Shown: in pieces, positions 1-38,170 of the stretch
Layout: the number at the start of each line of letters is the position of its first letter
Position numbering within the stretch: the first letter of the stretch is position 1
NCBI GenBank assembly: GCA_020721965.1
Contig: DYLS01000043.1
Span: forward strand, 1 to 38,170
DNA: 38,170 nt
From: Blastopirellula marina
GTDB lineage: Bacteria > Planctomycetota > Planctomycetia > Pirellulales > Thermoguttaceae
Direction of reading: 5' to 3'
The notes under the pieces: generated by a model
The model's database searches: none
Told to the model about the DNA's origin: nothing
The model's input: only the letters and a program-made list of their open reading frames with translations
Translations under genes and position numbers: made by a program

Positions 1-72
1 ATTTATGGAACCACAAGGCGTTGTGGCCGATACGGCATGACTGCCCGAATGTTCCGTGAACGGTTTCGGAAA

Positions 73-190
73 TATTACTACAGCGCTGGGTCGTTTGCGT
101 GGCTCAACATTTCGCGGTAACGAGCCATCCCACCTCGCAACACATCTTGGGCACATCGCGCCATCAGGCGGACTTTGTGCTGTAGTAATA
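73..190 (+). repeat. Dispersed inverted-repeat element, copy A
   Basis: This 118-bp segment is bounded by a perfect 12-bp terminal inverted repeat: TATTACTACAGC at 73-84 and its complement at 179-190. The left part (TCGTTTGCGTGGCTCAACAT) and the right part (CATCAGGCGGACTTTG) recur in four other places in the window, near 19250, 19451, 20516 and 30058. It has no coding capacity. It is best read as a small non-autonomous mobile element (MITE-like) or a large REP-type element. The class is inference; the shared sequence and the termini are directly visible. Confidence 0.75.
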
Positions 191-951
191 AAAAACCCCG
201 CCGTTCGCAGTATCTCAGCGAGACGATGGGGCCGGAACAGAGAAGAGGCCGACAAAACGGGGGTCTAACTTCAGCCCCCTACCTCTCTATGATATCGACG
301 GTTTTTCCGCTGTCCAGCATTTTTCTAAAGGCACCGACCCCGGCCAAGTCGCGTCTCACCGGGCGAAGTGGTCGGAATCCTGCCGGGGGCCTGTCCGAGT
401 CCAGCTGCGCCACGGGACGCCCTGCCGTGAACGATCCTGCCGGAATGCGGCCCGGGGGCACGACCGGGACGGCTCGCAACAATACGTATCAAGCTGCCCG
501 TCAGGCACTAGGATACCCGGGGCATTCGCTACTGCGCTGCGAGACAAGTGCTAGCCGATTCGATACCGCGCTGCGAGACAAGTTCAACAAACCCGCCGGG
601 GTAGCTGTTGCGGTACCGCGCAGTCGGCCACAATCCCAACCGTCGCAAAACGCAGAAACCGCGACTTCGGAATTATGCCAGCTCAAGTGACCCAATCGCA
701 CAAAGATTTTCGAATACCAAGAATGGATAAGCTGCGTTTGTCGAGACGATAACATAGTTTAGCTAAAGATCAGATACGGTTGAAGCATCAGAAAGGCAGA
801 CGCCCGCCTGCCACCGGTCTTTAGGAGCAGATCGTAATCCAGGGCGTGTGCTGCACTCGGCTGATGGAACGCCCAATAAGCTGGACTGACCGCCCCATCG
901 GACTCCAGAGGCCAGCTTCAGGCCGACGTAGTTTCCGGGAATAGAGCATCC
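191..951. other. Gene-poor region without a supported CDS
   Basis: About 760 bases between repeat copy A and the RNase H-like gene. Open frames exist on both strands but none has a good ribosome-binding site, a recognisable domain or a convincing composition. The minus frame ending at 279 (residues ...KMLDSGKTVDIIER) looks faintly like a protein C-terminus and could be a gene remnant, but I cannot name it. No tRNA or clear terminator was recognised. Confidence 0.5.
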
Positions 952-1668
952 ATGATCGGATTGAACTTGCCAAGCCAATGCCCCGGCACCGAGAGCCTGA
1001 ATCGCTTTACCTTGATCACGCAAACGGGGGTCGGCGGTGACCCCCACCGTTGGCGATTTACGTTGCGGACACCCGACGGGCACGATGAAATGACGGCCGA
1101 GGACCAGGAACCCGATGCCGTCGGGGACCGGTTGGAATTACTGACGTTGGTCCGTGGGCTGGAGGCGCTGAATCAGCCATCCCACGTGACGATCCTGACC
1201 CGCAACCGTTACATTCGCGAGGGCCTGCTGCGGGGACTAGCGGACTGGCGAGAAAATGGCTGGCATTGGGAATGCTTTCAACAGCAAGTTCCCATCAAGA
1301 ATAAGGACCTTTGGAAACGGGTTGACCAATCGCTACAATTTCACACGGTGGATTGTCGCATTTTGCGGCTGGACCCACCGCACCCAGCCACAGGCCGGTC
1401 GGCTAAGGCCAAGGCCCGCATCCGCCGCCACTCGCAATCGGGCAAGACGTGCGCTATACGGGAGGGACTGCCCGCCGAACGCTACTTGCCCGATCGCGTG
1501 GTCCAGCAGGCCAGGTTCGCATTAGCGCGGCTAGCTCGTAAGGGAGTCGAACTTTTTCGAAGACTACGCCGGACCATTACGGAATCCTTGCCGCGCGGCG
1601 ATCGATCAGCAGTCGGCATCCCCTCCCAGGGCAGGGTGAAGGCATCGAGAGAAATCCACTGCACGTGA
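952..1668 (+). CDS. RNase H-like protein, probably catalytically inactive
   Basis: A protein of 238 residues. Residues 33-141 follow the RNase HI fold order: a strand region (RWRFTL), the ERLELL-type helix with Glu62 in the place of E. coli RNase HI Glu48, then LTRNRYIREGL in the place of STDSQYVRQGI, then WRENGWHW, VPIKNKDLWKRVDQSL and a final CRILRLD strand. The family match is good. However, the first catalytic Asp (FTDGS motif) is absent, the position of Asp70 is Arg or Asn, and nothing corresponds to the last His/Asp. Residues 145-238 are basic and unassigned. The ATG at 952 has only a weak GGGAA upstream. It stands alone between two gene-poor stretches. A nucleic-acid-binding role is possible but not shown. 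Confidence 0.7.
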   Translation: MIGLNLPSQCPGTESLNRFTLITQTGVGGDPHRWRFTLRTPDGHDEMTAEDQEPDAVGDRLELLTLVRGLEALNQPSHVTILTRNRYIREGLLRGLADWRENGWHWECFQQQVPIKNKDLWKRVDQSLQFHTVDCRILRLDPPHPATGRSAKAKARIRRHSQSGKTCAIREGLPAERYLPDRVVQQARFALARLARKGVELFRRLRRTITESLPRGDRSAVGIPSQGRVKASREIHCT

Positions 1669-2095
1669 CCTTCGGGAAACGGCCGATCCTCGATGGCGTC
1701 GATCCCGGCGAATGGTCAAAAAGGGGAACATTCCACGCACCTCTGGCGTCCACGCGAGGATTGCCTCCGCGAATTTGCAGAATGTGGGCCGAGTTTTTAA
1801 GTAGCGTTGAGTTTCAATTTGGTCAATCGCGAGAGATTCGAGTAGCCTTGCGAGCCAATTCAGCTAGTCGCGGGAGGCAAGGGGTCCAAGCCCGGAGAAA
1901 ACAGACGCGGCGTACCGAAACGCGGCGCATAGAAACGCCACGCATAGAGAACAAGAGAACAAACGGATTCGGAAGAACCCGAGATGCTGCACAAGTCAGC
2001 GGCGTGAAGCACTCGAATCACCCGAGACCGATTCGACCGAATCCGAACTGAGTAACGATTGAGAAGTCAAAAGAATCCAGGTAAGCTGTGTAAAT
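1669..2095. other. Intergenic region upstream of glgB
   Basis: An open frame here (1665-2051) gives an Arg/Thr-rich low-complexity product and has no family resemblance, so I treat it as non-coding. Around 1916-1965 the DNA has short degenerate direct repeats of the form AAACGCNNCGCATAG. The glgB promoter presumably lies here, but no confident -35/-10 pair was found. Confidence 0.4.
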
Positions 2096-2104
2096 ATGGA
2101 AAGC

Positions 2105-2111
2105 AAGGAGG
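2105..2111 (+). promoter_or_regulatory. Shine-Dalgarno site deciding the glgB start
   Basis: AAGGAGG, a full anti-SD complement, lies five bases before GTG 2117. The in-frame ATG at 2096 lies upstream of this site and has no SD of its own. This favours initiation at GTG 2117 over ATG 2096. Confidence 0.65.
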
Positions 2112-2116
2112 TTTTC

Positions 2117-4327
2117 GTGCGTAGCACCTTAGGTTTGGAGCAGGTCGGTCGCCTCTTGGAGGGGAAGCTGGAAAATCCGTTCGAGATTCTCGGCCCGCAT
2201 CCTATTCGTGAGGCAGATCGTCAGGCGGTAGCGGTTCGAGCTTTTTTGCCTCGATCTCAGCAGGCGTGGGTGATCGATTTAGCGCACGGGGGGATTCCCA
2301 GACCAATGCGGCGTATTCATCCGGGGGGGCTATATGAAGCGGTCTGTCCCGTCAATGGGAGCCAACCGCAATACCTGCTTCAGGTAGCCGAGGAAAGCGG
2401 CAAGAAAGTCATCATGCAAGACCCGTATGCCTTTCCTCCGATGCTGACCGATTTCGATCTGTACCTGCTGGGTGAGGGTCGCCACTGGCGGTGCTACAAC
2501 AAATTGGGGGCGCAGTTGTGCGCGCGAAACGGCGTAGAAGGCGTCAATTTCGCCGTTTGGGCACCCAATGCCTCTGGGGTGAGCGTGGTGGGGGATTTCA
2601 ACGGCTGGGATGGTCGTGGTCACCTCATGCGCAAGCACATCCCCAGCGGCTTTTGGGAACTTTTCGTGCCCGGCCTGAAGGAAGGCGACCTCTACAAATT
2701 CAAGATTCGCCATCACGATCAGGTCTTCGAGAAGGCCGACCCCTTCGGTTTCTGGTCCGAGGTCCCTCCGCGGACCGCCTCGCGGGTCTTCAACCTGAAC
2801 CGCTATCGCTGGCACGACGATGCCTGGATGGAAAGCCGCAGGGCTAAAAACTGGCTGGAATCGCCGATCTCGATCTACGAAATGCACCTGGGAAGCTGGC
2901 GGCGTCCCGGCGACGACCCGCAACGCTGGATGAACTACCGCGAAATCGCCCCGTTGTTGGTCGATTACGTGAAGCAGATGGGCTACACGCACGTGGAATT
3001 GCTGCCGGTGGCCGAGCACCCCCTCACCGCGAGCTGGGGCTATCAAATCGTCGGCTATTACGCGGTGACTTCACGGTACGGGACCCCCGAGGACTTCATG
3101 TACTTTGTCGATTACCTGCATCAACACGACATTGGCGTGATCATCGATTGGGTCCCCGCCCACTTCCCCCGCGACGGGCACGGTTTGCGGCGATTCGACG
3201 GAACGGCCTTGTACGAACATGCGGACCCTCGGCAAGGGGAACACCGCGACTGGGGAACGCACATCTTCAATTACGGCCGCTACGAGGTGCGAAACTACCT
3301 GATTGCCAACGCGCTGTATTGGCTCGACAAGTATCACGTCGACGGCCTCCGCGTGGATGCGGTGGCCTCCATGCTGTACCTCGACTACAGCCGTCAACCC
3401 GGCGATTGGATCCCGAACGAATTCGGCGGTCGCGAGAATCTGCAAGCCATCGCCTTCCTCAAATTGCTCAACGAACAGGTGCACCTCCAGTTTCCCGGTG
3501 CGTTGACGATCGCTGAAGAATCCACGGCCTGGCCCGGCGTGTCGCGCCCCACCCATCACGGCGGTTTAGGCTTCAGCATGAAGTGGAACATGGGATGGAT
3601 GAACGACACCCGCAGCTACATGCGGCGCGAACCGATCCATCGCAAGTACCACCACGACCGACTGACCTTCAGCCTGATCTACGCGTTCCATGAGAATTTC
3701 GTGCTGCCCCTGTCGCATGACGAGGTCGTGCACGGCAAAGGGGCGCTCCTCGATCAAATGCCCGGCGACCTGTGGCAAAAGTTCGCTAATCTGCGGCTCT
3801 TGTACAGCTACATGTGGACCCATCCCGGCAAGAAGCTGCTATTCATGGGCAGCGATTTCGGCCAGTGGGCCGAGTGGAATTGCGAGCAATCCTTGGATTG
3901 GCACCTCCTCCAATGGCAATCGCATCAGGGCGTCCAGCGGTGCCTCGCCGACCTCAATCGGCTGCTACGAAAGGAAAAGGCCCTGCACGAGCAGGACTTT
4001 TCCTGGGAAGGCTTTCAATGGATCGACTGCCACAATTGGGAGGAGAGCACGCTGGCCTATATCCGCCGTGCCAAAGACCCGGCCGACTACCTGGTCATCG
4101 CCTGCAACTTTACGCCCGTCCCTCGCTATGAGCACCGCATCGGCGTGCCGGAGGCCTACGAGTTCCAAGAAATCTTCAATAGCGACGCGGCCATCTACGG
4201 CGGCGGCAATATCGGCAATTACGGCGGGCGATCGGCCGAGACGGTCCCCTGGCACGGGCTGCCAGCCTCGCTCAAGTTCATCTTGCCCCCGCTGGCGGTG
4301 GTCATTTTCAAGCCGCGACGAACCTAA
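2117..4327 (+). CDS. glgB: 1,4-alpha-glucan branching enzyme (GlgB)
   Basis: Cytosolic glycogen branching enzyme, EC 2.4.1.18, family GH13. It cleaves an alpha-1,4 chain and re-attaches it by an alpha-1,6 bond during glycogen synthesis. From GTG 2117 it is 736 residues, normal for a full-length two-module GlgB. An N-terminal module ([10 protein letters not shown]) precedes a CBM48 module ([20 protein letters not shown]), then the GH13 barrel. The barrel contains [11 protein letters not shown] (nucleophile Asp414), TIAEEST (acid/base Glu) and [10 protein letters not shown] (third catalytic Asp). The C-terminal beta domain ends [10 protein letters not shown]. The start is chosen for its perfect SD; ATG 2096 would add seven residues. 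No other glycogen gene is in the window, so it is not in a glg operon here. It converges with the minus-strand PH-domain gene, leaving 57 bases between stops. Confidence 0.97.
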
Positions 4328-4384
4328 CGAGATAAAGGGTCTCTCGCGGTGGGGCGGCCCTGGCTGAGCTTTGCGCGAGATTGG

Positions 4385-5008
4385 TCACGCGATATTGATC
4401 CCGCGGCGGATGCGTTCATCTCGCCGTGCCCCGTCGATCTTCTCGAAAGCGACTTCCGGATTCTTCAAACCACTGACCACAAAGAAGGGGTCGGAGGCGT
4501 CCTTGGTCCGCAGCACGACCCGGCCTACCCCCACGATCCGCTCGAGAAGGTTTTGTTCCAGCGATATGTCATCGATGTCAATGATCTCCATCGCCCGGAC
4601 GCTGTGGAATATCAGGCCTTTCTCACTGTAAAACCGATAGGTCGTGACACGATAATTGACCGTGTAACGTCGATACAGGTAGAGAATGAGGTAATAACCC
4701 CACAAAATCACCAAGATTCCTGCCAATACGGCCCAAACCGTGACCGGATTGCTGACTTTTGGGGATAGGAACACTCCCAGGACAATCGCGCCCACGGTGA
4801 TTAACACCAGCAGCAGCCAGGTGGGGAACATGGCCCATCCGGAGTAGCGACCGCGCCAAAGCTCCACGTCGGGATCGCCGCGTCGTGGCGCGCGGTGCGA
4901 TTGTCCGCCAGACGCCACCTCCTGGCCTGGAGAGGTCCCGTCGGTGGAAGCAAAACGCGTCTCTTGCGACGATGGGTTGGGTTGGATAGCTTGGGGGTCC
5001 TGAGACAT
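4385..5008 (-). CDS. PH-domain membrane protein (bPH2/YdbS-like)
   Basis: A 207-residue inner-membrane protein of unknown precise role. The N-terminal 60 residues are polar and Gln/Pro/Ser-rich. Two adjacent transmembrane helices follow (WLLLVLITVGAIVLG and VTVWAVLAGILVILWG), then a bacterial pleckstrin-homology domain of the PF03703 type (YTVNYRVTTYRFYSEKGL, RAMEIIDIDDISLEQNLLER, VGRVVLRTKD). Proteins with this layout are common in bacteria and are annotated only as PH-domain proteins. An open frame extends upstream to 5110, but the ATG at 5008 (MSQDPQ) gives the usual N-terminus and has an AAAGGCCAAGG purine-rich stretch before it. It is transcribed divergently from the ribonuclease D gene. 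Confidence 0.85.
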   Translation of the reverse strand: MSQDPQAIQPNPSSQETRFASTDGTSPGQEVASGGQSHRAPRRGDPDVELWRGRYSGWAMFPTWLLLVLITVGAIVLGVFLSPKVSNPVTVWAVLAGILVILWGYYLILYLYRRYTVNYRVTTYRFYSEKGLIFHSVRAMEIIDIDDISLEQNLLERIVGVGRVVLRTKDASDPFFVVSGLKNPEVAFEKIDGARRDERIRRGINIA

Positions 5009-5491
5009 TGCCTTGGCCTTTCTGTGAATGGGAAGAGTAATCGGCTCCAGTGCGGCAGGTGTACGGCCGCGGGTGAAACCCTCGCTCGCCGACGCTGCAA
5101 CCATCCGCAAGTCGTTCTTCGTCGCGGCTCCGCCGATATTTTAATCAGCGAATTGGGACACGTCACTACTACCACTCAAGGAGGGTGCCAGATGGATCGC
5201 AGCACTTCGAAGGTAGCGTCGCGGCACACTCTCCCCAGCAGGTCCAACGCCCCATCGCTTACTAACTCGGCCCGAGTCCAAACCGAGCCGTCCCGCCAGA
5301 GCGTGCGGCTTTACTCGTAGATTTCTGGCCGCCTGCTCGATCGCCCGTCGGAGCCGTCCCACGAGCGCGTGCGACTTTCGCCCCGTGCTCCGCCGGAATA
5401 GAATCGAGATTAACCTGGAAACTGTGTTAGGCCCACGGCGGTCGGCTGTCGTGGGCACGAACTTGGAGGATGCAGCTTTTAGGGGGCAACT
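5009..5491. other. Divergent intergenic region, PH-domain gene / rnd
   Basis: A 483-base spacer that must carry the promoters of both flanking genes. A direct repeat of about 33 bp starts with GAGCCGTCCC at 5285 and again at 5351, 66 bp apart, and is about 80 percent identical. TAGAAT at 5399-5404 is a possible -10 for rnd, but no good -35 is paired with it. No gene is supported. Confidence 0.45.
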
Positions 5492-6748
5492 GTGACGGAC
5501 AACAAGGCAACCGAGCGAAAAGGCGCCTCTCACCCCTACCGCCTCATATCAAGCCCCCACGATTTCCAGGCCTTTTGTCGCGGCTTGCGTGGTTGCCCAC
5601 GTTTGGCCCTGGATACCGAGTTCGTAGCCGAGGACAGCTATTACCCCAACCTCTGCCTCATTCAAGTGGCGTTGGACGATGAGCTCGTGCTGATCGATCC
5701 GTTTCCCATCGGCTCGGTTAGCCGGTTTTGGGAAACGCTTGTGGAAGAGGACGTGGAAACGGTCGTTCATGCCGGACAAGTGGATTTGCAGTTCTGCTAT
5801 TTTGCGACGGGCCGCTTTCCGCCGCGCGTCTTCGACGTGCAAATCGCAGCCGGTTTCGTCGGCTGCGACTACCCCAGCGGCTTGACCAACCTGATTCAGA
5901 AATTTGTCGAAAACTTTTCTCCGCAGCACGAGACGCAGAGCGATTGGCGGCGTCGCCCGCTCTCGGAATGGCAAATCATCTACGCCCTGGACGACGTGCG
6001 GTTCCTGTTGCCGCTTCGTGATCGGCTGCACGAAATCCTTGACCATTTGGGACGTGAGGCTTGGCTTCGGGAGGAAGTGGTGCGACACAATCGGGATATC
6101 GAGCGGCGGCACGACGGCGAACGTTGGCAGCGTCTGGCGGGACACCGGGCGCTGAGTGCCCGGGAACTGGCGATTGTGCGAGAACTGTGGCTGTGGCGGG
6201 AAGAAAGGGCGTCTTACCAAAACGTCCCTGCCCGCCGCGTCCTCCGCGACGACCTCTTGATCGAATTGGCCAAGAGGAAGACTGCCGATGTCAAACGAAT
6301 CTTGGCTGTCCGAGGCATGAATTTTCGTCACATTCGGCCCTGGGTCCCCGAAATTGCCGAACGCATCCGCCGCGCCCTAGAGATCCCGGAAGAGAGCCTC
6401 CCGCGAACCGAGCATCGCGATGCCGTCCCGCAATCACCCCTGCTTGGGCAATTCCTCTTCACGGCGATGAGCAGCCTCTGCCGTCGCGGCGACATCTCCG
6501 TCGGCCTGGTGGGAAGCACTCAGGATGTCCGCGACTGGGTTGCGTACCGATTGAGCGACGGCGACGAGGAGCCGCCTTTGCTGGCCCAGGGATGGCGCCG
6601 GGACTTGATCGGCGATTTCCTGGATCGCCTGCTGTCAGGCAAGGCCGCCATTCGCATCGCCGATCCCAGGTCGGAACACCCGCTGGAAGTGGTCGATGCG
6701 GAGAAGCAGACGCCTTCCTCCGAGTCGGACGCTGACCTCGCCAAGTAG
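5492..6748 (+). CDS. rnd: Ribonuclease D
   Basis: A 3'-5' exoribonuclease of the DEDDy family that trims tRNA and other stable RNA 3' ends. It is 418 residues, against about 375 for E. coli Rnd. Exo I is LALDTEFVAED (Asp41, Glu43), Exo II is VVHAGQVDLQF (Asp98), and Exo III is YALDDVRFLLPL (Tyr164, Asp168), so all metal ligands are present. An HRDC domain follows at about 210-290 (LSARELAIVRELWLWREERA, LIELAKRKTADVKRIL). Residues 300-418 form a C-terminal extension with a second helical region, ending in a polar tail. The start is GTG 5492, preceded by AGGGGG six bases upstream. The gene is monocistronic in appearance and converges on the oxidoreductase gene. Confidence 0.93.
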   Translation: MTDNKATERKGASHPYRLISSPHDFQAFCRGLRGCPRLALDTEFVAEDSYYPNLCLIQVALDDELVLIDPFPIGSVSRFWETLVEEDVETVVHAGQVDLQFCYFATGRFPPRVFDVQIAAGFVGCDYPSGLTNLIQKFVENFSPQHETQSDWRRRPLSEWQIIYALDDVRFLLPLRDRLHEILDHLGREAWLREEVVRHNRDIERRHDGERWQRLAGHRALSARELAIVRELWLWREERASYQNVPARRVLRDDLLIELAKRKTADVKRILAVRGMNFRHIRPWVPEIAERIRRALEIPEESLPRTEHRDAVPQSPLLGQFLFTAMSSLCRRGDISVGLVGSTQDVRDWVAYRLSDGDEEPPLLAQGWRRDLIGDFLDRLLSGKAAIRIADPRSEHPLEVVDAEKQTPSSESDADLAK

Positions 6749-6958
6749 TCCGTGCCATAGCAGGGGCTGCGGTTCCCTTGAATCCCCGGGCCACGCAATC
6801 TGCTGAACCCCAGGGCCAACAAACGGCACAGCCCAGTCCCAGGCCCGGCAACCCTGTACCGGTTTTCGGAAGGTTTTCGGCAGCCGTTCACGGCTGAGCC
6901 ATGATGGGAAAGATTTGCGAAACAACGCGGGTTGTTCCGAAGTTCCCGAGAATCCGTG

Positions 6959-6978
6959 CCACCAGCATAAGCTGTTGG
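6959..6978. repeat. REP-type hairpin, degenerate copy
   Basis: CCACCAGC-ATAA-GCTGTTGG. Same stem as the copy at 6995 but with one mismatch in the right arm and ATAA in place of the GTAA loop. The two copies are 36 bp apart. Confidence 0.7.
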
Positions 6979-6994
6979 TGAATGGCAGTACGAG

Positions 6995-7014
6995 CCACCA
7001 GCGTAAGCTGGTGG
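6995..7014. repeat. REP-type hairpin, 8-bp stem with GTAA loop
   Basis: CCACCAGC-GTAA-GCTGGTGG, a perfect 8-bp stem closing a GTAA loop. The same stem recurs at 11292-11311 (opposite orientation) and 35698-35717. Flanking GAG/GTGG bases are also shared, so the repeated unit is longer than the hairpin. Confidence 0.85.
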
Positions 7015-7093
7015 TGGAGCCCGAGGCCCCCGCTGGCGTGTCTTTCCGCCGCGGGGGGGTACCATGATCGCTATTCCTCCCCGGCTGCTGGGG

Positions 7094-8257
7094 CTAGAGT
7101 CCTGGGATACGAGGAATTCGCTTGAGTTTCGACCATTTGTAATAGAGTCCCCATGCCTTTTTTATCCAGTGGCCGACGATGGGCATGGGCACGATGGCGC
7201 CGCGGCGGTCGTCGCGGTAGACGAAGGCCGCGCCGTTGCCCGTATCAAGCACGCACATGATGCTCAAATGTTTCTCATATCCTTTACGTTTTTCCCAGCC
7301 CTGTTCTTGGGCGTGGATGTTGTAGGCCGCACAGCGCGCCATCACCTCGGCCAGATGCCCTTGCTTGGCGCGCCAGTCCGGGCCTTCAATCCGCGCCACA
7401 TCGCCCACGGCGAACACGTTGTCGAACCCAGCCACCTGGCAGTGATCGTTGATTTTGACAAAGCCCGCCTCGGTCAGTGGCAAATCCGAATCCTTCAGCA
7501 ACCGCTTGCCTGTCACGGCGGGGATGAACATGGTCAGATCCGAATCCAGCTTGCTGCCGTCTTCGAAGACGATCCCGTCGGCCTGGAAAGCTCGGATCTT
7601 CTGGCCCACACGTTTTTCGATCCCCTGGTGCTTGAGCATCTGATCCACCATGCCAATCGCCTTTTCGCCAAGTCGGATGCCGGGCTTGGGCATAGACGCG
7701 AAAAAGACAAGCGAAAATCTGTCACGCAAGCGGCGACGGCGCAAGAATGTGTCGAAGTTGAACAACAGCTCAAACGCCGGTCCCCCCCTGACGCCAGTCC
7801 CGTCCAGAGGGTTACCTCCAAAGCCCACGGCAATCCGGCCTCGTCCCGCAGCAATTAACGCATCAAGCCGCTGTTTGAGTGCCAACGACTCTTCCGGACG
7901 CCCGCAGATCGAAAGGAAATGCTCCTGACCATTGTGCTGGACCTTGTCGCCACCGAAGGCGACCACCAGATAGTCATAACTCAGTGTCGTCGCGCCAAGC
8001 TCCACCTGCTGCCTTTGCGCCTCGATACCGACTACGCGATCGACCACCAACGAAAAGCCATGGACCGCCGCCAATTGACCGAGCGGCAAGCAGAGACGAT
8101 CGAAGTCGGTCATACCCGTCGGGATCCAGATGGAGAGCGGATACAGATACAGGTAGTCGCGATTGGAGACCAGCGTCACCTGATATCCAAAGCGGCGCAG
8201 GTAAATCGCGGACTCCAGGCCGGCAAAGCCGCCTCCCAACACGAGAACATGCTTCAT
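7094..8257 (-). CDS. FAD-dependent NAD(P)H/sulfide:quinone-type oxidoreductase
   Basis: A 387-residue flavoprotein of the two-dinucleotide-binding-domain superfamily that includes sulfide:quinone oxidoreductase, flavocytochrome c sulfide dehydrogenase and type II NADH dehydrogenase. The N-terminal FAD Rossmann motif is VLGGGFAGLESAIYL (residues 6-20). A second nucleotide-binding region lies near GRIAVGFGGNPLDG. The C-terminal FAD motif is NVFAVGDVARI. The length and the tail (WGLYYKWSKLKRIPRIPGL) suit a membrane-associated quinone reductase. I do not see a clear pair of redox cysteines at the positions expected for a true sulfide:quinone reductase, so the electron donor is left open. The start is ATG 8257 with GAGGAG just upstream. 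It is divergent from the secreted protein gene. Confidence 0.82.
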   Translation of the reverse strand: MKHVLVLGGGFAGLESAIYLRRFGYQVTLVSNRDYLYLYPLSIWIPTGMTDFDRLCLPLGQLAAVHGFSLVVDRVVGIEAQRQQVELGATTLSYDYLVVAFGGDKVQHNGQEHFLSICGRPEESLALKQRLDALIAAGRGRIAVGFGGNPLDGTGVRGGPAFELLFNFDTFLRRRRLRDRFSLVFFASMPKPGIRLGEKAIGMVDQMLKHQGIEKRVGQKIRAFQADGIVFEDGSKLDSDLTMFIPAVTGKRLLKDSDLPLTEAGFVKINDHCQVAGFDNVFAVGDVARIEGPDWRAKQGHLAEVMARCAAYNIHAQEQGWEKRKGYEKHLSIMCVLDTGNGAAFVYRDDRRGAIVPMPIVGHWIKKAWGLYYKWSKLKRIPRIPGL

Positions 8258-8662
8258 TACTCCTCTTCTCCTTCAACACATTGCTTACGCAACCTCTGCA
8301 CGATTGGTCGTAGTTTCAAGTATACTCGTAGCGGTGTTTGCGGCAATCGCGAGGAAGGATGCGGAGAAGGCAGAGTACATTGGTCAAAGAGATCTCTACG
8401 CGGCGGAAAGGCGACTGCACCGACCCGCTGACATAAGATCCATCGAGCACTCCTTCGACCATAGCGGTTCAAAGGTCCTGGGGGACATTTGACAGTCGCG
8501 AGTTCCTTGCTCAAGATCATGCTCGTTCTCCTCAGCAGAGGGGTTCGCGCAGGGAACGGTAAGGCAAGCCCCAGTGAACGGTTACGCACTGTTAAAGAAG
8601 CCGGAGAAATAGCGAACAGTGTTGCGGTACCCCAAATACCGCCGTGGAAGAAAGGGACCTCG
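8258..8662. other. Divergent intergenic region
   Basis: 405 bases between the oxidoreductase start and the signal-peptide start of the next gene. An open frame continues upstream from 8663 to 8489, but it lacks an SD and a secretory N-terminus, so I regard it as leader DNA. No clear promoter pair or repeat is seen. Confidence 0.4.
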
Positions 8663-10936
8663 ATGAGGTACGCACTCGCGATCTTGTTTTTAATCGCCAG
8701 CTTTGGTGTGCACGCAGCGGAGACGCCCTCTTGTTCTGACCGGGGCGACTGGCCGCCGGTTATCGGCGCCTGGTTCTGGACGCAGAAAGACTTGGAGCTT
8801 GATGGCTACAAGTCGTTCTTGGATGCGGTTGCTGCCTGCACTCCGTATACACTCCTATCTACTGCATGCCGCCAGCGCGAAGTTATCGAGCCGCACGTTC
8901 ACCAACAGGTGGGCGAGGCGGTGCGGTACGCCGAGAGGCTCGGGATCAAGGTTGCTTTCGAGTTGGACATCCGCTTGGCGCGACAAGCTTTCCGCGCCAA
9001 GTATCCCGATGAACAGCAGGAGGAATTGGTCCTCCGCTTCGTTGATGCGGCGAGTTCGATTCCGCCACCGGTCGCGTTTGAAGGGGTTGATCTCACGGAC
9101 CACATGATCGGCAGCCTGCCGAAGTACGAGTGCCTGGGCACGCGGCTGGTGCGAGTGTACTCCTTTGTCCGGGATGGGGAAGGGATCGACCCCGCGACCG
9201 TGCAGGACATCACCGAGGCTGGCGTGGTGGCGACGGCCGAAGGGCCGCGGAAACTGACCGTGCGTGTGCCTCAGCAGCCGGGCCGCACGGCGTGTGTGAT
9301 CGCGGCGCATACCTACCTCACTCCGGATGTATTCGCCCCACATCTGATCGAGTTTCAACGGGGCATTATCCAACAGTACGCCGACGTGCCGCTGGCGGGC
9401 ATCATGAAGGACGAGTGGGGCTTCCCGCCGGACCACACGGGCGCCCCGGCCCACGATCGCTACTGGTACTCCACGGTGATGGCCAAGGCGTACGCGGCAT
9501 GTTCGGGCGGTCGCGACCTCGTGCGTGACACACTCCTTATGTGCGCAGGTGAAAAGGGGCGAGAGCGCGAGCAGCAAGCGGCAATCAACCGCTACTTCAC
9601 GCTCTGCCGGAATCGCTGTGCGACGATTGAAGATGACTACTATCGGGCGGGAAAGGCGGCCTTCGGCCCGCAGGCGTTCATCGTCACCCACCCTACCTGG
9701 ACGCCGTATCCCGGACCGCTGGAGTTTCGCAAGAACGGCCTGTCGTGGTGGGACGCCACTCGCGACATCGGCCAGACCGACGAATCGACTCCCTACCCTT
9801 GCCGCACGTCATTGGCAAAGCGCTGGGGGTATCCGCTCTGGTACAACCAGTTCTACGCCAAACAGACGGAACCCTACGTGCGCGAAATGTGGGAGGGCAT
9901 CTTGAGTGGCGGACGGCTCAACGTTCATCCGCTCTATCCGCGTTTCGACCTCAAGATCGGCGAGCGGGAGCTACTCCTGCTACGGAGCGGACTCATGGCG
10001 GGCATGACGCGATTGCGTATGCTCGACTTCATCACCCGGGCGCCGTTGGATTGCCCGGTTGCCGTGATTTTCGGCCACGCCTGCGCCATGAATTGGGCGG
10101 GGCCGTCGTACAATCGGGTCGGACTGGAGGTCGCCTCCGCACTCTGCGCCGAAGGCTATCCCACCGATCTCTTCCCGTCGAGTTTGGTCGGTAGCCCCGC
10201 GCTGAGACTCGATGAGGAAGGCTATATTTGCTTGGGACCCCAACGCTACCGTGCCGTCGTCCTCTATCACCCCGAATTCTGCGGAAAACAAGAATGGTCG
10301 TTCTTTCGCCGCGCGGCAATGGGCAAGACCATAATCTTCCAGGTCGGGGATTGGACGTGTGACAGCGACCTGAATCCGCTCAATTCGGGCGAGGCGATTA
10401 GGCAGAAGGTGCGAATCTGCGAAGATGACGACACTTGTACAATCTCCGTAAAGCGTTATTTGGAAGAGGCGGGCATCGCTCGCGTCACGGGGTGGAGCCG
10501 CGAGGACGCGACCCATCCCTTGCCGCCGGACGACGGAATCGCTGCGCTGACGGACGGCACTTGTATTCGTGCCAAAGGTCAACACAACCCAGCCGGCGAC
10601 CCAATTTGCGAGACGTTTACCTGGAACGGCCACACGGTCGAAGTCGATGCTATCGGCCTGGTGGCGATCCGATTTGCCGCCAACGGCCGTGTCACTGCAC
10701 TGGCGGCGGGCGGGCTCAAACGCGTGAAAACGGAGGGGCTCGAACTCGAACTGCCGCAGCGTGCCGACCTGGCCTTCATCCGCAAGCCGGATGGTACGTG
10801 CGCGGGGGTGCTCCAGGGGCTGTCGGGGGACGTACCTGAGCCGCTGCTGAGGCTAACGCCGCAATGGCAGCGGCTGGCGGTTCCCCCGCAATGTCACACC
10901 GACCAAGCCGCGCCTGTCAAAGAGAGTGTTCCATGA
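8663..10936 (+). CDS. Large secreted protein, glycoside hydrolase-like
   Basis: 757 residues from ATG 8663, with AAAGGG eight bases upstream. It starts with a classical signal peptide (RYALAILFLIASFGVHA, likely cleaved near residue 18), so it is exported. Residues 30-470 read like a TIM-barrel carbohydrate-active enzyme: VIGAWFWT, LGIKVAFELDIR, LAGIMKDEWGF with Asp250-Glu251, FIVTHPTW, and GYPLWYNQF. Residues 475-620 (CPVAVIFGHACAMNW, YPTDLFPSSLVG, YRAVVLYHPEF) resemble the glutamine-amidotransferase-like module that follows the barrel in GH42-type enzymes. The C-terminal 100 residues look like a beta domain. I do not recognise the exact family and name no substrate. The Glu of DEWG is a candidate acid/base; this is inference. 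It contains many cysteines for a secreted protein. Confidence 0.8.
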   Translation: MRYALAILFLIASFGVHAAETPSCSDRGDWPPVIGAWFWTQKDLELDGYKSFLDAVAACTPYTLLSTACRQREVIEPHVHQQVGEAVRYAERLGIKVAFELDIRLARQAFRAKYPDEQQEELVLRFVDAASSIPPPVAFEGVDLTDHMIGSLPKYECLGTRLVRVYSFVRDGEGIDPATVQDITEAGVVATAEGPRKLTVRVPQQPGRTACVIAAHTYLTPDVFAPHLIEFQRGIIQQYADVPLAGIMKDEWGFPPDHTGAPAHDRYWYSTVMAKAYAACSGGRDLVRDTLLMCAGEKGREREQQAAINRYFTLCRNRCATIEDDYYRAGKAAFGPQAFIVTHPTWTPYPGPLEFRKNGLSWWDATRDIGQTDESTPYPCRTSLAKRWGYPLWYNQFYAKQTEPYVREMWEGILSGGRLNVHPLYPRFDLKIGERELLLLRSGLMAGMTRLRMLDFITRAPLDCPVAVIFGHACAMNWAGPSYNRVGLEVASALCAEGYPTDLFPSSLVGSPALRLDEEGYICLGPQRYRAVVLYHPEFCGKQEWSFFRRAAMGKTIIFQVGDWTCDSDLNPLNSGEAIRQKVRICEDDDTCTISVKRYLEEAGIARVTGWSREDATHPLPPDDGIAALTDGTCIRAKGQHNPAGDPICETFTWNGHTVEVDAIGLVAIRFAANGRVTALAAGGLKRVKTEGLELELPQRADLAFIRKPDGTCAGVLQGLSGDVPEPLLRLTPQWQRLAVPPQCHTDQAAPVKESVP

Positions 10937-11220
10937 ATCGCGTGGCATGGAATAGCCAGGGCAATGAGACGGGACAAGTCTTACCCACGCTCACTCGTCC
11001 GTTTCTTTTCTTGGGAACCTCTGCACAAACCTCTTTTTATAGAAGTCTCGGGTTTTCAGTGTCTGTTGCGGAACTATCCAGAAGATGATTCACCCGAGAA
11101 GATTACTCGCCGACTGGGTACTTCCTAGCGATTGTATATTCTCTATTGTGTACGTGTTCTGATTCTCGATTGTGTACGTTTTATGCTTCCATCGTCCCGA
11201 GGGCGCGCAGTGAGGACGAG

Positions 11221-11240
11221 CCTCGGGCGTAAGCCCGAGG
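11221..11240. repeat. REP-type hairpin, second stem type, GTAA loop
   Basis: CCTCGGGC-GTAA-GCCCGAGG, a perfect 8-bp stem with the same GTAA loop as the CCACCAGC hairpins but a different stem sequence. It lies 71 bp upstream of one of those hairpins. Confidence 0.8.
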
Positions 11241-11291
11241 TGGAGAGATCGCCCATACGTGATGCTTTCAAAAGTATTGCGCAATACCCCA

Positions 11292-11311
11292 CCACCAGCT
11301 TACGCTGGTGG
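11292..11311. repeat. REP-type hairpin, inverted copy
   Basis: CCACCAGC-TTAC-GCTGGTGG, the reverse complement of the 6995-7014 element. Homology to the copy at 35698 extends outward on both sides (CCCGAGCCACC and TGGTGGNGTATT in the shared orientation), giving a unit of roughly 45-50 bp. Confidence 0.8.
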
Positions 11312-11600
11312 CTCGGGGTTTCATGCACCAGTAGATTACTCTGCACGCTACGCCTGATTGCATGATGCGCACAGCATAGCTTGCGCGCCGTTCCCGCGCC
11401 ACGTCACGAGCAACACTCAATGAGCGCCGGGCACCCCGATGCGTTTCCTCCCGGCGTGATGTTACGCTACAATCGAAGAAAATCGAAATCGAGCGTTCCA
11501 ACCGACGAGAATACTGCGGAATGCGTCGAAAGCCGTCGAGGTCGCACGGCGCTTGCGGAGCGTCTGGTGCGTCTGTCTATCATCCAGCGAGAGGCGTCTG

Positions 11601-12716
11601 ATGTCGCGTCACGCCATTTTCGAGTCCAGTACCCGATATTTCCTCGCCCCGCTGTTGCGGTTTCTGGACGATGATTCTGTGACCGAGATCATGGTCAATG
11701 GGCCAGGTGAGATTTATGTAGAGCGTGCCGGGCGGTTGGAGAAGACCCCGGCTCGGTTCAGCAGCGAGGACGCCCTGCGCTCGGCGATTCACAATATTGC
11801 GCAGTGGATGGGACGTGAAATCGACGATGCCCGACCCGTGCTGGACGCACGCCTGCCGGATGGCTCGCGGGTGCACGCGATTATCCCCCCCAGCGCGCGA
11901 AACGGGACCTGCCTGACGATTCGGAAATTCTCCCGGGAAGCGCGTTCTCTAGGTGACCTCGTCCGCCTGAACAGCCTCTCCGAAATGGCGCGAGAATTCC
12001 TCGAGATCGCGGTTTTGCTCCGAAAAAACATGCTCATATCGGGGGGGACGGGCACGGGAAAGACGGTGCTTCTGGGTGCCGTGACGCAGGCCATTCCCGC
12101 CGACGAGCGAATCATCGTCATCGAGGATACCTCCGAGCTGCAATTGGTGCAGCCGCACGTCGTATATCTGGAGGCCAGGCACGGAGGGCGGGACGGCCAA
12201 GGTGGTCTGACGATTCGCGAACTGTTCACCAACTCGCTGCGGATGCGGCCGGATCGCATCATCGTCGGCGAGGTTCGCGGCGGCGAGGCCTTGGATATGA
12301 TTCAGGCCATGTTGAGCGGCCACTCCGGTAGCCTGACGACCATCCACGCCAGCACACCGCGGGACGCCTTGATCCGCCTGGAGACGCTGTCCCTGATGTC
12401 CGATGTGGAAATTCCCGTTCACGTGGCTAGAATGCAGGTAGCGGCGGCCATCCATTTGGTGGTCCAGATTGCGCGGTTTCAAGAGGACGGCTCGCGAAAA
12501 ATCACGCGGATTGCCGAGGTTCAGGGATTGAACGAGGCCGGGCAATTCGTGGTCCAAGAACTGTTCGTCTCCCGGTTGCACGGGAAGGATCAAGCCGGGC
12601 GTTTGCAGGCGGATTTGGCGTTTACCGGCTGCCGACCCAGTTTCGCCAGCGTCCCCGCTGAAGAGGGTATCACCGATCGCATCCGGGCGACCCAGGCGAT
12701 TTGGGAACTGGCATAG
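11601..12716 (+). CDS. tadA: Tad secretion ATPase CpaF/TadA (first paralogue)
   Basis: A 371-residue hexameric secretion ATPase of the GspE/PulE superfamily, CpaF/TadA branch, which powers Flp pilus assembly at the inner membrane. It has the N-terminal SVTEIMVNGPGEIYVER domain, the DARLPDGSRVHAIIPP motif (82-97), Walker A ISGGTGTGKT (146-155), the Asp box VIEDTSEL, Walker B RIIVGE (219-224) and the His box SGHSGSLTTIHA (239-250), so all ATPase motifs are present. It is shorter than the second paralogue at 20716 and lacks the FHA and helical N-terminal domains. ATG 11601 is preceded by GAGAGG; the frame stays open to 11553 without an SD. It is the first gene of the Tad run and is followed by the pilin genes. 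Confidence 0.95.
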   Translation: MSRHAIFESSTRYFLAPLLRFLDDDSVTEIMVNGPGEIYVERAGRLEKTPARFSSEDALRSAIHNIAQWMGREIDDARPVLDARLPDGSRVHAIIPPSARNGTCLTIRKFSREARSLGDLVRLNSLSEMAREFLEIAVLLRKNMLISGGTGTGKTVLLGAVTQAIPADERIIVIEDTSELQLVQPHVVYLEARHGGRDGQGGLTIRELFTNSLRMRPDRIIVGEVRGGEALDMIQAMLSGHSGSLTTIHASTPRDALIRLETLSLMSDVEIPVHVARMQVAAAIHLVVQIARFQEDGSRKITRIAEVQGLNEAGQFVVQELFVSRLHGKDQAGRLQADLAFTGCRPSFASVPAEEGITDRIRATQAIWELA

Positions 12717-12786
12717 CCGTTATAAGGATACCCGGTGCCTCCCGGTACAAAGAAGATAAAACGGCTCGGACCGAGACAGATCAACG

Positions 12787-12996
12787 ATGAGGCGTTTTCC
12801 CTTCACCAAATGGGCCAGAAAGAACCGTGCCGCATTCTCGGCGCGGGATCGGCGAGGGGCCGTGGCGACCCTGGATTACGTTCTCCTGTTGGGCGTCATT
12901 CTTCCGGCCGCGGCCTTTTCGATGTGGGCCGGTCCTAGGATTATCCGCTTGACCTACGATATGGTTTATGTCCTGCTGGTCTGGCCTTTTCTATGA
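12787..12996 (+). CDS. Flp-like pilin, first copy
   Basis: A 69-residue protein with a basic N-terminus, then RRGAVATLDYVLLLGVILP, which matches the Flp pilin pattern of a Gly-containing prepilin site followed by a hydrophobic helix. The classical Glu-Tyr pair is replaced by Asp-Tyr (residues 30-31). A second hydrophobic stretch (MVYVLLVWPFL) ends the protein. It lies 70 bases after the ATPase stop and upstream of TadV, the place where flp genes normally sit. The SD is weak. Assignment as a major or minor pilin cannot be made from sequence alone. Confidence 0.75.
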   Translation: MRRFPFTKWARKNRAAFSARDRRGAVATLDYVLLLGVILPAAAFSMWAGPRIIRLTYDMVYVLLVWPFL

Positions 12997-13051
12997 CGAT
13001 TTCGATTTCGGAGTGACTGCAAGTTGTCAAGTTGTGATGATTTCGACCCAA

Positions 13052-13078
13052 CTACCGCGGGAAACGGTACCGCGGTAG
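13052..13078 (+). promoter_or_regulatory. Hairpin between the two pilin genes
   Basis: CTACCGCGG (13052-13060) and its perfect complement (13070-13078) form a 9-bp stem with a 9-base loop. A third CTACCGCGG occurs at 13149-13157. There is no T-tract after it, so it is more likely an RNA-stability or processing element or an attenuator than a simple terminator. Confidence 0.55.
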
Positions 13079-13261
13079 GTGGGGCAAGTAAGCTGTGAGG
13101 GGTTTGCCGCGTTTCCTCCCGGAGGGAAATTTTTGTTGTTGCAGCCTGCTACCGCGGATATAGTAGTAAAGGGACGGTGACGGCGGCGGTTTTTGGACCC
13201 TGCGTCCTGTCTCTGCGAATACGGTACAGAGAAGGTTTGGTTTCTTTTCGAGGGCCGACGT

Positions 13262-13468
13262 ATGAAGCGAGTTGGCATCACATCCCTATTGGCGAAACTC
13301 CACCGGGATGAGCGGGGAGCGGTCAGCCTGGAGACGATCCTCATCATCGGAGCGATCGCTCTGCCGATCCTGATTTTCCTCATCCGCGTGGGTTGGCCAC
13401 GAATCAAGGGCTATTTCACGCAAGGCCTGCAAGACCTGGAAGCCGAGCGAACAAACGCGATCCAATAG
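13262..13468 (+). CDS. Flp-like pilin, second copy
   Basis: A 68-residue protein: basic N-terminus, DERGAVSLETILIIGAIALP with Glu at +5 after the presumed Gly cleavage site, one hydrophobic helix to about residue 43, and a polar tail (YFTQGLQDLEAERTNAIQ). This is closer to the Flp prepilin consensus than the first copy because the +5 Glu is present. ATG 13262 has GAGGG upstream (CGAGGGCCGACGT). The open frame upstream to 13193 is rejected because it would place a non-prepilin extension before the basic leader. The 265-base spacer before it carries a strong hairpin. The adjacent TadV peptidase is the likely processing enzyme. Confidence 0.78.
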   Translation: MKRVGITSLLAKLHRDERGAVSLETILIIGAIALPILIFLIRVGWPRIKGYFTQGLQDLEAERTNAIQ

Positions 13469-13519
13469 GCGCAACCCTGCCGCGTTTCGGCCGGCGGACG
13501 AGCGATAAAGGCCCGGCCT

Positions 13520-14107
13520 ATGGTGGTGACGGTGGTCCTATTGATCTGGTTAGCCGCGGCCGTTGCGACAGACGTTACGCTTGGCAAGATTTTCAACGCC
13601 ATCACATACCCCGGCATGGTGGCGGCAATCGCATTCAACGCCCTCGGCTCGGCCGGCGTGGCTAGCGGCTGGTGGCCACCCAAAGCGGCAGCGGCTTGGG
13701 GCTGGGTCGGGTTGTGGGCGTCCGTTTTGGGATTGTTGGCGTGCGGGCTGGTGATGGTCGCCTGCTACGTGTTTTTTCGCGTGGGCGGGGGTGACGTGAA
13801 GCTGATCGCCATGATCGGGGCCTTTTTGGGACCCGACCAGGGCATTTTGGTCATGTTGTGGACGTTCGTCCTGGGCGCGTGCGCGGGATTGATTTTGCTG
13901 GTCTGGCGATTGGGGCCAGTGCGCCTCGCCGCGTCGGTCGCGCGGCACGTGCTGTGGAGCATCCGTTTAGGTGGATTCCATCCCTTGACGCCAGAACAAA
14001 GAAGGCAACTGGAGCCCCCGCTGTTCTTGGCCCCCAGTGCGTTGATTGCGGTGATTGTCGTGCGATTCGAGGTTGCCGAGCGGCTCCTGCCGACCCTATT
14101 TCCTTAG
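13520..14107 (+). CDS. tadV: Prepilin peptidase TadV/CpaA (A24 family)
   Basis: A 195-residue integral membrane aspartic peptidase that cleaves Flp and TadE/F-type prepilins. The first catalytic Asp is in VATDVTLGKIFNAIT (Asp18) and the second in the GxGD-type motif RVGGGDVKLIAM (Asp92). At least five hydrophobic segments are visible. The N-methyltransferase domain of the longer GspO/PilD type is absent, as usual for CpaA/TadV. The C-terminal tail after residue 150 (GFHPLTPEQRRQLEPP) is longer than in minimal CpaA proteins and ends in another hydrophobic segment. It starts 51 bases after the second pilin. Its stop codon lies inside a perfect 12-bp hairpin. Confidence 0.92.
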   Translation: MVVTVVLLIWLAAAVATDVTLGKIFNAITYPGMVAAIAFNALGSAGVASGWWPPKAAAAWGWVGLWASVLGLLACGLVMVACYVFFRVGGGDVKLIAMIGAFLGPDQGILVMLWTFVLGACAGLILLVWRLGPVRLAASVARHVLWSIRLGGFHPLTPEQRRQLEPPLFLAPSALIAVIVVRFEVAERLLPTLFP

Positions 14108-14132
14108 GCTGTCAATTATCGACAGCCTAAGG
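14102..14132 (+). terminator. Perfect hairpin overlapping the tadV stop codon
   Basis: CCTTAGGCTGTC (14102-14113) and its exact complement (14121-14132) form a 12-bp stem with a 7-base loop. The TAG stop of tadV (14105-14107) is within the left arm. No run of T follows, so termination, if any, is not of the classical intrinsic type. Attenuation or 3'-end protection of the pilin/peptidase transcript fits equally well. Confidence 0.55.
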
Positions 14133-14263
14133 ACGTGCGGAAGGGCCCCAAATGAATTGGAGACGCGTTGGCGTACTCTGGCACCCCCTGGAAGTGGTGG
14201 ATCAAGGGGGGGAGGCGGGCTATACAGATTCCATCCGAGCGGCGCCGCAGCGGGAGAATCGGC

Positions 14264-15253
14264 ATGGTGATGGTGGCGATCTTCCAGGCCTGTCTACCGT
14301 GGTTCGCCATTTTGATGGTCGCGGGACTGTCGTTGACTCTGGTCTGCCGCGCCGCCCAGGTCGCGCCGGACCTTCGCAAGTTGAGGCGACTCCACACCGA
14401 TCAAGCGGGGGCGGTTCAAGGCTTGAGTTTCGTGCTCACGCTTCCCTTTTTCGTGTTGATCGTCCTCTTCATCGTCCAGGTCAGCCAGATCATGATCGGG
14501 ACGGTGGTTGTTCACTACGCGGCCTTCGCCGCCGCGCGGTCGGCCATCGTGTGGATTCCCGCGAGGGTCGGCCTCGTCGAACTGGAAAATAGAATCAGCG
14601 GCTATGATTTGGACCCTCAGGCCGGAGATCAAACCCCGCCGATCCTGGATCCTAGCGATCCGAGCTACGGCCCCAACGATGGAGGGCTGACGTTTGCGAT
14701 CGCCCCGGGCGGACCGAAGTATTCCAAGATCGCCGTGGCGGCGGCGTTGGCCGTCATGCCGATTTGCCCATCCCGGGACCTGGGGCTGGCGCTGCCGGGT
14801 AATGCCGGTCCACCGGCGGCCATTCTGAACGCAGTGTACCGCCGCAACGTCCCCGACTACGATCTCAACCCGCGGATCGCCCAGCGTTTGCTCAATAAGC
14901 TGGCCTATGCGTGGAACTTCACCAACGTGGAAGTGCGTTTCTTCCACTCCAACCGAGAGCCGCCGTTGATCCCGCAGTTCTTACCGCCTGACCCCAACGA
15001 ATTCTATACCAACGAGCTTGGTTTTCAGGATTCGGTGACGGTAACCGTTCGGCACGATATGGCCTTGCTGCCCGGGCCGGGGCGCTTTCTGGCGCGACCG
15101 ACGCCCTCGCCGGGAGGCGGTCCCGACATGACGGCCCAAGGCATCCAGCGCCGCGGCGGCATCTACGTTTTCCCGCTTACCGCAACCATCACCTTGGGAA
15201 ACGAAGGGGAAAAATCGGTGGTGCCGTACACCTACGTTCTGTCGGCGCTTTAG
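14264..15253 (+). CDS. TadE-like pseudopilin
   Basis: A 329-residue protein with an N-terminal hydrophobic helix (residues 5-28), then the TadE-type segment TDQAGAVQGLSFVLTLPFF (46-64) continuing through IVLFIVQVSQIMIGTVVVHY to AAFAAARSAIVW. The rest is a large periplasmic region rich in Pro and Asn with an all-beta look, ending in TYVLSAL. Having two helices, one ahead of the TadE segment, is unusual for the family. The start is set at ATG 14264, with GGGAG eight bases before it. The frame is open to a TTG at 14168, but that extension has no SD and is Trp/Arg-rich. It lies in the pilus operon and probably forms part of the pilus tip or priming complex (inference from family). Confidence 0.8.
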   Translation: MVMVAIFQACLPWFAILMVAGLSLTLVCRAAQVAPDLRKLRRLHTDQAGAVQGLSFVLTLPFFVLIVLFIVQVSQIMIGTVVVHYAAFAAARSAIVWIPARVGLVELENRISGYDLDPQAGDQTPPILDPSDPSYGPNDGGLTFAIAPGGPKYSKIAVAAALAVMPICPSRDLGLALPGNAGPPAAILNAVYRRNVPDYDLNPRIAQRLLNKLAYAWNFTNVEVRFFHSNREPPLIPQFLPPDPNEFYTNELGFQDSVTVTVRHDMALLPGPGRFLARPTPSPGGGPDMTAQGIQRRGGIYVFPLTATITLGNEGEKSVVPYTYVLSAL

Positions 15254-15391
15254 CAGCACATCGTCGCGATGGCGACGGTGGATTGGATCGCGGTACTGGA
15301 TCGCGATGGCCACGGTGTAGATGGCCGCGGTGTAGCGGAAACGACCAGCTTCAAGAATCCACGATTAGGGCAGACGGCGGAGGGATCGACG

Positions 15392-16858
15392 ATGGCTGAG
15401 AAACACTGGCGTTTCGACGATCGGCTGCGCGGCCTCACCCGGTCGTACCGCGGAATCCGTAAAATCGCCGCGCTGCCCGCTGACGAAAACGGGGCGATGA
15501 GCCTGGTCTCCGTCTTCGCGGTGCTGATCCTGACCATTTTGCTGGGCATGGTGATGAACGTGGGCAAGGCGGCCGACCACAAGATTCGTATGCAGAACGC
15601 GGCCGACGCCATTGCCTACTCTGGTGGCACCGTCCTTGCCCGAGGAATGAACGCCCTGGCTTTCAGCAACCATTTGTTGTGCGACGTGTTCGCCCTGACG
15701 GCCTTCATGCGCGAGGCCCGGGATCGCAATGCCGAGAGCTTCGTCCCCGATATCTTGGGCGCGTGGAACGAAGAGGCCCCGATTTTCTTGCAGTCGCACT
15801 TCGCGAAGTTCATCCCCTTGGCGAGCGCCATTCCGGCCAAAACCCCGTTGGAGCAAGAATTGGTGCGGGCGTTCAGCGATTGGGTGGCCGCTGCTTCCGA
15901 GAGGATCTTGCCCACTCTGGAGTACATATTGGCGGAAGAGTTGATTCCGCAATATCAGCGGGCGGTAGTGGCGGCCTTCCCGGACATTGCCCAACAGGCC
16001 GCCTTGGAGGTGGCACGGCGGAACGGCAGCCCGAGTTTCGGTCGCGGCGACATGCTGGGGGTCCTGTGGCGGACATCCGTGGTGCCAGTCGGAGGGGCCG
16101 GCGAATGGGTCGAGCCGACATTGCCCGTCGTCGATCCGCTGAACGATCCCTCGCCGGAGCAGCCGCAAAACCTCGCCGACGCGCAGACGCAGCGTCGTGC
16201 GCAGGCCCAGCATTACCTGGGGCTGTGGAACTCGCGAGCGATGTACTTCTTCGACCGCGAGGCGAAAATGAGCCGCTTCTCCAGCCTCTGGCGGAACTTT
16301 ACCTGCGGCCAACTGGAGCAATTGCTTCAAGAATACGAGATGGGAAACCTCCCGTTCTTGATTCGAGACACGGGGAATGAAATCGTGGATCCGAACGATC
16401 ACCTCGATCGGTATTTCACGTTTGTGGGCGTGGCCTATTGGCATCCCATGCGGCCTCTCCTGCCCGGCCTGTTTCGTCATCCCATCACCGCAGACACAGT
16501 CACCTTTGCGCAGGTCCGCGTGTTCGTGCCGCGGCGGCGGTTGATTTGGATGTATCAGGTGCCGGGGTCCGACAATCCGCTGGGTGGCGTGCCTGGCGAC
16601 TTTCCGGAATTGCCCTCGGAAGATGATCCGCCACCGCCAGGGGATGGCCACTGGGAAGTGGTACGCCAGCCCGTCCCCGAGCACTGGGACTTGTGGAATC
16701 AGCATTGGAGCTGCCAATTGACGCCAGCTACCGTGGATACGCTCCCCGCGATCTTGCAGACTCGGCCCCCGCTGCCGGAATTTGCAGGCTGGGATCTTCA
16801 GCTACCCAATTTGGCTGGTCTCTCGACAGCGGATATCCAGTACATCAGCCCGCACTGA
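15392..16858 (+). CDS. TadG-like pilus-assembly protein
   Basis: 488 residues from ATG 15392 (GGAGG ten bases upstream). The N-terminal 30 residues are basic and cytoplasmic. DENGAMSLVSVFAVLILTIL then marks the TadE/TadG membrane anchor. After it, HKIRMQNAADAIAYSGGTVL matches the Gln-Ala-Ala-Asp segment of TadG-type proteins (usually LQ.AADAAALAG). The remaining about 400 residues are periplasmic with no von Willebrand A motif that I can see. The open frame upstream to 15269 crosses low-complexity CGCGGTG repeats and is rejected. It is followed 32 bases later by another TadE-like gene. Confidence 0.82.
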   Translation: MAEKHWRFDDRLRGLTRSYRGIRKIAALPADENGAMSLVSVFAVLILTILLGMVMNVGKAADHKIRMQNAADAIAYSGGTVLARGMNALAFSNHLLCDVFALTAFMREARDRNAESFVPDILGAWNEEAPIFLQSHFAKFIPLASAIPAKTPLEQELVRAFSDWVAAASERILPTLEYILAEELIPQYQRAVVAAFPDIAQQAALEVARRNGSPSFGRGDMLGVLWRTSVVPVGGAGEWVEPTLPVVDPLNDPSPEQPQNLADAQTQRRAQAQHYLGLWNSRAMYFFDREAKMSRFSSLWRNFTCGQLEQLLQEYEMGNLPFLIRDTGNEIVDPNDHLDRYFTFVGVAYWHPMRPLLPGLFRHPITADTVTFAQVRVFVPRRRLIWMYQVPGSDNPLGGVPGDFPELPSEDDPPPPGDGHWEVVRQPVPEHWDLWNQHWSCQLTPATVDTLPAILQTRPPLPEFAGWDLQLPNLAGLSTADIQYISPH

Positions 16859-16892
16859 AAGGGCGCCATAGCCCGAACTGAAAGGGCACCAT
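16849..16892 (+). repeat. 23-bp tandem duplication at a gene junction
   Basis: CCCGCACTGAAAGGGCGCCAT (16849-16869) is repeated as CCCGAACTGAAAGGGCACCAT (16872-16892). The first copy carries the stop codon of the TadG-like gene. The second carries the AAAGGG ribosome-binding site and the first bases of the next start codon. Confidence 0.8.
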
Positions 16893-18024
16893 GAAGATAC
16901 GCAGGCTGTTTATCGACCTCGATACGAATGTGACCAAGGGCTTGCCAGGATCGGACCGCCTCCGTTACCCGAGTATGGATGGCCGAGCCGTGACCGACTG
17001 GTATCCTGCTGCTGGCAGAGGTTCTTGCATGTGGCCGAGCGACCGGGCGTTGCAAAGCGGCCGCCGCGGCTTGGCACCGCTCGAATTGGTGCTCGCCTTG
17101 CCGCTGCTGCTATTTGTGATGGCCTTGATGATCAACTTTGGCACGGTCTCTGCGTGGCGGGTTCGAGAATTGGCCGTCGCGCGGCAGACGATCTGGGCCG
17201 ACCGCTACCCGCGCAGCCTTCAGACCGTTCCCCGGCCCGTTTATTGGCCCCTGACCGCGAACTTGGGGGCAGGCGGCGACCCCGACGCGACGACGCTCCA
17301 GGACCCTCGCGTGGACCTGCCCGTCATGCGGGGACCGGTGGTCGGCGATTTCCCGGTGAATCGTGACCTGTTCGATCCCGGACGGCACGTTCGCGCAGGG
17401 CGCGCTGGTATAACGCGTGAATTCCCGCTTCTGGCGTCTCTCGGCCCATTTCGCATGACCACGGAGACGGAATTGTTAGACAATCGCTGGGAATTCTCGC
17501 GGACAGGGCAATCGAGTAACCGCGATCACCGCATCCCGGATCTCTATTCCCTGCCCACCGCGCCCGCCAGTTATTCCCAGGCTTACGTGCAGGCGGCGCG
17601 GGCGATCCTCGCCATGCCGCAACGCAATGACCTCCGGGTTCTAGATCGGGACGATGAGTTCGCCGCTTATGCCGCGCGATTTGGTTGGGGTGGCGGGTCC
17701 CCAGACTTTCATCCGGCCCTGGAATACTTTTGCAGCCTGGATCTCCAAACGGCCCAAGACCGCGTGAACGAGCTGATTGACCACATTGCGGGCGTGCGGG
17801 GTGGCCCCGACGAGCCTCATGTGGCCTCTTTGGCGGAGCAGATGGCGGGGGCTTTTCGAGACCTCTACCGCGGCGTGATTCAGGAACTGCAAAATCAACT
17901 CGACGCCGTTCCCCCGCCTGGACCGGGACAGGCCACCGCGATCCAAGCCGAAATCAGCGACCTTCAGCAACGAATCGCCACCCTGGAAGCCTTCCTGTCC
18001 CTCCTGCAAGACCACGGCCGATGA
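16891..18024 (+). CDS. TadE-like pseudopilin, second
   Basis: 377 residues from ATG 16891, with AAAGGG six bases upstream. A TadE-type anchor lies at 57-84 (GRRGLAPLELVLALPLLLF, then VMALMINFG), followed by VRELAVARQTIWADRY, similar to the post-anchor helix of TadE. The body is a periplasmic domain of unknown fold. Residues about 345-372 (AIQAEISDLQQRIATLEAF) have coiled-coil character. An alternative start at ATG 17029 (MWPSDRAL, with AGAGG upstream) would bring the anchor to the very N-terminus as is usual, so either start is possible. The next gene overlaps by four bases, implying translational coupling. Confidence 0.8.
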   Translation: MKIRRLFIDLDTNVTKGLPGSDRLRYPSMDGRAVTDWYPAAGRGSCMWPSDRALQSGRRGLAPLELVLALPLLLFVMALMINFGTVSAWRVRELAVARQTIWADRYPRSLQTVPRPVYWPLTANLGAGGDPDATTLQDPRVDLPVMRGPVVGDFPVNRDLFDPGRHVRAGRAGITREFPLLASLGPFRMTTETELLDNRWEFSRTGQSSNRDHRIPDLYSLPTAPASYSQAYVQAARAILAMPQRNDLRVLDRDDEFAAYAARFGWGGGSPDFHPALEYFCSLDLQTAQDRVNELIDHIAGVRGGPDEPHVASLAEQMAGAFRDLYRGVIQELQNQLDAVPPPGPGQATAIQAEISDLQQRIATLEAFLSLLQDHGR

Positions 18025-19184
18025 TGCCCCCGATGCCCCCCAGCTCTCGCGGTAATACTGCCCACGCGGCCAACAACTTGCCGGTTGAAAAGGCGGCGGA
18101 AGGCCCGGTCCGAGAGGATGAATCCCTCGCCCGCCAGACCAGTGATGGCTCGCTGGGGTGGTCCGCCGTGGCGAAAGGGATCGCGGCCTGGACATCGCGA
18201 CTCTTGGTGTCCCTGTTGATTGCGGCGGCCACGGTGGCTTTCGCGTCCCAGGTCCTGCGATGGTGGAGAGACTCGGCGTCCGGCCGAAGCCCGCCCGCCT
18301 CCAGCCTTGCCGCCGACAACGGGAACGTGGTGGAGTGGGTCGCCGCCGATTGGACCACGACGTTGTACACGGCCTCGGGGCCGGAGGAGGAAGTCACGAG
18401 GGACTTGGCTCAGCGACTGTTGAAGGCGGCCGCGGACGCCTCCTTCCCCGGCGAGCCGCCCAGCGAAAAGGAGCGGTCCGTTCTCCGGGGGCTGGTCAGC
18501 CGAGACCCCGTGATCAAAACGGATGACGGCCTCGCGGTTTACCGGCTTAACCAGGCCCTTCCGATCTGGTTGGCGACGCGCGTCGATCAGCAAAGTCGCG
18601 ATTCGTCGCACCAAGGCATTCCCTCCGATAGCGGAACCGCGCGGCACGAGCCAGTAAGGGGGCCTTCAAAGCCCGGAGGCGGGCCTCCAACTCCGATCTC
18701 CCATAGCGGAACCGCGCGCCGCGGGCCAGCAAGGGGCGGGGATGGCAAGCGAATCGTGGCCTGGGCGTTTGCGATCCCAGTAGAGAATGAATTGTGGCGC
18801 GTTGCGTTGGCGGCCAGCGGTCTCAAGGACCCGAAAGATCGCGGCCTCGCGGCGGAAATCCCGCTTCCACCAGACGCGGAGCTGGCGTTTACGATGCGTT
18901 TGGGCGGCGGGACCATGCTGCGTGCCTTTCGCGGCCGGCACGTGGACAGAATCGCCTGGATGGCCCATTTCGATACCTGGCTGGAGACACGCGGATGGTC
19001 TGCCGGCAGTAAATGGCTGATTCGTGACGGCGAGGCCCGGCGGACGTTTCGGCGGCCAGAGCCAGCCACGGAATTCGCTACAGAGAAATTCGTGATGATT
19101 GTATTGCAGGAAGAGGCCACCGCGACCCGAGGGCTTATCATGCAAGAGGCAACGACGAACAGATCGGCCGCGCCCGGCGACTGA
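18021..19184 (+). CDS. Unknown membrane-anchored Tad-locus protein
   Basis: 387 residues; I do not recognise a family. It starts inside the stop of the preceding TadE-like gene (ATGATG over TGA), so it is translationally coupled to it. It has a polar N-terminus, one transmembrane helix at about 58-80 (TSRLLVSLLIAAATVAFASQ), and a soluble, presumably periplasmic, C-terminal region of about 300 residues. Residues about 203-240 contain two repeats (SGTARHEPVRG and SGTARRGPARGG) translated from a GC-rich palindromic repeat, which look inserted between ordinary alpha/beta sequence. Its position and the operon overlap suggest an accessory role in Flp pilus assembly, but no function can be assigned. 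Confidence 0.75.
   Translation: MMPPMPPSSRGNTAHAANNLPVEKAAEGPVREDESLARQTSDGSLGWSAVAKGIAAWTSRLLVSLLIAAATVAFASQVLRWWRDSASGRSPPASSLAADNGNVVEWVAADWTTTLYTASGPEEEVTRDLAQRLLKAAADASFPGEPPSEKERSVLRGLVSRDPVIKTDDGLAVYRLNQALPIWLATRVDQQSRDSSHQGIPSDSGTARHEPVRGPSKPGGGPPTPISHSGTARRGPARGGDGKRIVAWAFAIPVENELWRVALAASGLKDPKDRGLAAEIPLPPDAELAFTMRLGGGTMLRAFRGRHVDRIAWMAHFDTWLETRGWSAGSKWLIRDGEARRTFRRPEPATEFATEKFVMIVLQEEATATRGLIMQEATTNRSAAPGD
18629..18738 (+). repeat. REP-like pair inside a coding region
   Basis: TAGCGGAACCGCGCGGCACG... at 18629-18662 and TAGCGGAACCGCGCGCCGCG... at 18704-18738 are near-identical units of about 34 bp, spaced exactly 75 bp (25 codons), so the reading frame is kept. Each contains GCGG-AA-CCGC. 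The unit resembles intergenic REP sequences more than coding DNA. Confidence 0.7.
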
Positions 19185-19249
19185 CGCGCGGCCATCGCGA
19201 GGGTTCAAAGTTCATCGGGACGGCTTGGACTACAGCGTAATGTCTTGGA

Positions 19250-19352
19250 CTAAAGCGTATAGGACGCCTGATGGCGTGATGCGCCCCGCACACGCGGCGA
19301 GGCATTGTGTGCCATCGCAACAAGGGCCCAAGCAAACAATCCTGGGCTGGAG
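19250..19352 (-). repeat. Dispersed inverted-repeat element, copy E
   Basis: Read on the minus strand this begins CAGCCCAGGATTGTTTGCTT and ends with GGCGTCCTATACGCTTTAG, matching the two ends of copies A, C and D. It is the only copy in the opposite orientation, and its termini have drifted. A 20-bp direct repeat of its right terminus (CTTGGACTACAGCGTA at 19224 and CTTGGACTAAAGCGTA at 19244) lies at its edge. Confidence 0.65.
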
Positions 19353-19450
19353 CATCAGGGCATAACGAAATGGTTCAAGGTTCAAGTTACCGTTTCATGA
19401 TGCTTTGGTGGTACGTTAGAATGGAGTTGTCGCTGCGGGACAGCCGTCAT

Positions 19451-19560
19451 ACTACGGTGCAGGGTCGTTTGCTTGACTCAACATCTCGTGGCGGTGCGGC
19501 GTAACGGCGCACATGATATGCGGGGTAAATCATGCAGTCAGGGGAACTCTGCGTTGCAGC
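19451..19560 (+). repeat. Dispersed inverted-repeat element, copy B
   Basis: It begins ACTACGGTGCAGGGTCGTTT, continues GCTTGACTCAACATCTCGTG like copies A and D, and ends GCGTTGCAG in the place of GCGCTGTAG. The termini are degenerate but the left 45 bases align clearly with copy A. Confidence 0.65.
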
Positions 19561-19651
19561 ACTGAATTGCCCGGTCGCCGAATGCTCCGCCAAAAAGAGC
19601 TGGCCACGCGAGGGTCGGGCATGGGGTGAGAGACGGGCATACGGTTCGAGT

Positions 19652-19695
19652 ACGATCGTTCTCCTCTAATAAAACGATCGTCCTCCTCTAATAAA
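19652..19695 (+). repeat. 22-bp tandem duplication upstream of cpaB
   Basis: ACGATCGTTCTCCTCTAATAAA at 19652-19673, abbreviated ACGATCGTT...CTAATAAA, is followed immediately by a copy at 19674-19695 with a single T-to-C change. It ends 26 bases before the cpaB start codon. It could be a duplicated operator or simply a slippage product. Confidence 0.75.
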
Positions 19696-19721
19696 ATCTA
19701 CTTCGATCACGGAACAGACGC

Positions 19722-20513
19722 ATGAAGGGCCTGAACGGGTTGATCTTGGGATTGGGCATCGGGATCGCGGCAGCCCTATTCAATTGGGCGTATGTTACCC
19801 GGGCTACGGGGAGCGTCGAAACCGTGGCCTTTTTCGGGGTAGCCCCGGACCGCAACATCGAGGCCGGGGAGATTCTGGCTGCAGAAGACTTGGTACCCGT
19901 CCCGTTGCCTGCCGCCACCGCTCGCCGGCTGCGGGGATTCGCGTTTGTTTATCCCGACGATCGCGCCACGGTGGTCGGGATGCGGACGACGCGCCCTGTG
20001 CCGGGTGGCTCGTTGCTGTTGGTGGATGACCTGCGGCCGCCCCCGCCAAAACTCGTTTTCGGTGGTCAGCCGGCAGGGAAGGAAGAGGAGATCGCCATGT
20101 TCATTCCGATCGACACACGGACGATCGTGACATCACTCCTCGAGCCGGGCGATATGGTTTCGTTCATCGTTTCCGCGCCGACCCCTGCCGGAACCGCCCC
20201 CAACGAAGTCGGCGGTTCGATCCCGCCGCAAACCGGAATCCCGCCGCAAGACAACACGCCACCGCTACCGGCAGGCGCTCCGCGGATCATCGGCAAATTC
20301 AAAATCCTGGCGATTGGCAACCGTCTCAGCAATCTGGACATCCATCGGGCCTACCAGTTGCCGCAATCGCAAGAGAATGTGCTCACGATCAGCGTCCGCC
20401 TCCAAGGCGGACAGTTAGAGCCTAAGGCGGATCAGTTGTGGAGGATGTTGGAAGCCACCAATTTTCGGCAGGTGGGAGTCATCCTCCATGCCCGGCAACG
20501 GTCCGCCAATTAG
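19722..20513 (+). CDS. cpaB: Flp pilus assembly protein CpaB/RcpC
   Basis: A 263-residue periplasmic protein anchored by an N-terminal helix (GLILGLGIGIAAALFNWAYV, residues 6-25). An SAF-type domain follows (APDRNIEAGEILAAEDLVPV, PVPGGSLLLVDDL). A second domain has IDTRTIVTSLLEPGDMVSFI, the RcpC/CpaB signature region. The C-terminal third (NVLTISVRLQGGQLEPKADQ) also fits the family. CpaB is thought to link the secretin to the inner-membrane Tad complex. Here no secretin gene lies beside it, although cpaB and the secretin gene are usually neighbours. A Pro-rich loop (about 148-188) is a local insertion. It is followed by a repeat element starting two bases after its stop, then the FHA-CpaF gene. 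Confidence 0.88.
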   Translation: MKGLNGLILGLGIGIAAALFNWAYVTRATGSVETVAFFGVAPDRNIEAGEILAAEDLVPVPLPAATARRLRGFAFVYPDDRATVVGMRTTRPVPGGSLLLVDDLRPPPPKLVFGGQPAGKEEEIAMFIPIDTRTIVTSLLEPGDMVSFIVSAPTPAGTAPNEVGGSIPPQTGIPPQDNTPPLPAGAPRIIGKFKILAIGNRLSNLDIHRAYQLPQSQENVLTISVRLQGGQLEPKADQLWRMLEATNFRQVGVILHARQRSAN

Positions 20514-20515
20514 TG

Positions 20516-20616
20516 CTACAGCGCTGGATTGTTTTCAATATCGTGTAGGGATGAGAAACAAGGCATTGCAACCTATGGTGGGCGCATCATACAGGCACGC
20601 GGACCTTGCGCTGTAG
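20516..20616 (+). repeat. Dispersed inverted-repeat element, copy C
   Basis: A 101-bp element with perfect 9-bp termini: CTACAGCGC at 20516-20524 and GCGCTGTAG at 20608-20616. The left interior GGATTGTTTTCAATATCGTG resembles the other copies, while the middle is divergent. It begins two bases after the cpaB stop codon. Confidence 0.75.
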
Positions 20617-20715
20617 GATTAGCGGCGAAAGACTGTAAGCAACGGGCCAATCGCGGCGGCTTGCGCGGCGATCCGCCGCGGCGTGCCTTTGCGGGATGAC
20701 AGCCGAGGACCGAAC

Positions 20716-22695
20716 ATGAGAGTCTGGTACAACCGCGTCAACGACAGTCGGCGAACCCTGATCGAAGTAGCCGGCAACGAGGTCTCCATCGGCCGGGATG
20801 AGGCCAACGACGTGGTCCTGCTCAGCCCCCTCGTCTCCCGCCGGCACGCCGTGGTCCGGCTCCTCGAGGATGGGCGTTTGCAACTGGAAAACGTCGGCTT
20901 GAATAGTTGCCTGGTGGCCGACGGGGAAGTGCTGGGCGGGCAGACGGTCTATTTCTCGCCCGGCGCCAAGGTCCGCATCTGGCCTTTTACGCTGAGCTTT
21001 GAAGCCGAGAAGGCGGCCACCCTCTCGCGGCAAGAGCTGGAATCGCACCTGCGCGGATTGATCGCCGACTTGGAGTTGCGGATTCACCGCAAGCTCTTGG
21101 AGCGGCTCGACCTCTACGAGTTCGAAACCCGACGAGCCGGCGACCCCGAAAGCACGCTCCTGCTGGAAAACAACATCGACGACATCTGCCGTGAGCTGCG
21201 GGTCTTCGAGCCTGACAACGAACCGATTCTGGAGGAAATCACGGGCCTGGTGCTGCGGGACCACATCGTCAACCGCCTGGTGATGCAGTCCGGGTCGCAG
21301 ACCTTGAGCGAGATGATGGGAATCACCCTCAACGAGTTCGACGTCCCGGCGACCTTGGTGCCGGAACGCGAGACGGAACTGTTGGGCATCATGAAGTTCA
21401 TGGAGGATCGGCTGGCCCTGGAACAATGTCGCGATACCTCGGAAAAAGTGCAGCGTGTGGAGGATCGATTCAATGAAGCATTTCACCTGGTCCGCTCCCA
21501 TCTTCATCGCGAGTTGCGCAAGTACCTGATCTTGCGTACTTTGAAGAAGGACCTGAAGGACACGATTTTCGGTTTCGGCCCCCTGCAAGACCTGCTGCGA
21601 GCGGACGCGGTGACTGAGATCATGGTGGTGGGCAAGGACCATATCTACATCGAGCGTAACGGCGTGATCGAGAAGTCCGGGCGGCGATTCATTTCGGACA
21701 AGGTGACGGAGGCCATCATCGAGCGTATCGTGGCCCAGGTGGGACGGCGTATCGACAAGAGCCAACCGTTGGTCGATGCCCGGCTGCCGGACGGTTCCCG
21801 CGTGAATGCCATCATTCCGCCGCTAGCCGTCAAGGGGCCATGCTTGACCGTCCGCAAATTCCCGCTGCAACGGATGACCATGGACGACCTCGTGGAGTAC
21901 GGCTCGATCAGCCGAGCCGCGGCCACCTTCCTGAGGGCGGCGGTCATCGACCGAAAGAACATTCTGGTGAGCGGCGGGACGGGGGCAGGCAAGACCACGC
22001 TCTTGAATATCCTCAGCAGCTTCATCCCCTTCAAGGAACGCATCGTCACCATCGAGGACACCATCGAACTGCGTCTGCATCAAGAGCACGTCGTTCCCCT
22101 GGAGGCCAAGCCGGCCAATGTGGAAGGCGCGGGGGCCTACACCATTCGCGATCTGGTACGCAACGCCCTGCGCATGCGGCCCGACCGCATCATCGTCGGC
22201 GAGTGCCGCGGCCCCGAGGCCCTGGATATGGTCCAGGCCATGAATACCGGGCACGACGGTTCCTTGACTACCGTCCACGCCAACAACGCGAGGGAGGTTA
22301 TCGAACGTCTGGAGGTCCTGATTTTGATGGCCGCCGATCTGCCGATCTACTCCATCCACCGACAGATCGCCTCCGCGGTGGATTTGATCGTACACATCTC
22401 GCGTTTGCCCGGCGGTCGCCGAGCCGTGACGGAAATCTCCGAGGTCGTGGGCGTGGACCCCGACACCAAAGACGTCATCATCCACGATATCTTCAACTTC
22501 CGAAACGAGCGGTCTTTGATGCCGACCGGCTACCTCCCCACCTTCGTGGAGTCGCTGGTGGCCAAGAATTTGCTGGATTTGGAGTTCCTATACGAACAAG
22601 CGGAAGAGGCGGAGAAACGTGCCATAGCCTATCGACGCGAAGAGGAGCAGCGCACCCCCGCCGCCCAACTGGCGTTGCACCCGTCCGGGCGATGA
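20716..22695 (+). CDS. FHA-domain CpaF/TadA secretion ATPase
   Basis: 659 residues in three parts. Residues 1-100 are a forkhead-associated domain (VSIGRDEANDVVLLS, then LVSRRHAVVRLLEDG and LENVGLNS). The Gly-Arg (26-27), Ser41, His44 and Asn64 that form the phosphothreonine pocket are all present. Residues 105-290 are helical and include the long CpaF N-terminal region. Residues 290-600 are the ATPase: DAVTEIMVVGKDHIYIER, DARLPDGSRVNAIIPP, Walker A SGGTGAGKT (419-427), Walker B RIIVGE (491-496) and the His box GHDGSLTTVHAN (512-523). It should drive Flp pilus extension, with the FHA domain giving phospho-dependent control. ATG 20716 has GAGG upstream. It is the second CpaF paralogue in the locus, and tadB follows after 269 bases. 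Confidence 0.95.
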   Translation: MRVWYNRVNDSRRTLIEVAGNEVSIGRDEANDVVLLSPLVSRRHAVVRLLEDGRLQLENVGLNSCLVADGEVLGGQTVYFSPGAKVRIWPFTLSFEAEKAATLSRQELESHLRGLIADLELRIHRKLLERLDLYEFETRRAGDPESTLLLENNIDDICRELRVFEPDNEPILEEITGLVLRDHIVNRLVMQSGSQTLSEMMGITLNEFDVPATLVPERETELLGIMKFMEDRLALEQCRDTSEKVQRVEDRFNEAFHLVRSHLHRELRKYLILRTLKKDLKDTIFGFGPLQDLLRADAVTEIMVVGKDHIYIERNGVIEKSGRRFISDKVTEAIIERIVAQVGRRIDKSQPLVDARLPDGSRVNAIIPPLAVKGPCLTVRKFPLQRMTMDDLVEYGSISRAAATFLRAAVIDRKNILVSGGTGAGKTTLLNILSSFIPFKERIVTIEDTIELRLHQEHVVPLEAKPANVEGAGAYTIRDLVRNALRMRPDRIIVGECRGPEALDMVQAMNTGHDGSLTTVHANNAREVIERLEVLILMAADLPIYSIHRQIASAVDLIVHISRLPGGRRAVTEISEVVGVDPDTKDVIIHDIFNFRNERSLMPTGYLPTFVESLVAKNLLDLEFLYEQAEEAEKRAIAYRREEEQRTPAAQLALHPSGR

Positions 22696-22964
22696 CCGCG
22701 AGGGAAGAACATTGAGGAAACATTGCCGACCTGTTCCTTTTGCAATGGGCTGTGCGAAATGGGCCGCAAGCAATCGCTAAAGGGGGCACGCCCCTGGGCC
22801 GATACGGCGAGGGATACTGAAAGTGCGAATCGGGCCGAGAGCAATGGGTTGGCAGATACTCCGGTGGGGATGCTGCCCCCGCCAAGTCGCGGAGGGGCCT
22901 GAGCCGCACAGACAGTTCCGATGCGATCACCTGGAAGCGGAGCAAGCGACGCCTGGACGCAGCC

Positions 22965-23816
22965 ATGAATGACGCGACGGACTTGATCCTGGGATGCGTG
23001 GCCACGGGAACGGCAGTGACCGTGATGGTTTACGCCGCGCGCGATTGGATCGCCGCTCTTTTTTCCAAGATGGAAGAAGACATCGGCGATAAGCTGCGGC
23101 GATTGCGTGCGTCGCCGGGGAACCTGCGGGCATGGCTGCGGCTATGGCTCGTGGGAATTGCCCTGGCATTTTTCGGATTCAGCCTGGGTCTGAATAGTTT
23201 GATCTTCGGGATCGTCAGCGCGGCGTTTCTCCTGGCCGCCCCTTGGTATCTCGTGCGGCGTCTGGCGGAGAGCTATCGGCGCAAGATCGAGGATCAACTG
23301 GCGGACGCGATGGTGACGCTTTCCAATGCCGTCCGTGCGGGACTGTCCTTGGCCCAATCGCTGGAGATCCTGGCCGCCCAATGTCCCCGGCCGATCAATG
23401 CCGAATTCCGCCAGATCGTGGCGGAATACAATCTGGGCAAGCCGCTGGATCGCACGCTAACGGAGGCCAAGGAGCGGCTGAAAAGCGAGAATTTTTCTCT
23501 TTTTGCGGCGGCCGTCCTGGCGGGGCACGAACATGGAGGCCGCCTGAGCGATACCGTGGAACGCATCGCCAGCTCGGTGCTGGAGTTGCAACGGCTGGAG
23601 CGCAAGGTCTTATCGGAAACGGCCCAGGCCCGTAAATCTGCGGTGTACATGGCCTTGTCGCCCCTGTTTTTTCTGGCAGCCTTTTACTTCATCGATCCCG
23701 ATAACACGACGGCCCTGTTCGTGCAACCGCTGGGGCATTTGATTTTGGCAACGGCCGCGATCCTGAATGTCATCGCGTACATTTGGGCCCGCGCGCTGTT
23801 GCGACCCGACATTTGA
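22965..23816 (+). CDS. tadB: Tad inner-membrane platform protein TadB
   Basis: A 283-residue polytopic protein of the type II secretion F family. Hydrophobic segments lie at about 6-25, 61-80, 82-98, 226-243 and 255-277, with the cytoplasmic GspF-type domain at about 110-225. Its signature is DQLADAMVTLSNAVRAGLSL (Asp-Ala...Arg-Ala-Gly-Leu-Ser), typical of TadB, followed by LARLKSENFSLFAAAV-type helices (here RLKSENFSLFAAAVLAGHEH, 171-190). It forms the platform with TadC that the CpaF ATPase engages. The SD is weak. A 269-base spacer before it carries no recognisable gene. It is followed by tadC after 33 bases. Confidence 0.92.
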   Translation: MNDATDLILGCVATGTAVTVMVYAARDWIAALFSKMEEDIGDKLRRLRASPGNLRAWLRLWLVGIALAFFGFSLGLNSLIFGIVSAAFLLAAPWYLVRRLAESYRRKIEDQLADAMVTLSNAVRAGLSLAQSLEILAAQCPRPINAEFRQIVAEYNLGKPLDRTLTEAKERLKSENFSLFAAAVLAGHEHGGRLSDTVERIASSVLELQRLERKVLSETAQARKSAVYMALSPLFFLAAFYFIDPDNTTALFVQPLGHLILATAAILNVIAYIWARALLRPDI

Positions 23817-23849
23817 AGAGGCTTTCGGCTTATCCGGGGATTCGCGGCA

Positions 23850-24800
23850 ATGGATGGACCGATGACGGATTGGCAACAGATGCAGCAATCGAGCGGCTAC
23901 TTGCTCGCCGCCGCGTGTCTGATGTGGGGGATCGCTGCCGCTCTGGTGGCGCGGTGGCTGTGGCTAGTGCTACAGACCGAGGACATCCCGCAAGGCAGAG
24001 AGTGGCGTTACGACATCAGCCGCATCAATGAGCTGCGGCGCGCCGACTGGTTCTACCGATCGTTTCAGCCGGTACTTCAGCTTTTGGGAAGGTTCAACCG
24101 CGCGGCTTTTCGCGAGGCCTTGCCGGAAATTCAGCGGCATATTCACGCCGCGGGTCTGTCGCGATTCTGGTTGGCCGAGGAATATCTCGGCAAGCTCGAA
24201 ATGATCGGGGCGGCCTTGCTCCCCATCTATACATACTTTTTCGTTCGAGCCGTGGGGCTAGGCGGATTGCTACTGGCTCTCGCCCTGTCCCTCCTCACGG
24301 TGTGGCTCTTGCGGCTGCGATTGGCATCGCGGGCGGCGCGGCGACTGCGCGACATCAAGCGACGGTTACCATTCTTGCTGGATTTGCTGACATTATTAAT
24401 GGAGGCTGGCTCGACCTTTCTGAATGCCTTGACGCAGGCCGTGGAGGAATACCGCGGCCATGCCGTGGCCGAAGAATTCGGTCGGGTACTGGCCGACATG
24501 CAGTTGGGCAAAACGCGCTTCGAGGCATTTTCCGCCATGAAGGACCGCCTCGCGGACGACGAAATCACCAGCATCATCGGCTCCATCTTGCAAGGCGAGA
24601 CGTTGGGGACTCCGCTGGCCTCCATCTTTCGCACGCAGGCCGACGTCCTGCGCATCAAGCGTTCGCAGCGTGCGGAGACAATCGCCGGCGAGGCGGGCGT
24701 GAACATGCTGTTGCCCGGTATACTGGTGATGGCGGCCGCGGTGCTCATCCTGATCGGCCCCTTTTTGCTCAATTATCTCGATTTTGGAATGGCGCTTTGA
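23850..24800 (+). CDS. tadC: Tad inner-membrane platform protein TadC
   Basis: 316 residues, second F-family platform protein of the Flp pilus. It has a transmembrane helix at about 17-40, two more at about 115-155, a cytoplasmic F domain (RRLPFLLDLLTLLMEAGSTF at 171-190, RFEAFSAMKDRLADDEITSI, GTPLASIFRTQADVLRIKRS) and a C-terminal helix (MLLPGILVMAAAVLILIGPF). The order tadA-tadB-tadC is as in other Tad loci. An alternative start at ATG 23862 would remove four residues. The following repeat-rich frame begins close to its stop. Confidence 0.92.
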   Translation: MDGPMTDWQQMQQSSGYLLAAACLMWGIAAALVARWLWLVLQTEDIPQGREWRYDISRINELRRADWFYRSFQPVLQLLGRFNRAAFREALPEIQRHIHAAGLSRFWLAEEYLGKLEMIGAALLPIYTYFFVRAVGLGGLLLALALSLLTVWLLRLRLASRAARRLRDIKRRLPFLLDLLTLLMEAGSTFLNALTQAVEEYRGHAVAEEFGRVLADMQLGKTRFEAFSAMKDRLADDEITSIIGSILQGETLGTPLASIFRTQADVLRIKRSQRAETIAGEAGVNMLLPGILVMAAAVLILIGPFLLNYLDFGMAL

Positions 24801-24888
24801 CCCAAGTTTGACCCAAGGGGCGGTCCTCAGAAACGAGGACTCAGAAACCGGTCCTCGGAAACGGGAATTCAGAAACGGGAACAACGGA

Positions 24889-25356
24889 ATGGAATGGCGG
24901 GAACGGGAAGCGGATGGTGGAGCGGGCAGCGCGAGTCAAGCCGGCTTTTGCGGGCCGCCATGCGGTACCAGAACGGCCTTCGCGGAGCCTGGGCTGACCA
25001 TTGCGACGCCCATTGCAATGCCGCTTTCGGTGCCAGTTTCAATGCCGATTCTGATGTCAGTTTCGTTGCCGGTTTCGATACCGGTTGCGATGCCAGCTCC
25101 GATGCCGGTTTCGTTACCGGTTTCGTTGCCAGCTTTGATGCCGGTTGCGATGACAATTGCGATGCCAGATCCGACGCCCATCCCACTGCCTGACGCGCTA
25201 CCTATTGCAACACCAAACCCGACGCCCAATGCGCTGCCTAACTCGCTACGCATTGCAATCCCCATTGCAATACAAGACGCGATGCCCATTGTGCTGCCCA
25301 ACGCTGAACAGTCCGATCGGGATCGCCCACCTCGAATGGGAAGATGTGGGGCCTAG
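24889..25356 (+). CDS. Possible tetrapeptide-repeat protein
   Basis: A 155-residue frame with low certainty as a gene. After a polar 37-residue start it consists mainly of 25 tetrapeptides with consensus (V/I)(S/A)MP, Pro being kept at the fourth place in 21 of 25. The Pro codons use all four wobble bases (CCG, CCA, CCC, CCT), so the DNA has drifted while the residue stayed. That argues for selection on this reading frame. It stops three bases before the next gene, consistent with an operon. No signal peptide or known family is seen. ATG 24889 has GGGAACAACGGA before it; a TTG at 24784 overlapping tadC is also possible. The alternative view is non-coding satellite DNA. Confidence 0.4.
   Translation: MEWREREADGGAGSASQAGFCGPPCGTRTAFAEPGLTIATPIAMPLSVPVSMPILMSVSLPVSIPVAMPAPMPVSLPVSLPALMPVAMTIAMPDPTPIPLPDALPIATPNPTPNALPNSLRIAIPIAIQDAMPIVLPNAEQSDRDRPPRMGRCGA
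25000..25299 (+). repeat. 12-bp minisatellite, 25 units
   Basis: A continuous array with an exact 12-bp period and no indels, consensus GTTTCGATGCCG. Central units (25060-25150) are the most alike; outer units have diverged (for example ATTGCAATGCCG, AACCCGACGCCC). Because 12 is a multiple of three, several frames stay open through it. Confidence 0.9.
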
Positions 25357-25359
25357 TTT

Positions 25360-26487
25360 ATGCCCGTCAAGATTCAATGCCCTCTTTGTCGAACGGAGAT
25401 GACGGTCAGCACAGCGGCCCTGGGAGGGGTGGTGGGTTGCCCGTGGTGCCATCATCGCTTCCGGGCGGAATCCGCCGTGGCGGACAGCACAGGGGGTAGT
25501 GCCGGCCGGTCGGACCGCGTGCCGATCGCCGCCCCCCCGACCGCAGCCTCGTCCCGCGAAGGCGGGGATGAGCGGCGCGGTACTCCGGCAAACCAGCCGG
25601 ACCTCGCCTCCGGCCAGAGCCGGGCGGCCGAGATCGCCAACCGGTGGCGGCCCGTCGACGGCTCCCAGCCGGAGCGGGCTTTACCGCCACCTCCCGGAAT
25701 CCCCGCATCGCAGACAGTGGAGAAGAAGAAAAAGCAAAGCGAGGCGGGCATTCCGGGCGATCTGGGAAAGGGACGGCCGTTGCAACGTGCCGCTGAAGCC
25801 GAGAAGCCCCCGCAGGCCCATCGTGGCAAGGCCCAGGGTTCCAACTCCCCGCAGCCCCACCCGGCGTCGGCGCCATGCCCCGCTCCCCGGGAGGATTCAC
25901 GGCGGGAAACGGCGCATCCCCCAGCGACAGGCCTCATCCCTGCGGCGGCGCCGAGATCGGCGACCCCAGCGGCCGACTCGACGCCTCGCAAGAAAGCCAC
26001 CATGCGGATTCTCTCCGAGCCGGCGGAGCCAACGTGGACACTGTCGGCCGACGGCACGCTTCCCGCCCTGCATTTGGAGGAATCGGAGATGCAAAACCCG
26101 GCGGGGGGGCGGCGTTCCTTCAATTGGGTATTCCTTGTCGTCCTGCTATGTACCAGTATGACCGTGTCTCTCGCCCTGGTGCTCGTGGAGCCTCAATCGG
26201 GACAGCTCGGCGAAGTCCGGGTTCAAGATGCGGCCCGTCGCGTGTTGATGGATGAGTACATTCCCAGCCTGAATCCAGAATCGCCGCCGGCCGAGTACCA
26301 GGTGCTTCTGCGGGAGGCCATCCGTGCCCACAATACTGGTAACTTCGATCGCGAACGGGAACTTTACCGGCAATTGTTGCGTTTGTTGTATGCCTACAGC
26401 GACCGATCGCCGTATGAAGGCTTGACGGGCAGCGCCACACGCGATCGAAAATTGGAGGAGCAATTGCGTATCCTGCTGCGGGAATAA
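25360..26487 (+). CDS. Zinc-ribbon, proline-rich membrane protein
   Basis: 375 residues. The N-terminus is a CPxC...CPxC zinc ribbon (Cys7, Cys10, Cys27, Cys30; IQCPLCRTEM and GCPWCHHRF) of the kind often found in planctomycete proteins. Residues 35-250 are a low-complexity linker rich in Pro, Ala, Ser, Arg and Lys. A transmembrane helix follows at about 255-277 (WVFLVVLLCTSMTVSLALVL). The C-terminal 100 residues form a helical domain (EYQVLLREAIRAHNTGNFDR, ELYRQLLRLLYAYSDRSPYE) with TPR-like character. I assign no function. It lies between tadC and the kinase gene, so a role at the inner membrane in the Tad machine is likely but unproven. Its 3' end lies in a 26-bp tandem repeat. Confidence 0.75.
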   Translation: MPVKIQCPLCRTEMTVSTAALGGVVGCPWCHHRFRAESAVADSTGGSAGRSDRVPIAAPPTAASSREGGDERRGTPANQPDLASGQSRAAEIANRWRPVDGSQPERALPPPPGIPASQTVEKKKKQSEAGIPGDLGKGRPLQRAAEAEKPPQAHRGKAQGSNSPQPHPASAPCPAPREDSRRETAHPPATGLIPAAAPRSATPAADSTPRKKATMRILSEPAEPTWTLSADGTLPALHLEESEMQNPAGGRRSFNWVFLVVLLCTSMTVSLALVLVEPQSGQLGEVRVQDAARRVLMDEYIPSLNPESPPAEYQVLLREAIRAHNTGNFDRERELYRQLLRLLYAYSDRSPYEGLTGSATRDRKLEEQLRILLRE

Positions 26488-26541
26488 GATTGCGTATTGT
26501 GCTACGGGAATGAGGTTGCGTATCCTGCTGCGGGGATGAGG
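26464..26541 (+). repeat. 26-bp tandem repeat crossing a stop codon
   Basis: Three units starting TTGCGTATCCTGCTGCGGGA at 26464, 26490 and 26516, with a partial fourth. The first unit contains the last seven codons and the TAA stop of the zinc-ribbon gene; the others lie downstream, out of frame because 26 is not a multiple of three. Confidence 0.85.
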
Positions 26542-26699
26542 CTGCGGACGAACGGGGTCCGGCCGATCGCCCCGCCGCGGCAATCGCACCAGTAGTGATT
26601 GCCCAAGCCCGATGGTGAGGCATCGAAAAAGTCGCGTTGTGGTTGGGCGTTGCTGAGAATCGAATCGCCACGATCCAGAGCGGCAGCGAGAGGGAAAGC

Positions 26700-29600
26700 A
26701 TGTCTTCGGAGTCGCGATATCAAATCGTCGAGCGAATTGGCAGCGGCGACTTCGCGCAAGTATTCCGCGCCCGGGACCAAGAGCTGGGGCGTGACGTGGC
26801 CATCAAGGAAATCCACGCCCAATTCCTTCAGGCTCCCAAGCAATTGGAGCGATACTGGCGCGAATCGCAATTACTGGCTTTGCTTCAGCATCCGCACATC
26901 ATCACGATTTACGACGTGGTCCGCACGCGGGGTTGGCTGGTCCTGGAACTGATGCGCGGCAATCTTCAGCAAAGCGCGGAGACCGGCCCCATCGACGTGG
27001 ACTTCTTGCGGGAAATCCTGCTCGGCGGCCTCCAGGCACTCGATTTCTTGCACGGCAACGGGATCATTCATGGGGACATCAAGCCCAGCAATCTGCTGCT
27101 CGACGGCCAGGGACGGGTCAAACTGGGAGATTTCGGACTGGCCCGCCGCGCCACCGATGAAGGCGGCAGTTTGCTCAAGGGCACGACCAAGTACATGGCT
27201 CCCGAGCTGATCAGCGCCCAATTCGGCCAGGTCGGCCCGGCAGCCGATTTGTACTCGCTGGGCTTTACCGCGTACGAACTGTTGTGCGGTCCGGACTTCG
27301 CGCTCCTGTTTCCGGGCTTGAGCGCGTTCGGGCGGGATCGGCAGATTGCCTGGATGATGTGGCACAGCTCGCCGGACCAGCGTTTGCCACCCATTCGCCG
27401 CGTGCTGGAGGGCGTGCCCGAGGATCTGGCCGAGACCGTGGATCGGCTCATCGTGAAGGAGCAGGGGCAACGCTTGGGTTCCGCACGCGAAGCCCTGCAA
27501 ATGCTCACCGCGTCATCCCCAGGCACCTCGTACCTGCCGGCGGCGGAAGAAGAAGGCCCGTCTCCTGAGGAAATACGCAAGGCTAAGAACAAGCGGTACC
27601 TTCGCATCGCCGCGGTTGGGGCCATCGTCTGCTCGCTCCTGCTGACCGTCCTCCAATTCTTACCGGAGAAACCCAAACCTGGCCCGAACCCATCCGGCGC
27701 CGAGCCAGTCCGCGGGTTGGTACGCAGCGTGTTCCTGAATGAACGGTTGATCGTGGTGGAGACCCCGGACGGCACTCCCAAGGAGGTTTCCATCAAGCCC
27801 ATCGACGAGGTCTTCATCAATGACGCCAAGGCATTGCTGAGGGACATGCAGCCGGGCGACGAGATCACGATCAATCGCACGCAAACGGATGGGCGCACGG
27901 TGCAACGACTGCAGATCGTGCGTCCCCAAAAGGTGGCGGGAGAGTTGTCGGCTGTCTCCCTGGCCGATGCGACGATCATGCTGACCGTGGATGCGGATCA
28001 GCCGCCCCTCCGCATTCGGGTGGGGCAAGGTACGCCGATCGAGTTCAACGGCAAAGCAGAATTGGACGGCCGAAGCGTCATGCTGAGCGATCTCAAGCCG
28101 GGGGATCGGGCGGAAGTGGAATACCGCGGCGCCGAAGATGACCGATCGGCCGTGCGACTGGCGATCCGCCGTACCGTCACCACAGAGGGCGTCTTGTCCG
28201 AGGTCGACCCCAAGACCGGCCGCATCACTTTTCGCGCTGGCGACGCCAGTCCCGTGACGCTCCCCTATGCGGCCAACTGTGTGGTCACGCTGAACGGAAG
28301 GTCCGAGCTACAAAGCCGCATCTTGAAGCCAGCAGATTTGCAACCGGGAGATCGGGTGACCGTTGCGCACGATATCGAAATATCTCGAATCGATGCCTAT
28401 CGCACGCTGGGGCTGGCTGGTTCGATCCGTGAAATTCATGAGGCGGCCGGCAGTCTCGATATCGTCCGTGACGATGATCATCAACCCGTGCAAGTCGTGG
28501 TCGGCGCCGATTGCCAGATCACCTTGTTCGGCGAAACTGTGCCGCTGAACGACTTGCGGGACGGTGACCGCGTGGACATCACCCATGACACGCCGGACGG
28601 ATCGTCAGCGATCAAGGCCCTGAAGATCGAGGCTGTCCGGCCGGAAGATGCGACGCGTTGGGCCGTGGTCGCCTGCGTGGGAGACTATGACGATGACCGC
28701 CTCCGCGACGCCCCGGCAGTTTCGGCAACCGCCGAAGACCTGGCCACGACATTGCGGACGCGCTACGCCGTTCCCAGAGGTCAGCTTCTGGTGCTCAACA
28801 ATCCGAGCCGTATCCGATTGGAACAAGCGGTGGAGGGGTTCCTGAAAAACGTGCGGCCCGACGGAGAGATTCTCGTTTATTACTCAGGAACGGCGGCACG
28901 CGATGCCCAGGGACAGGTCTTTCTGGTGGCCAAGAATACGGATTTAGGCAATCTTCCGGCGACCGGACTGAGCGTGCAATGGCTTGCGGATACGTTGGAG
29001 GCTTGCCCCGCCGCCCGCAAACTGCTGGTATTGGAGGCCTCTCCCGCCGCGCCGCAAGGCAATGCGCCGCTCGTTTCCGCCGCCGAGGCGCTGGAGTCCG
29101 TGAAGGGACCGCCTGGAATGGCAGCCTTCCGCACAGTGACCGCGCTAGCGGGAGCTTCGCGCGGCGAAGCAGCGTCGATAGAGGGCGACGGGACCATGAC
29201 GGCCTTTGGTCGGGCGCTCGTCTTGGCCTACCGAGGCGACGGCGATGAGAATCGCGATGGCAAGCTCGATCCGACCGAATTGCTCGGTTTTGCGAACCGC
29301 GTCTTACCGCAACTCCTCCCCGCTGGGGTGAAGCAGACGGTCCAGCCATTTCTCCCCGATAATCGCCCCCCCCGCTTGAGCGAGGAGTCGAAGCTCGCCA
29401 TTCGATCGCTGGCCGCTCTCATCTCGATGCAATCTGTGAACCCCCAGATCGCCGACGAGGCCTTTCGCAGAGCCTCTCAGGGAATTGAATCGCAACCCGA
29501 GCCTTACCTTCTTTATGGGCTGCTGCTTGTGAACAATCGGCAGATGCCCGACGCAAGCCGGTATCTGGAACCCCTGAAGGTCAGCCATCCGGCCGAGCCT

Positions 29601-30056
29601 TTGCCATACCTGTTGCTAGCCTGGATCAAGGTAATGCGGCGCGACTATCGAGGGGCATTGAGAGAGCTGCGCGGTTTCACGGAGAACTGGCCCAAGCGAG
29701 ATGAGGCGGCTTATCCCACAACCGAACTCGATCTACCGCGGACCGCGTTCTGGATTGGCCAAATGCGCGAGTTTCTGGAGGGAGCGGCAGAGGAAGCTGA
29801 ACGCCCCCTGCCAATCGATCTGAAAGCCCTGGACAGCGACATCCAGGCCATGGGAAGCGAGGCCGCCCAAGCGTATGATCAAGGCCGCAAGCAGACGCGG
29901 GCCGTGCTTCAGGAGTTCGATCAACAGTTGGCGGCGGCGCAAGGCAATCGTGAAGCGGAAGTCCGTGTCCGCTTCGAACGCCGCCAGCCCACACGCTACC
30001 TTTCGCCCCTGATCGATGATTGGGCACGGGGCGTACTGGCCAACTTGGATCGTTAA
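26700..30056 (+). CDS. Ser/Thr kinase fused to a pseudo-caspase domain
   Basis: 1118 residues from ATG 26700 (GAGAGGG upstream). Residues 7-270 are a Hanks-type kinase: Gly loop GSGDFAQV (14-21), Lys36 in VAIK, HGDIKPSN (124-131) with catalytic Asp126, DFG 144-146 and APE 167-169, with activation-loop threonines TT 162-163. All key residues are present, although HRD is HGD. A membrane helix lies at 301-320. Four repeats of about 75 residues follow (starting near 336, 412, 495 and 572), each ending in a D(L)xPGDR-type motif. Residues 653-870 match a caspase-like fold, but the catalytic His place reads YYSGTAA (Thr731) and the Cys place reads LEASP (Ser781), so it is probably inactive. An EF-hand-like loop DENRDGKLDPTE is at 849-860. 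The C-terminus is helical, TPR-like. It is the last gene of the Tad run. Confidence 0.93.
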   Translation: MSSESRYQIVERIGSGDFAQVFRARDQELGRDVAIKEIHAQFLQAPKQLERYWRESQLLALLQHPHIITIYDVVRTRGWLVLELMRGNLQQSAETGPIDVDFLREILLGGLQALDFLHGNGIIHGDIKPSNLLLDGQGRVKLGDFGLARRATDEGGSLLKGTTKYMAPELISAQFGQVGPAADLYSLGFTAYELLCGPDFALLFPGLSAFGRDRQIAWMMWHSSPDQRLPPIRRVLEGVPEDLAETVDRLIVKEQGQRLGSAREALQMLTASSPGTSYLPAAEEEGPSPEEIRKAKNKRYLRIAAVGAIVCSLLLTVLQFLPEKPKPGPNPSGAEPVRGLVRSVFLNERLIVVETPDGTPKEVSIKPIDEVFINDAKALLRDMQPGDEITINRTQTDGRTVQRLQIVRPQKVAGELSAVSLADATIMLTVDADQPPLRIRVGQGTPIEFNGKAELDGRSVMLSDLKPGDRAEVEYRGAEDDRSAVRLAIRRTVTTEGVLSEVDPKTGRITFRAGDASPVTLPYAANCVVTLNGRSELQSRILKPADLQPGDRVTVAHDIEISRIDAYRTLGLAGSIREIHEAAGSLDIVRDDDHQPVQVVVGADCQITLFGETVPLNDLRDGDRVDITHDTPDGSSAIKALKIEAVRPEDATRWAVVACVGDYDDDRLRDAPAVSATAEDLATTLRTRYAVPRGQLLVLNNPSRIRLEQAVEGFLKNVRPDGEILVYYSGTAARDAQGQVFLVAKNTDLGNLPATGLSVQWLADTLEACPAARKLLVLEASPAAPQGNAPLVSAAEALESVKGPPGMAAFRTVTALAGASRGEAASIEGDGTMTAFGRALVLAYRGDGDENRDGKLDPTELLGFANRVLPQLLPAGVKQTVQPFLPDNRPPRLSEESKLAIRSLAALISMQSVNPQIADEAFRRASQGIESQPEPYLLYGLLLVNNRQMPDASRYLEPLKVSHPAEPLPYLLLAWIKVMRRDYRGALRELRGFTENWPKRDEAAYPTTELDLPRTAFWIGQMREFLEGAAEEAERPLPIDLKALDSDIQAMGSEAAQAYDQGRKQTRAVLQEFDQQLAAAQGNREAEVRVRFERRQPTRYLSPLIDDWARGVLANLDR

Positions 30057-30057
30057 T

Positions 30058-30166
30058 ATCACAGGGCAAGATTGTTTGCTTGGGTCAACATCTTGTGGTG
30101 AGGGGACATACTGCCTCGCAGGATATGCTGGGCAGATCAGGCAATCAGGCGGACTTTGCGCTGTAG
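30058..30166 (+). repeat. Dispersed inverted-repeat element, copy D
   Basis: It begins with a degenerate left end TCACAGGGCAAGATTGTTTG, then CTTGGGTCAACATCTTGTGG as in copies A and B, and ends CAATCAGGCGGACTTTGCGC followed by TGTAG, nearly identical to copy A's right end. It starts within two bases of the kinase gene's TAA, just as copy C follows the cpaB stop. Confidence 0.75.
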
Positions 30167-30225
30167 GGTTCGTTTTTGCCGCATCGAAGAACAGAGCTTG
30201 CTCGTCTCGCAACTCCAGCAGGGGG

Positions 30226-30325
30226 ATGGCCGCTACGTCGGAATAATGGCGGCTGCGTCGTAATTATGGCGGCCACGTCGGACCAACGACGGCTACATTG
30301 GGAGAATGGCGGCCACGTCGGGGAT
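30226..30325 (+). repeat. 20-bp tandem array, five units
   Basis: Five units of exactly 20 bp begin at 30226, 30246, 30266, 30286 and 30306, with consensus ATGGCGGCCACGTCGGANNA. Units 3 and 5 share the first 16 bases; unit 4 is the most divergent. The array ends 188 bases before the surE start. Twenty base pairs is close to two helical turns, so all units would face the same side of the DNA. Confidence 0.85.
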
Positions 30326-30513
30326 GGTGTGGTCTTAGTCCGAGTCTTTGACCCTACGAGACACGACGGGCATGTAACGCCGCAAGGCTGAAACCCCTCA
30401 TGCGGGGCCGCGGGAATTGCCCCAAGCTGTCAGCCCCAGTACAGTGAGGAAAGGAGAGGCGGATCGAAAACCATCATGCGAACCCCGTGCCGAATCACAG
30501 AGGGAAACGATTC

Positions 30514-31389
30514 GTGTTGATCTTGCTGACGAATGACGACGGCATTTATGCCCCCGGTTTAGCGGCGATGAAGGACGCGCTCGACGGCTTGGGCGAAGTT
30601 TGCGTCGTCGCTCCAGCCACAGAGCAGAGCGGCGTCGGCCATGCCATCACCTATTTGCGTCCGTTGATTGTGAAGGAGGTTTATCAGGGAGATCGCCCCT
30701 TTGGTTACGCGGTGGAAGGCAGTCCCGCCGATTGCGTCAAATTAGGCGTAAATGAGCTGTGCCCGCAGCCCCCCGACATGGTAGTAAGTGGTATCAATGG
30801 GGGCTTGAACGCGGGGATCAATGTGCTCTACTCCGGCACGGTGGCAGCGGCCGTGGAAGGGGCCTTTTTCGGAATCCTGAGCGTGGCCGTGTCGCTGGAG
30901 TTTGACGAAAACCCACCGTTTCATCGAGCGGCGTCGCACGCGGTCCAGGTCATTCGGCAAATCTTGGCGAACTGGCGAAAGGTGGGAGCCCGACTCTTCA
31001 ATGTGAATATCCCTCTAGAAGCCGCACAGCATGATTCACCCGAGGTTTGTCCCGTCGCCATGGACGTTGGCCGTTACGGCGGTGACTACGAAAAACGGAC
31101 CGACCCGTGGGGTCGAACGTACTATTGGGCTACAGGTGAGCCGCCGCCGCGGCGTGACGCCCCCGGTACCGACTTGCTGGCCCTGGCTCAAGGAAAAATT
31201 GCCGTCACCCCGCTACACTACGATTTGACGGCTAGAGATGCCTTGGAGCGGATGGGACAGGGTACCATCGCGCTGGAGTCCAACCCGCAGCCGTTCGAGC
31301 CGTCGGCGTCGAGCGGTCACCAGGCATTGATCCTCCGCTCGGCGCGGCGGAAGCCGCGGGCTGCCTCCGCAAAACGCGACGGCGTTTGA
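30514..31389 (+). CDS. surE: 5'-nucleotidase SurE
   Basis: A 291-residue metal-dependent survival-protein phosphatase acting on nucleoside 5'- and 3'-monophosphates in the cytosol. The N-terminus LILLTNDDGIYAPGL carries the paired Asp metal ligands (Asp8, Asp9). VVAPATEQSGVGHAIT carries the conserved Ser39, and VVSGINGGLNAG with VLYSGTVAAAVEG are the other family motifs. GTG 30514 is chosen because it gives the standard SurE N-terminus and has AGAGGG nine bases upstream; GTG 30487 would add nine residues. The C-terminal 35 residues (SSGHQALILRSARRKPRAAS) are a basic extension beyond the usual length of about 250. It is followed by the lipoprotein gene 117 bases later. Confidence 0.95.
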   Translation: MLILLTNDDGIYAPGLAAMKDALDGLGEVCVVAPATEQSGVGHAITYLRPLIVKEVYQGDRPFGYAVEGSPADCVKLGVNELCPQPPDMVVSGINGGLNAGINVLYSGTVAAAVEGAFFGILSVAVSLEFDENPPFHRAASHAVQVIRQILANWRKVGARLFNVNIPLEAAQHDSPEVCPVAMDVGRYGGDYEKRTDPWGRTYYWATGEPPPRRDAPGTDLLALAQGKIAVTPLHYDLTARDALERMGQGTIALESNPQPFEPSASSGHQALILRSARRKPRAASAKRDGV

Positions 31390-31506
31390 GAAACTTCAAA
31401 TCGCGACGGGCCGGAATCACGAGATATGCCGGATTCCAACAAGCAGTGCCAATGGCAGGTCGAATGGCGTGCCGAACCAGAATCCTTTTCCGGAGGAGGC
31501 GGTATC

Positions 31507-32169
31507 ATGCGACGCATGAACGAATTGTGGTCCATTTGCTGGTTCCCGGTCCCAGTGATCGCCCTCGTCTTACGGATCGTCCCCGTCGTGCTGATCGTCC
31601 CCATCCTGCTGACCGGGTGCGGCACGAGCAGTGACGATGCGTTTTGGGTACAAAAGAGCGAACCAACGGGCACGGGAGCCAGCGCGGCTCAGCCCGCGCA
31701 ACCGGCCACGACAGCGACTCCCTCAGCCCCGGCCTCGCCTCCGTCGGAATCGCCGCGCCGCCCGGTTGCCATGCCGCCGGGAATCGCTTCCCCCGAGGAT
31801 GTCATGCAGGCACCGCCTTCGCCGCCTCCCGCCGTACCGCAAGCTGCCCCGGCGCAACCGGCCGTCGTGTCGGTACCCGCACAGGTCGGGGTCGGGCAAA
31901 AGGGAAGCACGCTGACCCAACCCGGCTTTCTCACCACGCCGGTATCCGTCTTTTTCCGTAGCCGAGAGATGGTGGCCTTTCGCATCCAAGTGCCCCATGC
32001 CATGCAGTTATTCAAGGCCACCAATGGCAGGGCGCCGCAGTCGCATGACGAATTTATGCGGGAAATCATCCAGGCCAATGGCATTCAGCTCCCTCAGCTC
32101 CCGCCTGGCCATCGCTACGTGTACGATCCGGCCCGCGAAGAATTGATGGTGGAGCAGCCCAACCCGTAA
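31507..32169 (+). CDS. Proline-rich lipoprotein, planctomycete type
   Basis: 220 residues from ATG 31507, which has a strong GGAGGAGG upstream; the frame extends to 31426 without an SD. Residues 14-38 are hydrophobic and end in a lipobox, LLTGC, with Cys38 as the lipidation site, so it is an envelope lipoprotein. Residues 50-135 are a Pro/Ala/Ser linker. The last 60 residues form a conserved-looking domain (MQLFKATNGRAPQSHDEFMR, PPGHRYVYDPAREELMVEQP) that I recall from planctomycete proteins of unknown function. No function is assigned. Confidence 0.8.
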   Translation: MRRMNELWSICWFPVPVIALVLRIVPVVLIVPILLTGCGTSSDDAFWVQKSEPTGTGASAAQPAQPATTATPSAPASPPSESPRRPVAMPPGIASPEDVMQAPPSPPPAVPQAAPAQPAVVSVPAQVGVGQKGSTLTQPGFLTTPVSVFFRSREMVAFRIQVPHAMQLFKATNGRAPQSHDEFMREIIQANGIQLPQLPPGHRYVYDPAREELMVEQPNP

Positions 32170-32471
32170 CCTCGATTTACGCTAGCCAGGACTCTCGTCA
32201 TTCCAAAATCTGGCTCCCGGCTCGCCTGCGATTCCCCCCGCCGCTCGGTCGGTTCGGCGTGTTTCGTTGAAAAAACGCGGTTTTGGATTGAAAAAAACCG
32301 CCTTCTAACTACTCTGGAAGAGTAGAGGGCAGACGTTGGGACTGCGACGTGCTGTTCCTTGGAACGGCGCGGGACGATCCTGGCTGCGGCCTTGTCAGCA
32401 CCGCGCGAGCCAGCCCGATCTGCAAACATCTGTCTTATCTTATCAGGCGTCTTCGCCGCGATCGGCTATTT
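32170..32471. other. Intergenic region with a short hairpin
   Basis: 302 bases between the lipoprotein and the next small gene. GCGGTTTT (32277-32284) and AAAACCGC (32294-32301) form an 8-bp stem with a 9-base loop. It is not followed by a T-tract, so it is only a weak terminator candidate for the surE-lipoprotein transcript. Nothing else is recognised. Confidence 0.45.
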
Positions 32472-33023
32472 ATGAGAAGGCTCAAGACGCACATCACACA
32501 ATTCGCGGCGGTCCATGGGCGGATGCCTTTGAGCCGGTGCGGTCTCGCTGGACCAGCCGATACCCTCCTTGTCCGGCGGTTGGCAAAGTGCTTTGTCTGG
32601 CTCTTGATGGCGTCGGCCTTTTGGAGTGCAAGCTGGCACTCGGTATGGGCGGGGCAGAGCTGGGCCTTTCGCCCTTCGTATTACAGCCATTCCCCGGAGG
32701 GCGATCGCGTAGCCCAATTTCAACCGGAGACCTCGATACCGATCACGCCCTCGCCCAACTACATGGTCAGCGGTTATCGGCACACCCGTTCCACGATCCG
32801 CGGCGCCGAGAGCTACGATCACCTCCATGTCGTCCGGACATGGGGTTTAGGGGCGTTCTTGCGGCCGTATGAGGAGTGGGAGTTCCCATTCCGGGCAGGC
32901 GCGACGCCGTACGGGCCTTGGGGCAATCCTCAAGGACCGTGGACGCTGCCCTTCGATTCCTGTCGCAATCCCTACGGGTTGGGACGACTACCTTGGTTTC
33001 CGTGGTGGCTCTGGCCGCGATGA
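32472..33023 (+). CDS. Small secreted protein with PYGPWG repeats
   Basis: 183 residues if started at ATG 32472; ATG 32523 is an alternative and neither has a good SD. A hydrophobic signal-like stretch (KCFVWLLMASAFWSASW) precedes the mature part, SWAFRPSYYSHSPEGDRVAQ. The mature region is rich in Tyr, Trp, Pro and Gly and contains GATPYGPWGNPQGPWTLPFD, then NPYGLGRLPWFPWWLWP. The ending is dominated by Trp and Pro. I believe related short exported proteins occur in other planctomycetes, but this is from memory and no function is known. Confidence 0.65.
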   Translation: MRRLKTHITQFAAVHGRMPLSRCGLAGPADTLLVRRLAKCFVWLLMASAFWSASWHSVWAGQSWAFRPSYYSHSPEGDRVAQFQPETSIPITPSPNYMVSGYRHTRSTIRGAESYDHLHVVRTWGLGAFLRPYEEWEFPFRAGATPYGPWGNPQGPWTLPFDSCRNPYGLGRLPWFPWWLWPR

Positions 33024-33563
33024 TAACATGTGCGGCCGACAGCAGCGGCGATGGGGCCGCCGCGCCGGGGCCGGCCTGTCCGTAGCTCACCAAGCCGTAC
33101 CTCATGTTTCTTGCCTGACTTCATGTTTCTCGCCCGATGGTGGCAGATTCCTGCGGGCCTCGCCTGGAACCGATGCCCCGGTGACGAGACTCCGCTGGCC
33201 TCCCGGGCTGTGCAGAAAACCCCGCCGCGCGCAGGGAGAATCAGTTGTGCGCCCTTTCCCGATTGCAAGGCGTGCATCGGTTTTGGGGCCGACCAAGCGC
33301 CGGCTGTGGAAACAGTTCCACGATCCGCCCCGCTCATTTCAGTCGGACCCTACCCGTTTTGACGACACCGAGGATCGGGCTACACGCTTTCGAAGGGATG
33401 GTCGAAGATAGCCTTATGGAGCATTGCTCCCCCGTTCGCCGTTCGGTACGGCGGGTACTGCGAGCATTGCGTTTTGCCGCAACTGTCGGACAGGTGGGCC
33501 GCGGGATCAAGCCAGGGGCCTGATGTCGCAGGGGCGAAGATTGCCGGTTTTACGGGTGGAACG
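33024..33563. other. Intergenic region, no supported gene
   Basis: 540 bases. Open frames cross it but none has an SD or a plausible product. A short direct repeat, CATGTTTCT, occurs at about 33103 and 33123 in a similar context. The promoter of the next gene may lie here. Confidence 0.4.
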
Positions 33564-34367
33564 ATGGCCGATAAAGAGGAAAAACAACCCCCGCCGCCGC
33601 CACCACCGCCGAGTCCGGTACTGAATCGCGCCGTGTTGGCGCTGGGCGGTATCTTGCTGGTGCTGTCGCCCCTGGCTCTCCTGCCCGGTTCCCGCAAGCT
33701 TGGCGAGGTCGTGGCCGGCCTTTTGTCGGGCGAGTCGTTGACAGCCTTTCTGCCCGCCGTGGACGCTACCCCCCAAGAGCTTCCCGAGCCGAAACCAGGC
33801 TCCCCACCACCGGAATATATCGTTCCAACAGCCGATTTTTCAGAGGTCTTTCGATTCGACGTTCGGCCCGATGACCTGGTACAGCGTTGGCCTCGCGTCA
33901 CGGCGGCAACGGCCGGGATTCAATTGCAAGGCTATCGCGTCCCTTTGGTAACGGGGACCCGGGAAGACGATCTCGCCGGGGCAGTGACCTTTTACTTCAA
34001 CCCGCGCCAGGAAGTGCAGAGAATCACCTTTCGCGGAACGACCGGCAATGCCAATCGACTGATTCAATACCTGGCGGCACAATTCGGCTATTGTCATCGC
34101 CCCACGAACGATGCCGGGCTGTTCCTGTATGTGGTGCCCGAGGAAGGCTCCCGCGGCGCCGTGAAAAGCTATCTTTGGATTCGGCCACAGCGTGTGCTTC
34201 GGGCGGCTGAACCGCACGCGCGTTTCGAGCTGGATCTGGTCATCGAGCGCCCGACGAAGGAATTCTTGGCCCGGCTCAGGGAATCGCTGCCCAGCCCTAC
34301 TCCCAGCCCCACTTCTCTTCAACCGCTGCCCGCACTACCTGCGACCCCATCGTCCTATCCCCAATAG
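33564..34367 (+). CDS. Membrane-anchored protein of unknown function
   Basis: 267 residues from ATG 33564 (GGTGGA upstream). The first 17 residues are charged then a poly-Pro run. A transmembrane helix at about 20-40 (LNRAVLALGGILLVLSPLAL) anchors the protein. The periplasmic part (about 80-245) reads as an alpha/beta domain: FSEVFRFDVRPDDLVQRWPR, GAVTFYFNPRQEVQRITFRG, RLIQYLAAQFGYCH, FELDLVIERPTKEFLARLRE. The C-terminus is again Pro/Ser/Thr-rich. I do not recognise a named family. It converges with the diadenylate cyclase gene, 107 bases between stops. Confidence 0.78.
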   Translation: MADKEEKQPPPPPPPPSPVLNRAVLALGGILLVLSPLALLPGSRKLGEVVAGLLSGESLTAFLPAVDATPQELPEPKPGSPPPEYIVPTADFSEVFRFDVRPDDLVQRWPRVTAATAGIQLQGYRVPLVTGTREDDLAGAVTFYFNPRQEVQRITFRGTTGNANRLIQYLAAQFGYCHRPTNDAGLFLYVVPEEGSRGAVKSYLWIRPQRVLRAAEPHARFELDLVIERPTKEFLARLRESLPSPTPSPTSLQPLPALPATPSSYPQ

Positions 34368-34474
34368 AGGGAGCGGCTATTTGTCGGGCGGTGCCGATCT
34401 TGGAGCGGCCCGGCACGCGACCAATGCTGTTTTGGGTTGGGGGATCGGTGAGACACTTCCGGCCACGGCCTGCT

Positions 34475-35470
34475 TCAGTCGTGGCTGACTTCCCGCCACA
34501 CCAGGGGGCGCCGCATCTGGGGTTCAATGCGGAAGCGGCACTCGCCATTCACGAAGACCCGAACCGTGCCACTCGATTCGCTGACGCAAACCGAAACGGC
34601 TTTGGTCTTGCGGGTGATCGCGGCGGCCGCCCAGTGCCGCGCCCCAAGGCCCTTCGACAGAACGATGTTCGAGGCCGAACAATCAATGTGGCGACAGGCC
34701 GCCAGGACCGTTCCATCCTCGGAAATGATGCAGGCGCCGTCGAGTTGGGCGATTTCCTTGACTCCCTCTCGGACCCGGGGATCGAAGAGGTTCTTTTCGC
34801 TTTTGCTGTAACCGCGGACAGGATCGAAGCCCAAGGGCCGCGTGTGCGACAGCACCTTGCGCGAATCGCCCACGACGAAGATCGCCCCTACCGGCTTTCC
34901 CTCGCGTCCCTCTTGGGCAATCTCCACGGCCAAATGGATCACCAGCTTGAGAGTCTCGAGCGGTATCGAGGTGTTCAGTTCCCGCAGGTCCCGGGTGGTC
35001 AGTCTGGCCAAATGATCGGACAAGCGAATGATGCTCAGCGAATCCAGGCTGGCAGGTTCAAACGACCCGTACATCGCCACCACGCACTGGCCGCGAGTCA
35101 GAAACTCTTCGGTCACCGATTCCAGCAGGGCTTCGGATAACCGCTCGTAAGGAGATGACGGCGGAGGGTTGACGGCCACAGTCAAAAATCCATTCTCGGC
35201 GGCGCCCGCCAATGAGGACAACCGTTCGCAGGCAATGATGACCCGCCGCGTACCGACGATCGATCTCAGTCGCCCCCAATCGCCAGGGCTATTGAGCAAA
35301 AGGAGAATCGCCGACGCCTCTAGCGCGTCGTGCAAGCGCACGCCCTCTTCTAACAGCAAACGAACCTGCTCGGTGATACGAAAGCTGTCTGGGGTGTCGG
35401 ATTTCGCCTTTCGTTCATCGGTTGCCTTGCTCTGCGGGGAATCAGGGGGAGTTTTTGCGTCTTCTGGCAT
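34475..35470 (-). CDS. Diadenylate cyclase, DacZ-like
   Basis: 331 residues from ATG 35470; a TTG at 35491 would add seven. The C-terminal half (about 185-315) is a DAC/DisA_N domain (PF02457) that makes cyclic di-AMP from two ATP. It has LDGACIISEDG with the catalytic Asp-Gly-Ala (244-246), GARHWAAAAIT (276-286) in the place of the RHR motif, and AVSVCVSESSGTVRVF. The third residue of RHR is Trp here. Residues 40-165 resemble the pyruvate-kinase C-terminal fold that precedes the DAC domain in archaeal-type DacZ (ALEASAILLLLN, RRVIIACER, RGQCVVAMYGSFEPASLDSL). There is no membrane segment, so it is cytosolic, unlike CdaA. No c-di-AMP phosphodiesterase or riboswitch is seen nearby. Confidence 0.85.
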   Translation of the reverse strand: MPEDAKTPPDSPQSKATDERKAKSDTPDSFRITEQVRLLLEEGVRLHDALEASAILLLLNSPGDWGRLRSIVGTRRVIIACERLSSLAGAAENGFLTVAVNPPPSSPYERLSEALLESVTEEFLTRGQCVVAMYGSFEPASLDSLSIIRLSDHLARLTTRDLRELNTSIPLETLKLVIHLAVEIAQEGREGKPVGAIFVVGDSRKVLSHTRPLGFDPVRGYSKSEKNLFDPRVREGVKEIAQLDGACIISEDGTVLAACRHIDCSASNIVLSKGLGARHWAAAAITRKTKAVSVCVSESSGTVRVFVNGECRFRIEPQMRRPLVWREVSHD

Positions 35471-35823
35471 AGGGAAAGGACATGCGGGCAAGGGGCCGTG
35501 CGATCACACCTTCGTGGCCAAGAATCGCGTCGATCCACAAACGCGAGGAGGATTCGCCAAGCTGTTCGATTCTAGCCGACAAAGCGGTTTCTGACAATCA
35601 AGCCTCTTTTCCCGGGTTTTTGAACTCTGCTGCCCGCCAGCCGTGTGGAGCGATCGCTGAATACCAGCTTTTGCCGGCGATGCAATAAGAACCCGAGCCA
35701 CCAGCGTGAGCTGGTGGTGGCGTATTCCCAGAATGCGGCGCGGCACGGCCTGGCATCGCTCAACCGGGCAATGTGCCAGCGGCCAGATCGGGCGGGGCGC
35801 ATCTTCAAGTCAACCCCAGGCCA
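35471..35823. other. Intergenic region with REP hairpin
   Basis: 353 bases between two minus-strand genes, presumably holding the promoter of the diadenylate cyclase gene. It contains the REP hairpin at 35698-35717. No gene is supported. Confidence 0.45.
35698..35717. repeat. REP-type hairpin, GTGA loop
   Basis: CCACCAGC-GTGA-GCTGGTGG. The stem is identical to the copies at 6995 and 11292; the loop is GTGA instead of GTAA. Both loops are GNRA tetraloops in RNA, so the one change keeps the class. Confidence 0.85.
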
Positions 35824-36540
35824 TCAAAAGATTGCGTCTTTTACCCGATTTGCCAGCGAGGCGGCTGGCTTCTCGGGTGGTTCTTCCCCCCGCACGTATG
35901 CCTCCCACTGGCGGACATCGTTACCGAAGTCTCGTCCCGTCACCTGACGCAGCGATTGCATGGCCAGGTATTGAAAAGCGGGGTCTCGCTCGTCAAGGAG
36001 ATCGGCCAGGACGGGCACGGCGCTGGGGTCTTTTGCATTCCCCAATGCCTGAATGATGGCTTGCTTGACATCCGGGGAAGTTTCCTTTTGCAGTGCCCCC
36101 GCAAGCACAGACACGGAGGCTGAACCGCCCACGGTCCCCAGAATGCCGCAGGCCTCCACCCGGACCAATTCCGCGGGGTCGTTCACGGCCGAACTCGCCA
36201 TGGCGGCCGCCGTGGAATCATCCAATTTCGCCACCAGTCGCAGAATCTCGCGTCGTAGGAAGGGGTCTTGCTCACGGGCGAACTCGTTCTGAAGTTGCCC
36301 GGCCACTGCCGCCCGTTCCTCCGGCGTCTTTGCCGCCTTGACGGAGGCCTGCCACGATTTCAGACGTTCGCGGGGCAGCACGACGCCGGGCGGCAAGCCG
36401 GCTGGCTGGGCCTTCCCAGCACCCGGTAGCGGCTGAAATCCCTTCCAAAAGCTGCATCCCGGCACGGCGGCAGCGAACGCCAACACCGCTAAAAGCTGGC
36501 CGGCGAAAAAGTAAGAGTAAGAAGTCCGCCGCGTGCTCAT
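35824..36540 (-). CDS. HEAT-repeat lipoprotein
   Basis: 238 residues from ATG 36540. A hydrophobic signal (YFFAGQLLAVLAFAAAVPGC, residues 10-29) ends in a Cys that fits a lipobox, though Pro at -2 is unusual. After a Pro/Gly-rich linker, residues 85-215 form four to five HEAT/PBS-lyase-type helical repeats (DPFLRREILRLVAKLDD, DPAELVRVEACGILGTVG, SPDVKQAIIQALGNAKDP, DPAFQYLAMQSLRQVTGRD). Such proteins act as scaffolds and are frequent in planctomycetes. The frame is open to 36657, but ATG 36540 gives the signal peptide and has GGGTGG upstream. It is divergent from the DUF1559 gene. Confidence 0.85.
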   Translation of the reverse strand: MSTRRTSYSYFFAGQLLAVLAFAAAVPGCSFWKGFQPLPGAGKAQPAGLPPGVVLPRERLKSWQASVKAAKTPEERAAVAGQLQNEFAREQDPFLRREILRLVAKLDDSTAAAMASSAVNDPAELVRVEACGILGTVGGSASVSVLAGALQKETSPDVKQAIIQALGNAKDPSAVPVLADLLDERDPAFQYLAMQSLRQVTGRDFGNDVRQWEAYVRGEEPPEKPAASLANRVKDAIF

Positions 36541-36988
36541 GGCAGGCCACCCATAACCCCTTGCTCGAATCGAAGAATACGGCAATGCTTGCGGCGAGGC
36601 GGGATATCCCCTGCATACCGCCCGACTGTTTGTACCGAATCCCCTGAAATCAGCCAAGGCGAGTTCTGGGACCGGACCGGGGCCTCACCGGTTGCCAGAT
36701 CGCGGCCTCTCCCTCCGCAGCACCTGAGATTTGCCGATTTATGAGAGGGAAGACCTTGGAAAAACCCGGCACGCGGCCGAGCGGCCCTCTTGCTCGCTCC
36801 AAGGCATGACAGCGGCCCTTTTTACAGTTCCTTAACAAAATTCTGGATAATATGAACTCTGGAAAGTAGTATAATCTAGTAAAGCTACTTCGTCGTCGGG
36901 CCAGTGGGCGCCGGTCCGACGGCTCGGATACGCAAGGCGTCCCTCAAACTCATGGGGCGGCTATCAAGCTCAAAAGGAGGTAGTGTCC
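36541..36988. other. Divergent intergenic region
   Basis: 448 bases between the HEAT lipoprotein and the DUF1559 gene. The right third is unusually AT-rich for this window and holds the promoter candidates given separately. No gene is supported. Confidence 0.5.
36821..36875 (+). promoter_or_regulatory. Candidate promoter of the DUF1559 gene
   Basis: TTTACA (36821-36826) and GATAAT (36846-36851), 19 bases apart, make a reasonable sigma-70-type pair. A perfect TATAAT at 36870-36875 is a second -10 candidate but lacks a good -35. Both lie in a short AT-rich island within GC-rich DNA. They are 114 to 138 bases upstream of the start codon, leaving room for a leader. Confidence 0.45.
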
Positions 36989-38050
36989 ATGTGTTGCGTG
37001 TTACCGAACCGCCGTCGAGACCGTCGCGATGGATTCACTCTGGTCGAGCTGTTGGTTGTCATTGCCATCATTGGCATTTTGATTGGCTTGTTGCTGCCAG
37101 CCGTTCAAGCGGCGCGCGAGGCCGCCCGGCGAACGCAATGCGCGAACAATTTGAAGCAGATTGGATTGGGCCTGCATAATTACCACGATGTAAACCGGAC
37201 GTTCCCGTTCTCTTGGATGTTGTACCTGCCGGGGGGAGATCTTACCCAGCTCAACGCTCAGTGCTGGGGAACCCGAATCCTGCCTTACATCGAACAAAAG
37301 CCCCTTTACGACCAATACGACTCCCGCTTTCCTACCTGCAACGAATTTGCAGCGTTGCCGCCCGTGGCAAGGAACCTAGAGGTGATCAAAACGCCCCTTG
37401 AGGTATTCGCCTGCCCTTCCGCGCCTGGCTCCGCAAGAGACCGCATCTATGATGCGGATTACACACCCGGTGGGTTTCCGGTGACGTTCACGGCGGCTCC
37501 TTCAGACTATTGCGTCGTGAGCGGTGTGCGGGGCGACTTCGCCACGCTTGCTTACGCCAGCTATCCCGGAGGTGCGGGCGGTGGCCGGGAAGGCGTCATG
37601 CAATTCAACGGCAACGATCCCAGCAACCCAGCCAGCGCCTCTGGCAGCAGCAGCAACATGGCCAGTATCACGGATGGAACCAGTAACACGATCATGATTG
37701 GAGAGCGGGTAGGCGGGGGGCAAATCTATCTGGCTGGAGGACGTCCCGCTCCTGCCGGGTCGCCATGGGATGAGTTCCGAGGGCTGAACGGGGGAGGATG
37801 GGGAGATATTCTGAACGGCGAGCATTGGTATTCCGGTTCCCTGCAAGACGGCATGCTAGGCCCCGACGGCGGGCCTTGCGCCATCAATTGCACCAACCGC
37901 CGCAGTGCCGGCTTCTACAGCTTCCATCCCGGCGGTGCTCAGTTCCTCTTGGCCGATGGATCCGTCCGTTTCATCACAGCCACGATCGACGCGTTCACCC
38001 TGGCGTCCATTTCCACCCGCAAAAAGGGTGAGTCCGTCCAGGTTCCGTGA
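36989..38050 (+). CDS. DUF1559 pseudopilin-like protein
   Basis: 353 residues. The N-terminus has a type IV prepilin site: basic RRRDRRDG (residues 8-15), then [20 protein letters not shown] with Glu at +5, so it should be cleaved after Gly15 by a PilD-type peptidase. [20 protein letters not shown] and [12 protein letters not shown] are the standard start of DUF1559. The C-terminal [18 protein letters not shown] is the family's second signature. DUF1559 proteins are strongly expanded in planctomycetes and their role is not settled. ATG 36989 is chosen because AAAGGAGG (36973-36980) lies eight bases before it; GTG 36983 is too close to that site. The TadV in this window belongs to the Flp class, so another peptidase is probably used. 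Confidence 0.95.
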
Positions 38051-38094
38051 GGCATCATCTGATCTGCTCTGTACTCGGTCAACGTCCCTGGCCT

Positions 38095-38123
38095 TTTTAC
38101 CCCCATCATCGGTGGGGGTAAAA
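38095..38123 (+). other. 11-bp inverted repeat after the DUF1559 gene
   Basis: TTTTACCCCCA (38095-38105) and its exact complement (38113-38123) enclose a 7-base loop, 45 bases past the stop. The T-run is on the 5' arm and the A-run on the 3' arm, and no T-tract follows, so it does not fit a classical intrinsic terminator on either strand. It may still end or protect the transcript. Confidence 0.55.
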
Positions 38124-38170
38124 GATTGGTTGATATTTACTATTCGCTAGTTTGAGAAGACTCGAAGATG

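Follow-up and report, generated by a model that had tools for sequence, protein, structure and literature searches.

A receptor-like Ser/Thr kinase with a pseudo-caspase domain, apparently co-inherited with an FHA-type Tad-pilus motor in planctomycetes

The closing gene of a Tad-pilus cluster in Blastopirellula marina encodes a Ser/Thr kinase fused to a caspase-like domain that has lost both catalytic residues. Members of this kinase family co-occur with a CpaF ATPase that carries an N-terminal FHA domain, and this co-inheritance with the pilus motor suggests that the kinase switches the pilus on or off upon an outside signal. On balance, we think it probable that the protein is a receptor kinase controlling the FHA-type Tad motor, with the dead caspase serving as a ligand-binding ectodomain.

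Results

Layout of the kinase

The gene lies in a stretch of 38,170 nucleotides (contig DYLS01000043.1), hereafter the window. A first-pass annotation, made from the letters of the sequence, had described the gene as a fusion of a kinase, beta repeats, a pseudo-caspase and an EF-hand, and gave the correct coordinates and frame, from the ATG at 26700 to the stop codon at 30056. The features of the protein are as follows.

26700..30056, + strand: receptor-like Ser/Thr kinase with pseudo-caspase ectodomain, 1118 aa (ORF, translation, orthologues in relatives)
26718..27500, + strand: protein kinase domain, residues 7-267 (Pfam PF00069, Pkinase, E 1.5e-46)
27606..27662, + strand: one predicted transmembrane helix, residues 303-321, with a basic stretch before it (hydrophobicity scan)
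27711..28649, + strand: four tandem beta repeats of ~78 residues each (pairwise shuffles, structure model)
28638..29369, + strand: caspase-fold domain without catalytic residues, residues 647-890 (alignment, NCBIfam profile, model)
28890..28892, + strand: Thr731 at the catalytic His place (family alignment)
29040..29042, + strand: Ser781 at the catalytic Cys place (family alignment)
29244..29279, + strand: EF-hand-type loop DENRDGKLDPTE, residues 849-860, between two helices (sequence, alignment, model)
29382..30053, + strand: helical TPR-like tail, residues ~895-1118 (model helices; TPR_9 at E 0.0076, below cut-off)

The strong Pkinase match bears out the kinase part of the fusion, and the motifs expected of a kinase are found (Lys36, HGD at 124, DFG at 144, APE at 167). 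A receptor-like layout had also been claimed, and the single predicted transmembrane helix following a basic stretch agrees with it; exactly one such hydrophobic segment was found by the same scan in 70 of 78 family ORFs. From this topology we infer a cytoplasmic kinase, with everything after the helix (beta repeats, pseudo-caspase, TPR-like tail) lying on the extracytoplasmic side. The four repeats proposed earlier are backed by shuffling, in which none of 500 shuffles scored as high as the real sequences for any of the six pairs (z 4.3 to 11.0), and by the predicted ectodomain model, where four beta units are visible. Their fold is OB-like (with Foldseek rows to Mpa and HIN proteins), and they resemble DUF5666 at a weak level (Pfam, E 0.024, below cut-off). 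The TPR-like tail and the Tad-pilus setting were both missing from the first-pass annotation; the link to an FHA-CpaF Tad pilus, which we regard as the most telling finding, falls outside the coordinates it covered.

A caspase fold without the dyad

The caspase-like domain was modelled with a pLDDT of 94.5 and a pTM of 0.92. The first-pass annotation had asserted a caspase fold and named comparison with metacaspases as the way to check it; the model aligns with metacaspase-4 at Z 20.8 (rmsd 2.7, 204 residues aligned), and its matches to metacaspase-4, caspases and MALT1 have Z of about 19 to 21 over ~200 residues. The predicted caspase (C14 / clan CD) alpha/beta fold is thus firm.

At the level of profiles, residues 654-867 match NCBIfam NF047832 (caspase, EACC1-associated type) at E 6.6e-21 with 74.8 bits, missing the cut-off of 140. 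Pfam Peptidase_C14 (PF00656) does not match the window protein; with hits up to E 10 allowed, it matches 16 of 19 members of the family, the strongest at 6.4e-14. Searching the window's own genome with PF00656 found nothing, so by that profile the genome has no canonical caspase. A tblastn search of the domain against plasmids also returned nothing.

The EACC1-associated caspases are the closest sequence family of the domain, and inactive caspase domains have been described in related conflict systems (PMC7159879). The protein could then be a conflict or cell-death receptor of this kind, functionally unrelated to the adjoining pilus. We consider this very unlikely, given that the score is about half of the NF047832 cut-off, that no EACC1-like gene was recognised alongside on the 5' side, where the neighbours are Tad genes, and that the kinase co-occurs closely with FHA-CpaF (see below). 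The zinc-ribbon membrane protein encoded upstream had no EACC1 match in profile libraries that may themselves lack an EACC1 model.

In the family profile, the His place is aligned with the GHG motif of MALT1 and the Cys place with its DMC motif. In the window protein these places are held by Thr731 and Ser781, and residues 647-890 contain no His at all, with Cys659 and Cys769 as the only Cys. A Cys-His dyad within the domain is therefore impossible, which rules out a dyad at other positions and upholds the earlier claim that both catalytic residues are lost. The domain lacks the His-Cys dyad that defines an active caspase or orthocaspase, and is a pseudo-orthocaspase by definition (p20-like, without the conserved dyad).

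Catalytic residues across the family

The 80 loci compared here were collected with a kinase stretch as seed (the caspase alignment offered no conserved stretch), and are therefore biased towards proteins with this kinase. A first scan of genome contigs with a single protein had found no relative. The caspase count used 67 of the 80 loci, the other 13 having no match or fewer than 15 bits (some are cut at contig ends). The 86 aligned rows came to 73 after removal of duplicates.

The His place is retained in 57 of these 73 rows and the Cys place in 17; both residues are present in 14 and neither in 13. The possibility raised earlier, that His and Cys are lost throughout the orthologues, was not borne out, and double loss as a family trait is rejected: it is local to the proteins most closely related to that of the window, plus a small number of others. 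The 14 proteins with the dyad may be proteases. Loss of the nucleophile, by comparison, is recurrent across the kinase family. In a quick tree (LG+G4, without bootstrap), at least 12 changes of the Cys state and at least 11 of the His state are needed, counts that depend on the tree and in which loss and gain are indistinguishable. The tree holds 70 of the 73 rows, leaving out two that are too short (L002, L043) and one whose kinase frame looks broken (L051). In 19 of the 73 rows a Cys stands one place ahead of the catalytic position, where the window protein has Ala.

In the 56 rows that lack the Cys, one of which has a gap there, the residue is most often Ser (26) or Thr (10). With His mostly retained, this might mean that the site is not dead but works as a Ser/Thr hydrolase. 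We find that idea barely credible: Gly, Ala, Val, Asn, Arg, Gln and Pro occur in the column too, a mixture that fits an unconstrained site, and the window domain has no His to work with.

The EF-hand-type loop

The full EF-hand loop reported in the first-pass annotation is present (D849-E860), with the 12-residue D-x-[DN]-x-[DN]-...-E pattern and two helices, although Pfam EF-hand_5 gives just E 0.15. In the model, helices 196-208 and 219-233 flank the loop at 210-221. EF positions 1 and 12 stand at the 2.8th entropy percentile of the domain and the Cys column at the 58th, which places the loop, as aligned, with the most strongly conserved segments of the domain. Position 6 of an EF-hand is usually Gly; here just 14 of 73 rows have that residue.

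The idea that such a loop is unique to the window protein was rejected after examining 26 ORFs that matched the caspase profile in same-order loci. With three set apart as members of the kinase family (L141, L149, L152), 10 of the 23 others have an EF-type loop by pattern, a further one is uncertain, and the pattern finds none in 12. The dyad is intact by motif in eight of the ten loop-bearing ORFs; other ORFs, such as L129 and L130, have an intact dyad but no EF-type loop.

These eight planctomycete caspases, together with the 14 of 73 rows that hold both residues and the 57 that hold His, could mean that the family is at root a receptor-tethered protease, whose dyad-bearing members cut some target at the envelope, perhaps calcium-gated through the EF loop, and that the window protein is a case of loss kept for scaffolding only. 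We judge this unlikely, since the Cys is missing in 56 of 73 rows, the tree requires repeated changes of its state, and some family members dispense with the caspase domain altogether.

The Tad-pilus cluster

The genes of the cluster that precede the kinase are as follows.

11553..12716, + strand: second type II/IV secretion ATPase, no FHA match (PF00437, 1.4e-57)
13520..14107, + strand: prepilin peptidase (PF01478, 1.5e-12)
14168..15253, + strand: TadE-like (PF07811, 0.0026, below cut-off)
15269..16858, + strand: TadG-like, Tad domain (PF13400, 2.7e-6)
19722..20513, + strand: CpaB/RcpC-like (TIGR03177, 3.6e-5, below cut-off)
20683..22695, + strand: CpaF/TadA ATPase with N-terminal FHA at ~20782-20979 (T2SSE 4.9e-62, FHA 6.6e-9)
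22965..23816, + strand: TadB-like membrane platform, T2SSF (Pfam)
23850..24800, + strand: TadC-like membrane platform, T2SSF (Pfam)
25360..26487, + strand: zinc-ribbon membrane protein between TadC and the kinase (weak zinc-ribbon matches; recurs in other loci)

The window CpaF also matches the TadA-family ATPase model at 2.6e-100, below that model's cut-off. No secretin was matched in the window, and among the 26 distinct window ORFs Pfam matched neither T6SS structural genes nor a PP2C phosphatase; the one PP2C_2 match of the genome is on another contig.

The TadC or zinc-ribbon gene lies immediately upstream of the kinase on the same strand in 46 of the 80 loci, whereas 27 have no Tad gene immediately upstream and seven have too little upstream sequence. 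A looser rule, with a Tad gene anywhere in the fetched flank, gives 50 of 80; the stricter count is used here. Wherever a CpaF was found and scanned (the window and 31 other loci), it carries an FHA domain (32/32), and the FHA signature columns Gly-Arg, Ser and Asn, which we take to be those that bind phosphothreonine, are invariant. One locus (L158) has an ordered set of TadB, TadC, a caspase-less kinase and a distant CpaF, the CpaF having a profile match that takes in the FHA columns; another (L165) shows a like arrangement, more weakly. It is as if the ectodomain were exchangeable.

Co-occurrence of the kinase and FHA-CpaF

In a sample of 248 genomes from the class, the kinase and a close FHA-CpaF are found together in 28, while one has the kinase alone (G239) and none has the close FHA-CpaF alone, kinship being ignored in these counts; some CpaF-like match is present in 228. 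Two profiles (best 20 and 4 candidates per genome scored) and then two single proteins (at most 9) gave the same positives. First-look kinase candidates number tens per genome, so looser linkages in distant clades could arise by chance. Four genomes (G044, G059, G255, G266) have a weaker relative of the kinase and CpaF matches of ordinary strength only. Two others (G075, G236) combine an FHA-CpaF with caspase-less kinases of 634 and 655 aa, so the caspase domain is not required for the pairing.

Among 101 genomes of the window's own family, again ignoring kinship, both proteins occur in 26, the kinase alone in four and FHA-CpaF alone in one. One of the 26 (G029) counts only because of a CpaF fragment of 79 residues, which sits where a contig begins and falls short of the FHA. 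Absences in draft genomes may reflect gaps: three of the four kinase-alone genomes are at most 79% complete, and the fourth is in ~1,120 contigs. The lone FHA-CpaF is a distant homologue (29% identity).

The kinase and FHA-CpaF might simply descend together in certain clades with no functional tie. The positives are mostly in two families (f1 and f22), and in 13 of the 28 pair-bearing genomes the two genes are on separate contigs and in some of these (e.g., G245, G270) may be adjacent across a contig gap. In 12 others the genes are less than 10 kb apart. Against mere co-descent, the two genes still occur together in three single-contig genomes despite a separation of megabases, and their distribution is patchy inside genera, where both tend to be missing together: genus g149 has both genes in G205 and G245, the kinase alone in G239 and neither in six others, and g103 has both in G233 and neither in G098. 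We therefore hold co-descent without function to be quite unlikely.

Discussion

Planctomycetes were already noted for poor conservation of the caspase dyad (64%) in the part of PMC3501461 available to us. As described in the available parts of PMC6426788 and PMC3501461, bacterial pseudo-orthocaspases share with the window domain a p20-like caspase fold without the His-Cys dyad, often have Ser in place of Cys, and in some cases have C-terminal TPRs. Unlike those described there, the window domain stands behind a Ser/Thr kinase, a transmembrane helix and beta repeats, is probably extracytoplasmic, and is linked to a Tad pilus.

That Tad motors can carry FHA domains is known already. The window CpaF, a T2SSE ATPase with an N-terminal FHA encoded in a tad cluster, corresponds to class III CpaF (PMC12019362). 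In the available part of that paper, however, class III CpaF is mostly betaproteobacterial and no kinase partner is named, whereas here the host is a planctomycete with a co-inherited kinase. Myxococcus has a Tad-like killing apparatus, Kil (PMC8460266), which likewise has an FHA-fused ATPase and for which the authors suggest an FHA signalling cascade as in the T6SS; the word 'kinase' is absent from the main text of that paper. Kil differs in having no TadG and a single ATPase, while the window encodes both a TadG-like protein and a second ATPase. Among the matches listed in an open-access literature search (titles and beginnings of abstracts), nothing ties an FHA-bearing Tad CpaF to a kinase.

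A functional parallel may be the PpkA-Fha pathway of the T6SS, in which, according to the available part of PMC3953482, a Ser/Thr kinase and an FHA reader act on a secretion machine. A membrane Ser/Thr kinase and an FHA protein occur together in the window as well; the differences are the Tad pilus, the caspase-like ectodomain, and that no linked phosphatase was seen.

Under our preferred reading, that of a receptor kinase controlling the FHA-type motor, the pseudo-caspase would have given up catalysis and retained the EF-hand-type loop, binding a ligand or partner in a possibly calcium-dependent manner. An envelope signal (e.g., calcium, surface contact or the state of the pilus) would reach the ectodomain, and the kinase could then phosphorylate Thr on itself or on a partner in the assembly apparatus, for instance TadB/TadC or the zinc-ribbon membrane protein encoded next to it. 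Through its FHA, CpaF would dock on the phosphothreonine, and the motor would be recruited or switched on. Our analysis shows the fold, the lost residues, the conserved loop, the place in the operon and the co-occurrence with FHA-CpaF; from these we infer the phosphorylation, the docking, the ligand and the direction of control.

More tentatively, planctomycete Tad pili may have a phospho-branch resembling PpkA-Fha, in which receptor kinases with exchangeable ectodomains license FHA-tagged CpaF, and in which the caspase scaffold, its nucleophile repeatedly lost, acts as an extracellular calcium-dependent reader. It is possible, though we would not press it, that the exchangeable ectodomains are the pseudo-caspase here and, in loci further removed, FGE-sulfatase, PEGA or Ig-like domains.

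Within one domain setting, members of the kinase family range from an intact dyad through His or Cys alone to neither residue, a gradation that is useful for tracing the change of a caspase from an enzyme to a receptor domain. For the FHA-bearing Tad motors, for which no kinase was named in the available parts of the earlier work, a kinase family found with the motor in 28 of 29 kinase-bearing genomes (248 sampled) is a concrete partner, and it makes the phosphocontrol of Tad pili testable.

A receptor-like kinase with a caspase-fold ectodomain

The kinase gene closes a Tad-pilus cluster, and the features of this region considered here are as follows.

11553-12716: second type II/IV secretion ATPase of the same Tad cluster, without an FHA match
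20683-22695 (+): FHA-CpaF-type Tad ATPase; FHA domain N-terminal, its FHA part weakly similar to T6SS TagH (E 0.0054)
25016-25178: intergenic tandem array of degenerate 12-base units, downstream of TadC and upstream of the zinc-ribbon gene
25360-26487: zinc-ribbon and transmembrane (TM) protein, flanked by TadC and the kinase in many linked loci
26464-26546: 26-base repeat array overlapping the end of the zinc-ribbon gene
26700 (ATG) to 30056 (stop) (+): kinase-caspase gene, 1118 residues

The protein kinase domain spans residues 7-267 (Pfam, 1.5e-46) and has Lys36, HGD at 124, DFG at 144 and APE at 167. The sole hydrophobic helix of the protein (residues 303-321) follows a basic stretch; 70 of the 78 family ORFs likewise have one such helix and no more. 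C-terminal to it are four beta repeats of ~78 residues each, which in all six pairs score above every one of 500 shuffles (z 4.3 to 11.0) and are visible as four beta units in the ectodomain model (pLDDT 90.9, pTM 0.61). Foldseek matches include Mpa and HIN proteins, which contain OB domains; the Pfam match to DUF5666 is below threshold. The kinase and four beta repeats described in the first-pass annotation are thus borne out, and the single helix between the kinase and the beta repeats and caspase domain gives the receptor-like layout that it had proposed.

The NCBIfam EACC1-associated caspase model aligns to residues 654-867 (6.6e-21, with a score below the curated cut-off), and Pfam Peptidase_C14 has no match in the protein. 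Against solved structures, the family profile recovers the MALT1 paracaspase (6.7e-5) and metacaspase-4 (0.0014), with the family motifs GHA and DCS opposite GHG and DMC of MALT1. In structural alignment, the AlphaFold prediction for this domain (pLDDT 94.5, pTM 0.92) scores Z 20.8 against metacaspase-4 (204 residues) and Z 19 to 20 against many caspases and MALT1 chains, so the caspase fold previously read from sequence motifs holds in the suggested structural comparison with metacaspases. In the family alignment, Thr731 occupies the His position and Ser781 the Cys position, the same replacements that had been noticed from the sequence alone. An intact dyad (the catalytic His and Cys of caspases) elsewhere in the domain was considered and ruled out: the domain contains no His, and therefore a Cys-His dyad is impossible there.

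Frequent loss of the nucleophile and retention of an EF-type loop

A match to the C-terminal part turned up in 26 of the 60 related genomes that were searched (a set that includes the window's genome), and clear orthologues are present at 18 further loci. When GTDB contigs were scanned with a stretch of the kinase as seed, 80 loci were recovered, almost all with planctomycete titles, and similarity reaches past the kinase in 78. The two nearest named loci come from Thermogutta MAGs, and the source organism is probably a Thermogutta as well. Some kinases of the same family stop after the beta repeats and have no caspase domain.

Across 73 non-redundant caspase domains, the Cys place is occupied by Cys (17), Ser (26), Thr (10), Gly (9), Ala (4) or other residues (6), with one gap. 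Loss of His and Cys throughout the orthologues, raised earlier as a check, is seen only in part: both are absent in 13 domains, but His is kept in 57, 14 have both residues, 43 only His and 3 only Cys. A quick tree of 70 rows has at least 12 changes in the Cys state and at least 11 in the His state. Given these changes and the few domains with Cys in place, loss of the nucleophile has been frequent. L031 and L002, the loci nearest to the window, have neither residue, as is also true of scattered other family members; the double loss thus came about both among the window's close relatives and in some other lineages. Among three very close relatives, L092 has the catalytic Cys and L091 and L117 have Ser in its place, possibly through a recent change or a return.

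The EF-hand loop reported within the caspase-like region is present and joins helices 196-208 and 219-233 of the caspase-domain model (model numbering). Its ends are well kept, with Asp at position 1 and Glu at position 12 each in 70 of 73 domains. Within the domain, these positions lie at the 2.8th entropy percentile, compared with the 58th for the catalytic Cys column. Position 6 of EF-hands is usually Gly, which only 14 of 73 domains have. By pattern, such a loop occurs in 10 of 23 further ORFs of this order that have a caspase-like match, is doubtful in one more and is absent in 12 (including L129 and L130); the dyad is intact by motif in 8 of the 10 (e.g., L135, L142, L139, L136, L140, L132, L134 and L155). 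This distribution argues that the putative EF loop is an older feature of part of the caspase branch, retained here as catalysis went.

Co-inheritance with an FHA-type Tad pilus

The cluster runs from prepilin peptidase through TadE-like, TadG-like, CpaB-like, FHA-CpaF, TadB, TadC and zinc-ribbon TM proteins to the kinase. In 46 of the 80 loci, the gene immediately upstream on the kinase's strand is TadC or the zinc-ribbon gene; 27 lack this arrangement, and in the other 7 the upstream sequence is too short to judge. An FHA domain is present in all 32 scanned CpaF proteins, one from the window and the rest from the 31 loci in which CpaF was found. Over 40 rows, the zinc-ribbon protein conserves the ribbon, a DG-L-P-L-L stretch before the TM helix and the C-terminal part, and is a candidate Tad accessory. 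Short ATPases resembling the 11553-12716 product occur in several distant loci. The TadC, zinc-ribbon, kinase order of planctomycete loci recurs in L083, a record titled 'Candidatus Nealsonbacteria' that is probably a mis-binned or misnamed MAG.

When 248 genomes of the class were searched, 29 had the kinase family (profile E <=1e-38) and 28 had close FHA-CpaF (full length, >1,000 bits), all of which also have the kinase; the kinase is alone only in G239. Any CpaF-like match is found in 228 of 248, so the kinase tracks FHA-bearing motors and not the Tad motor as such. Searches with single proteins return identical sets (28 FHA-CpaF at <=6e-99, 29 kinases at <=1e-75), and the pair spans 22 genera. 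The uncorrected Fisher P of 3.9e-36 is overstated because of shared ancestry. Kinase and CpaF are within 10 kb in 12 of the 28 paired genomes, megabases apart in three single-contig genomes, and on separate contigs in 13, where adjacency over a gap is possible for some (e.g., G245 and G270). Among 101 genomes of the window's taxonomic family, the pair is present in 26 (in G029, CpaF is represented solely by a fragment of 79 residues at a contig start, short of FHA); four have the kinase alone (G001, in ~1,120 contigs, and G026, G310 and G340, <=79% complete) and one, G018, a distant FHA-CpaF alone.

Distant full-length CpaF matches that span the FHA columns, at 706 to 804 bits, come from six genomes, in one of which the match is a second copy; a single FHA-part protein recovers four of the six. 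All six carry a weaker kinase relative within 27 kb on the same contig, and locus L158 retains the CpaF-TadB-TadC-kinase order. In place of the caspase, the kinases of the distant loci examined have Ig-like, PEGA or FGE-sulfatase domains or no named ectodomain; FGE-sulfatase is found on weaker relatives L157, L159, L160, L163 and L166, with PEGA too in four of the five. At L165, a kinase with its own FHA domain (2191-4305, -) lies beside TadC and distant CpaF. Genomes G044, G059, G255 and G266 have a weaker kinase relative, yet only ordinary CpaF matches. Since kinases abound in these genomes, we attach little importance to the distant cases.

A proposed phosphothreonine relay

Pseudo-orthocaspases, poor dyad conservation in planctomycete caspases (64%) and FHA-CpaF are already described (PMC6426788, PMC3501461 and PMC12019362). 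Among the papers listed in our searches of the open-access literature, none ties FHA-CpaF to a kinase or describes this kinase-pseudocaspase family. The parts are known, and the combination and co-inheritance are new as far as seen here. In the T6SS, TssL phosphorylation is PpkA-dependent and the phosphothreonine is bound by Fha (PMC3953482), a parallel to the proposed control of the Tad pilus by a kinase through FHA-CpaF. For Kil, a Tad-like system, an FHA cascade was suggested by its authors (PMC8460266).

The best-supported account is that the window protein is a receptor kinase for the FHA-type Tad pilus, for which we infer the substrate protein, the sensed signal and the direction of control. 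In this scenario, a signal would be read by the extracytoplasmic beta repeats, pseudo-caspase and TPR-like tail, the kinase would phosphorylate a Thr near the Tad machine, and the resulting phosphothreonine may be read by the FHA domain of CpaF.
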